Positions 1 through 29,950 of a DNA stretch of 29,950 bases are shown one piece after another. Location: the IMG/VR virus record IMGVR_UViG_3300030419_003224, positions 7,383 to 37,332 of that record, one strand, 5' to 3'. The notes under the pieces were generated by a model. That model did no database searches. It was not told where the DNA came from and saw only the letters and a program-made list of their open reading frames with translations. The stretch is from a virus. Within the stretch, counting starts at the first letter, position 1, and every line of letters starts with the position of its first letter. A program made the translations under genes and the position numbers.

Positions 1-332
1 TAGTGTCTCTTCAAATCGTCATAACGTTTCTTAAAGACACGTTCTTCGGCATTCTCAGGGCGTTCAGTTGAAGGAGTTGCCTTACCATCTGAGCTTGCAA
101 TTTCTTCTGATGCTTCGGTGTCCTTTTGAACGGTTGCTGTCTCTGCTTTCTCTTTTTGTTCCCTATTAAATTTTGCTAATTCCCCTCTAGCAAACGCTTC
201 AGTTTCAGCATCGTCTGTTTCAGTACGATTTTTACTATAAAGTTTTACTTTTGGTTTCTTAACTAATTTAGATTTAGGAACTTCAACTTCAGTTTCTTGC
301 GAAACCTTAGTTTCGTTTTCTTTGTTTTCCAT
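1..332 (-). CDS. Scaffold-like head protein, N-terminal part
   Basis: The frame opens with ATG at 332 and stays open to the left edge, so only the first 110 residues are present. The visible part is highly charged and rich in Glu, Lys and Thr, apparently disordered, and ends with ERVFKKRYDDLKRH. That segment resembles the start of the coiled-coil region in scaffold/capsid-assembly proteins of marine phages, recognised from memory only. Position fits: it follows portal and head-region genes in the direction of transcription, where scaffold and major capsid genes are expected. A CCTTAAGAGGAAAAAAT stretch just upstream supplies a ribosome binding site. Without the rest, another acidic virion protein is possible. 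Confidence 0.6.
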   Translation of the reverse strand, partial: MENKENETKVSQETEVEVPKSKLVKKPKVKLYSKNRTETDDAETEAFARGELAKFNREQKEKAETATVQKDTEASEEIASSDGKATPSTERPENAEERVFKKRYDDLKRH

Positions 333-377
333 TATTTTTTCCTCTTAAGGTTGAGTGCCTTATGGATAAGGGTAGCT

Positions 378-929
378 CTAAACTTGTTCCATATTTTGTG
401 GGCTGGACATTAAACCTGCTGTTTCAGTAGGTTGTTCTGTACCAGGTGGCACATTTGTTTGTTGTTCCATTTGTTGGTCTTGTAATGATGTAACATCAGC
501 AATAAATGTATTTACTGCTTCTTGTACATCTTGACCTCCATATCTTTGCATAGCATATTCTGCTACAACAGATAATGGGAAAATTACATTAGGCTCATCA
601 GTTCCATAAGCGTCCATTACTTCTTTGAACTCTGGTATGATTTTTGCTAATGCAGTTTTAACAGATGGGGATAAGACAGATTGTAATGCTGCCTGATCCT
701 CATCGGTTAAACTCTTTGCCCGTTCTGCAAATTCTAATTCCATAGGAGTTGCATCGGGAAATTCTTCTTGTAAAGGATTACGTGGTACTTGAGTTTGAGT
801 ATTAGCAGGAGCAACCTGTTGAGGTTGTCCTTTTCCTAAAGCACTTAAGTCAGGTGCTGTAGGTATAATAGGTTTCTTATTTAATAAGCCTGTTGTTGTT
901 GCTGCTTCGCCTTTACTATTAATTGCCAT
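378..929 (-). CDS. Head-region protein of unknown function (183 aa)
   Basis: No family is recognised with certainty. The N-terminal 60 residues are Pro/Gln/Ala rich and low in complexity. Residues about 60-150 look folded and mostly helical (ELEFAERAKSLTDEDQ, FPLSVVAEYAMQRYGG). The C-terminus is again Gln/Pro rich. Its start codon overlaps the stop of the upstream acetyltransferase gene (TAATG at 931-927), indicating translational coupling. The position between portal-proximal genes and a scaffold-like gene suggests a virion or assembly role, which is inference. Confidence 0.75.
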   Translation of the reverse strand: MAINSKGEAATTTGLLNKKPIIPTAPDLSALGKGQPQQVAPANTQTQVPRNPLQEEFPDATPMELEFAERAKSLTDEDQAALQSVLSPSVKTALAKIIPEFKEVMDAYGTDEPNVIFPLSVVAEYAMQRYGGQDVQEAVNTFIADVTSLQDQQMEQQTNVPPGTEQPTETAGLMSSPQNMEQV

Positions 930-1396
930 TATTTATCCTTTAATTGTTCTTTTAATTGTTGATCATCTGAAATCCATTCTAAATCTGTATAGCTTTTTGT
1001 TAAATCCATTAAAAAAGTTTTTACATTATTTTCAACTAATTTCATATTATGATACTTTGTATATCTTTTATGCAATGAAGTATTTGCTGTCATTGAATAA
1101 ATTAATTCAATATTATATTTTTTTGCTAATTTAAATATTTCCGTAATACAGAGATTTAATCCTTTATGTATACTTTTTAGATTAGCAGTTTTATTTGCAA
1201 CAATCCATTCCATAAAACCAAATTTAGTCCCTGTACAACAATATAAACCACCAGCACATATAGGAATATTATTTTCTTCTACAATAATTCCATCAGGCGG
1301 TAAACATTTTTTTGGAACTATACCAAATTCATGTTGTTTCCACCAGTTAACTAAATAAGGATAGTCTTTATCCAGATTCCAGTTTCTAGCTTGCAT
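929..1396 (-). CDS. GNAT-family N-acetyltransferase-like protein
   Basis: This 155-residue protein has the layout of a short GNAT domain: an N-terminal helix (YPYLVNWWKQHEF), a first beta meander (DGIIVEENNIPICAGGLY), a central strand (GFMEWIVANKTA, about 82-93), a helical segment where the acetyl-CoA loop would be, and a late hydrophobic strand with YSMTANTSLHKRYTKYHNM, typical of beta5-helix4. The canonical Q/RxxGxG/A loop is not clear, so activity is uncertain. GNAT genes of this kind are frequent in head regions of marine phages; the substrate is unknown. It overlaps the upstream Hint gene by 11 nt and the downstream gene by 1 nt. Confidence 0.75.
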   Translation of the reverse strand: MQARNWNLDKDYPYLVNWWKQHEFGIVPKKCLPPDGIIVEENNIPICAGGLYCCTGTKFGFMEWIVANKTANLKSIHKGLNLCITEIFKLAKKYNIELIYSMTANTSLHKRYTKYHNMKLVENNVKTFLMDLTKSYTDLEWISDDQQLKEQLKDK

Positions 1397-2519
1397 TTAA
1401 TATTTTTTTATTCTTCTCGTTTAAAATAACTACGTTATCTCTCCAGCTATCAAAGTAAGTATCGCCTACTTCACGTAATTTATCTTTTTCTTCTACTTCA
1501 AAATAATCTGTAAATAAAATATTATTAATTAAAATTCTTCTTTTATCTGTTCCAAGTGTATAAACAACATGTTCATCATTACCTAAAGATTTACCATGTT
1601 TAGTATCTTTAACTTCTTTCCAAATACCTTCTTCATTTACCATATGCGTACCTGAAACTTTAATTCCTTTATAATCATATAAGTCGTTAATTAAAAATTT
1701 ACCTAAAGCAAAAACAAATCCACCAACTTTAATATTATCTTTTAAATCTATATCTATAATTGCTTTAGTTGTGTTATCCGACATTGTAATTTGTGTTTCT
1801 GGTGAAAAACATCCTACTATACCTCCAATTACACCTCCAATAACTCCACCTATAGGTCCACCAACTGCTGTTCCTATTGCTGCACCAGCACCCATTCCTT
1901 TTGCTTCCTTTTCTTTTGCTCCAATAACTCTACCTAAGCCATATCCAGCTGCTCCAGCTATTCCAACACCACCTAATGTACTTTGACCTATAGGCATTGA
2001 AGTAAATGTACTACTTTTTAAATTTAATGGAGTAATATTAGTAATTTTACCAGCATTTTTCCAAGCTGAATACCCTTGTAGTGCTAAATCAGCCCCTTTA
2101 AATAACATATCAGCTGTTTGCTTACGCTGTGCAAGTTTTTGTTGTTGCTCGATTAATTTATAAGCTCTATCTAATCCACCATCTTGTGATCCAGCCATTG
2201 GTTTCATACTCATAACCTTTTCTAAAGATGTCATTTCAGTAGATTCAGGAGTTATTGCTCCTGGAGTATAATCAATTGTTCGTCTTTCAGGTTCTTTTTG
2301 TACAAATTGTCCTGTTGTCTCATCAAATCTTACTTGTCCAGGAATTTCTCTTGTAATTTTTTCTGTTTGTTCAGTAATTGATGGCTCACTAACTAAATTT
2401 TCTTTCTTTTGACCTTCATAAGCTTCAAATTCTTGGGTATTAAGAGTAGCTTTTTGAGGTTTATCAACCTCTTGATACTCATATTGCCCTTGATCATTTA
2501 AAACTAATTGTGATGCCAT
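1386..2519 (-). CDS. Glycine-zipper virion protein with C-terminal Hint domain
   Basis: 377 residues in three parts. Residues 1-150 are polar and charged and probably extended. Residues about 180-236 are Gly/Ala rich and end in a glycine zipper (GxxxG repeats, 208-236), typical of membrane-inserting or pore-forming segments of ejected virion proteins. Immediately after it, Cys237 opens a Hint (hedgehog/intein) module to about residue 342: CFSPETQITM (block A), DIDLKDNIKVGG, VSGTHMV with His292 (block B-like), and RILINNILFTDYFE (block F-like). There is no terminal His-Asn plus Ser/Cys/Thr, so splicing is not expected; thioester-driven cleavage at Gly236/Cys237 would be. The ATG lies in TAATG with the stop of the overprinted gene upstream. 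The Hint assignment is from motif reading. Confidence 0.8.
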   Translation of the reverse strand: MASQLVLNDQGQYEYQEVDKPQKATLNTQEFEAYEGQKKENLVSEPSITEQTEKITREIPGQVRFDETTGQFVQKEPERRTIDYTPGAITPESTEMTSLEKVMSMKPMAGSQDGGLDRAYKLIEQQQKLAQRKQTADMLFKGADLALQGYSAWKNAGKITNITPLNLKSSTFTSMPIGQSTLGGVGIAGAAGYGLGRVIGAKEKEAKGMGAGAAIGTAVGGPIGGVIGGVIGGIVGCFSPETQITMSDNTTKAIIDIDLKDNIKVGGFVFALGKFLINDLYDYKGIKVSGTHMVNEEGIWKEVKDTKHGKSLGNDEHVVYTLGTDKRRILINNILFTDYFEVEEKDKLREVGDTYFDSWRDNVVILNEKNKKILNAS

Positions 2520-2731
2520 TATATTTTTTCCTTATTTCGTTTAATTGCCACCTCTAAGTTGAGGATCTGTCGCACTAAAGCCAGTTTCCCCTGGCATTGA
2601 TGCATTACCTGTACCGATGTTGCCACCTCCAGCTCCTGTTGGATCTGTTGGCGAAGCTCCTGAAGGTACTTGACCAGGTGATCCCATTTCTGCTTGTCCT
2701 CCAGCAGCGGCTGTATTGTTTTGATTTCCAT
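2519..2731 (-). CDS. Small helical protein overprinted on the portal gene's 3' end
   Basis: A 70-residue frame (MEIKTIQPLLEDKQKWDHL...) lies almost wholly inside the portal gene in another frame. The product looks genuine: regular helical heptads, balanced charge, and a middle part (QCQGKLALVRQILNLE) resembling small coiled proteins found in many phages. Its stop TAA shares bases with the next gene's ATG (TAATG at 2521-2517), as at other junctions of this operon, and a GGGG stretch precedes its ATG. The overlapped portal tail is low-complexity Gly/Pro/Ser/Thr, which would tolerate overprinting. It could still be a chance frame. Confidence 0.6.
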   Translation of the reverse strand: MEIKTIQPLLEDKQKWDHLVKYLQELRQQIQQELEVATSVQVMHQCQGKLALVRQILNLEVAIKRNKEKI

Positions 2732-4637
2732 TTGCTAACCCCATTATATGTGCATAGATCGCAGCTTTTTCTGGATCATTGATTAATTGATCTGGATCAA
2801 TGTCTAATGACTTAGCTATTTCTTTTAAGCAAGTATGCCATCTGACAAATGGTGCTAAAGAAGGATTAGATGCAGTTTGCATAAACGTCATCAACCTTTG
2901 TGAGCGTACTTCTTTTTGCATTAAAGAAGAAGTGCCTCGTGCTTTAACTTCCAAATCACCTTTTATTTTTGGAGTATCTTCATTAAATTGCATATTCCAA
3001 TGAAACAAGGATTCTCCTAGAGGTTTTAGTAAATAGTCATCAATATTTTTGATAACTGTTTTTATACTTAATGCTGCAGCTCCCATTAACATTGACATTC
3101 CTGCTGCAGTTCTTGTTGTTGATTGTACTCCTGTTGCTCCATGTGAGTATGAAGGAATACCTGTTGATTCATCTGCCAACTGTCTAAATTTATCAAACAT
3201 CATTAAATTTTCATTTGCTGTATTTGGAAACTTAACTCCATGTAATGCCTGACCTGGCTGACCACTTTGTCGTCTAAATATTTTACCAGGAAATACTTTC
3301 ATATCTTGACCTGGTACTAATAAAGTTTCATCAATATCAAAAACTAAATTTCCTGCTAATGCTAAATTATCAATTGCCATTCTAGCATGACCATTCATAA
3401 CTTGTTGTGAATCTTCCATATTTTCTGGAATACCTACTCCAAAAAACTGATATGGATTAACTTCATATGGAGAAACTAAATATGGTAATCTTGTTGGTGT
3501 AAATGGATTTTCAACCATTCGTAAAATATGCCCACCACAAATCCAAACATTAACACTAATAACTTCACTATCTGTCTCATATTTAATTCCATATTCATCA
3601 GCTACTTTCTTATCTAATAAACCCCAAAATTCTAAAACTTCATATCTATTTTTGTATAGCTGTGTAATATTTTCTCTGTCATAAAGTGAAGACTCATATC
3701 CTCTTGTTTGATAATTTGGTCCCATTTCAAGACAAGCTTTAATTGCTCCTTCTCTAAACATGGGTTTTCCAATTAAATTTTCTAATTGCTGCTTATTATA
3801 GGAATGCCTTTGAATAACATATTCACAATCTTTAATATTTGTTGCATTTGGATCTGGATAAAAATCCCAACATGAAACCGCCTCAATAGAAGGAGTTGAT
3901 TTTGTCTTTGCAACATAAATACTACTTTCATTTCCGTTTTCATCTGTAGCAGTATCGTAACTATGATATGTTTTAGTATCAGTAAATGGTCCTTTTAGAA
4001 TTCCTGTCCCTAATAATGCCATTTCAAAAAATACATGACGTAAAATTGTAATTGCTTGACTTTCTTCTAATTGATCATGTATAAGTTTTTCCATTTGTTC
4101 TGCAGCTAATCTTGCAGGTTCAATTTGTGGTTGACCTTGTGGTGCAGGACCTGTATCAAATCCTAATTCTTTATAGTCTTGAGCAATAGTTTGCATTAAA
4201 TCAGTTGCTGTTGCTCCAGGTTTTAATATTTGCCCATCTCCTTCAAACCCATAAATACTTTTAGTAATATCTTTTGCTGAAGGTTCTGTATCCTCACCAT
4301 TTGCTTTTGCAGTTTGCGGATTTAAATGGGCATAGTTATCACTATTCTCAGGTACCGTAGTTGGGGATACCCCAAGAGGAAATTTACCTTGAGAAAATAA
4401 GACTTCTATAATCTGTCCAAATGAAGCTAAAACTTTTGTTTTTGTGATTTTAACAAAAACTTTTGAGTTTTCATTAGCACGAAACATCATTTCAGGTCCA
4501 TATAGACCTCTATAGTTTCGGTAAGCCTTTAACCATCTTTTTTCGTCATATAATTTAGAAGTCTCAGATTGCTGAAACTTTTGTCTTATATAACCGACTA
4601 AAGGATTAACTTCCTCTGTATACGGTTTTTTAGCCAT
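2541..4637 (-). CDS. Portal protein
   Basis: This 698-residue protein forms the dodecameric ring at the head vertex through which DNA is packaged and ejected. Size, position after terL and the sequence style of large podovirus portals support the call: a Tyr/Arg/Trp-rich helical start (KRWLKAYRNYRGLYG), a clip/stem region with LPYLVSPYEVNPYQFFGVGIPENM, and the helical stretch IDNLALAGNLVFDIDE. The C-terminal 60 residues (about 636-698) are Gly/Ala/Pro/Thr low complexity, unlike the rest, and coincide with the overprinted gene at 2519-2731. The start has only a weak upstream purine stretch. Confidence 0.88.
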   Translation of the reverse strand: MAKKPYTEEVNPLVGYIRQKFQQSETSKLYDEKRWLKAYRNYRGLYGPEMMFRANENSKVFVKITKTKVLASFGQIIEVLFSQGKFPLGVSPTTVPENSDNYAHLNPQTAKANGEDTEPSAKDITKSIYGFEGDGQILKPGATATDLMQTIAQDYKELGFDTGPAPQGQPQIEPARLAAEQMEKLIHDQLEESQAITILRHVFFEMALLGTGILKGPFTDTKTYHSYDTATDENGNESSIYVAKTKSTPSIEAVSCWDFYPDPNATNIKDCEYVIQRHSYNKQQLENLIGKPMFREGAIKACLEMGPNYQTRGYESSLYDRENITQLYKNRYEVLEFWGLLDKKVADEYGIKYETDSEVISVNVWICGGHILRMVENPFTPTRLPYLVSPYEVNPYQFFGVGIPENMEDSQQVMNGHARMAIDNLALAGNLVFDIDETLLVPGQDMKVFPGKIFRRQSGQPGQALHGVKFPNTANENLMMFDKFRQLADESTGIPSYSHGATGVQSTTRTAAGMSMLMGAAALSIKTVIKNIDDYLLKPLGESLFHWNMQFNEDTPKIKGDLEVKARGTSSLMQKEVRSQRLMTFMQTASNPSLAPFVRWHTCLKEIAKSLDIDPDQLINDPEKAAIYAHIMGLANGNQNNTAAAGGQAEMGSPGQVPSGASPTDPTGAGGGNIGTGNASMPGETGFSATDPQLRGGN

Positions 4638-4649
4638 TAATTAAACCTA

Positions 4650-4841
4650 TTAATAATCTTTTTGATTTGCCATCTTAAAGATTGATGGATCAACTTTATC
4701 TTTTTTACCTGGTTTGTCTGCTGCAGAAGAAAAATCACCCTGCTTAATTTTCATATTAGGGTTTATTTCTAATTTATCATTTTTTCTTTTAGCAACATCA
4801 GGTGCAAGTTCACCATGTGCGTATCTTTTATTAATGTCCAT
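4650..4841 (-). CDS. Small protein, paralogue of the one at 5108-5335
   Basis: A 63-residue basic and polar protein without a recognised family. Its middle and C-terminus (KIKQGDFSSAADK... then SIFKMANQKDY) match the 75-residue protein two genes upstream (KVKQGEFGTAPDGK... then SLFKQADEKDY). The two therefore look like diverged duplicates sharing a KxKQGxF box and a terminal FKxAxxKDY box. A good AGGAG site precedes the ATG, and the gene ends 12 nt before the portal start. Function unknown; a short virion decoration or assembly adaptor is possible. Confidence 0.7.
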   Translation of the reverse strand: MDINKRYAHGELAPDVAKRKNDKLEINPNMKIKQGDFSSAADKPGKKDKVDPSIFKMANQKDY

Positions 4842-4853
4842 TATGTCTCCTTA

Positions 4854-5105
4854 TTAGTATTTAGGTTTGCTCGTAAAATTACTATAAACTTTTTTTATAC
4901 CACCTGCAATATTTGTAATTTTTTTCTTAACTGGATTAACTGTCATTTTATGTGCAGTTTTTATATCAGTCCATACAGGATGTTCATATTCTTTTTTTAA
5001 CATAGCTTTAACTTCTTTAGGATTTTCTAAAAACGGTTTAATTTTTTTAAAATTATCTAAAGCTTTTTTCTTATTTTCTATACGATTATTATTATTATTT
5101 GCCAT
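4854..5105 (-). CDS. Small lysine-rich protein of unknown function
   Basis: 83 residues, strongly basic, starting with MANNNNNRIENKKK. The Asn run comes from a repeated ATT/AAT tract at 5086-5100. Helical segments with PFLENPKEVKAML and a basic C-terminus suggest nucleic-acid or head-protein contact, but no family is recognised. It sits between the two paralogous small genes, 2 nt after the upstream stop and 12 nt before the next start, so it is co-translated with them. Confidence 0.65.
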   Translation of the reverse strand: MANNNNNRIENKKKALDNFKKIKPFLENPKEVKAMLKKEYEHPVWTDIKTAHKMTVNPVKKKITNIAGGIKKVYSNFTSKPKY

Positions 5106-5107
5106 AA

Positions 5108-5335
5108 TTAATAATCTTTTTCATCCGCTTGTTTAAACAAAGATTCTTGAACATGCTCAGATCCTGACTTCGTAGGATAATTATTATTTTGCAAAGCAGT
5201 TTCAGATTCACCTTTTCTAGGTGCATCTTGTGAGAAATCAATATTTTTTGACTCCCTGTTTGGCTGTTTGCCATCAGGTGCTGTACCGAATTCTCCTTGT
5301 TTAACTTTAGCTTTTGGATCAAATTTAGTTTCCAT
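5108..5335 (-). CDS. Small protein, paralogue of the one at 4650-4841
   Basis: 75 residues, polar and probably largely disordered. It shares the KxKQGxF box (near residues 10-18) and the C-terminal FKxAxxKDY box with the 63-residue protein encoded downstream, but carries a longer central insertion rich in Asn, Ser and Lys. The start overlaps the upstream stop (TAATG at 5337-5333). Another frame on the same strand (5095-5322) is open but lacks a plausible ribosome binding site and resembles no gene here. Confidence 0.7.
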   Translation of the reverse strand: METKFDPKAKVKQGEFGTAPDGKQPNRESKNIDFSQDAPRKGESETALQNNNYPTKSGSEHVQESLFKQADEKDY

Positions 5336-5496
5336 TATTCATCTCCTTCATCATCATAGTCGATATCATCATCTAAATCATTTTCCTGTCCTTTTTCTTC
5401 AAGTTCAGATAAGAGATCATCTTCTTGTGCATGAAGATCTCTGATTTCTTCAATAATATCTTCTATAGTTCTTTCCTTTTTCTTTTTTCTTGGCAT
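5335..5496 (-). CDS. Short acidic-tailed protein (53 aa)
   Basis: Read by hand: MPRKKKKERTIEDIIEEIRD, then a helical Glu/Leu segment and a C-terminal tail of almost only Asp, Glu, Gly and Tyr. The basic head, coiled helix and acidic tail make a dipolar small protein; similar tiny proteins sit next to terminase genes in many marine phages. An AGGAGAACCCCCC stretch lies upstream of the ATG, and the stop is coupled to the following gene through TAATG. Function unknown. Confidence 0.65.
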   Translation of the reverse strand: MPRKKKKERTIEDIIEEIRDLHAQEDDLLSELEEKGQENDLDDDIDYDDEGDE

Positions 5497-5507
5497 GGGG
5501 GGTTCTC

Positions 5508-5798
5508 CTATAGTTTAATTTTTTTAATTGATAGTACGTTTTTAGTTGGTATCGTAGTATACGATCCTCCCTGTTCAATCTCTCTATTCTCTTCAAAACT
5601 TAAATCAGACATAATAACAGTTGTCTGTGAGTTTTTAGAAATAAGCCATCCAACACTATAGCAAATTGCTGTTTTTGCTTTTGATATTTTTACAATTGAT
5701 TCCCAGTCGGATGAACTAACAATATCTTCCCATGCAACCATGACAAGGTCATATGGAAAATTCTTTTTACTAAGCTCTGGCAGTTTTTTTCGTGACAC
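5508..5798 (-). CDS. Conserved small phage protein (96 aa)
   Basis: A compact protein: MVAWEDIVSSSDWESIVKI, then KAKTAICYSVGWLISKNSQ, TTVIMSDLSFEENREI and a final strand TIPTKNVLSIKKIKL. The arrangement, an initial V.W.D segment, a GWL strand and a late TIP..V strand, resembles a small beta-rich family commonly found beside terminase genes and of unknown role. The gene overlaps the upstream 46-residue gene by 29 nt. A virion-assembly role is inferred only from location. Confidence 0.7.
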   Translation of the reverse strand: MSRKKLPELSKKNFPYDLVMVAWEDIVSSSDWESIVKISKAKTAICYSVGWLISKNSQTTVIMSDLSFEENREIEQGGSYTTIPTKNVLSIKKIKL

Positions 5799-5910
5799 CT
5801 TTTACTTTCTTTTTTTTCTCCATAGCATAAAATATAGATTTCCCTTTTTTAAATCCATATTGCCTAATGAGCTTTTTTAATAATTCCTGTCCTTTTTTGT
5901 TTAATGGCAT
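5770..5910 (-). CDS. Small basic phage protein (46 aa)
   Basis: The start chosen is the ATG at 5910, which follows the terminase stop by 1 nt. A longer frame from 5979 lies inside terL and would be an artefact. The product (MPLNKKGQELLKKLIRQYG, FKKGKSIFYAMEKK, KGVTKK) matches the recurring pattern of short phage proteins with KKG..I...M..QYG.KKGE.VFYA..NKG.I.GV. These are abundant downstream of terL in many phages and have no established function. Confidence 0.75.
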   Translation of the reverse strand: MPLNKKGQELLKKLIRQYGFKKGKSIFYAMEKKKKVKGVTKKTARA

Positions 5911-5911
5911 A

Positions 5912-7549
5912 TCAGTATCCAAATATCCTATCTGCAGGTTTAAATTGAGGATGCATAGGTCTACTAAATCGTTTTGCATAACTTGTATGCATTGGTCTAC
6001 TCATACATCCATAACGTAAAGCATCGTATGCATGATCTTCAGCATCTGTGTTTACATCCTCAGGATTATTTTCATCCAAAGGTAAAACAGGTAAAGTTCT
6101 AATTAAATTACGACAAGTTGAAAATACTCTAAGTCGTGGTTCTTTTTTCTTATCATCATTTAATTTTAATCTTTTATGAATTTCTAATTTTCCACTGATT
6201 CTACTTTTAGGTGTTCGATCAGATGGTCTCCAACGACAACCTACTTGAATCATTGTTTCTGCAATACTAGGTCCTATATCACCACGTTTTGCCCAAGTAC
6301 TTGCATCGAGTACGCCATATCTAATATACTCATCTTTTTCTAATTCTAAAATTTTTCTTGCAAAAACATCTGCTGTAATTTTTTTGGTATATAACTCTCT
6401 ATAAATCCATAAATTATTATCATAGTCAATAGCAAACCAAAGAACACAAGCAGGAGAAGAATAACCCCAGTCAGCAGAACGAAACCGCTGCCATCCTTTA
6501 GGTACTTCAAAAGGTTCGACAACATGCGTACTTTTATTAAATTCTGGAAATGCTGAATCTTCAAAGGCATCCCAATCTCCATCTAAAAATTGTTTACGTT
6601 GAACCTCAGGTAAAGATGCCAACATTGCATAATAATCATCTGTTTGCATTAGATAAGGATTATCTTGCAACTTAGCTGAAATAAAACGTCTTGTAATTGT
6701 TTTATTACCTGTTGGTGTATTTATATTTAATGTAAACGCTTTATTGGGTTCACTAGGATCTACAAACATTTCCTTAACCCATTGTGAACCTATGTTTCCT
6801 GGATTTCCTGTGGCTCGCATAAACACAGGTATACTTGGATCAACTGAACGTAATGATGATCTTAAAAAATTATAGATATCTGGCGAAGGATATTGTGGCA
6901 GTTCGTCTATGCCTATCCATGTGTAAGATTGCCCTTGGTAACGTAAAGCGTCTGTCATGTTCTCTGCGTACCCGAACTCTATCTTTGCTCCTGACGGGAA
7001 TCTCCACTCTTTTTCTTGCTCTCTCCATTTTGCTCCTGGAAATGCTCTGTTGTATAATCGTTGAGAATGCGTAATCAAATCTCTCAACTCAGGCATTGTT
7101 CTTCTAAGTAGTAGTGCTCGGTGGTGTGTCTTACTACAATAACGTAGAGGATCAACTAACATTGCGTAGGATTTACCTCCACCTCTTGCTCCACCGTAAA
7201 AAACCTCTCTTTCGGAAGATGCTAAGAAATCTGTTTGTGGACCTGAGTTAGGTTTAAAAACGACTTCTTGTTGTTTGATATGCTCCTGTATGTTTTTTGA
7301 AGCACTATCGATTACGTCTTGGGTTATTAATTGTTGCTCTTTTCCATCTAATGCTTTGTTAATGGTTAATAGTTTTCCTTTAACATTTTCTGCATGACGT
7401 TTAGCGGAACGAAGTGATTGTTCTGCCTTAGCAACTTTTTTACGTGTTCTTTCTAAAACGAGTTTAGCTGACTGCTTGGCTTTGTGCTTGACCTTTTTCT
7501 TTGGTTTCGGAGGCGGTATCTCTTTTAACTCTTTTTCTAAGTCCGACAT
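5912..7549 (-). CDS. terL: Terminase large subunit
   Basis: ATP-driven DNA packaging motor and headful/cos nuclease. The 545 residues hold a basic coiled-coil N-terminus (1-95), the Walker A-type loop GGARGGGKS (119-127), Walker B with catalytic Glu in WIGIDELPQY (211-220), a coupling segment ATGNPG (246-251), and an RNase H-like nuclease with its first Asp in SADWGYSSP (358-366), a middle Asp in VLDAST (413-418) and a last acidic cluster DAEDHAYDALRYG (502-514). All key residues are present. The long charged N-terminal extension is unusual compared with minimal TerL proteins. The gene overlaps the upstream HTH gene by 86 nt. Confidence 0.96.
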   Translation of the reverse strand: MSDLEKELKEIPPPKPKKKVKHKAKQSAKLVLERTRKKVAKAEQSLRSAKRHAENVKGKLLTINKALDGKEQQLITQDVIDSASKNIQEHIKQQEVVFKPNSGPQTDFLASSEREVFYGGARGGGKSYAMLVDPLRYCSKTHHRALLLRRTMPELRDLITHSQRLYNRAFPGAKWREQEKEWRFPSGAKIEFGYAENMTDALRYQGQSYTWIGIDELPQYPSPDIYNFLRSSLRSVDPSIPVFMRATGNPGNIGSQWVKEMFVDPSEPNKAFTLNINTPTGNKTITRRFISAKLQDNPYLMQTDDYYAMLASLPEVQRKQFLDGDWDAFEDSAFPEFNKSTHVVEPFEVPKGWQRFRSADWGYSSPACVLWFAIDYDNNLWIYRELYTKKITADVFARKILELEKDEYIRYGVLDASTWAKRGDIGPSIAETMIQVGCRWRPSDRTPKSRISGKLEIHKRLKLNDDKKKEPRLRVFSTCRNLIRTLPVLPLDENNPEDVNTDAEDHAYDALRYGCMSRPMHTSYAKRFSRPMHPQFKPADRIFGY

Positions 7550-7769
7550 AGGATATATACCTGCCTGTTGTTTTTGTTAGCCATATTGCTACTTCTCTGT
7601 ATGAACACGTTTTTAAATATTCTTTTGCTTTTTCTAAAGCTTGTAATTCTAATTCAACTGGCTCAATATAATTTGTATCTTCGGATAATTTATATCCAAA
7701 GGGAATTGTTCTAGCCTTTCGTTTGATCTTTGTCAATGTTATCTTTAGCGGGTAATATGAAAATACCAT
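7464..7769 (-). CDS. HTH protein with resolvase-like helices, overlapping terL
   Basis: Up to 101 residues. The core TIPFGYKLSED then ELQALEKAKEYLKTCSYREVAIWL and GLRKRVKRD resembles the Recombinase-type helical DNA-binding region of serine recombinases (PFGY...S.REIA..L). No catalytic domain is present, so it is a stand-alone DNA-binding protein, perhaps assisting terminase or regulation. The frame overlaps terS by 59 nt and terL by 86 nt. The ATG at 7769 has no clear binding site; a TTG at 7736, just before KIKRKARTIPFGY, is an alternative start. Confidence 0.65.
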   Translation of the reverse strand: MVFSYYPLKITLTKIKRKARTIPFGYKLSEDTNYIEPVELELQALEKAKEYLKTCSYREVAIWLTKTTGRYISYVGLRKRVKRDTASETKEKGQAQSQAVS

Positions 7770-8133
7770 GCATTGCTTTCATATTAATATCAATCTGATC
7801 TTTTTTAACAATACCAATTCTATCTAAAATTTGTTTTGCCGCTTCTAATCTAATATTAGCATGGGGTGTTGTACCATCCTCTTCAAGCATATCTACCATT
7901 TTAGTAGCAGCTTTAGCGGAATGAGTAGCTAAGTAATTCTCTGCTCTCGAAACAATTTCTTGTTTCAAGTTACGCAAAACTTTAGGATATGAATGTTCTG
8001 AATATCCTGCCAATTCCCCTGCCTTTTTCGGATTGCCTCTTGCCTCTCCGAATAATGCGTCTAGAAACTTTTCCTGTGATTCGGTCAAGCTTCTTTTTTG
8101 AGTTGGCATTATAGTAGAATCCATGTTTTGCAT
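7711..8133 (-). CDS. Terminase small subunit (probable)
   Basis: First gene of the late operon. The 140 residues carry an N-terminal helical region with an HTH look (LTESQEKFLDALFGEARGNP, KKAGELAGYSEHSY), followed by long helices (EIVSRAENYLATHSAKAATK, ANIRLEAAKQILDRIGIVKK) as in small terminase oligomerisation domains. The pairing helix 'A..AGYS....V...' with 'RL.AAK.ILDR.G' is typical of the family. The ATG at 8133 has GGAAC upstream; the internal ATG at 8109 (MPTQKRSLTESQ) is an alternative start that may fit the family better. Position upstream of terL supports the role in recognising phage DNA. Confidence 0.75.
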   Translation of the reverse strand: MQNMDSTIMPTQKRSLTESQEKFLDALFGEARGNPKKAGELAGYSEHSYPKVLRNLKQEIVSRAENYLATHSAKAATKMVDMLEEDGTTPHANIRLEAAKQILDRIGIVKKDQIDINMKAMHGIFILPAKDNIDKDQTKG

Positions 8134-8295
8134 TTATCAGTTCCATTAATTCCGTAAACGGAATATTTTTAGTATTTATCTTAGTCATAGTCCATGAGAA
8201 CCCTAGGGAATTCTCAATTAGTGGTGCAGTTTAGTGATGACCCTATTTAGCCTATTGGCTGTGTATGATAGTGTGTGTCCTTTTAAAGTGCACCT
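8134..8295 (-). promoter_or_regulatory. Late-operon 5' leader with two inverted repeats
   Basis: The predicted transcript from the promoter at 8302-8330 starts near 8295, leaving about 160 untranslated bases before terS. Two self-complementary elements are visible: 8196-8215 (GAGAA...TTCTC, an 8-bp stem with two G-U pairs in the minus RNA, loop CCTA) and 8149-8164 (ATTCCG/CGGAAT, loop of 4) just upstream of the terS binding site. They could stabilise the mRNA, modulate terS translation or mark a packaging site; none is proven. Confidence 0.4.
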
Positions 8296-8301
8296 GATTC
8301 T

Positions 8302-8330
8302 ATTATACATACTGATAACCATTTTGTCAA
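8302..8330 (-). promoter_or_regulatory. Sigma-70 promoter for the late (packaging/head) operon
   Basis: Read on the minus strand: -35 TTGACA (8330-8325), 17-bp spacer, -10 TATAAT (8307-8302), a perfect consensus match. It faces terS and everything downstream to the left edge. A GATTC (GANTC) site lies at 8296-8300, around the predicted start. Confidence 0.9.
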
Positions 8331-8370
8331 GCAATAATTTAGGGTGCGACAATCTGTCTTAATAATGTTC

Positions 8371-8399
8371 TTGACAAAATTGGATAGGGGGTGTATAAT
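8371..8399 (+). promoter_or_regulatory. Perfect sigma-70 promoter facing a gene-free region
   Basis: TTGACA (8371-8376), 17-bp spacer, TATAAT (8394-8399). It is divergent from the late promoter, with about 40 bp between the two -35 boxes. No coding sequence follows on the plus strand for about 1.5 kb; the next gene is on the opposite strand. Confidence 0.88.
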
Positions 8400-8405
8400 G
8401 TACAT

Positions 8406-8790
8406 AGGTACCCCCAGGGGGTCCTTATATCTATAGCACAGGTAAATTTACAAGTTGCCCCCTAGGGATATTGTCGGGAGATATTCAGAATATAGACCCC
8501 AAGATATAGCCCAGTATATGGTTAACAGGGAAACCTGAGATTTTCTGGTGTTGCTATATATATTATCTAGGTAAGGGGGGGTGGTCGCCTGCATACCCTA
8601 ATGTAAAACAAAGTTAATCTTTGTAGAAAATCAAAGTCTAGCTGTAATATTGTCAGGGGTTTCATAAAAATTTTTTAAAGGTTCCCAAAAAATCCCCCTA
8701 GTAAAATCTGGTTATCACTTGGGGGGAAATTGGGGATCGTAAATTTTTGTAGCTATTAAACCCTGATGTAAACCAAGTTTAATCAGGCAT
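8406..8790 (+). ncRNA. Candidate structured non-coding RNA or control region
   Basis: No plausible gene lies in 8400-8845 on either strand; only frames of about a dozen codons occur. The stretch starts at the predicted start point of the perfect promoter at 8371 and holds several self-complementary elements: an ACCCCC/GGGGGT palindrome near 8410-8422, ATATTC-A-GAATAT near 8482, ACAAAG/CTTTGT near 8608-8623, a TCCCCC/GGGGGA pair (about 8692-8727) and CCTGAT/ATCAGG with inner TAAAC/GTTTA (8762-8787). Two 25-nt repeats (8595-8619 and 8760-8784) match at 21 positions. It may be a regulatory RNA, a replication origin or a packaging site. Confidence 0.35.
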
Positions 8791-8824
8791 AAAAAAAAAG
8801 CCCCCGATTTTTAGTCAGGGGCTT
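8791..8824 (-). terminator. Rho-independent terminator of the gene at 8846-9640
   Basis: Read on the minus strand: AAGCCCC, 13-nt loop, GGGGCTT, then a run of T (the A tract at 8791-8799). It begins about 20 nt after the stop codon of the solitary minus-strand gene. In the plus direction the trailing sequence is only weakly T-rich, so it may partly stop transcripts from the 8371 promoter as well. Confidence 0.85.
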
Positions 8825-8845
8825 CCTTGTTTTATTGTTTAGTTA

Positions 8846-9640
8846 TTAAGCTATTTTTTTAGACTTGTCTTTTCCGCTTAGGCTTTGATTATCCATAGTT
8901 TTGATGAAATTATTTCTAATTAAATCATCATCTAGAATAAATTTAATACTTGCAATAGTCCCAACATCCTCATCAGTTATTTTTTCAATTAACTTTTGCG
9001 GGTTGCTTTTTGCAAGTTTATGTAAATTTTCAAGTATTGCTAAAGTATCATTTAACAATTTTGAAATATTTACAGCTTTACCTTTTTGGCGTGGTGTTAT
9101 GTTAGATGGATATTTAGTATTCCATACTTTGTCTATAATTCCAGTATGTACTGGAACTAATTCCACATCAGTATTTTTTACTTTTTTAGTACCGCCCTTA
9201 ACACCCTCTAACTTTTGTACTTTAAAAGGTACAGCTACCATAGATTTTACAAAAACTTGATTATCTTTATCTATGTTAAACTCGTCTTTAAAATCATTTA
9301 ACATTAAACCAAGTTTCACACCTCTAGACACCGCCATTTCAAAAGCTGAATTGATATTTTCTTTTCTATCATAATCAGCCAAATCATAACAATGCTGTCT
9401 TAAAAATTTGATTGTATTCCAATCTTTAAGTTTTGTTATGTTTTTATTATTCATCATTTCAGCAACAACACTTTTAATACTTGTTGCTAATTGCGGTACT
9501 ATGTTTGTCATTAAAGTGGTACTAATATTTTTAGCTTTAAATAGTACCTTTTTTAATGGCTCATTAGACTTTAATGATTGCATATAATTCTCATTTTCTT
9601 TTTGAGAATTGTCAGCTTTCATTTTTTCTAGTTTTTTCAT
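8846..9640 (-). CDS. Solitary unknown protein (264 aa) between late and early regions
   Basis: The start is set at the ATG at 9640, which has GAGGT five bases upstream; the frame extends to an ATG at 9697, but that coincides with the predicted transcription start. No family is recognised. The protein is Lys/Asn rich and helical at both ends, with a central part of mixed strands (NQVFVKSMVAVPFKVQKLEG, TDVELVPVHTGIIDKVWNTK) and a basic C-terminus. It has its own promoter and terminator and points against the early genes. This arrangement fits a regulator or an accessory (moron-like) gene, but nothing in the sequence proves either. Confidence 0.8.
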   Translation of the reverse strand: MKKLEKMKADNSQKENENYMQSLKSNEPLKKVLFKAKNISTTLMTNIVPQLATSIKSVVAEMMNNKNITKLKDWNTIKFLRQHCYDLADYDRKENINSAFEMAVSRGVKLGLMLNDFKDEFNIDKDNQVFVKSMVAVPFKVQKLEGVKGGTKKVKNTDVELVPVHTGIIDKVWNTKYPSNITPRQKGKAVNISKLLNDTLAILENLHKLAKSNPQKLIEKITDEDVGTIASIKFILDDDLIRNNFIKTMDNQSLSGKDKSKKIA

Positions 9641-9702
9641 TTTTACCTCATTATTGATTAAACCAATATTAAAATTAATATTTTTAAATTTAATCATAAT
9701 TA

Positions 9703-9732
9703 GTTATAGCATTATTTATATTTTAATTGCAA
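9703..9732 (-). promoter_or_regulatory. Promoter of the solitary 264-aa gene
   Basis: Minus strand: TTGCAA (9732-9727), 18-bp spacer, TATAAC (9708-9703). The predicted start point falls at about 9696-9697, giving a leader of roughly 56 nt before the ATG at 9640. Confidence 0.55.
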
Positions 9733-9758
9733 GTGATTTGATTATTTTTTTTAAATAA

Positions 9759-9772
9759 TTAACACGTGTTAA
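9759..9772. promoter_or_regulatory. Perfect 14-bp palindrome, candidate operator
   Basis: TTAACACGTGTTAA is fully self-complementary and lies between the divergent promoters at 9703-9732 (minus) and 9860-9888 (plus). It is a good size for a dimeric repressor or activator site. No regulator is assigned. Confidence 0.45.
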
Positions 9773-9810
9773 GTTGCGACATTACGCCACACCTATACAC
9801 CTATAAATTG

Positions 9811-9857
9811 TACAACCTATAATTGTGTGATATTTATACAACAATTTAGTGTGATAT
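9811..9857 (+). repeat. Two direct repeats upstream of the first early promoter
   Basis: TACAAC-(9 to 11 nt)-GTGTGATAT occurs at 9811-9833 and 9837-9857, 26 bp apart, and the second copy ends 2 bp before the -35 box of the promoter at 9860. ACCTATA also occurs three times in 9791-9821. The layout suggests tandem binding sites controlling early transcription. Confidence 0.45.
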
Positions 9858-9859
9858 AT

Positions 9860-9888
9860 TTGACACACACAACTGATAGTGGTATATT
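9860..9888 (+). promoter_or_regulatory. First early sigma-70 promoter
   Basis: TTGACA (9860-9865), 17-bp spacer, TATATT (9883-9888). It heads the whole plus-strand region, about 30 bp upstream of the first gene. Confidence 0.85.
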
Positions 9889-9926
9889 AAAAGAATAGTT
9901 AAAAAATAAAAAAGGGATAAAAAAAT

Positions 9927-10142
9927 ATGACTAGAATATTAATGGCGATTGCATTTGCAACAAGTTTTGGCTTGATGTTTTTAGGTCTAATTATTTTAAT
10001 ACATTTAGATTTATTTACAGGGCTTTTAATTTTTGCAATAGGTGGAATTTATTTTTTTAAATATTTGCCTAGTAATAATAAAGAATATTTAAAAGGACAT
10101 TCTTACAATGTAATAAGAATAAAACCAAAGACAAAAAAATGA
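9927..10142 (+). CDS. Small two-helix membrane protein (71 aa)
   Basis: First early gene. Residues about 4-26 and 28-46 are hydrophobic (MAIAFATSFGLMFLGLIILI, FTGLLIFAIGGIYFF), followed by a basic tail (KTKK), so two membrane helices with a cytoplasmic C-terminus are likely. GGGA upstream is the binding site. Its stop overlaps the start of the next tiny gene (ATGA). Role unknown; early phage membrane peptides often act in superinfection exclusion or host takeover, which is inference. Confidence 0.7.
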   Translation: MTRILMAIAFATSFGLMFLGLIILIHLDLFTGLLIFAIGGIYFFKYLPSNNKEYLKGHSYNVIRIKPKTKK

Positions 10143-10225
10143 TTGATATTAAATATAAAATATTTATTGTCATTATGTCGCTTATATATATAGCAGTAAT
10201 ATGGCAAGATTTAATGCTGTATTGA
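10139..10225 (+). CDS. Membrane micropeptide (28 aa)
   Basis: Read by hand: MIDIKYKIFIVIMSLIYIAV then eight more residues and TGA. The frame starts within the stop of the previous gene (ATGA overlap, implying coupling) and is one hydrophobic helix with a short charged N-terminus. No family recognised. Confidence 0.5.
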   Translation: MIDIKYKIFIVIMSLIYIAVIWQDLMLY

Positions 10226-10296
10226 CTTGACACAAAGAAAAGTAAGGCGTAAGGTTTGCATAGTATAAAAAAAAGAAAGGCAGAAAGCGAGGACAT

Positions 10297-10365
10297 ATGC
10301 AAACAACACTTGCGACATTTTTTTGGGCGACAATAGTTTTGTTATTAATAGCTACTTTCACTTAA
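10297..10365 (+). CDS. Membrane micropeptide (22 aa)
   Basis: Read by hand: MQTTLATFFWATIVLLLIAT then two residues and TAA. An excellent GAGGA site sits five bases upstream of the ATG, the main argument that this very short frame is translated. It is a single hydrophobic helix. Confidence 0.5.
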   Translation: MQTTLATFFWATIVLLLIATFT

Positions 10366-10381
10366 AAGAATAGGAAACGAA

Positions 10382-10433
10382 ATGGAAAACGACACGTGAA
10401 ACCCTCTATGCTTACGAGTATAGGGGGTTTTTT
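10382..10433 (+). terminator. Intrinsic terminator preceded by a five-codon leader frame
   Basis: Stem 10401-10411 (ACCCTCTATGC) pairs with 10418-10428 through 11 pairs (two G-T), loop TTACGA, then a T run to 10433. It closes the first tiny-gene cluster. A frame ATG-GAA-AAC-GAC-ACG-TGA (10382-10399) with AGGAAA upstream ends one base before the stem, so a ribosome stopping there would cover the hairpin's 5' arm, as in a leader-peptide attenuator. Confidence 0.8.
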
Positions 10434-10435
10434 AT

Positions 10436-10464
10436 TTGACATATCAAAATTCTTATGGTAGTAT
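10436..10464 (+). promoter_or_regulatory. Early sigma-70 promoter
   Basis: TTGACA (10436-10441), 17-bp spacer, TAGTAT (10459-10464). It lies directly after the terminator at 10401-10433 and restarts transcription for the gene at 10501. Confidence 0.8.
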
Positions 10465-10500
10465 TAAACATAATCAAAAAATAAACAAAGGGAAATAACA

Positions 10501-10707
10501 ATGATAACTAAAGAAGATATAGACAGAGAGATGAAACATATACGAGATAGTCAGAACAAAGATAGACTACATCAAGCTACCCTAAAAGATACTGAACTTG
10601 AAAAAGTTAAAGCTATCTTTAGAAATAGTAATGGACTTAATAATATTTCTGAAAGTGATATGAAAGTATTTTCAGATTTTATGTATAAGAAAGGGGGGAA
10701 TAATTAA
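10501..10707 (+). CDS. Unknown early protein (68 aa)
   Basis: Highly charged, probably all-helical protein (MITKEDIDREMKHIRDSQNK) with a C-terminal SESDMKVFSDFMYKKG segment. No family recognised. AAAGGGAAATAACA precedes the ATG, and the gene runs 2 nt short of the next start, so the pair is co-translated. Confidence 0.75.
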   Translation: MITKEDIDREMKHIRDSQNKDRLHQATLKDTELEKVKAIFRNSNGLNNISESDMKVFSDFMYKKGGNN

Positions 10708-10709
10708 AT

Positions 10710-11027
10710 ATGATAACATATAAAGATATAGACCCTTATATTACTAGAACTAAAAGAAAAAAATCTAATAAGCACCAAGCACAATTAGATAATATTTCTA
10801 AAAGGTTAAAGGATATAAAGAAAAAATATGAAACTAATCAAGATAAAATGAAACCTTACGAGGACAAACTTGAACCTCTTGAAAAAGCACAACGGAAATT
10901 AGATACTCAAATATTGAAACTTGAATTAGCAAAGGATAAAATACTTGAAAAATATGAATATGAAGTAAAGAATCCTGACTACGACCCCGAATACGAAGAA
11001 CACGCATATAATAATGGAATTATCTAG
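10710..11027 (+). CDS. Unknown early coiled-coil protein (105 aa)
   Basis: Residues about 20-85 are an uninterrupted Lys/Glu/Leu-rich helix with heptads (QLDNISKRLKDIKKKYE, LEKAQRKLDTQILKLELAK), followed by an acidic C-terminus (NPDYDPEYEEHAYNN). AAAGGGGGGAATAA upstream is a strong binding site. The coiled coil suggests oligomerisation; function unknown. Confidence 0.75.
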   Translation: MITYKDIDPYITRTKRKKSNKHQAQLDNISKRLKDIKKKYETNQDKMKPYEDKLEPLEKAQRKLDTQILKLELAKDKILEKYEYEVKNPDYDPEYEEHAYNNGII

Positions 11028-11107
11028 CTACCTATCTCCAACGACTCCCTTTATGTTTAAGTGGTAGCTAATAATGAAACCCTACTGATAGCAATATTGG
11101 TAGGGTT
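11025..11107 (+). promoter_or_regulatory. Two stem-loops in the leader of the alpha-CTD-like gene
   Basis: TAGCTACC (11025-11032) is the exact complement of GGTAGCTA (11063-11070), and AACCCTAC (11078-11085) of GTAGGGTT (11100-11107). Both stems are 8 bp and perfect, and no T run follows, so they are not ordinary terminators. The first overlaps the stop codon of the preceding gene. They may be mRNA processing or stability signals, or an attenuator. Confidence 0.5.
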
Positions 11108-11138
11108 AAACTAATGAAAGGAACAAGGAATAAAGAGT

Positions 11139-11531
11139 ATGAAATATATAGGATATTACAGAGAAAATGTACTAAATCAATTAGTATCTGGTTTAGATAT
11201 ATCAACACGGGCAAAGAATTGTCTTAGAAATTATAGTATTATCTATGTAGGTGATTTAGTTCAATTAAATGAAGCGGGATTATTGATGATGACTTCTCTC
11301 GGCAAAAAATGTCTTGGGGAGATTAGGTACGCATTAAATAGTCTGTCATTACACTTAAGTTTGCCTATACGAAAGAAAAGCGAAGACGATACTAATCTTG
11401 AAGATATACCTATTGGTATAGAAACAATCGGTATAAGAAATGAGATAAATAAAATTAATAAAAGATTAAATAGTATAGAACCAATTATTCAACATTATGT
11501 TTCTAAAAGTAAATTATTTGAAAAGGAGTAA
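11139..11531 (+). CDS. RNA polymerase alpha-CTD-like transcription factor
   Basis: Residues about 15-75 align with the C-terminal domain of bacterial RNA polymerase alpha: GLDISTRAKNCL, IIYVGDLVQLNE, LGKKCLGEIRYAL, SLHLSL, against E. coli DLELTVRSANCL, IHYIGDLVQRTE, LGKKSLTEIKDVL, GLSLGM. Five residues at DNA-contact positions correspond exactly: Arg24 (R265), Asn27 (N268), Cys28 (C269), Gly55 (G296), Lys57 (K298); Glu61 matches E302, and Ser299 is replaced by Cys58. There is no alpha N-terminal domain, so it cannot assemble as an alpha subunit. A 55-residue C-terminal tail ends in a coiled-helix-like segment. It probably binds UP-element DNA and/or sigma or activators and redirects host transcription. 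The GcrA-like gene follows 8 nt later. Confidence 0.85.
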   Translation: MKYIGYYRENVLNQLVSGLDISTRAKNCLRNYSIIYVGDLVQLNEAGLLMMTSLGKKCLGEIRYALNSLSLHLSLPIRKKSEDDTNLEDIPIGIETIGIRNEINKINKRLNSIEPIIQHYVSKSKLFEKE

Positions 11532-11539
11532 AAGGAACT

Positions 11540-11710
11540 ATGAAAAAACTAGAAGATTTAGAACAACACGAGTGTAGATATCCATTGGGTGAATTCAATG
11601 ACCCACCAGAATTCTTTTGTGCAGATAGAACCTATCGTCATTACTCTTATTGCCCAAAGCATTTAATGATATGTATTAAGCCAGATAATGAGAGTAAAAA
11701 AAAGACTTGA
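11540..11710 (+). CDS. GcrA-like mini-protein (56 aa)
   Basis: Read by hand. The core is ECRYPLGEFNDPPEFFCADR then a Tyr/His segment and YCPKH, with Cys12, Cys27, Cys38 and His41. This matches the signature of the GcrA family C-terminal domain (CRWP.G......FCG......YC..H), which in Caulobacter GcrA binds sigma-70. The N-terminal HTH that reads GAnTC sites in GcrA is missing, so this is a sigma-interaction-like module alone. It is coupled to the alpha-CTD-like gene (8-nt gap, AAAGGAA site), and its stop codon lies inside the next promoter's -35 box. GcrA being alphaproteobacterial, this is also a host clue. Confidence 0.8.
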   Translation: MKKLEDLEQHECRYPLGEFNDPPEFFCADRTYRHYSYCPKHLMICIKPDNESKKKT

Positions 11711-11735
11711 CATTTAAGTAGTATTCTGTTAAAAG
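11707..11735 (+). promoter_or_regulatory. Candidate promoter with weak -10
   Basis: TTGACA (11707-11712) overlaps the stop of the GcrA-like gene. At 17 bp the -10 would be TAAAAG, a poor match. The segment TTAAAAGAATAG is also found just after the -10 of the 9860 promoter, so the two share a start-region motif. Confidence 0.4.
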
Positions 11736-11754
11736 AATAGATAAGGAGAACATT

Positions 11755-12042
11755 ATGGCATTTTATGAAGATGAACACTTAAGAAAATATAAAAGGGTAA
11801 TGCGAAAACACGAAAGCGAATTTACATATATTCGTGAACACCCCGAAGAATATGAAACTAAATTTGATTGGTTTCAGGCATTAGATTATAAATGGCGATT
11901 GGTTAAAGAGGCACTGAATAACTATAAAGTTGATGATTCTATGCACGAAAAGACAACTATAACTATACCATTAGATGAATCTAAAATAGCAGAACAGCAA
12001 AAACATTTAGAAGAAAATCAACAAATATCTTATGATGAGTAA
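11755..12042 (+). CDS. Unknown early protein (95 aa)
   Basis: A charged, mostly helical protein rich in aromatic residues (EYETKFDWFQALDYKWRLVK), with a strand-like TTITIPLDES and a Gln/Glu-rich tail. No family recognised. ATAAGGAGAACATT gives a strong binding site, nearly identical to that of the gene at 12760. Its end overlaps the next membrane-protein gene. Confidence 0.75.
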   Translation: MAFYEDEHLRKYKRVMRKHESEFTYIREHPEEYETKFDWFQALDYKWRLVKEALNNYKVDDSMHEKTTITIPLDESKIAEQQKHLEENQQISYDE

Positions 12043-12202
12043 AGTATTTACTTGGTTGTTATTATGGTTGTTAGGACTATGGATAGCAACCAAGATTTTT
12101 TTCAAACGCAAATTAGATATGGATAGTACCGACCTTTATCTATTTGCTATGCTTGTTGTGTTTTTTATTTTTATAGGTTGGTTAAAACTAGCAGGAATTT
12201 AA
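12035..12202 (+). CDS. Small two-helix membrane protein (55 aa)
   Basis: Read by hand: MSKVFTWLLLWLLGLWIATK forms a first membrane helix, a charged loop (FFKRKLDMDS) follows, and LFAMLVVFFIFIGWLKLAGI is a second helix. An in-frame ATG three bases upstream is equally possible. The start overlaps the previous gene by 8 nt and the stop overlaps the next ATG (TAATG), the usual coupling in this operon. Function unknown. Confidence 0.65.
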   Translation: MSKVFTWLLLWLLGLWIATKIFFKRKLDMDSTDLYLFAMLVVFFIFIGWLKLAGI

Positions 12203-12366
12203 TGTCAATTTATAAAGCGTATGAAAAATGCAGAAAAAAAGCTAGATTAAAATGGAGAAAAAGTAGAAAAGGACAATGGTGGGACTATCAATACTACCAA
12301 CGACCCGAAGTAAAAGCTAGACGACATCAAAAATATATTGAAAGGAAGATAAAAGGTTATGTTTGA
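12202..12366 (+). CDS. Small strongly basic protein (54 aa)
   Basis: The start is the ATG in the TAATG overlap at 12202; a longer frame from 12178 would lie in the membrane-protein gene. Arg/Lys/Tyr/Trp dominate (KARLKWRKSRKGQWWDYQYY), giving a high predicted charge. DNA or RNA binding, or ribosome association, is possible; no family recognised. Confidence 0.65.
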   Translation: MSIYKAYEKCRKKARLKWRKSRKGQWWDYQYYQRPEVKARRHQKYIERKIKGYV

Positions 12367-12595
12367 ATTATTATTATTACTAATCTCACCATCAGAAATT
12401 AGTCCAGAAAAAGCTATCGTTAAATATGTAGCAAAGGAAAAGTTTGTGAAGTATGAGAAGTGTGAGAAGTATGTTCAAGAAAATGTATATGTAAAGAGTG
12501 GAGATGAAAAGTTTGAAGGAGTTTTCTATAAGGTAGATAAGAAAGAGTATCGTGTAGTTCTTACTTACTGCAAACCAGTTGACAAATCAAAGTAA
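12359..12595 (+). CDS. Small protein with hydrophobic start (78 aa)
   Basis: MFELLLLLIS at the N-terminus, then a Lys/Val/Tyr-rich beta-like body with two Cys (KYEKCEKY, VVLTYCKPV). The start could be a short signal sequence, but it lacks basic residues, so export is uncertain. It overlaps the previous gene by 8 nt. Its last codons contain the -35 box of the promoter at 12579. Confidence 0.65.
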   Translation: MFELLLLLISPSEISPEKAIVKYVAKEKFVKYEKCEKYVQENVYVKSGDEKFEGVFYKVDKKEYRVVLTYCKPVDKSK

Positions 12596-12607
12596 TTGTT
12601 ATATATT
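12579..12607 (+). promoter_or_regulatory. Sigma-70 promoter running into a terminator
   Basis: TTGACA (12579-12584), 17-bp spacer, TATATT (12602-12607). The sequence continues TTGACAAATCAA, shared with the promoter at 13209. The predicted start lies at the foot of the hairpin at 12612. Confidence 0.8.
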
Positions 12608-12611
12608 ATAA

Positions 12612-12643
12612 GGGCAATCAGCGAGAGTTGGTTGCCCTTTTTT
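12612..12643 (+). terminator. Intrinsic terminator 4 nt after a promoter
   Basis: GGGCAATC (12612-12619) pairs with GGTTGCCC (12630-12637), one G-T pair, loop of 10, then six T. It ends transcripts of the early genes upstream and would also end transcripts from the promoter at 12579 after about 30 nt. Confidence 0.85.
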
Positions 12644-12659
12644 GTTTATACAATCAAGG

Positions 12660-12727
12660 GGGGTGGTATCTGCTAATCTTAAGACTCGTATCACAGAGAA
12701 CATTAGTTGCGTGATAGATACTGCCCC
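12660..12727 (+). promoter_or_regulatory. 68-nt leader RNA with nested pseudoknot
   Basis: A 12-bp outer stem (12660-12671 with 12716-12727, two G-T pairs) encloses two crossing stems: 12672-12677 (GCTAAT) with 12702-12707 (ATTAGT), and 12690-12694 (ATCAC) with 12711-12715 (GTGAT). The inner stems abut the outer stem on opposite strands, allowing coaxial stacking. It ends 33 nt before the ATG at 12760. The compact, multi-stem form is like a riboswitch or a protein-binding leader; I cannot match it to a named class. Confidence 0.55.
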
Positions 12728-12759
12728 GAAGTTAAATCAATTAATATAAGGAGAACACA

Positions 12760-13185
12760 ATGCTAACAGCAAAAGCAGATGTAAGAGTAAAAGATTTTCC
12801 TAACTTTGTTGAAACTTTAATTGAGCAATACAAATCTGAAAAGTTTAGAGTTGGATTTGTTAAACTTAATAAAGAGAAACGAGTAGGAAGATTTGATTTA
12901 ATACATAGAGTTCGTTGGAAACAATCTGATGGCTCAATGTATAAACGCAAAGGTAAAGCAAGAACAACTGATGAAGATGAATACTTACTTGCCTTTGACT
13001 TGGATAAGAAAGCACCTAGAAATATTTCTTATGCTCGTATGAAGTGGTTGGGTGTAGGTAAAAAGTTCTATAAAATCAATCATTTAAAGACCAAAGTTAA
13101 AGTAATAGAGTTCCCTAAAGTAGAGTTTGATGTCAAGAAAGATTTACTTGATGGCAAGTGGGATATACTAGAGAATATAAAATGA
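12760..13185 (+). CDS. Unknown early protein (141 aa) behind the structured leader
   Basis: Starts MLTAKADVRVKDFPNFVETL with AAGGAG eight bases upstream. The body is basic, of mixed helices and strands: FRVGFVKLNKEKRVGRFDL, a linker with KRKGKART, then YLLAFDLDKKAPRNISYARM and KFYKINHLKTKVKVIEFP. The last part looks like a beta barrel or OB/SH3-like fold. No family is recognised, and nucleic-acid binding is only suggested by the charge. It stands as a single-gene unit between the structured leader and the next promoter. Confidence 0.8.
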   Translation: MLTAKADVRVKDFPNFVETLIEQYKSEKFRVGFVKLNKEKRVGRFDLIHRVRWKQSDGSMYKRKGKARTTDEDEYLLAFDLDKKAPRNISYARMKWLGVGKKFYKINHLKTKVKVIEFPKVEFDVKKDLLDGKWDILENIK

Positions 13186-13208
13186 GTGAGTGGTGTCAGA
13201 CAATCGGC

Positions 13209-13237
13209 TTGACAAATCAATAACAACCTGCTATATT
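13209..13237 (+). promoter_or_regulatory. Sigma-70 promoter running into a terminator (second copy)
   Basis: TTGACA (13209-13214), 17-bp spacer, TATATT (13232-13237), with the same TTGACAAATCAA start and TATATTATA end as the promoter at 12579. Confidence 0.8.
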
Positions 13238-13240
13238 ATA

Positions 13241-13276
13241 GACATCATCTAGTTATCTAGGTGATGTCTTTTTTTT
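13241..13276 (+). terminator. Intrinsic terminator 3 nt after a promoter
   Basis: GACATCATCTAG (13241-13252) pairs with CTAGGTGATGTC (13257-13268): 12 pairs with one G-T, loop TTAT, then eight T. It is among the strongest terminators in the window, and the predicted start point of the adjacent promoter falls in its first bases. Confidence 0.88.
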
Positions 13277-13300
13277 AACCAACAAGGAAAGGAGTACTCA

Positions 13301-14290
13301 ATGGAAAAGAAGAAAGATATAAGACTTAATAAAGACTTTAGAAATCTTTACATAAAAGATTTCAGAAGATTTTTAGAGAGTCAAACAAACAACCCTAAAT
13401 ATCAAGCGTTTCTTGAGTCAAGAGAAAACTGTCAGACAAAGATTGATGACGCTTTTAAAACAGCAACTGCTGTTGTTGAAAGAAGATTTAATCCTACTGA
13501 TGTAGCTGACTTAAGACGATTGCAAAATAAATATACAACTGTTGATTCAGTAGGAAAAGATAGTTGTTTTTATATGGCAGTTGTTGATAACAAAGGGAAA
13601 CCTGTTAATACCACAGATGAATACAATGATGAAGTTCAAAAGAAGAAACACTTTGACTTTAGATTGTTTGGTAATCTTAATGGTAGCGAATACAATAGGC
13701 AAAAAGATTTTGCTTATGCTTGGTATCGTGAGCCAATGAAAGCTAATGGATTAAATCCAGATTGCAATATAGAACATAGTGGCAATCAGAATAATCCAAA
13801 TTTATCTCAACACCAAAATGCTAACAGCGATTGGCTTGAAGGTAATAAAGGTAGTAGTACAAATTATGCTGATAAGTGGGAAAATGATTTCGCTTTAGAC
13901 ATAATTGGAACAGGTGGTTGTCGGTCAAGGGCTATCCCTTGTACTGAATCAGAGTTTGCAACATTTGAAATGATGTTAATTGCAAAACAAGCAGTAATCA
14001 GAACACATCAAGAGTGGATTGGTTCTATTGTTAGAGCAGTTAATATAGTTGGCGACTCAATCAAAGCTATGAAATACAAGTCGGAAGTTGACGCACTTGC
14101 CAAAGAATATCAATGGGAACCTAGTGTTTCTATTAATAAAACTTTTGGTACTGCATTAACTATCAACCCTGCTAGTGTTAAGAATATGACTAATGAAATA
14201 CTTGGTTATAATACTCAACCTACAAGGGAAGAGAAAATTAAACTTGCAAGAGTAGCATTGAAAGAATACCAACAGAAATCTGTTGCATAA
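13301..14290 (+). CDS. Large unknown early protein (329 aa)
   Basis: The longest early protein before the replication genes, with an AAAGGAG site. It is polar and helical at both ends (KIDDAFKTATAVVERRFNPT near 50-70; KIKLARVALKEYQQK at the end). The middle is Asn/Gln/Ser rich (about 145-195), followed by LDIIGTGGCRSRAIPCTESE, FEMMLIAKQAVIRTHQEWIG and IVRAVNIVGDSIKAM. No family or catalytic motif is recognised. Strong transcription signals in front and a terminator behind suggest abundant, independently controlled expression, possibly a ssDNA-binding or host-takeover protein. Confidence 0.8.
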   Translation: MEKKKDIRLNKDFRNLYIKDFRRFLESQTNNPKYQAFLESRENCQTKIDDAFKTATAVVERRFNPTDVADLRRLQNKYTTVDSVGKDSCFYMAVVDNKGKPVNTTDEYNDEVQKKKHFDFRLFGNLNGSEYNRQKDFAYAWYREPMKANGLNPDCNIEHSGNQNNPNLSQHQNANSDWLEGNKGSSTNYADKWENDFALDIIGTGGCRSRAIPCTESEFATFEMMLIAKQAVIRTHQEWIGSIVRAVNIVGDSIKAMKYKSEVDALAKEYQWEPSVSINKTFGTALTINPASVKNMTNEILGYNTQPTREEKIKLARVALKEYQQKSVA

Positions 14291-14298
14291 ATTTATAG

Positions 14299-14325
14299 GG
14301 GTAGGCGAGCAATCGCCTATCCTTT
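14299..14325 (+). terminator. Hairpin terminator after the 329-aa gene
   Basis: GGGTAGGCGA (14299-14308) pairs with TCGCCTATCC (14313-14322), one G-T, with tetraloop GCAA, then TTT and an AT-rich stretch. The T run is short, so it may be leaky or a 3'-end stabiliser. Confidence 0.65.
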
Positions 14326-14347
14326 AATTAACTAAAAGGAATTTACT

Positions 14348-14605
14348 ATGAGAAAAATTAGAAAAGTAAGAAGTAATCACAATAATTTATTTAATTATTT
14401 TATTTATGATGAGAAATGTTTAAGTAAAAAATATGTAAGTAAGTGTGTATTATTTTTAGATAATTTAAGTAAGAAAAAAGTAGGGAGAAAGAAAAAAGAT
14501 AATTCAAAAAATGGAGATATGTTTACTAATTGTAGAAGTTGTAATACGGATTTAAGTGGGTGGCGAAGTAATAAAGATACAAGATATTGTGTAGATTGTT
14601 TTTAA
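14348..14605 (+). CDS. Small zinc-ribbon-like protein (85 aa)
   Basis: Basic N-terminus and centre (KVGRKKKDNSKN), then a C-terminal NCRSCNTDLSG...RYCVDC unit with Cys62, Cys65, Cys81 and Cys84: a CxxC-15-CxxC zinc ribbon/knuckle. Two more Cys lie at 24 and 33. Such small zinc proteins usually bind nucleic acid or a partner protein. ACTAAAAGGAATTTACT supplies a binding site. A minus-strand promoter at 14645-14673 points into this gene. Confidence 0.7.
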   Translation: MRKIRKVRSNHNNLFNYFIYDEKCLSKKYVSKCVLFLDNLSKKKVGRKKKDNSKNGDMFTNCRSCNTDLSGWRSNKDTRYCVDCF

Positions 14606-14644
14606 TATGAATAATACTATATACCCCCCTGCAACGGACAGGAT

Positions 14645-14673
14645 AGCATAACATATTTTTATGGATTTGTCAA
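14645..14673 (-). promoter_or_regulatory. Antisense promoter candidate
   Basis: Minus strand: TTGACA (14673-14668), 17-bp spacer, TATGCT (14650-14645). It shares the TTGACAAATC start with the promoters at 12579, 13209 and 22355, but its -10 is weaker. It would transcribe antisense to the zinc-ribbon gene. Confidence 0.45.
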
Positions 14674-14694
14674 GTTAAAAAGAAAGGATACCTT

Positions 14695-15039
14695 ATGAGT
14701 TGGAACACAGCAAACCACAATACAGAAAAATATAGAGAAGAAGAACCTGCATATAAGAAGTTAGCCAAAGCAGTATTGAATAGGGCATTGTTAGATATAG
14801 TAGGGTATCATGGAAACACAGGAAGTATTAGTAGGTCAGAAAAAGATTTGATTAAAACAAAAGCTAAAATATTTTTAAAAAGAAATAATAAAATGCTAGA
14901 AGTATGGTGTGATATGGCAGACACAGACGCAGGACATATAGTAGATTTTGTAAATGATTTGACATACCATATAAATTGTGGTAATCTAAAAAAAATTACA
15001 CCACATATAGCAGTGGATAGATTTCTCAAAAAGTTTTAA
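14695..15039 (+). CDS. Unknown protein (114 aa), helical
   Basis: MSWNTANHNTEKYREEEPAY, then KKLAKAVLNRALLDIVG and MLEVWCDMADTDAGHIVDFV. The combination 'AVL..AL.DI' with a later 'W.CD.A..D...' recalls a small helical family seen in phage early regions, of unknown role. AAGAAAGGATACCTT precedes the ATG. The gene ends 2 nt before the next start. Confidence 0.7.
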   Translation: MSWNTANHNTEKYREEEPAYKKLAKAVLNRALLDIVGYHGNTGSISRSEKDLIKTKAKIFLKRNNKMLEVWCDMADTDAGHIVDFVNDLTYHINCGNLKKITPHIAVDRFLKKF

Positions 15040-15041
15040 TT

Positions 15042-15557
15042 ATGAATATATTTTTTTTAGATAAGAACCCAAAGATATGTGCTGAATATCATTGTGATAA
15101 GCATGTTGTCAAAATGATATTAGAATCAGCACAGATGTTATCAACTGCATATCAAAGACACGCAGGTAGGGAAGAAAAAGTTTATAAACCTGCACACGCA
15201 AAACACCCTATGACATTATGGGTAGGAGATAGCATACAAAATTTTGGTTGGACATTATTACTTGGTAATTGGTTAGGTTGTGAATTTGAAAGACGATATA
15301 ATAAAATGCACAAGTCTATGAAAATAATAAATTACTTTATTGATTTTAATTTAACTTGGAAAGATAAGCTACCCAAAAAAGAATTTACTACACCACCTTT
15401 ATGTATGCCCGATGAATTTAAGTGTGATGATTATATACAAGCATACAGAAATTATTATATCAACAAGAAAAAAAGTTTTGCAAAGTATACACGCAGAGAA
15501 ATGCCAGACTTTATGAAAGACAAACCAAAGGAGAAAAATGAAAACAAAAGAACTTGA
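15042..15557 (+). CDS. Conserved phage protein, sometimes labelled pyrimidine-dimer glycosylase-like
   Basis: 171 residues beginning MNIFFLDKNPKICAEYHCDK, then HVVKMILESAQMLSTA, KHPMTLWVGDS, NFGWTLLLGNWLGCEFERRY and TPPLCMPDEFK...AYRNYY. This conserved pattern (LD.....CA.YHCDKH..KMILE.AQ.L, HP...W, MPD, YR.YY) belongs to a family common in phages and some bacteria. It is often auto-annotated as pyrimidine dimer DNA glycosylase; I recall this label but cannot verify the activity. The next ATG overlaps by 20 nt. Confidence 0.75.
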   Translation: MNIFFLDKNPKICAEYHCDKHVVKMILESAQMLSTAYQRHAGREEKVYKPAHAKHPMTLWVGDSIQNFGWTLLLGNWLGCEFERRYNKMHKSMKIINYFIDFNLTWKDKLPKKEFTTPPLCMPDEFKCDDYIQAYRNYYINKKKSFAKYTRREMPDFMKDKPKEKNENKRT

Positions 15558-16173
15558 AAAAAAGATAGGCACACTATCTAACCCTAGTAAAATGCCTGCG
15601 TATGCGTGGGGTATATCAGCAAAGAAATGTAAGACAGGTGCAAAGTTAGCAAAGATAAAAGGAACCATCTGTAATAAATGTTATGCACTTAAAGGACATT
15701 ATACATTTCCTGTCACAGCAAATGCACATAAGATAAGATTAGACGCAATTAAAAAACCAGAGTGGGTAAATTATATGGCAGAACTTATTACCCAAAAGTA
15801 CAAAAACCTAGATAAATCAAGGCTTTTTCACAGGTGGTTTGACTCTGGAGATATACAATCATACGAGCATTTGATGAAGATATTTGAAGTGTGTGAACTC
15901 ACGCCTCATATAAAATATTGGTTAGCTACTAGAGAATATAATATTGTAGCACAGATAAAGGAAGAAGATGTACCAAAGAATTTATGTTTGCGTGTATCTG
16001 CAATCAAAGTAGATAGTCCACCACCAAAGTTTTGGAAGTGGACATCAGGTGTACACAAAGATAAACCAGCAGTAGGACAAGAGTGTCCTGCCTATAAACA
16101 AGGTGGTGAGTGTAAGTCTTGCCGTTCCTGTTGGAGCCGTTCAGTTAAACAAGTAAGCTATAAGGAGCATTAA
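15538..16173 (+). CDS. Gp88-like protein
   Basis: 211 residues matching the phage gp88 family (as in mycobacteriophages) by its linear pattern: GTLSNPSKMP...ISAKKCKTG (Cys31), GTICNKCYALKGHY (Cys45, Cys48), FHRWFDSGDIQS (about 97-108), YWLATREY, and a Cys-rich C-terminus (ECPAYKQGGECKSCRSCW). The conserved Cys set suggests metal or Fe-S binding. The biochemical role of the family is not established. It overlaps both neighbours by start/stop overlaps, so it is translated together with the upstream DUF protein. Confidence 0.8.
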   Translation: MKTKELEKKIGTLSNPSKMPAYAWGISAKKCKTGAKLAKIKGTICNKCYALKGHYTFPVTANAHKIRLDAIKKPEWVNYMAELITQKYKNLDKSRLFHRWFDSGDIQSYEHLMKIFEVCELTPHIKYWLATREYNIVAQIKEEDVPKNLCLRVSAIKVDSPPPKFWKWTSGVHKDKPAVGQECPAYKQGGECKSCRSCWSRSVKQVSYKEH

Positions 16174-16391
16174 TGAGTGATAAAATAAAATACTATTTTC
16201 CTAGTATACGAGATGAAAAGGGCGAAGTAGTATACATAGAAAGCAGGGGATATAAGAAAGCTGTAAAAAGTTTTCAAACAAAATATTCTAAACTTAAAGA
16301 AGTTATGGTTGAGTGGTATAAGAATAAAAAATTAAACCATAAACTACAGAAGCTACCACTAGGAAGGAAGAAGAAGATAAGCAAATGGTAA
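16173..16391 (+). CDS. Small basic protein (72 aa)
   Basis: A short strand-rich start (KYYFPSIRDEKGEVVYIES), then Lys-rich helices and a very basic tail (LGRKKKISKW). The start overlaps the stop of the gp88-like gene (TAATG) and the end overlaps the next gene by 7 nt. No family recognised; nucleic-acid contact is plausible from charge only. Confidence 0.65.
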   Translation: MSDKIKYYFPSIRDEKGEVVYIESRGYKKAVKSFQTKYSKLKEVMVEWYKNKKLNHKLQKLPLGRKKKISKW

Positions 16392-16645
16392 TCTATAACA
16401 TACGAGAAGTATTAAGAACTTCTGTTGAGAAAAAATTAAAGGCAGATATAACAGACGCAGGCACAATGTTAGATGGTACAGGTGCTGACTTTGCATTTGA
16501 ATTAAAAGGTAGACGATATAATATTCAGATAGATGATATAACAGAAGAAGAAAAGAAACCCAAAGAAACCACATCAAAGGAGTGGGTTAAAGGCTATAAG
16601 AAATGGCAGAATGAAAATAAAAAACGAAAACTTAAACGCAATTAA
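16385..16645 (+). CDS. Unknown protein (86 aa)
   Basis: Helix (IREVLRTSVEKKLKADITDA), then strands ADFAFELKGRRYNIQIDDI and a Lys-rich tail. The central part looks like a small alpha/beta domain. GGAAGGAAGAAGAT upstream is the binding site inside the previous gene. No family recognised. Confidence 0.65.
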   Translation: MVIYNIREVLRTSVEKKLKADITDAGTMLDGTGADFAFELKGRRYNIQIDDITEEEKKPKETTSKEWVKGYKKWQNENKKRKLKRN

Positions 16646-16667
16646 TTCAGAGAGGTTTGTAAATTAT

Positions 16668-16859
16668 ATGTGGTATAGCCCTAAACAATGGAGAGAGTGG
16701 AAAGCACGAGGCAGGAAAGATAAAGAAGCCTTGACAAATAAACAAAAGTATGATATAGGAGATAATAATGAAAAATTACAAAGTAAGATTATTCGGAGCA
16801 GGCGTGTTCGGAGAACATATAATTCCATTCAACACAGAGCCAACGGTAGAACAGATTGA
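16668..16859 (+). CDS. Unknown protein (63 aa), overlapping the next gene
   Basis: The frame is open from 16611, but that start is deep in the previous gene; the ATG at 16668 (MWYSPKQWREWKARGRKDKE) has GAGAGG upstream and is preferred. The first half is protein-like (Trp/Arg/Lys rich). The last 30 residues are read from bases that also code for the next gene and look random, so either gene could be shorter than shown. Confidence 0.45.
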   Translation: MWYSPKQWREWKARGRKDKEALTNKQKYDIGDNNEKLQSKIIRSRRVRRTYNSIQHRANGRTD

Positions 16860-16968
16860 AGATACTGTTGCGTTATTTATAAATGAAGGCATAATGAAAT
16901 TGAGAATTGATTTAGGATTTCATGCTAGAAATAGATGGACTCTTACTTATGAAGAAATAAAAGCATGA
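16768..16968 (+). CDS. Unknown small protein (66 aa)
   Basis: KNYKVRLFGAGVFGEHIIPF, then PTVEQIEDTVALFINEGIMK and a strand with RWTLTYEEIKA: a compact alpha/beta protein. TAGGAGATAATA gives a good binding site. It ends by overlapping the primase start by 4 nt (ATGA), placing it in the replication operon. No family recognised. Confidence 0.7.
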   Translation: MKNYKVRLFGAGVFGEHIIPFNTEPTVEQIEDTVALFINEGIMKLRIDLGFHARNRWTLTYEEIKA

Positions 16969-17756
16969 ACTATAAGCAACAACTAGAAGTAGTTAAAGGA
17001 TTATTTGTTCCACCATCAACAGAGATGAGAGTGGATTGTCCTTTTTGTGCTAATAAAAATACTTTTTTAATTAGTACATTCGACAATGGATTAAGCTGGT
17101 ATTGCTTTCATGCCTCGTGTAAAGCCAAAGGCAAACATCAAGGAGAAAAAACTATGGACTATGTAAATACTACATTTAAAAAGAAAGAAGAAAGTCCTGA
17201 TACAGAATTTAAATTACCTGATAGTTTTAAAATAGTAGCAACAAATGAAAAAGCAAGAATGTATCTACATAAAAATAATTGTTGGGAAGCTTGGGCATGG
17301 GGTCGAGCTGACATTAAGTATGATGTACGACAAGACCGAGTTGTATTTTTAGTTAAGGATAAAAACACAGGCAAGTATAGTGGTGCTGTGGGTAGAGGAT
17401 TAAATAAAAATGTTTATCCTAAATGGTTTATGTATGGGAGTAAGGAAGTTCCATTTAAATGTGGAGAATGTGATGATGCAGTTATCGTTGAGGATTGTGC
17501 TTCAGCTTGTGCTGTATCTAACATACTCACAGGCATATCCATAATGGGTACATCTTTAATGCCCGAACATAAAAAATATTTAGAGCCATATAAAAATTTA
17601 TATGTAGCATTAGATAGAGATGCAACATCAAAGTCTTATGAGATTGCAAATGAATTAAAGTCTGATGGTTTTAAAAATGTAAAAGTAAAACCTTTAACAG
17701 ACGATTTAAAATACTTTAACACAGATGAAATAAAGGAGATGTTTTATGGCAGATAG
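16965..17756 (+). CDS. DNA primase (zinc finger plus Toprim)
   Basis: 263 residues; synthesises RNA primers for phage replication. Zinc-binding fold: Cys25, Cys28 (CPFC), Cys47 and Cys52 (CFHASC). Toprim core: VIVEDCASACAVS with Glu176, and LYVALDRDATSK with Asp217 and Asp219. Between them lies an N-terminal RNA-polymerase-like part (RQDRVVFLVKDKNTGKYSGA, VYPKWFMYGS). All key metal ligands are present. The helicase is on a separate gene 190 nt downstream, unlike T7 gp4 where both are fused. Confidence 0.92.
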   Translation: MNYKQQLEVVKGLFVPPSTEMRVDCPFCANKNTFLISTFDNGLSWYCFHASCKAKGKHQGEKTMDYVNTTFKKKEESPDTEFKLPDSFKIVATNEKARMYLHKNNCWEAWAWGRADIKYDVRQDRVVFLVKDKNTGKYSGAVGRGLNKNVYPKWFMYGSKEVPFKCGECDDAVIVEDCASACAVSNILTGISIMGTSLMPEHKKYLEPYKNLYVALDRDATSKSYEIANELKSDGFKNVKVKPLTDDLKYFNTDEIKEMFYGR

Positions 17757-17949
17757 ACCTAGTGCAGCAGAACCTAATCCAAAAATAGATGATAGAGGTG
17801 AGCTTGATTTAACAAAAAGAATAGATGATTTAACCAATGAGAATAATAGATTGATAAGAGAGGTTGGTGAATTAAAAAAAGATAATAGGCATTTAGCACA
17901 ACAAGTAGAAGACTATGTACAGAAACTTAGAGAGGCAGGAATAATTTGA
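17746..17949 (+). CDS. Short coiled-coil protein between primase and helicase
   Basis: 67 residues: a Pro-rich acidic start, then LTKRIDDLTNENNRLIREVG and further heptads to the end. It is almost entirely one leucine-zipper-like helix. AAGGAGATGTTTT precedes the ATG inside the primase gene, and its stop overlaps the helicase start. It may couple primase and helicase; inference from position. Confidence 0.7.
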   Translation: MADRPSAAEPNPKIDDRGELDLTKRIDDLTNENNRLIREVGELKKDNRHLAQQVEDYVQKLREAGII

Positions 17950-19160
17950 TAGAGAAACAGATAATAAAATTATTATTAAATAAATCTTTTTATACAAAAT
18001 ATAAAGGACAAATATCCCGAAGTGTATTTCAAGGTAACTTCGGTTCTTTGTTTGATACCATACAAAAGGCACATGAGAAGTATAATAAAGATATTAATAT
18101 TGATGAGCTATATTCATTGCACACTGCTGTATTTAATCCAGCATTAACTCGTGCAGCTAAAGAACAGTTTAGTGAAATGTTGCAAGACATTCGTGAAACT
18201 CAAGAACCATCAACTGAAATCGCTGATGATATAGTAAAGATACTAGGCGAAAGAGATGTAGCACAGCGTATAGCTGTTGAGGCTACTGAAATTTTTAATG
18301 GTAAACCTGCAGACTTTAATATCATTACAAGATTAATTGATGAACATAAGAAAGGATTACCAACAGAAAGACTAGATGCTGTCACAAATGATATAGGTCA
18401 ATTGATTGAAGAATTAAATGTGACAAGTAAATGGAAATTTAATTTAATGAGATTAAAAGAAAATATAGGTGGTGTTGGACCAGGAAATTTAGCTATCATT
18501 TTTGCTAGACCTGAAGTAGGTAAGACAGCATTTTGGGTAAGTCTTGTTGCTGCACCTAAAGGATTTGCTGAACAAGGTGCAAAGATACATGCGTTTATAA
18601 ATGAAGAGCCAGCAGTAAGAACACAGATGAGAGCCATCAGTTGTTTTACAGGATTGAATAGAGAACAGATTACAAAAGATATTGCTGGTGCTCATTTGGA
18701 ATGGGGTAAGATAAAAGATAATATTAAAATGATCGATACAGTTGATTGGACTATACAAGATATTGATAGTCATTGTGAAAAACATAAGCCCGATATTATA
18801 ATTATAGACCAACTAGATAAGGTTAATATAGGTGGAAGTTTTGCACGAACAGATGAGAAGTTAAGAGCAATCTATACAAGTGCAAGGGAGATAGCAAAGC
18901 GAAGGGACTGTGTTGTTGTGGCTATATCACAAGCATCAGCCGATGCACATAACAGAGATCATATCTCATTTGATATGATGGAAAATTCTAAGACAGGTAA
19001 AGCTGCTGAAGCAGATTTGATTATAGGTATTGGTAATAGAAATTCAAATGACCCAACAAATAATATGAGAATATTAAATGTAAGTAAGAATAAAATTACA
19101 GGGTGGCATGGAGACCCAGCTTGTACCATTGATAAATATATAAGTAGGTATGATGATTGA
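17946..19160 (+). CDS. DnaB-type replicative helicase (RecA fold)
   Basis: 404 residues. N-terminal helical region (1-160), then a RecA-like core: Walker A FARPEVGKTAF (186-196), INEEPAVRTQMRAIS (218-232), Walker B PDIIIIDQLDK (282-292), the sensor stretch VVVAISQAS, and DMMENSKTGKAAEADLIIGI typical of DnaB/gp4 helicase motif 4. The P-loop has GKT with Glu at the fifth position. Translation starts at TTG (17946), overlapping the previous stop, with AGGCAGGAA upstream; no ATG fits. It unwinds DNA ahead of the polymerase. Confidence 0.9.
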   Translation: MIEKQIIKLLLNKSFYTKYKGQISRSVFQGNFGSLFDTIQKAHEKYNKDINIDELYSLHTAVFNPALTRAAKEQFSEMLQDIRETQEPSTEIADDIVKILGERDVAQRIAVEATEIFNGKPADFNIITRLIDEHKKGLPTERLDAVTNDIGQLIEELNVTSKWKFNLMRLKENIGGVGPGNLAIIFARPEVGKTAFWVSLVAAPKGFAEQGAKIHAFINEEPAVRTQMRAISCFTGLNREQITKDIAGAHLEWGKIKDNIKMIDTVDWTIQDIDSHCEKHKPDIIIIDQLDKVNIGGSFARTDEKLRAIYTSAREIAKRRDCVVVAISQASADAHNRDHISFDMMENSKTGKAAEADLIIGIGNRNSNDPTNNMRILNVSKNKITGWHGDPACTIDKYISRYDD

Positions 19161-19626
19161 TTTAGTTGTTGTACCATTGACACTTAAAAAAGCAAATGAA
19201 TTTGTTACTAAATATCACACGCACAATAAAAGAGCACGAGGCTGTAAATTTTGTATTGGTGTTGAAAGTAATGGAATGTTAGAAGCTGTAGCAATAATTG
19301 GAAGACCTGTGGCTAGAAAACTAGATGATGGATTTACTGTCGAAATTTTAAGATTATGTACTAAACAAACTGGTATAAAAAATCTATGTAGTATATTGTA
19401 TTCTCGTAGTTGGAGATTGTGGAAGCTTATGGGGGGTAAGCGTATTGTAACTTATACGTTAGAAGAGGAAAATGGTGCTAGTTTAAAAGCAAGTGGATTT
19501 AAAATTACAGGTGAGGCACGTGCATTAAAAAAATCACATAGAGGTTGTAGATGGACAAATAGAAAAGGAAGAGTATGGCAAAAAATTCAAGAGCAAAAAA
19601 GAATAAGATGGGAATATAAAATATGA
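19150..19626 (+). CDS. XF1762-like protein (GNAT-related)
   Basis: 158 residues: VVPLTLKKANEFVTKYHTHN, then FCIGVESNGMLEAVAIIGRP, VARKLDDGFTVEILRLCT, CSILYSRSWRLWKLMGGKRI, TYTLEEENGASLKASGFKIT. The order 'PL.L..AN.FV..HH.H', 'VAI.GRPVAR..DDG', 'E..R.CT' and 'Y.L..E.G.SLRA.G' is the signature of the XF1762 family, which shares the GNAT fold. The target is unknown. It sits between helicase and DNA polymerase, overlapping the first by 11 nt and the second by 4 nt, so it is made with the replisome. Confidence 0.82.
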   Translation: MMIDLVVVPLTLKKANEFVTKYHTHNKRARGCKFCIGVESNGMLEAVAIIGRPVARKLDDGFTVEILRLCTKQTGIKNLCSILYSRSWRLWKLMGGKRIVTYTLEEENGASLKASGFKITGEARALKKSHRGCRWTNRKGRVWQKIQEQKRIRWEYKI

Positions 19627-21659
19627 TATCAACGATTGATGTAGAAACTTCCTATCAAAAGACAGAGAATGGTGGCATGGATCCATTACCATTTAATCCT
19701 AAAAATATTTTAGTAAGTGTAGGAATTAATGATGAGTATTACTTTACTAATCATAGTGAAAGAGTTGATGAAGGTTGCTACTATAAGATTCAATCTATAT
19801 TAGATAAAACAAAATTATTAATTGGTCATAATATTAAGTTTGATTTAACTTGGCTATTAGAAGCAGGATTTAAATACAATGGTAGAGTTTATGATACTAT
19901 GATAGGTGAGTATGTTTTAAATCGTGGCATAAGAAAAAGTTTAACATTAGATATGTGCTGTAAGCGTAGACGAATAGGCTCAAAAGACAAGGAAATACAG
20001 GAGTTTATGGATAGGGGAGTATCCTTTGAGAATATACCAGTAAGAGTTGTAGAAGAATATGGTAGAATTGATGTAGCTATTACTAGAAAACTTTTTGATT
20101 CTCAAATGGATGATTTAAGATTGGAAAAAAATAAAGGATTATTATCTACAATTAAAATGATGAATGAATTTTTAATTGTATTAACAGATATGGAAAGAAA
20201 TGGAATTCATATTAGTTTAGATAGTTTATCACAGGTTGAGAGAATCTATCGTGCTGAGTTTGAACATCTTAAACAGAAGATTGATAAGATTGTATATGAA
20301 AAGATGGGAGATACAAGAATTAATTTAGCAAGTCCTGAACAATTATCATGGCTTATCTATTCTAAAAAACCAAAGGATAAAGAAACGTGGGCAAAGCTAT
20401 TTAATATTGGTATAGATAAACAAACAGGAAAAAATAAAAAGAGACCACAATATTCTCGTATAAAATTTAGAGAGTTAGTTAGAAATAATACAGAGGTTCT
20501 ACATAAAACAACTGCCAATCAATGTATCGATTGTAAAGGCAAGGGTGTAATTAAAAAAATGAAAGTTGATGGCACGCCTTATAAAAAATATAGTAAGTGT
20601 AGTGGATGTGATGGAGATGGATATACTTATACACAACTTGCTAAACTTGCAGGGTTTAATCAAAGACCTAGAAGTGTGTATGATATAGCTGAAGCTGGAT
20701 TTAGAACAGATAGAATAACTTTAAATAAAATTGTAGGTGAAGCTGAGGGTGAACTGAAAGAATTTATAGATGCAATTATAAGACATAATGCTATTGATAC
20801 TTATTTACATACATTTGTTGCTGGTATTAAATCATTTACAAATGAAAATAATATGCTACATCCTAAATTTATGCAAGCTGTAACAGCAACGGCAAGGTTA
20901 TCAAGTAGAGATCCAAACTTTCAGAATCAACCAAGAGGTGGGACATTTCCTATTCGTAAAGTTGTCACATCTAGATTTGACAATGGTCGTATACTTGAGG
21001 TAGACTTCGCACAATTAGAATTTAGAACGGCTGTATTTTTAGCACAAGATAAACAAGGTATGGAAGATATAAAAAATAAAATAGATGTTCATCAATACAC
21101 TGCAGATATTATTGGTGTGTCTAGACAAGATGCAAAGGCACATACCTTTAAACCTTTATATGGTGGAACAACAGGTACTGAAGAAGAAAAAAGATATTAT
21201 AAAAAATTTGCAGAAAAGTATAAGGATATAACTGAATGGCATGGAAGATTACAAACAGAAGCTATTAAATATAAACAAATTAAATTACCTACAGGTAGAG
21301 AGTATGCGTTCCCATATGCAGAGAGAATGCCTTGGGGTGGATCTAGTTATAGTACACAAATAAAAAATTATCCTGTACAAGGTTTTGCTACAGCAGACAT
21401 TGTACCTTTAGCTTGTATAAAAATATATAAATTAATGAAAGAACAAAAGGTAAAGAGTTTACTTATAAACACAGTACACGATTCAATTATAGCTGATGTT
21501 TACCCTGGTGAAGAATCCGTAATGAGTAAGATATTTAGACAGGGTACGGGTTCTGTAATACCTGCATTGAAAGAGTATTATGGAATTAATTTTAATGTTC
21601 CTCTTGACACAGAGGTCAAGATAGGATATAATTGGTTAGAAATGAAGGAGGAAAAATGA
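19623..21659 (+). CDS. Family A DNA polymerase with inserted DnaJ-type zinc finger
   Basis: 678 residues. 3'-5' exonuclease: Asp6/Glu8 (IDVETS), HNIKFDLTWLL (69-79), YGRIDVAIT (146-154). Then at 301-333 a DnaJ-like unit CIDCKGKG...CSGCDGDG with Cys301, Cys304, Cys326, Cys329. Polymerase motifs: A, LEVDFAQLEFRTA with Asp461; B, RQDAKAHTFKPLYGG (Arg501, Lys505, Phe509, Tyr513); C, TVHDSIIA with His619/Asp620. All catalytic residues are intact. The zinc insert between exonuclease and palm is the known hallmark of HMO-2011-type marine phages. Phe at the O-helix discriminator position predicts discrimination against dideoxynucleotides. Confidence 0.95.
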   Translation: MISTIDVETSYQKTENGGMDPLPFNPKNILVSVGINDEYYFTNHSERVDEGCYYKIQSILDKTKLLIGHNIKFDLTWLLEAGFKYNGRVYDTMIGEYVLNRGIRKSLTLDMCCKRRRIGSKDKEIQEFMDRGVSFENIPVRVVEEYGRIDVAITRKLFDSQMDDLRLEKNKGLLSTIKMMNEFLIVLTDMERNGIHISLDSLSQVERIYRAEFEHLKQKIDKIVYEKMGDTRINLASPEQLSWLIYSKKPKDKETWAKLFNIGIDKQTGKNKKRPQYSRIKFRELVRNNTEVLHKTTANQCIDCKGKGVIKKMKVDGTPYKKYSKCSGCDGDGYTYTQLAKLAGFNQRPRSVYDIAEAGFRTDRITLNKIVGEAEGELKEFIDAIIRHNAIDTYLHTFVAGIKSFTNENNMLHPKFMQAVTATARLSSRDPNFQNQPRGGTFPIRKVVTSRFDNGRILEVDFAQLEFRTAVFLAQDKQGMEDIKNKIDVHQYTADIIGVSRQDAKAHTFKPLYGGTTGTEEEKRYYKKFAEKYKDITEWHGRLQTEAIKYKQIKLPTGREYAFPYAERMPWGGSSYSTQIKNYPVQGFATADIVPLACIKIYKLMKEQKVKSLLINTVHDSIIADVYPGEESVMSKIFRQGTGSVIPALKEYYGINFNVPLDTEVKIGYNWLEMKEEK

Positions 21660-21832
21660 AAAAAAGAATACTTATAACAAGAGTAAGAGAATATTCTAAT
21701 ATAGAACCATCAATTACTATTGAGGCGGTATTAGATAACGATGAACAAGCAGCGTCATTAGTTCAAAAACTAGATGATATATCTGCAGCAAAAAAAGAAA
21801 AAGATGTTCATCATGAAATATATAGAAACTAA
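21656..21832 (+). CDS. Unknown small protein (58 aa)
   Basis: The start is the ATG at 21656 (MKKRILITRVREYSN), with AAGGAGGAAAA directly upstream and a 4-nt overlap with the polymerase stop; an upstream in-frame ATG at 21632 lies in the polymerase and lacks a site. Strand, loop, strand, helix layout (ITIEAVLDNDEQAASLVQKL). No family recognised. Confidence 0.7.
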   Translation: MKKRILITRVREYSNIEPSITIEAVLDNDEQAASLVQKLDDISAAKKEKDVHHEIYRN

Positions 21833-21847
21833 AATAAAGGAGGACTA

Positions 21848-22060
21848 ATGGATAATTGTATAATACAATTAGAACTAAACCATTGCCCAAAGAGTGGGTG
21901 CAATGGTCCAAGTGTAACTAATGTTGGAGTCTTTAAAAATGAAAGACATGCTAAAAGATTTATGCGTACTGATAAAGATTTTAGAAAAATATTTAAAGCG
22001 TCCAATATTAAAAAGAGTATACTTCCCATAGCTATATGGGCAGTACCAGGAGGTAAATAA
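21848..22060 (+). CDS. Unknown small protein (70 aa)
   Basis: Starts MDNCIIQLELNHCPKSGCNG, with three early Cys and a His, which might bind a metal. Then NVGVFKNERHAKRFMRTDKD and SILPIAIWAVPGG. AAAGGAGGACTA is an ideal binding site. Its stop overlaps the next start (TAATG). No family recognised. Confidence 0.7.
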   Translation: MDNCIIQLELNHCPKSGCNGPSVTNVGVFKNERHAKRFMRTDKDFRKIFKASNIKKSILPIAIWAVPGGK

Positions 22061-22281
22061 TGGAAGTCGCAACACTTGACCCAGAACACTGGGAAGAATG
22101 GGGTAAGGATGAGCAAGAGATTGCTTATGATAAACTCCAGCAACTTAAGCAAGACTTTGAGGGCACGCCTAAAAGATTGTTTATAAACGAAGACGAAGAA
22201 CTACAAAGTTATTTAATGTGGTTTGCCACTATGGAAAACTTACCATATGAGATAACTGATGGGGAGACTAGGATATGTTAG
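22060..22281 (+). CDS. Unknown acidic protein (73 aa)
   Basis: LDPEHWEEWGKDEQEIAYDK, then helices and a C-terminal LMWFATMENLPYEIT segment. Strongly acidic and Trp-containing. Coupled to the previous gene by TAATG and overlapping the following micropeptide frame by 7 nt. No family recognised. Confidence 0.68.
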   Translation: MEVATLDPEHWEEWGKDEQEIAYDKLQQLKQDFEGTPKRLFINEDEELQSYLMWFATMENLPYEITDGETRIC

Positions 22282-22346
22282 AAGTAATAATTGGAGTACT
22301 TTTTGTGTGGATTTGTATAGGCTATATAATAGATGAATTATTCTAA
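22275..22346 (+). CDS. Membrane micropeptide (23 aa)
   Basis: Read by hand: MLEVIIGVLFVWICIGYIID and three more residues. One hydrophobic helix with an acidic end, overlapping the previous gene's 3' end. GGGGAGACTAGGAT lies upstream. Similar in type to the other tiny membrane peptides of this region. Confidence 0.45.
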   Translation: MLEVIIGVLFVWICIGYIIDELF

Positions 22347-22354
22347 AATAACAC

Positions 22355-22383
22355 TTGACAAATCCCCCAAAATGTGGTATAAG
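22355..22383 (+). promoter_or_regulatory. Sigma-70 promoter for the recombination genes
   Basis: TTGACA (22355-22360), 17-bp spacer, TATAAG (22378-22383), with the TTGACAAATC start shared by three other promoters here. It drives the ssDNA-binding/exonuclease/resolvase group. Confidence 0.78.
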
Positions 22384-22406
22384 AGAAACTAAAATAAGGA
22401 GGCTAT

Positions 22407-23258
22407 ATGACAAAAAATGAAATAGCAAATATAAATAAGATGTCCGATGAGCAGATAATGCAAGCCATTGGACAAGACGATGGTTCAGGTAATGGTATTA
22501 ACATACCAAGACTTGGAATCAATCGTACTCCTGAAGATGATGATGGTAATCAATTACCAGTTGGACATTTGTTCGCCTATGATTCTAGTGTAGGACAAAA
22601 TGTTTATGGTAAGCCAATCACTTTCAGACCTTTTATCAGTGCAATGCAGTATATGCATTATGATCCTGAGAAAAGTGAATATGTAAATCGTTCTATTATT
22701 TTCAAGAACTGGAAAGAAGAAGCGATTGATATACTAGGAGGAGTTAAATGTGGTAAGATTCCTTTTAAAGAAAGATCTACACTAACACCTGATCAACTTG
22801 CTGAGCAAAGAACAATCAGATGTTATAGACTTCTTTATGGATTACTATCATTTAAAGGTAAAAAAGCAAATGGTGAAGACCATACTGTATCTAATCTACC
22901 AGCTTTATGGAGAGTGACAGGTACAGCATTCGCACCTGTTGGTGCAGCAATAGATCAAATTAATAAACGTAAGAAACTTATGTTTACTACTACGTTTTCA
23001 GTTGATTCTAAAAGACAAAAGAAAGGTGGTAATGTATTTTATACACCTGAAATTGCTGTCAACGCAGATGCTAATTTGCAAATGTCAAAAGAGGATATGG
23101 AAACTCTGTCTGTATTTCAAGAGGTTATTAATCAAGAGAATACAGAAGTTGTTGAACTTTATAAAGCTGCCAAAAAAGGTAAGCCAATTGCTTCAGATGC
23201 TAAAACAGAAGAAGTAGTTGCAGAAGTTAACGATCCAGTTAAAACATTATCAGCATAA
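22407..23258 (+). CDS. Probable ssDNA-binding protein (283 aa)
   Basis: First gene behind its own promoter, with AAGGAGG. Acidic N-terminus, then a beta-rich body with aromatic residues (LPVGHLFAYDSSVGQNVYGK, ITFRPFISAMQYMHYD, LYGLLSFKGKK), FTTTFSVDSKRQKKGGNVFY, and a disordered, charged C-terminus. Composition, position next to a RecB/Cas4-like nuclease and separate strong promoter fit a phage single-strand-binding or annealing protein. No specific family motif is visible, so this is inference from context. Confidence 0.6.
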   Translation: MTKNEIANINKMSDEQIMQAIGQDDGSGNGINIPRLGINRTPEDDDGNQLPVGHLFAYDSSVGQNVYGKPITFRPFISAMQYMHYDPEKSEYVNRSIIFKNWKEEAIDILGGVKCGKIPFKERSTLTPDQLAEQRTIRCYRLLYGLLSFKGKKANGEDHTVSNLPALWRVTGTAFAPVGAAIDQINKRKKLMFTTTFSVDSKRQKKGGNVFYTPEIAVNADANLQMSKEDMETLSVFQEVINQENTEVVELYKAAKKGKPIASDAKTEEVVAEVNDPVKTLSA

Positions 23259-24160
23259 TGACAGATATCCTCTCCAAAGTACAGTTGTATCTCGATAAGG
23301 TTTCAAAAGAACCTGTCGAGATATCAGACAAACTTGTAGAAGAGTTTGGTGAAGCTTGTAAGTCTGCTTTAAGAAAACAATTTTCAGAGAAGAGACGTGA
23401 TAAGTTTGAACCACGCATGTCCAATATAGGTAGACCTTTGTGCCAATTACAAATGGAAGCAAAGAATGTAAAAGGCGAAGGTCAATCCTATAATGTTAAG
23501 ATGCGAAATACATTTGGAGATTTGATAGAAGCATTAGCAGTGTTTGTTTTAAAATCATCAGGAGTAGTAATAGAAGATGAGCAAAAAAATGTTAGCTATA
23601 AGTTCAATGGAGCAAGCATTAAAGGTAGACTTGATGTTAAAATTGATAAGAAAGTTTGGGATATTAAAAGTGCATCGCCTTATTCCTTTGAAAAGAAATT
23701 TGGTACGGCAGGTGGATTTGAAGAGGTAATTAAAGATGATGCTTTTGGGTATGCTTCACAAGGTTATCTTTATTCCGCAGGTGAGAAGGTACCATTCGGT
23801 GGATGGATTGTTATTAATAAATCTACTGGAGAATGGACAATATGTGAGACACCACTTGCTGATGAAAGTTATAAGAAGAAAGCATTAAGTGATGCTAAAA
23901 ATAACTTAAAGGCTTTAGAAGATAAAGTCCCCTTTAAAAGATGTTATGATGACATTGAAGAAACTTATAGAACAAAGAAAACAGGTAATAGAGTTTTGGG
24001 TACGGTCTGTGGATTTTGCCCATACAAACTTCCTTGTTGGGGAAGTAAATTGCAGTTGCTAAGACAACAGCAATCACAAGGTAAAAACCCGAAATGGGTT
24101 TGGTATACTGAAGTAAACAATCCGAGGAAAGATGACACAGATACGAAGTCGGAAAGCTAA
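23258..24160 (+). CDS. Cas4/RecB-like exonuclease with Fe-S cysteines
   Basis: 300 residues of the PD-(D/E)XK nuclease superfamily: FGDLIEAL (87-94, motif I Glu), GRLDVKIDKKVWDIKSAS (Asp126 and Asp135-x-Lys137, motifs II/III), YASQGYLY (motif IV Gln). Cys62 upstream and Cys251, Cys254, Cys260 near the C-terminus (CGFCPYKLPC) reproduce the four-Cys iron-sulfur cluster layout of Cas4 and AddB. Probably a phage recombination or end-resection exonuclease. It overlaps the previous stop by 1 nt (TAATG) and the next gene by 29 nt. Confidence 0.85.
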   Translation: MTDILSKVQLYLDKVSKEPVEISDKLVEEFGEACKSALRKQFSEKRRDKFEPRMSNIGRPLCQLQMEAKNVKGEGQSYNVKMRNTFGDLIEALAVFVLKSSGVVIEDEQKNVSYKFNGASIKGRLDVKIDKKVWDIKSASPYSFEKKFGTAGGFEEVIKDDAFGYASQGYLYSAGEKVPFGGWIVINKSTGEWTICETPLADESYKKKALSDAKNNLKALEDKVPFKRCYDDIEETYRTKKTGNRVLGTVCGFCPYKLPCWGSKLQLLRQQQSQGKNPKWVWYTEVNNPRKDDTDTKSES

Positions 24161-24521
24161 GGGTCGTAGACTACAGAACTGGGTGAGGGACAGTTTGAGG
24201 GGTCTGTTTCTTACCCTTACCGATGACGATGTAAGAGTCGCCATCATGGGAGAGACAGGTTCAGATATTAAATTATCTAAAACTGCTAAGAAATTATTCC
24301 CTTATGATATTGAATGTAAGAATACAGAAGGATGGAAAAAAGTTTATGATGCATATGATCAAGCTGATGGGCATGGGGAAGATAAACCTTTAGTGTTTAT
24401 TAAGATGAATAGAAGAAATCCATTAGTAGTTGTTGATGCAAAACATTTTATGAGATTAAATAATTCAGGATATATAACAGACCCTGTAAAAGTAGAGTAT
24501 ATGGATGAGCGAAAAAGATAA
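24132..24521 (+). CDS. Holliday-junction-resolvase-like endonuclease
   Basis: 129 residues: KAKGRRLQNWVRDSL (helix with motif I), GETGSDIKLS (Asp45), FPYDIECKNTEGW (Glu61-x-Lys63), then DAYDQADGHGEDKPLVFIKM and a C-terminal strand with VVVDAKHFMRL. This is the PD-(D/E)XK layout of archaeal-type Hjc/HJR nucleases and related phage endonucleases. Likely role: resolving branched replication intermediates before packaging. It overlaps the exonuclease gene, so both are co-translated. Confidence 0.8.
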   Translation: MTQIRSRKAKGRRLQNWVRDSLRGLFLTLTDDDVRVAIMGETGSDIKLSKTAKKLFPYDIECKNTEGWKKVYDAYDQADGHGEDKPLVFIKMNRRNPLVVVDAKHFMRLNNSGYITDPVKVEYMDERKR

Positions 24522-24840
24522 AATAAATTTATTAAATGCAATCAAAGTTTTAGTTAGCCCTTGGGAACGAGGCTTTACATGTGGTATCATAATGGATACA
24601 AAAGCAGCAATGACAACAGAACAGTATGAACTCTGTTCAACCATAGCCCGAGGTATGATTAAAATTGCAACTACTGACCCTCATTCAACGTTTCTATGGG
24701 GGCTTCGTGGATTTGCTGACGACAGGAAAATTAATAAAGAAACTCTTACTCCAAACTCTGTTGCAGAATTTGAAGATGAAGATAATATTATTGATTTTCT
24801 TGAGTACTTAAAAAAGAAACGGGATAAGGAGTTAAACTAA
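24505..24840 (+). CDS. Unknown protein (111 aa)
   Basis: Helical protein: INLLNAIKVLVSPWERGFTC, TTEQYELCSTIARGMIKIAT, STFLWGLRGFADD, and an acidic, charged C-terminus. No family recognised. It overlaps the resolvase-like gene by 17 nt and the phosphoesterase start by 1 nt (TAATG), so it is part of the same translational unit. Confidence 0.7.
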   Translation: MSEKDKINLLNAIKVLVSPWERGFTCGIIMDTKAAMTTEQYELCSTIARGMIKIATTDPHSTFLWGLRGFADDRKINKETLTPNSVAEFEDEDNIIDFLEYLKKKRDKELN

Positions 24841-25583
24841 TGGCAACGCACTTAGTAATGGGGGATCCTCATTGTACCCCCAAGGCAAGCAATGAGAGAT
24901 TTTTATGGGCAGGTAAACTGGCTAAAGATCTAAAACCGAATACTATTATTTGTATGGGAGACTTTTCAAGTATGGATTCGTTATCTAGCTATGACAAAGG
25001 AAAGAAATCTTTTGAAGGTAGAAGATATAAAAAAGATATTGATCATGCTCATGATGCATTGGAAAAATTTAACAAAGGTCTAAATGGTAGACGACCAAGA
25101 AAAATCATGCTACTTGGTAATCACGAAGATAGGATAGATAGGATAGTAGATGAGACACCTGAACTTGATGGTACAATTAGCACTAATGATTTCCAATTTG
25201 AAAAATTTGGTTGGGAAGTATATCCCTACCAAGAACCCGTTGTGGTCGATGGTGTACATTATTGCCATAATTTTCCAAATGGTGTTATGGGTAAGCCTAT
25301 TAGTGGGGACAACATTGCTCGTTCTCTCTTATTAAAAAATAAAGTATCTTCTACTGTTGGTCATATACATACATTTGATTATTCTATGTGTACAACTCCA
25401 GTTGGTAAAAAAGTAATTGGATTATCTGCTGGATGTTATTTACATCATAAAGAAGATTATGCTAGGGCTACTCAACGTATGTGGTGGAGTGGACTGATTG
25501 TTAAAAGAAACGTTAAGAATGGTGAATATGATCTTGAGACAATACAATATAACTCTATTAGGAGGAAGTATGGAAGAAGATAA
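24840..25583 (+). CDS. Calcineurin-type metallophosphoesterase
   Basis: 247 residues with the complete dimetal motif set: MGDPHC (Asp9, His11), MGDFSS (Asp41), LLGNHEDR (Asn94, His95), a middle His in HYCHNF (140-145) and GHIHTFD (His175, His177). Fold and motifs match phage and bacterial protein/nucleotide phosphoesterases. The substrate is unknown; in phages such enzymes may act on host signalling nucleotides, nucleic-acid ends or phosphoproteins. Starts at a TAATG overlap and overlaps the DUF3310 gene by 14 nt. Confidence 0.9.
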   Translation: MATHLVMGDPHCTPKASNERFLWAGKLAKDLKPNTIICMGDFSSMDSLSSYDKGKKSFEGRRYKKDIDHAHDALEKFNKGLNGRRPRKIMLLGNHEDRIDRIVDETPELDGTISTNDFQFEKFGWEVYPYQEPVVVDGVHYCHNFPNGVMGKPISGDNIARSLLLKNKVSSTVGHIHTFDYSMCTTPVGKKVIGLSAGCYLHHKEDYARATQRMWWSGLIVKRNVKNGEYDLETIQYNSIRRKYGRR

Positions 25584-25788
25584 TGTTAATTCACCATCTC
25601 ACTATAGATATGGTAAAAAAGAAACTATTGATGTAATCCAAGATTGTATGACTGATGATGAGTATCATGGATATCTTAAAGGAAATGTTTTAAAATATGT
25701 TTCGAGATATAAATTTAAAGGTGAACCATTAGAGGACTTACAAAAAGCACAATGGTATTTAAACAGGCTAATAAAGGAGGTCAAATGA
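25570..25788 (+). CDS. DUF3310 protein (nucleotide-kinase-like label)
   Basis: The start at 25570 (MEEDNVNSPSHYRYG) has TTAGGAGGAAGT in front; the longer frame from 25498 is within the phosphoesterase. SPSHYRYGKKETIDVIQDCM and YLKGNVLKYVSRYKFKG, then LEDLQKAQWYLNRLI are the diagnostic pieces of DUF3310, a small helical phage family often mislabelled as nucleotide kinase although it has no P-loop. Its Trp/His-rich N-terminus is typical. Function not established. Confidence 0.88.
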   Translation: MEEDNVNSPSHYRYGKKETIDVIQDCMTDDEYHGYLKGNVLKYVSRYKFKGEPLEDLQKAQWYLNRLIKEVK

Positions 25789-25937
25789 CACATGGAGAAC
25801 AAATGGCTATACTTGGTAAAATAAATGCCTTGTATGAAGTTATGCTAGAGATACAAACTAAGATAAATAAATTACATAAACAATTACCAAAGGAGGAAAA
25901 AAATGGGAGCAGTAAAACAAGCATTAATAGAGGTTGA
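25785..25937 (+). CDS. Small helical protein (50 aa)
   Basis: The start at 25785 (MTHGEQMAILGKINALYEVM) is supported by AAAGGAGGTCAA and a 4-nt overlap with the DUF3310 stop; the longer frame from 25752 lacks a site. A single amphipathic helix, then a Lys/Ser tail. The last 35 nt overlap the next gene. Unknown function. Confidence 0.6.
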   Translation: MTHGEQMAILGKINALYEVMLEIQTKINKLHKQLPKEEKNGSSKTSINRG

Positions 25938-26094
25938 AGATTTTGTATGTGGTTGTCTTCAAGCTGGACGTACCCTAAATCAAACCATAAATGACGCAAG
26001 AGTAGAGTATAAAAAGCCAGGGAATTTTAATACATACTTATTAGATGAAGATTTAATTGAAGATAAGTATTATCAATTTCGAGGTCAACATTAA
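25903..26094 (+). CDS. Unknown protein (63 aa)
   Basis: MGAVKQALIEVEDFVCGCLQ (with CGC), AGRTLNQTINDARVEYKKPG and an acidic C-terminus with DEDLIEDKYYQFRGQH. AAAGGAGGAAAAA is a strong binding site. Helical; no family recognised. Confidence 0.65.
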   Translation: MGAVKQALIEVEDFVCGCLQAGRTLNQTINDARVEYKKPGNFNTYLLDEDLIEDKYYQFRGQH

Positions 26095-26112
26095 TAAAGG
26101 AGGAAAGAACTA

Positions 26113-26331
26113 ATGGCAAATAACTCAAAGACAAAACCAACAACACAACCCCAAAGAACTTACTTAATAAGTTCTACTCAACTACTGGATATAATGCGAT
26201 ATCTAATGTCGAGACCATATGCAGAAGTTGTTAAACTTATGAATATGTTAGGTACCCTAAATCAACTTGATCCTAAGATAGGGGCAGACTTTGTTAAAAA
26301 GCAAGCTGTAGAAGCCAATGACAAAAAGTGA
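26113..26331 (+). CDS. Unknown protein (72 aa)
   Basis: A polar N-terminal tail (MANNSKTKPTTQPQRT), then helices LISSTQLLDIMRYLMSRPYA, EVVKLMNMLGTLNQLD and a charged end. AAAGGAGGAAAGAACTA precedes the ATG. It overlaps the next gene by 14 nt. No family recognised. Confidence 0.68.
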   Translation: MANNSKTKPTTQPQRTYLISSTQLLDIMRYLMSRPYAEVVKLMNMLGTLNQLDPKIGADFVKKQAVEANDKK

Positions 26332-26551
26332 TCTTAGTAAACATACAGGATTATTGTTTGAACTTAAAATAGGTTTAAACAAAAACAATGCAATCGTCAT
26401 TGATTATGGTGGAAAACCTGTATCTAAAATTAGGGATGCTTTAAAAGAATATAAGTATCATGCTAATCTATGTGCAGCAGTAATTAACCATGCTAATTCA
26501 GTAGGAAAAAAATTAGAAGAAGATGTTAAAAAACTTATTCAAACGATTTAG
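26318..26551 (+). CDS. Last early-strand protein (77 aa)
   Basis: MTKSDLSKHTGLLFELKIGL, strands NAIVIDYGGKPVSKI, then helices with CAAVINHANSV. A small alpha/beta protein, unknown family. It is the last clear plus-strand gene before the convergent junction, and the terminator at 26711-26742 lies about 160 nt further on. Confidence 0.7.
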   Translation: MTKSDLSKHTGLLFELKIGLNKNNAIVIDYGGKPVSKIRDALKEYKYHANLCAAVINHANSVGKKLEEDVKKLIQTI

Positions 26552-26576
26552 ATATTACTTTTGGCATAATATTATT

Positions 26577-26684
26577 ATGGACAAATTAGAAAGTTATGCC
26601 AGCTCGCTAAGTACCTGGTTTTGGCAAAAACGCTGGGGAGATCGGTCCTTATATCGGAATAGCCAAAAAAAAAGGCACCCATAA
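26577..26684 (+). CDS. Possible 35-residue peptide in a GC-rich junction
   Basis: Frame MDKLESYASSLSTWFWQKRW, then GDRSLYRNSQKK and a stop inside the loop of the minus-strand terminator. The Trp-rich amphipathic helix looks protein-like, and the segment 26590-26664 is about 49% GC, much above its surroundings. There is no good binding site. The +1 frame of the same DNA (GPYIGIAKKKGTHKE, CLMCCLDGEVY) also looks protein-like but has no start codon. It could instead be a structured RNA. Confidence 0.35.
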   Translation: MDKLESYASSLSTWFWQKRWGDRSLYRNSQKKRHP

Positions 26685-26693
26685 AGAGTGCCT
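26665..26693 (-). terminator. Terminator for the minus-strand lysis genes
   Basis: Minus strand: AGGCAC (26693-26688), loop of 9, GTGCCT (26678-26673), then a run of nine T (26673-26665). It stops transcription arriving from the holin-like gene. Confidence 0.8.
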
Positions 26694-26710
26694 CATGTGT
26701 TGCCTAGACG

Positions 26711-26742
26711 GGGAAGTCTATTAATTTAGGCTTCCCTTTTTT
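26711..26742 (+). terminator. Terminator for the plus-strand early/middle operon
   Basis: GGGAAGTCTA (26711-26720) pairs over 10 positions with TAGGCTTCCC (26727-26736), one G-T, loop TTAATT, followed by six T that run into the stop codon of the convergent minus-strand gene. Confidence 0.88.
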
Positions 26743-26944
26743 ATTTTATAATTTTACTTAGTATCCATTTAATTCCACGTATAACATATCCTCTAATAAA
26801 TTTATTAAAAGCATATCGTGCTACTCTAACTACTACCAGAATTGGAGAAGCTAATACATCAAATATAATTAAAAGGATATCTACTGACATATCAATAATA
26901 TTATCACTTGTGGCTATTTTCTTTAGCCTTTCTTTAATTTGCAT
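26741..26944 (-). CDS. Holin-like membrane peptide (67 aa)
   Basis: One hydrophobic segment at about 20-41 (MSVDILLIIFDVLASPILVV) followed by a cationic amphipathic region (VARYAFNKFIRGYVIRGIKW, ILSKIIK). It overlaps the endolysin gene by 11 nt and follows it in the transcript, a typical lysis-cassette neighbour. A pinholin or membrane-perturbing peptide is the best guess; no holin family is recognised. Confidence 0.6.
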   Translation of the reverse strand: MQIKERLKKIATSDNIIDMSVDILLIIFDVLASPILVVVRVARYAFNKFIRGYVIRGIKWILSKIIK

Positions 26945-27431
26945 TAGAAAGTATTATATTATTATATCTATTTAATAGTATATCTGTATACTGTGGATTA
27001 GTAGCATACTTACTTAATGTTTTGAATTGATCTTCAATAGATTTATTTTTATTAACTGCAATTCTAAATTCTTTGTAGTATTTACTGTGAGTCATTAAAC
27101 TTAAAAAATCCCTAATACTATCTTCAATACTATTATATTTTTTTAACTTAACACCACCAGCAGTAAGTAAAAATTCTTCATTGCCAATAGCATGTCTTCC
27201 TGTATAATTTTTAGCTCGCTTGGCTGTATCAGCATTTTTAAATGTGCCATCAGCTGTTTCAACTGAAGCTATAGTAGTTACAAAAAGCGGATTAATCTTT
27301 CTTTCAAAAGAGTCAGGGCTATATTCTTGTTGTACCTGAATTACAATACTTGTAAATGTTTTTGCAAAACTATCTTGTGCAAGAGTACTGCTATTTAAAA
27401 GGAAGAAAAATATTAGGGGTAAATATCTCAC
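26934..27431 (-). CDS. Secreted glucosaminidase-type endolysin
   Basis: 165 residues. N-terminal Sec signal MRYLPLIFFFLLNSSTLAQD (cleavage probably after Ala18), then a glucosaminidase/FlgJ-like domain: PLFVTTIASVETADGTFKN with the candidate catalytic Glu58, NYTGRHAIGNEEFLL, KKYNSIEDSIRDFLSLMTHS, YYKEF and the typical end KYATNPQYTDILLNRYN. The signal peptide implies export by the host Sec system, with peptidoglycan degradation from the periplasm and less dependence on a large-hole holin. Gene ends overlap the holin-like gene and lie 8 nt from the large virion protein. Confidence 0.82.
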   Translation of the reverse strand: MRYLPLIFFFLLNSSTLAQDSFAKTFTSIVIQVQQEYSPDSFERKINPLFVTTIASVETADGTFKNADTAKRAKNYTGRHAIGNEEFLLTAGGVKLKKYNSIEDSIRDFLSLMTHSKYYKEFRIAVNKNKSIEDQFKTLSKYATNPQYTDILLNRYNNIILSNAN

Positions 27432-27439
27432 TATATATA

Positions 27440-29950
27440 TTAAGCTAAGGCTTTTTGTGTTTGCTCGTCTATTTTTTTAGTTAATTTAATTGGTTTGCTT
27501 AAGCTTTCTTTTTGTAATTTTTTTGGCAGCTTCATTTTGATAAGTTGTTCTTCCTTTGGCTCTTGACCTGGTGGTGGTCTATGATCTTTTAAATATTTTT
27601 TATATAATTCTAAATCATTATCTTGTAATTCTGGTGCATGATTAACTGCATGACTACTAATTACTATTGGTAATTCCCAGCTTATTACATCTTGTGACAC
27701 ATCCAGGAGGTCAGCGGTTCTTTGGTCTACCCAAATATACACTTCGTTATTTCTAATTTTATTCCAGTCTGGATGAAAGTTTGTTAAATACTCTTCAATA
27801 TAGTTAGCACCTTGACCCCTACCCTCATCGCTGTATAAAGTAGCATGTCCTGGAATATTTGTATCTTTAATTCTATCCCATAAAAATTGAAAGGATACTT
27901 TTTTTAATTTGTAGTTTGCATCTAATGCTCTTTGAAGACTCTGATCTAAATAATTATCTTCTTCTTCTTTAGTTGCTACCTGAGAAGTAATATCTATTCT
28001 CTCAAGTTCAACGTTATATTTATTTGCAATCTTTTCTAATTGTTTAAATACAATTTCATCATAGAATTTTTTAAGACCTTCTTTTTTTTCCTGATCCATA
28101 GCCTCATAACGATTAGCCTGTATCTGCCCATTAGTAATAGCAATACTATCTCTGCCATCCTTAACAGCCTTTCGAATCATTTCATTTAAAACTAACTCAA
28201 CAAATTTCTTGGAGTCTTTTAGGGGAAGATCTGGTACTATACCATATGCCTTTTGCATATATTCTTCTACTGTTGAGTACCTGCCATCAGAATCTGGATA
28301 TTTATCTGGTTGCCATAGAGCAAATTCTGTATTATCAGATTTTCTAAAAAGATATGTTATATTAGGATCCATCTCACCTATTGCTGGTGCATCTCCAGGT
28401 TCAATTGAATCAGCTTGAGTAAATTCAACACGTCTATATCCTTCTAGGGGATAGCCGTATTCTAGAGGCTTCTTCTCGTATTTATAAGTTATATTATGTT
28501 TCTTAAAATACTCTACTAATTTATCTCCTGGAACAATATCAAAGTCACTAAAGAATCCTTTGTCTTGACCCTCCTGTATCCACTGCGATTGTATCTCGTC
28601 TATTATTAGGGTGTTATCAAATGTTTTTTTTATATTTAATGCCCATTCATTATGCTCCATATCACCAGCATCTTCCATAGCATTTGGAACTAATGAAGGC
28701 TCATACCCAACCTGAACTCTAGCATGAGCAAAGGTGCCAGTTCCATGCTCTGTATCAAAGTGTGGTTCTTTATATAATTGTCCTACCTCACCTTTATCTT
28801 TTCCTATTTGAAAAACTATATGTTCTCCTGATCCTGATTTTCCTGCCCCTACTGAATAGTCCATGTACATAGGATTCATTTGATCTTTAGGAATAGAACG
28901 AACTGTCATAGTAGCAGCGATATCTTTATCTTTAACTAACTTTAATAATTCTTGTTTAGTAATAGATTCATTACCTTCTAACAATTCAGTGAGTCCAAGG
29001 TAATCCATTTCTTCTTTCGTAGTATTACCCTTAACTATACTTTTCCATTTACCTTTAGTATATTTATCTTGCTTCGCATTTGTAATAGCTTCAACAGCCC
29101 GTGAATAAAAATCAGGTTTACCTTCTTTAAGTGCCTTTGCAGTTTGCTTTTCAGTTTCTGTTAATGCACCGAACTCAGGTTTTTCTGGTACTAGTTCTTT
29201 GGTTTGTTCGGTTATGTCTTTAGTTTGTTTGGTTATGTCTTTAAATTTTAATTGTTCAGGTTTCCAAGTTCTACCTTTAGCGAGAGTTGTAAGATGTCTT
29301 AATTTTACTATAAAATTTTCGTATTCAGTGTCTGATTTGAAAAATCCTTTAGCATATTCACTTCCCAAATATATATCATCCCATGTATGCTCTTGCATTC
29401 CTTCATCTGTATCTAGATCCATACCTTCTTGATTTGTATGTGCATCAGTTAATCGTCTTAATTTAAAGTGCTCATTTTCTGTAAATACGACTTCTTCACC
29501 CGCTACTAGTTTTTTTATTTTTTTATCTAAAGGTTTTGTAATATTTCTATACAGACTAATGTCCTTTAAAAATTCTAGTTCTTTTTTATTAAGTTTATCT
29601 TCAGATGGAGCTAGATCTTCGGTTTGTTCGGCTATGTCTTTTGTAAGTATTGTAGTATCGGGAATATCAGGTTTCGAAAATCCTGGTGGAACTTTTTTTT
29701 CTTGAGGAGGTATTTCCAATCCTTTAGACTGTTCAGATGGTTCAGGAATTTTAAGACCTTCATTTTCTCCAAAACTTTTAGCCCAATCTTCTTGGGCAGG
29801 GAAAGTTTCTTGTTCAATTTTTGGAAGTTCTTCTCCACCATGGATAGTTGGTATATACTTTAAAGGCTCTTGATTTTTAGGTGTATCCTGAGAAAGTGAA
29901 GTAAAACCTAAAGCTGTTAATGCTCCTGTCCCATATGTTTGAATAAATTT
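27440..29950 (-). CDS. Large polyvalent/internal virion protein, C-terminal 836 residues
   Basis: The frame has no stop up to the right edge, so the true start lies outside; an apparent start at 29719 is only an internal TTG. Visible numbering counts from 29950. Residues about 260-340 carry a helical module (FYSRAVEAITNAK...EEMDYLGLTELL...ITKQELLKLV) and about 350-660 a domain with FAHARVQVGYE, LIIDEIQSQWIQEGQ (449-463) and IAITNGQIQANRY (603-615). These match domains found in 'polyvalent' phage proteins co-injected with DNA (cf. HWD...AHVRF, EEIQSDWHQ, AWTTG.QQ..RY). The function of the domain is unknown. Pro/Lys/Gln linkers separate the modules. Confidence 0.85.
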   Translation of the reverse strand, partial: KFIQTYGTGALTALGFTSLSQDTPKNQEPLKYIPTIHGGEELPKIEQETFPAQEDWAKSFGENEGLKIPEPSEQSKGLEIPPQEKKVPPGFSKPDIPDTTILTKDIAEQTEDLAPSEDKLNKKELEFLKDISLYRNITKPLDKKIKKLVAGEEVVFTENEHFKLRRLTDAHTNQEGMDLDTDEGMQEHTWDDIYLGSEYAKGFFKSDTEYENFIVKLRHLTTLAKGRTWKPEQLKFKDITKQTKDITEQTKELVPEKPEFGALTETEKQTAKALKEGKPDFYSRAVEAITNAKQDKYTKGKWKSIVKGNTTKEEMDYLGLTELLEGNESITKQELLKLVKDKDIAATMTVRSIPKDQMNPMYMDYSVGAGKSGSGEHIVFQIGKDKGEVGQLYKEPHFDTEHGTGTFAHARVQVGYEPSLVPNAMEDAGDMEHNEWALNIKKTFDNTLIIDEIQSQWIQEGQDKGFFSDFDIVPGDKLVEYFKKHNITYKYEKKPLEYGYPLEGYRRVEFTQADSIEPGDAPAIGEMDPNITYLFRKSDNTEFALWQPDKYPDSDGRYSTVEEYMQKAYGIVPDLPLKDSKKFVELVLNEMIRKAVKDGRDSIAITNGQIQANRYEAMDQEKKEGLKKFYDEIVFKQLEKIANKYNVELERIDITSQVATKEEEDNYLDQSLQRALDANYKLKKVSFQFLWDRIKDTNIPGHATLYSDEGRGQGANYIEEYLTNFHPDWNKIRNNEVYIWVDQRTADLLDVSQDVISWELPIVISSHAVNHAPELQDNDLELYKKYLKDHRPPPGQEPKEEQLIKMKLPKKLQKESLSKPIKLTKKIDEQTQKALA
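29186..29242 (-). repeat. Tandem 21-nt repeat in the large virion protein gene
   Basis: Encodes KDITKQT followed by KDITEQTKELVP. Related copies occur at 29606-29641 (KDIAEQTEDLAP) and at the very C-terminus, 27443-27478 (KKIDEQTQKALA). The repeats mark linker regions between modules. Confidence 0.6.

Follow-up and report, generated by a model that had tools for sequence, protein, structure and literature searches.

The protein encoded directly after the portal gene of the phage analysed here ends in a Hint domain. Together with the adjoining gene for a GNAT-fold protein, this domain forms a two-gene cassette that can be exchanged as a unit with an unrelated end-module, here called CT. We consider it fairly probable that the Hint end-module and its dedicated GNAT-fold partner make up a cassette carried on the C-termini of unrelated virion proteins, and that the Hint module would release these proteins by self-cleavage. 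The paired gene and the exchange of the cassette were more informative than the reading given in a first-pass annotation of this DNA, which described a Hint domain behind a glycine zipper and mentioned neither.

Source DNA and phage context

The window, meaning the whole stretch of 29,950 nucleotides that was analysed, covers positions 7,383 to 37,332 of the 37,332-base virus record IMGVR_UViG_3300030419_003224 (IMG/VR) and is phage DNA with a G+C content of 32.5%. Its portal protein showed 76.7% identity to the portal of Pelagibacter phage HTVC033P and 49.1% to the one of Puniceispirillum phage HMO-2011, and the phage was therefore classed as an HMO-2011-type podovirus. Phages of this type are reported to dominate in the ocean and to be widespread there (PMC9038755). 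The Hint-bearing gene is the first gene after the portal gene, which agrees with the virion-region location assigned earlier. Coordinates of all features are provided in Table 1. At the far end of the window, positions 26934-27431 encode a Glucosaminidase-domain protein (Pfam, 7.6e-11) with a signal-like N-terminus, probably a wall-degrading enzyme, and positions 27440-29719 encode a 759-residue protein with no Pfam match at E ≤ 0.01.

Table 1. Features of the Hint-GNAT region, in window coordinates
Feature	Position	Strand	Basis
Gene following the GNAT gene; context, outside the cassette	378..929	-	CT-bearing genes of L195 and, by eye, of HTVC033P are followed by a homologue
GNAT-fold partner, 155 aa; 11-nt overlap with the Hint ORF	929..1396	-	Structure model, neighbour counts
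Whole ORF, 377 aa, ATG start: virion-region body, glycine zipper and C-terminal Hint	1386..2519	-	ORF, alignments
C-terminal extension, a helix in the model	1389..1499	-	AlphaFold model, alignments
Hint core, aa 237-340; fold shared with inteins, BIL2, Vint and Hedgehog	1500..1811	-	Pfam family matches, AlphaFold model, structure alignment
Thr337-Asp338 where inteins have His-Asn; each residue in 94/94	1506..1511	-	Structure alignment, conservation
His292, block-B His; 94/94	1644..1646	-	Conservation
Cys237, Hint residue 1; Cys in 94/94 distinct sequences	1809..1811	-	Structure alignment, conservation
Glycine zipper, aa 177-236; part of the body, retained on end-module swap	1812..1991	-	GxxxG count, L034/L195 comparison
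Body, aa 1-176	1992..2519	-	Fast divergence among relatives
Portal gene, 5' neighbour of the Hint ORF	2541..4637	-	76.7% identity to the HTVC033P portal

Anatomy of the Hint-bearing protein

Twelve GxxxG pairs were counted between residues 177 and 236, above the average of 7.3 in shuffles of the segment (p = 0.0074), and 12 pairs in the best 60-residue stretch were reached by none of 5000 shuffles of the whole protein, so that the GxxxG-rich segment described earlier stands. Cys237 follows directly on the residues GGIVG, and after the Hint core only about 37 residues remain; this C-terminal extension is mostly absent from relatives of the L019/L081/L093 type. The full protein has a calculated mass of 41 kDa, and the halves on either side of Gly236-Cys237 come to 25.0 and 16.2 kDa, near the fragments of about 25 and 15 kDa that had been predicted. 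Matches of the window protein to LigA, C19orf12 and similar Pfam and NCBIfam entries were under the respective cut-offs and were disregarded.

Identification of the Hint domain

When used alone, the window protein failed to match any Hint entry of Pfam at E ≤ 1. A tblastn search with it against 50,697 phage records was empty, and so was one with its Hint part by itself at E ≤ 10. Family members were then scanned as a set of 38 (37 non-redundant relatives and the window protein). In Pfam at E ≤ 1, 34 of these matched Hom_end_hint (best 2.5e-7), 19 Hint, 15 Vint and 13 Hint_2; the isolated L002 module matched Hom_end_hint at 0.0027, and with the L056 protein all four entries (Hom_end_hint, Vint, Hint and Hint_2) were matched within the Pfam cut-offs. 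A family profile searched against PDB sequences at E ≤ 10 listed 13 entries, 11 of which were PI-SceI/VMA1, NEQ068 or Tetrahymena BIL2 and the remaining two proteasome chains; PI-SceI was at the top (0.0038), Nanoarchaeum NEQ068 next (0.0093) and BIL2 at 0.07. No good match to the module was present in PHROGs (best 1.8e-4).

The AlphaFold model of the module (pLDDT 87.6, pTM 0.81) was matched by Foldseek to BIL2, the DnaB and gp41-1 inteins and Vint at the top, with Hedgehog lower, and the nearest viral structure models were giant-virus and phage Hint proteins. Structure alignment by VIA-align gave Z scores of 13.6 to 10.2 among the 50 matches listed, and placed model residues 7..108 on residues 1..145 of MchDnaB-1, 1..440 of RecA and 1..454 of PI-SceI. 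Given that the aligned part of the model spans these inteins from first to last residue, Cys237 corresponds to residue 1 and Asp338 to the terminal Asn. The MchDnaB-1 structure title names N145, and the last residues of the RecA and PI-SceI inteins are the terminal Asn as well.

The C-terminal module of the window protein, then, has the Hint fold in the model and is a Hint domain beginning at Cys237; the block A Cys and Thr and the block B His are present in all 94 distinct sequences. It is not a splicing intein, because Asp338 falls on the position of the terminal Asn; the His-Asn pair and the +1 Cys, Ser or Thr are replaced by Thr337-Asp338-Tyr339 in 94/94. The C-terminal His-Asn that defines A-type BIL domains is likewise missing, and the definition of B-type BIL domains (all intein motifs except the C-terminal one) fits the module, with Ser or Ala at the block-B Thr; both definitions were taken from PMC7765530. 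The first-pass annotation was therefore right on the Hint domain, on blocks A, B and F and on the lack of the C-terminal His-Asn.

Within isolated-phage records, intein block A was the sole part of the module that was matched. This held for 25 of 25 records found by tblastn with the L027 module, 21 of them named terminase, helicase, RecA-like/DNA repair or portal, with the other four hypothetical, tRNA synthetase or unannotated, and for 9 of 9 Vibrio phage records found with the L091 module, seven of them named DNA helicase. The L071 module matched no phage record at E ≤ 0.1. A chance resemblance in block A was ruled out by the fold and the family profile.

Distribution and conservation

Three successive searches of IMG/VR returned 6, then 21, then 188 relatives of the module (80 kept). 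A scan of 84,980 bacterial and archaeal species, one genome per species, returned a single locus, in the Verrucomicrobia MAG TMED56. The module is one of a family found in many uncultivated phages related to phages of ocean bacteria.

Conservation was scored in 94 distinct sequences, consisting of the window and 93 others from 145 loci (several on one contig); three loci truncated ahead of the cysteine were excluded. Residues C237, F238, T242, H292, T337, D338, Y339 and F340 were identical in 94/94, an invariance due partly to selection given that FTDYF was among the search patterns and the cysteine was located by a CF pattern. A scan based on the GNAT gene, using neither pattern, found no Hint locus without TDYF. 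At residue 289, the usual position of the block-B Thr, Ser was found in 87 and Ala in 7 of the 94 sequences (Ser289 in the window), and the residue before the cysteine was Gly in 87/93 and Ser in 6/93. Identity to the window Hint reached down to 46%.

The paired GNAT-fold gene

Of 85 Hint contigs, 82 had a homologue of the partner gene downstream on the same strand; in most of them it overlaps the Hint ORF, and in T4-like types it lies about 1.2 kb further on. These 85 contigs comprised all 80 from the 188-match search (one via another locus) and five from the 21-relative search, from which L020, L021, L022, L024 and L027 were left out of the count. The three contigs without a partner end soon after the Hint, at 60 (L049), 609 (L091) and 719 (L026) bases. 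In the reverse search, 142 IMG/VR loci were matched and 80 kept, of which 78 had a Hint upstream; the remaining two lie at the very start of their contigs, from base 71 and from base 3. All five exceptions in the two directions are hence at contig ends, and the two contig sets overlap, with many contigs in common. In one T4-like type (L060:5419-6670), two genes separate the Hint protein from the GNAT, one Asp/Asn beta-hydroxylase-like (Pfam, 5.6e-10) and one short-chain dehydrogenase-like (1.1e-9).

The structure model of the partner (pLDDT 93.8) has the GNAT fold, and its alignment gave Z scores of 15.6 to 13.9 among the 50 matches listed, the best including the protein N-terminal acetyltransferases Ard1 and RimI. 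The motif [QR]xxGx[GA] forms the acyl-CoA pyrophosphate loop of GNATs and is present in E. coli RimI (QRQGLG) and SpeG (QGKGLA); it was found in 0 of 57 distinct partner sequences. A Tyr occupied the general-acid column in 36/36 aligned sequences. The loop was also absent from GNAT relatives in Pachyviridae phages (Cellulophaga, Tenacibaculum) and a Manatee Spring phage, among whose neighbouring proteins, as read, no Hint was seen; because these Hint-less relatives are without the loop too, its loss is not tied to the Hint. Distances between Hint modules and between their partners were correlated (n = 38, r = 0.55, 0/999 permutations as high), and between the L019 type and the window the Hint was 68% and the GNAT only 34% identical.

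Exchange of the cassette with the CT module

The DNA of contigs L034 and L195 was 93.4% identical over 2,877 bases covering portal, body and zipper. The similarity stops at L034 base 4316, a single codon ahead of the Hint cysteine (base 4320), and returns at L034 base 5178 (87.5% over 80 bases). Past the breakpoint L034 carries Hint and GNAT, and L195 the unrelated CT module. Comparison of L007 with the window gave identities of 81% for the portal, 33% over 73 residues for the body, 90% for the Hint, 92% for the GNAT and 59% for the next gene. The 94 distinct bodies fell into 15 clusters, and CT-bearing homologues were found in nine of these, the cluster of the window included. Hint and GNAT are thus a two-gene cassette, exchangeable as a unit with CT.

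Since the zipper stays in place when the Hint is swapped (L034 vs L195), it is part of the body and lies outside the cassette. In many relatives the cysteine is preceded by polyglycine or other linkers instead of a zipper. On both counts, the earlier proposal that the module serves to release a membrane-active zipper fragment was rejected as a general purpose.

After repeats of one contig were removed, 105 CT loci were counted: in 92 CT was fused to the body with neither Hint nor GNAT upstream, and 11 were cut by a contig end. In L078 (= L261), CT is a free ORF immediately after Hint and GNAT, and the L284 CT, called as free, belongs to a fused gene whose reading frame is broken. No CT-like gene was found in the record of the window itself, which is a weak negative.

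Several observations concern these end-modules and their carriers. CT (L182-L260, L261-L289; ICTELY...) frequently forms the C-terminal end-module of proteins in these phages and is also found on the VrlC of L293; two of its cysteines are invariant in three aligned sequences. In L269, L273 and L274 a canonical Hint end (VVHN or IVHN, then KGGGGG) directly precedes CT, as if releasing an end-piece. Tandem Hints occur in L056:850-2907, where a canonical Hint ending YNFNVSND..SYIAD.YVVHN stands directly before an FTDYF-type Hint, in L061, L064, L073, L083, L085, L095 and L100, and, with a few more intervening residues, in L059 and L080. L060:4059-5429 and its cluster of 28 bodies are glycine-rich proteins with the Hint at the end, which in our view resemble the polyglycine adhesins of T4-like phages.

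Split VrlC genes

VrlC is one CDS in the four isolates checked (HTVC008M, Mosig, S-SM1 and Klebsiella phage 0507-KN2-1). The VrlC body of L069 and L027 ends in Hint, GNAT follows, and the C-part is a separate ORF; in L027 other genes lie between Hint and GNAT. The gene is divided in the same way in L293, which carries a CT module (E = 6.8e-27) and lacks both Hint and GNAT. Among the best 80 of 557 C-part loci, 76 were one chain, one was cut by a contig end and three were split, namely L306 (Hint and GNAT), L293 (CT) and L372 (a cysteine-bearing tail that is CT-like by eye only, with no CT match at E ≤ 1). Because the split in L293 carries CT in place of Hint and GNAT, the split appears to serve in giving the end-module a free C-terminus.

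Proposed mechanism and alternatives

Self-cleavage at Gly236-Cys237 appears the likeliest activity of the module, judged from its residues and by analogy: Cys1, block-A Thr and block-B His, which make up the N-terminal half-site of inteins, are strictly conserved, Gly or Ser precedes the cysteine, and B-type BIL domains, which carry the splicing motifs minus the C-terminal one, can cleave at their N-terminus (PMC7765530). After folding or assembly, Cys237 would attack the carbonyl of Gly236 in an N-S acyl shift, and resolution of the thioester would free the 25-kDa virion protein from the 16-kDa Hint, as in B-type BIL domains. Less certainly, the GNAT-fold partner may act on the thioester, on its acceptor, or as a timing or chaperone factor. 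Several points run against cleavage: Ser or Ala takes the place of the block-B Thr, no significant Hint match is obtained with the window sequence by itself, and the slot is shared with CT, which has no known cleavage activity, so that what the two modules do there in common may be something other than cleavage. In the L056 type, a canonical VVHN-ending Hint lies two residues upstream of the FTDYF-type module, and a second cutter therefore looks redundant. Alternatively, the module would be, like CT, a payload or display end-piece in which the Hint fold has been reused for binding, with cleavage incidental or absent and the GNAT a cognate cofactor, chaperone or immunity-like partner. In favour of this, Hint and CT occupy the same slot, either an FTDYF-type Hint (L056 type) or CT (L269, L273, L274) can follow a canonical Hint much as toxin tips follow pre-toxin HINT domains, and the VrlC split gives either end-module a free C-terminus. 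The C-terminal intramolecular chaperones of phage fibres, removed by autoproteolysis according to PMC10579305, offer a further parallel. A pure binding domain would have no need of the full N-terminal catalytic set and the conserved Gly or Ser before the cysteine, and we hold this explanation to be a less probable one that still deserves weight.

The reciprocal pairing would also suit a Hint thioester that serves as acyl donor, from which the GNAT-fold partner would move the virion protein onto an amine of a virion protein or host molecule. The GNAT fold with its general-acid-column Tyr and without the acyl-CoA loop is in keeping with such a reaction, and a title in the reference list of PMC7664689 states that BIL domains are able to ligate in the absence of a side-chain nucleophile. 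The loop is missing from Hint-less GNAT relatives as well, CT-bearing alleles manage without a GNAT, and no conserved acceptor was found, which makes this reaction unlikely. The order body-Hint, GNAT, separate C-part in L069 and L027, against one chain in four isolates, had suggested that Hint and GNAT religate the split VrlC halves. The L293 split, with CT and without Hint or GNAT, is independent of both, and no VrlC-type C-part lies beside the window gene; religation was largely abandoned after the CT and C-part scans and is now highly improbable. An intein-like fold and horizontal movement (L007 vs window) would be expected of a dead intein remnant or selfish element without phage function, but catalytic residues invariant at the lowest identities in the family, the dedicated partner gene, and a unit that carries GNAT and no recognised homing nuclease make this very doubtful.

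Relation to known systems and significance

Hint domains, BIL domains and GNATs are individually already known. No publication on the Hint-GNAT pair or this Hint family was found in searches of open-licence full texts. Variable C-terminal tips of polymorphic toxins with pre-toxin HINT domains are exchanged together with a downstream partner gene. The phage cassette has this exchange in common with them; unlike in those toxins, no toxin domain was recognised in the phage module and the Hint itself is the tip. B-type BIL domains share the Hint fold, the intein motifs except the C-terminal one and the expected N-terminal cleavage, whereas the present module ends phage virion proteins, has an invariant FTDYF after block F and is paired with a GNAT. 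The closest or near-closest solved structures were BIL2 of Tetrahymena BUBL1 (6y75, 6tmm) and a Clostridium BIL (2lwy); titles of the BIL2 structures indicate an Asn at the end (N143A), where the phage module has Asp. Hedgehog Hog/Hint is likewise a C-terminal autoprocessing domain in which the first acyl shift alone is used (PMC7664689), but the partner of the phage module is a separate GNAT-fold protein. The phage intramolecular chaperones (PMC10579305) are also cleavable C-terminal ends of phage structural proteins, and differ in fold and chemistry, with the cut after a serine and not at a Hint cysteine.

Judged from these searches of open-licence full texts, the apparently new element is a paired Hint-GNAT cassette as an exchangeable virion-protein end. 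Phages have here domesticated a Hint domain as the terminal piece of structural proteins and linked it to a partner whose fold is that of an enzyme. The exchange between Hint and CT spans portal-adjacent proteins of podoviruses, glycine-rich T4-like phage proteins and the baseplate protein VrlC. If the Hint thioester were indeed an acyl donor, the pair would be a two-gene system of protein conjugation with a protein thioester in place of acyl-CoA. With the Hint-GNAT pair, the recipient of a Hint thioester becomes testable with two short genes.

Follow-up and report, generated by a model that had tools for sequence, protein, structure and literature searches.

The locus described here lies in a stretch of 29,950 nucleotides (positions 7,383 to 37,332 of the IMG/VR record IMGVR_UViG_3300030419_003224), hereafter called the window, which represents 80% of a virus record of 37,332 bases. 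Two small genes follow each other within what is presumed to be one early operon, running from a host-type promoter to a terminator-like hairpin (Table 1). The first encodes a free C-terminal domain of the RNA polymerase alpha subunit (alpha-CTD), the second the stand-alone sigma-interacting domain (SID) of GcrA, here termed mini-GcrA (MKKLEDLEQHECRYPLGEFNDPPEFFCADRTYRHYSYCPKHLMICIKPDNESKKKT). The alpha-CTD stop codon (11529-11531) and the start of mini-GcrA are separated by 8 nt, and translation of the two genes is likely coupled. The hairpins in front of the alpha-CTD gene are devoid of a U-run and might represent an attenuator or an RNA-processing site.

Table 1. Features of the mini-GcrA locus in the window and genes next to mini-GcrA in related phage contigs
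Sequence	Feature	Positions	Strand	Basis or remark
Window	Terminator-like hairpin between operon and preceding unit	10398..10431	+	
Window	Host-type promoter TTGACA-N17(TG)-TAGTAT, presumed operon start	10436..10464	+	Pattern scan
Window	Two small ORFs, 68 and 105 aa, second coiled-coil-like	10501..11027	+	Same presumed operon
Window	Two RNA hairpins directly upstream of alpha-CTD start	11025-11070 and 11078-11107	+	Fold z = -2.57
Window	Free RNA polymerase alpha-CTD with C-terminal extension, 130 aa	11139..11531	+	PF03118, fold match, model, alignment
Window	AAGGAG, Shine-Dalgarno-like site of mini-GcrA	11523..11528	+	Sequence; inside last alpha-CTD codons
Window	Mini-GcrA (stand-alone GcrA SID), 56 aa	11540..11710	+	Pfam, PDB sequence and fold matches
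Window	Small ORFs of 95, 56, about 54 and 78 aa	11755..12595	+	Same presumed operon
Window	Terminator-like hairpin, presumed operon end	12610..12639	+	
3300020478_001293 (near-identical to window)	58-aa ORF between alpha-CTD and mini-GcrA			Alpha-CTD 100% identical
L036, L099	214-aa protein with sigma70 region 4	4695-5339 (L036), 3353-3997 (L099)		E = 1.2e-13; 4-nt overlap with mini-GcrA gene
L010, L101	83-aa ORF without assigned function			Neighbour of mini-GcrA
L247	87-aa ORF without assigned function			Neighbour of mini-GcrA
L095	DUF2958			Neighbour of mini-GcrA
L061, L096	Mini-GcrA without adjacent partner			
L103	Mini-GcrA at contig edge			

GcrA (PF07750) is the single Pfam match of mini-GcrA (E = 1.7e-7, 32.2 bits compared to a curated cut-off of 26.9), and it spans profile positions 102-153 of 155, i.e., only the last third of the profile. 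Searching the PDB by sequence, the only matches with E < 1 were the GcrA chains 5yix_B and 7ye1_G, which originate from the complex of the GcrA SID with sigma region 2 and from the GcrA-polymerase complex, respectively. An AlphaFold model built on 26 aligned sequences (pLDDT 84) resulted in exactly three Foldseek matches among 350,542 chains, 7ye2_G, 7ye1_G and 5yix_B, all of them Caulobacter GcrA SIDs. The structural comparison with these chains yielded VIA Z values of 6.7/5.8/5.8 over 46-54 residues, which alone are middling; the identification carries weight because sequence and structure point to the same domain. The earlier note on this DNA had recognized the GcrA sigma-interacting region, and it had given the reading frame, the residues C12, C27, C38 and H41 and the distance to the alpha-CTD gene, all of which are exact in the sequence. 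The three cysteines and the histidine, together with PLG, FC and YC, are invariant across divergent mini-GcrA carriers. The pattern is not due to chance. Among relatives dN is below dS (dN/dS about 0.3-0.5), showing that mini-GcrA behaves like a real, selected gene. An unrelated zinc-knuckle family, which the note had named as the alternative, was rejected, since Pfam, NCBIfam and the PDB searches by sequence and fold gave no other significant match. The NCBIfam equivalog for full-length GcrA, NF050816, was scored at 21.1 bits and its cut-off of 280 was not reached, as is expected for a lone SID; mini-GcrA thus does not qualify as a complete GcrA regulator. Its relationship to the GcrA family is nevertheless solid, and it is a SID-only member of this family.

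The N-terminal helix-turn-helix (HTH) domain that reads methylated DNA is absent from mini-GcrA, as had also been proposed from the sequence. The open frame around the gene comprises 62 codons and is closed a few codons upstream, leaving no space for an HTH, and its absence is therefore not an artefact of a wrongly assigned start. A separately encoded HTH in the same phage was rejected as well, since no second GcrA piece was found elsewhere in the whole 37 kb record. Compared to Caulobacter GcrA, a sigma70 cofactor (PF07750; 5yix, 7ye1, 7ye2), mini-GcrA has the SID sequence, the C/C/C/H spacing and the predicted fold in common, but it is devoid of the methyl-adenine-reading HTH and the linker (56 aa compared to about 160-200) and carries CRYPLG and HxxxC where GcrA has CKWPIG and YAFQP.

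Relatives were gathered by searches with the SID, with TerL and with an anchor gene at position 12760. In about eight related phage lineages (the window, L010/L101, L103, L247, L036/L099, L061, L095 and L096), the equivalent position is taken by a SID-only GcrA gene of 54-68 aa, in every case without HTH. A match of the first scan in L003 was discarded as a GC-rich, spurious match of 15 residues, and a broad SID alignment contained no stretch conserved enough for scanning. For 42 anchor loci the upstream sequence reached 2.2 kb or more, and 6 of these loci carry the SID; mini-GcrA is missing from the close isolate relative HTVC033P and is therefore dispensable. Mini-GcrA belongs to the accessory genes of an early region that is hypervariable, and its neighbours are exchangeable. 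This patchy occurrence, and the clustering of mini-GcrA with full-length phage and prophage GcrA, could be read as a decaying, functionless remnant of a phage GcrA after loss of the HTH. We regard this as highly improbable in view of the identical start-to-end architecture in about eight lineages, the purifying selection, the intact metal ligands, the good Shine-Dalgarno site and an independent second SID-only case in L229. The SID-only GcrA family in pelagiphages, for which the open papers searched contained no description, appears to be undescribed.

Full-length GcrA homologues of 145-235 aa are known from isolate phages (phiCbK, Milano, OLIVR4, Atu_ph08, Pam5, Bajun, Mwe-JY13, Ssp-JY42, RHph_Y1_10), and these mostly match the whole profile; for Milano the C-terminal part alone scores. 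These proteins, such as phiCbK gp222 (PMC3556154), are phage-encoded like mini-GcrA, and many phage and prophage contigs share its CRYP-type SID, but in contrast to mini-GcrA they possess the N-terminal part. Outside the mini-GcrA lineages, all complete phage GcrAs examined retain this part except that of L229, which is an independent SID-only case: on this unrelated GC-rich phage contig (6300-7060) the gene for a 59-aa SID shares 4 nt with an MT-A70 adenine methyltransferase gene. Mini-GcrA shares with phage and prophage GcrA the CRYPLG motif and a cysteine after the last ligand, and it groups with them, apart from host GcrA, in a SID tree that is weak (50 residues) and for which the sequences were gathered with a DNA pattern favouring the CRYP type. 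Within these limits, a direct origin of the SID from the host is disfavoured.

The neighbouring gene product, described in the earlier note as alpha-CTD-like, matches RNA_pol_A_CTD (PF03118, E = 7.2e-14, 51.7 bits compared to a cut-off of 23.8) with residues 10-75 of its 130 residues, which confirms the assignment. Domain searches did not find the alpha-NTD, which is needed for core assembly, in this protein. The alignment shows equivalents of R265, N268, C269, G296, K298 and E302 and a cysteine in place of S299 (E. coli numbering); the DNA-binding 265 determinant, with most of its DNA-contact residues, is thus present. The best fold match is 9zum, a Caulobacter alpha-CTD on AT-rich DNA (rmsd 1.0), and the C-terminal extension is predicted by the model as one 36-residue helix (94-129). 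Free alpha-CTDs, several with helical extensions, were also observed in at least five kinds of unrelated phage contig (L184, L185, L186, L188, L189; about 3760-4370). They likewise are without alpha-NTD, but unlike that of the window none lies beside a GcrA SID; free alpha-CTD proteins may reflect a strategy common among phages that has received little description.

The pairing of both genes had been proposed as a conserved and possibly undescribed takeover system. The analysis does not support a two-component cap that is conserved: of 96 related records searched, 1, the near-identical contig, contains the alpha-CTD, i.e., it occurs in one lineage only, and the other mini-GcrA carriers are without an alpha-CTD partner. 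What stands of the proposal is the GcrA SID without HTH and the genuine alpha-CTD next to it, both in one early operon of a phage that uses host-type promoters. Sigma region 4 scored above the cut-off in 2 of 83 related records (L036/L099), in a protein with an HTH-like N-terminal part. In the near-identical contig (L004:4402-4578), the first nine residues of the inserted ORF are the same as those of mini-GcrA, and the insertion may represent strain variation or an assembly effect.

In the related records searched, the alpha-CTD and the above-cut-off sigma region 4 proteins are confined to contigs carrying mini-GcrA and are each encoded upstream of it. This co-occurrence amounts to a lead rather than to proof, because it concerns two lineages, was noticed post hoc and involves fragmentary contigs. 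A looser version of a simultaneous capping of sigma region 2 by mini-GcrA and of sigma region 4 or DNA by the alpha-CTD might be kept alive by the sigma region 4 lineage. Accordingly, mini-GcrA could be one half of a split activator or two-part cap, in which the SID sits on sigma region 2 and the operon neighbour contacts DNA in trans, redirecting the holoenzyme. The tight arrangement (8-nt gap; 4-nt overlap in L036/L099), the likely coupled translation and the capability of the alpha-CTD, by homology, to bind DNA speak for such a division of labour. It is distinctly unlikely, however, as such a neighbour is missing from most mini-GcrA carriers, an extra ORF separates both genes in the near-identical contig and there is no sign that mini-GcrA and its neighbour touch physically. 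The more elaborate idea of a modular operon of polymerase fragments, in which the SID on sigma region 2 and an exchangeable upstream DNA-binding domain (alpha-CTD or sigma region 4) rebuild a split GcrA to steer the host polymerase, is very doubtful.

The phage's own setting bears on how mini-GcrA might act. TerL is closest to that of Pelagibacter phage HTVC033P, and next to those of HMO-2011-type phages infecting Roseobacter, SAR11 and SAR116; members of the HMO-2011-type group with low GC are regarded as pelagiphages (PMC9038755). The virus is an HMO-2011-type marine phage near HTVC033P, probably with a SAR11 host. The window contains 10 TTGACA-N17-TANNNT sites compared to 0.71 expected, a number reached in 0 of 100 shuffles; most of them fall in the early region, and terminator-like hairpins lie between the units. 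These ten putative promoters are located within 8302-14987 and at 21604 and include a divergent pair, 8302(-)/8371(+). Putative phage promoters at 9860 and 12579 flank that of the operon at 10436. A T7-like RNA polymerase was not found in a search that was run without positive control on a record of 37 kb (complete relatives: about 53 kb). The host-type promoters and the lack of a T7-like polymerase suggest that the phage depends on the host sigma70 holoenzyme. On the host side, full-length GcrA was found in 5 of 7 partial genomes of the SAR11 group (Pelagibacteraceae; E about 1e-39 to 1e-41), and its SID aligns with mini-GcrA without gaps. GcrA of SAR11 is a plausible target of mini-GcrA.

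In Caulobacter the GcrA SID binds sigma region 2, and the HTH reads methylated DNA (PMC7403470; PDB 5yix). The simplest outcome for mini-GcrA, to which we assign an even chance, is that it docks on sigma region 2 and displaces host GcrA. Early in infection the phage would make a free-standing GcrA SID, in which C12, C27, C38 and H41 would hold one metal ion and which would dock at the GcrA site of the host's primary sigma factor, in region 2. Being devoid of the methyl-DNA reader, it would fill the GcrA site but not GcrA promoters. Upon displacement of host GcrA, methylation-dependent host promoters would lose polymerase and phage promoters of the TTGACA/TATAAT type would keep it. The alpha-CTD from the same mRNA would most likely be a second, independent or loosely cooperating modulator, acting on AT-rich upstream DNA or sigma region 4, and not an obligate partner. 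This reading is supported by the SID sequence and fold, the lack of an HTH in about eight lineages, the invariant ligands, the selection, the full-length GcrA of SAR11, the enriched host-type promoters and, for the alpha-CTD, the retained DNA-contact residues. The grouping of the SID with phage and prophage and not with host GcrA counts weakly against it. Moreover, its affinity for sigma is not assured, because the tryptophan of CKWPIG is replaced by tyrosine and the YAFQP stretch is altered in the phage proteins. Finally, GcrA is described as dispensable in Caulobacter under some conditions (PMC3885167), and displacing it may then matter little.

The main rival is a positive cofactor resembling Crl or RbpA: the bare SID would stabilise sigma region 2 on core polymerase and boost phage promoters, competition with GcrA being incidental. 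Small activators are known to use sigma region 2 as a docking hub (PMC6917491), Crl needs no contact with DNA for activation (PMC6917491, PMC7403470), and strong sigma70-type promoters are abundant in the window. However, GcrA is described as working via an additional DNA-contacting domain (PMC6917491), and activation by a bare SID is a conjecture; we consider this reading rather unlikely. Crl, RbpA and GrgA are small sigma region 2-binding activators, and mini-GcrA is likewise small and expected on sigma region 2, but they belong to other protein families and are cellular, whereas mini-GcrA is phage-encoded. Similarly, AsiA, Gp39 and P7 are phage proteins, as is mini-GcrA, which is also expected to retune the host holoenzyme; they target sigma region 4 or the flap, in contrast to the sigma region 2 expected for mini-GcrA.

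Should the bare SID indeed displace host GcrA, an alphaproteobacterial cell-cycle regulator would have a naturally occurring dominant-negative. The SID would also be a phage factor that works via the GcrA site of sigma region 2, and the papers searched describe no phage SID for this site. The setting would be phages of SAR11, which is among the most abundant bacteria of the ocean. Furthermore, mini-GcrA makes the effect of the SID alone on polymerase directly testable, and it might serve as a minimal tool of 54-56 aa to block Caulobacter GcrA without mutating it.

Some further observations concern the window as a whole. GANTC is rarer than expected, with 54 sites compared to 84 +/- 9 in dinucleotide shuffles, as if methylation or cutting of the CcrM type were avoided. 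A 377-aa protein encoded at 1386-2519 (-) contains a glycine-rich stretch followed by a domain that by eye looks like the Hint/intein type (CFSPETQITMSD...). The DNA polymerase encoded at 19623-21659 contains two CxxCxGxG-like motifs (CIDCKGKG, CSGCDGDG), a DnaJ-like insertion that is typical of HMO-2011-type phages.
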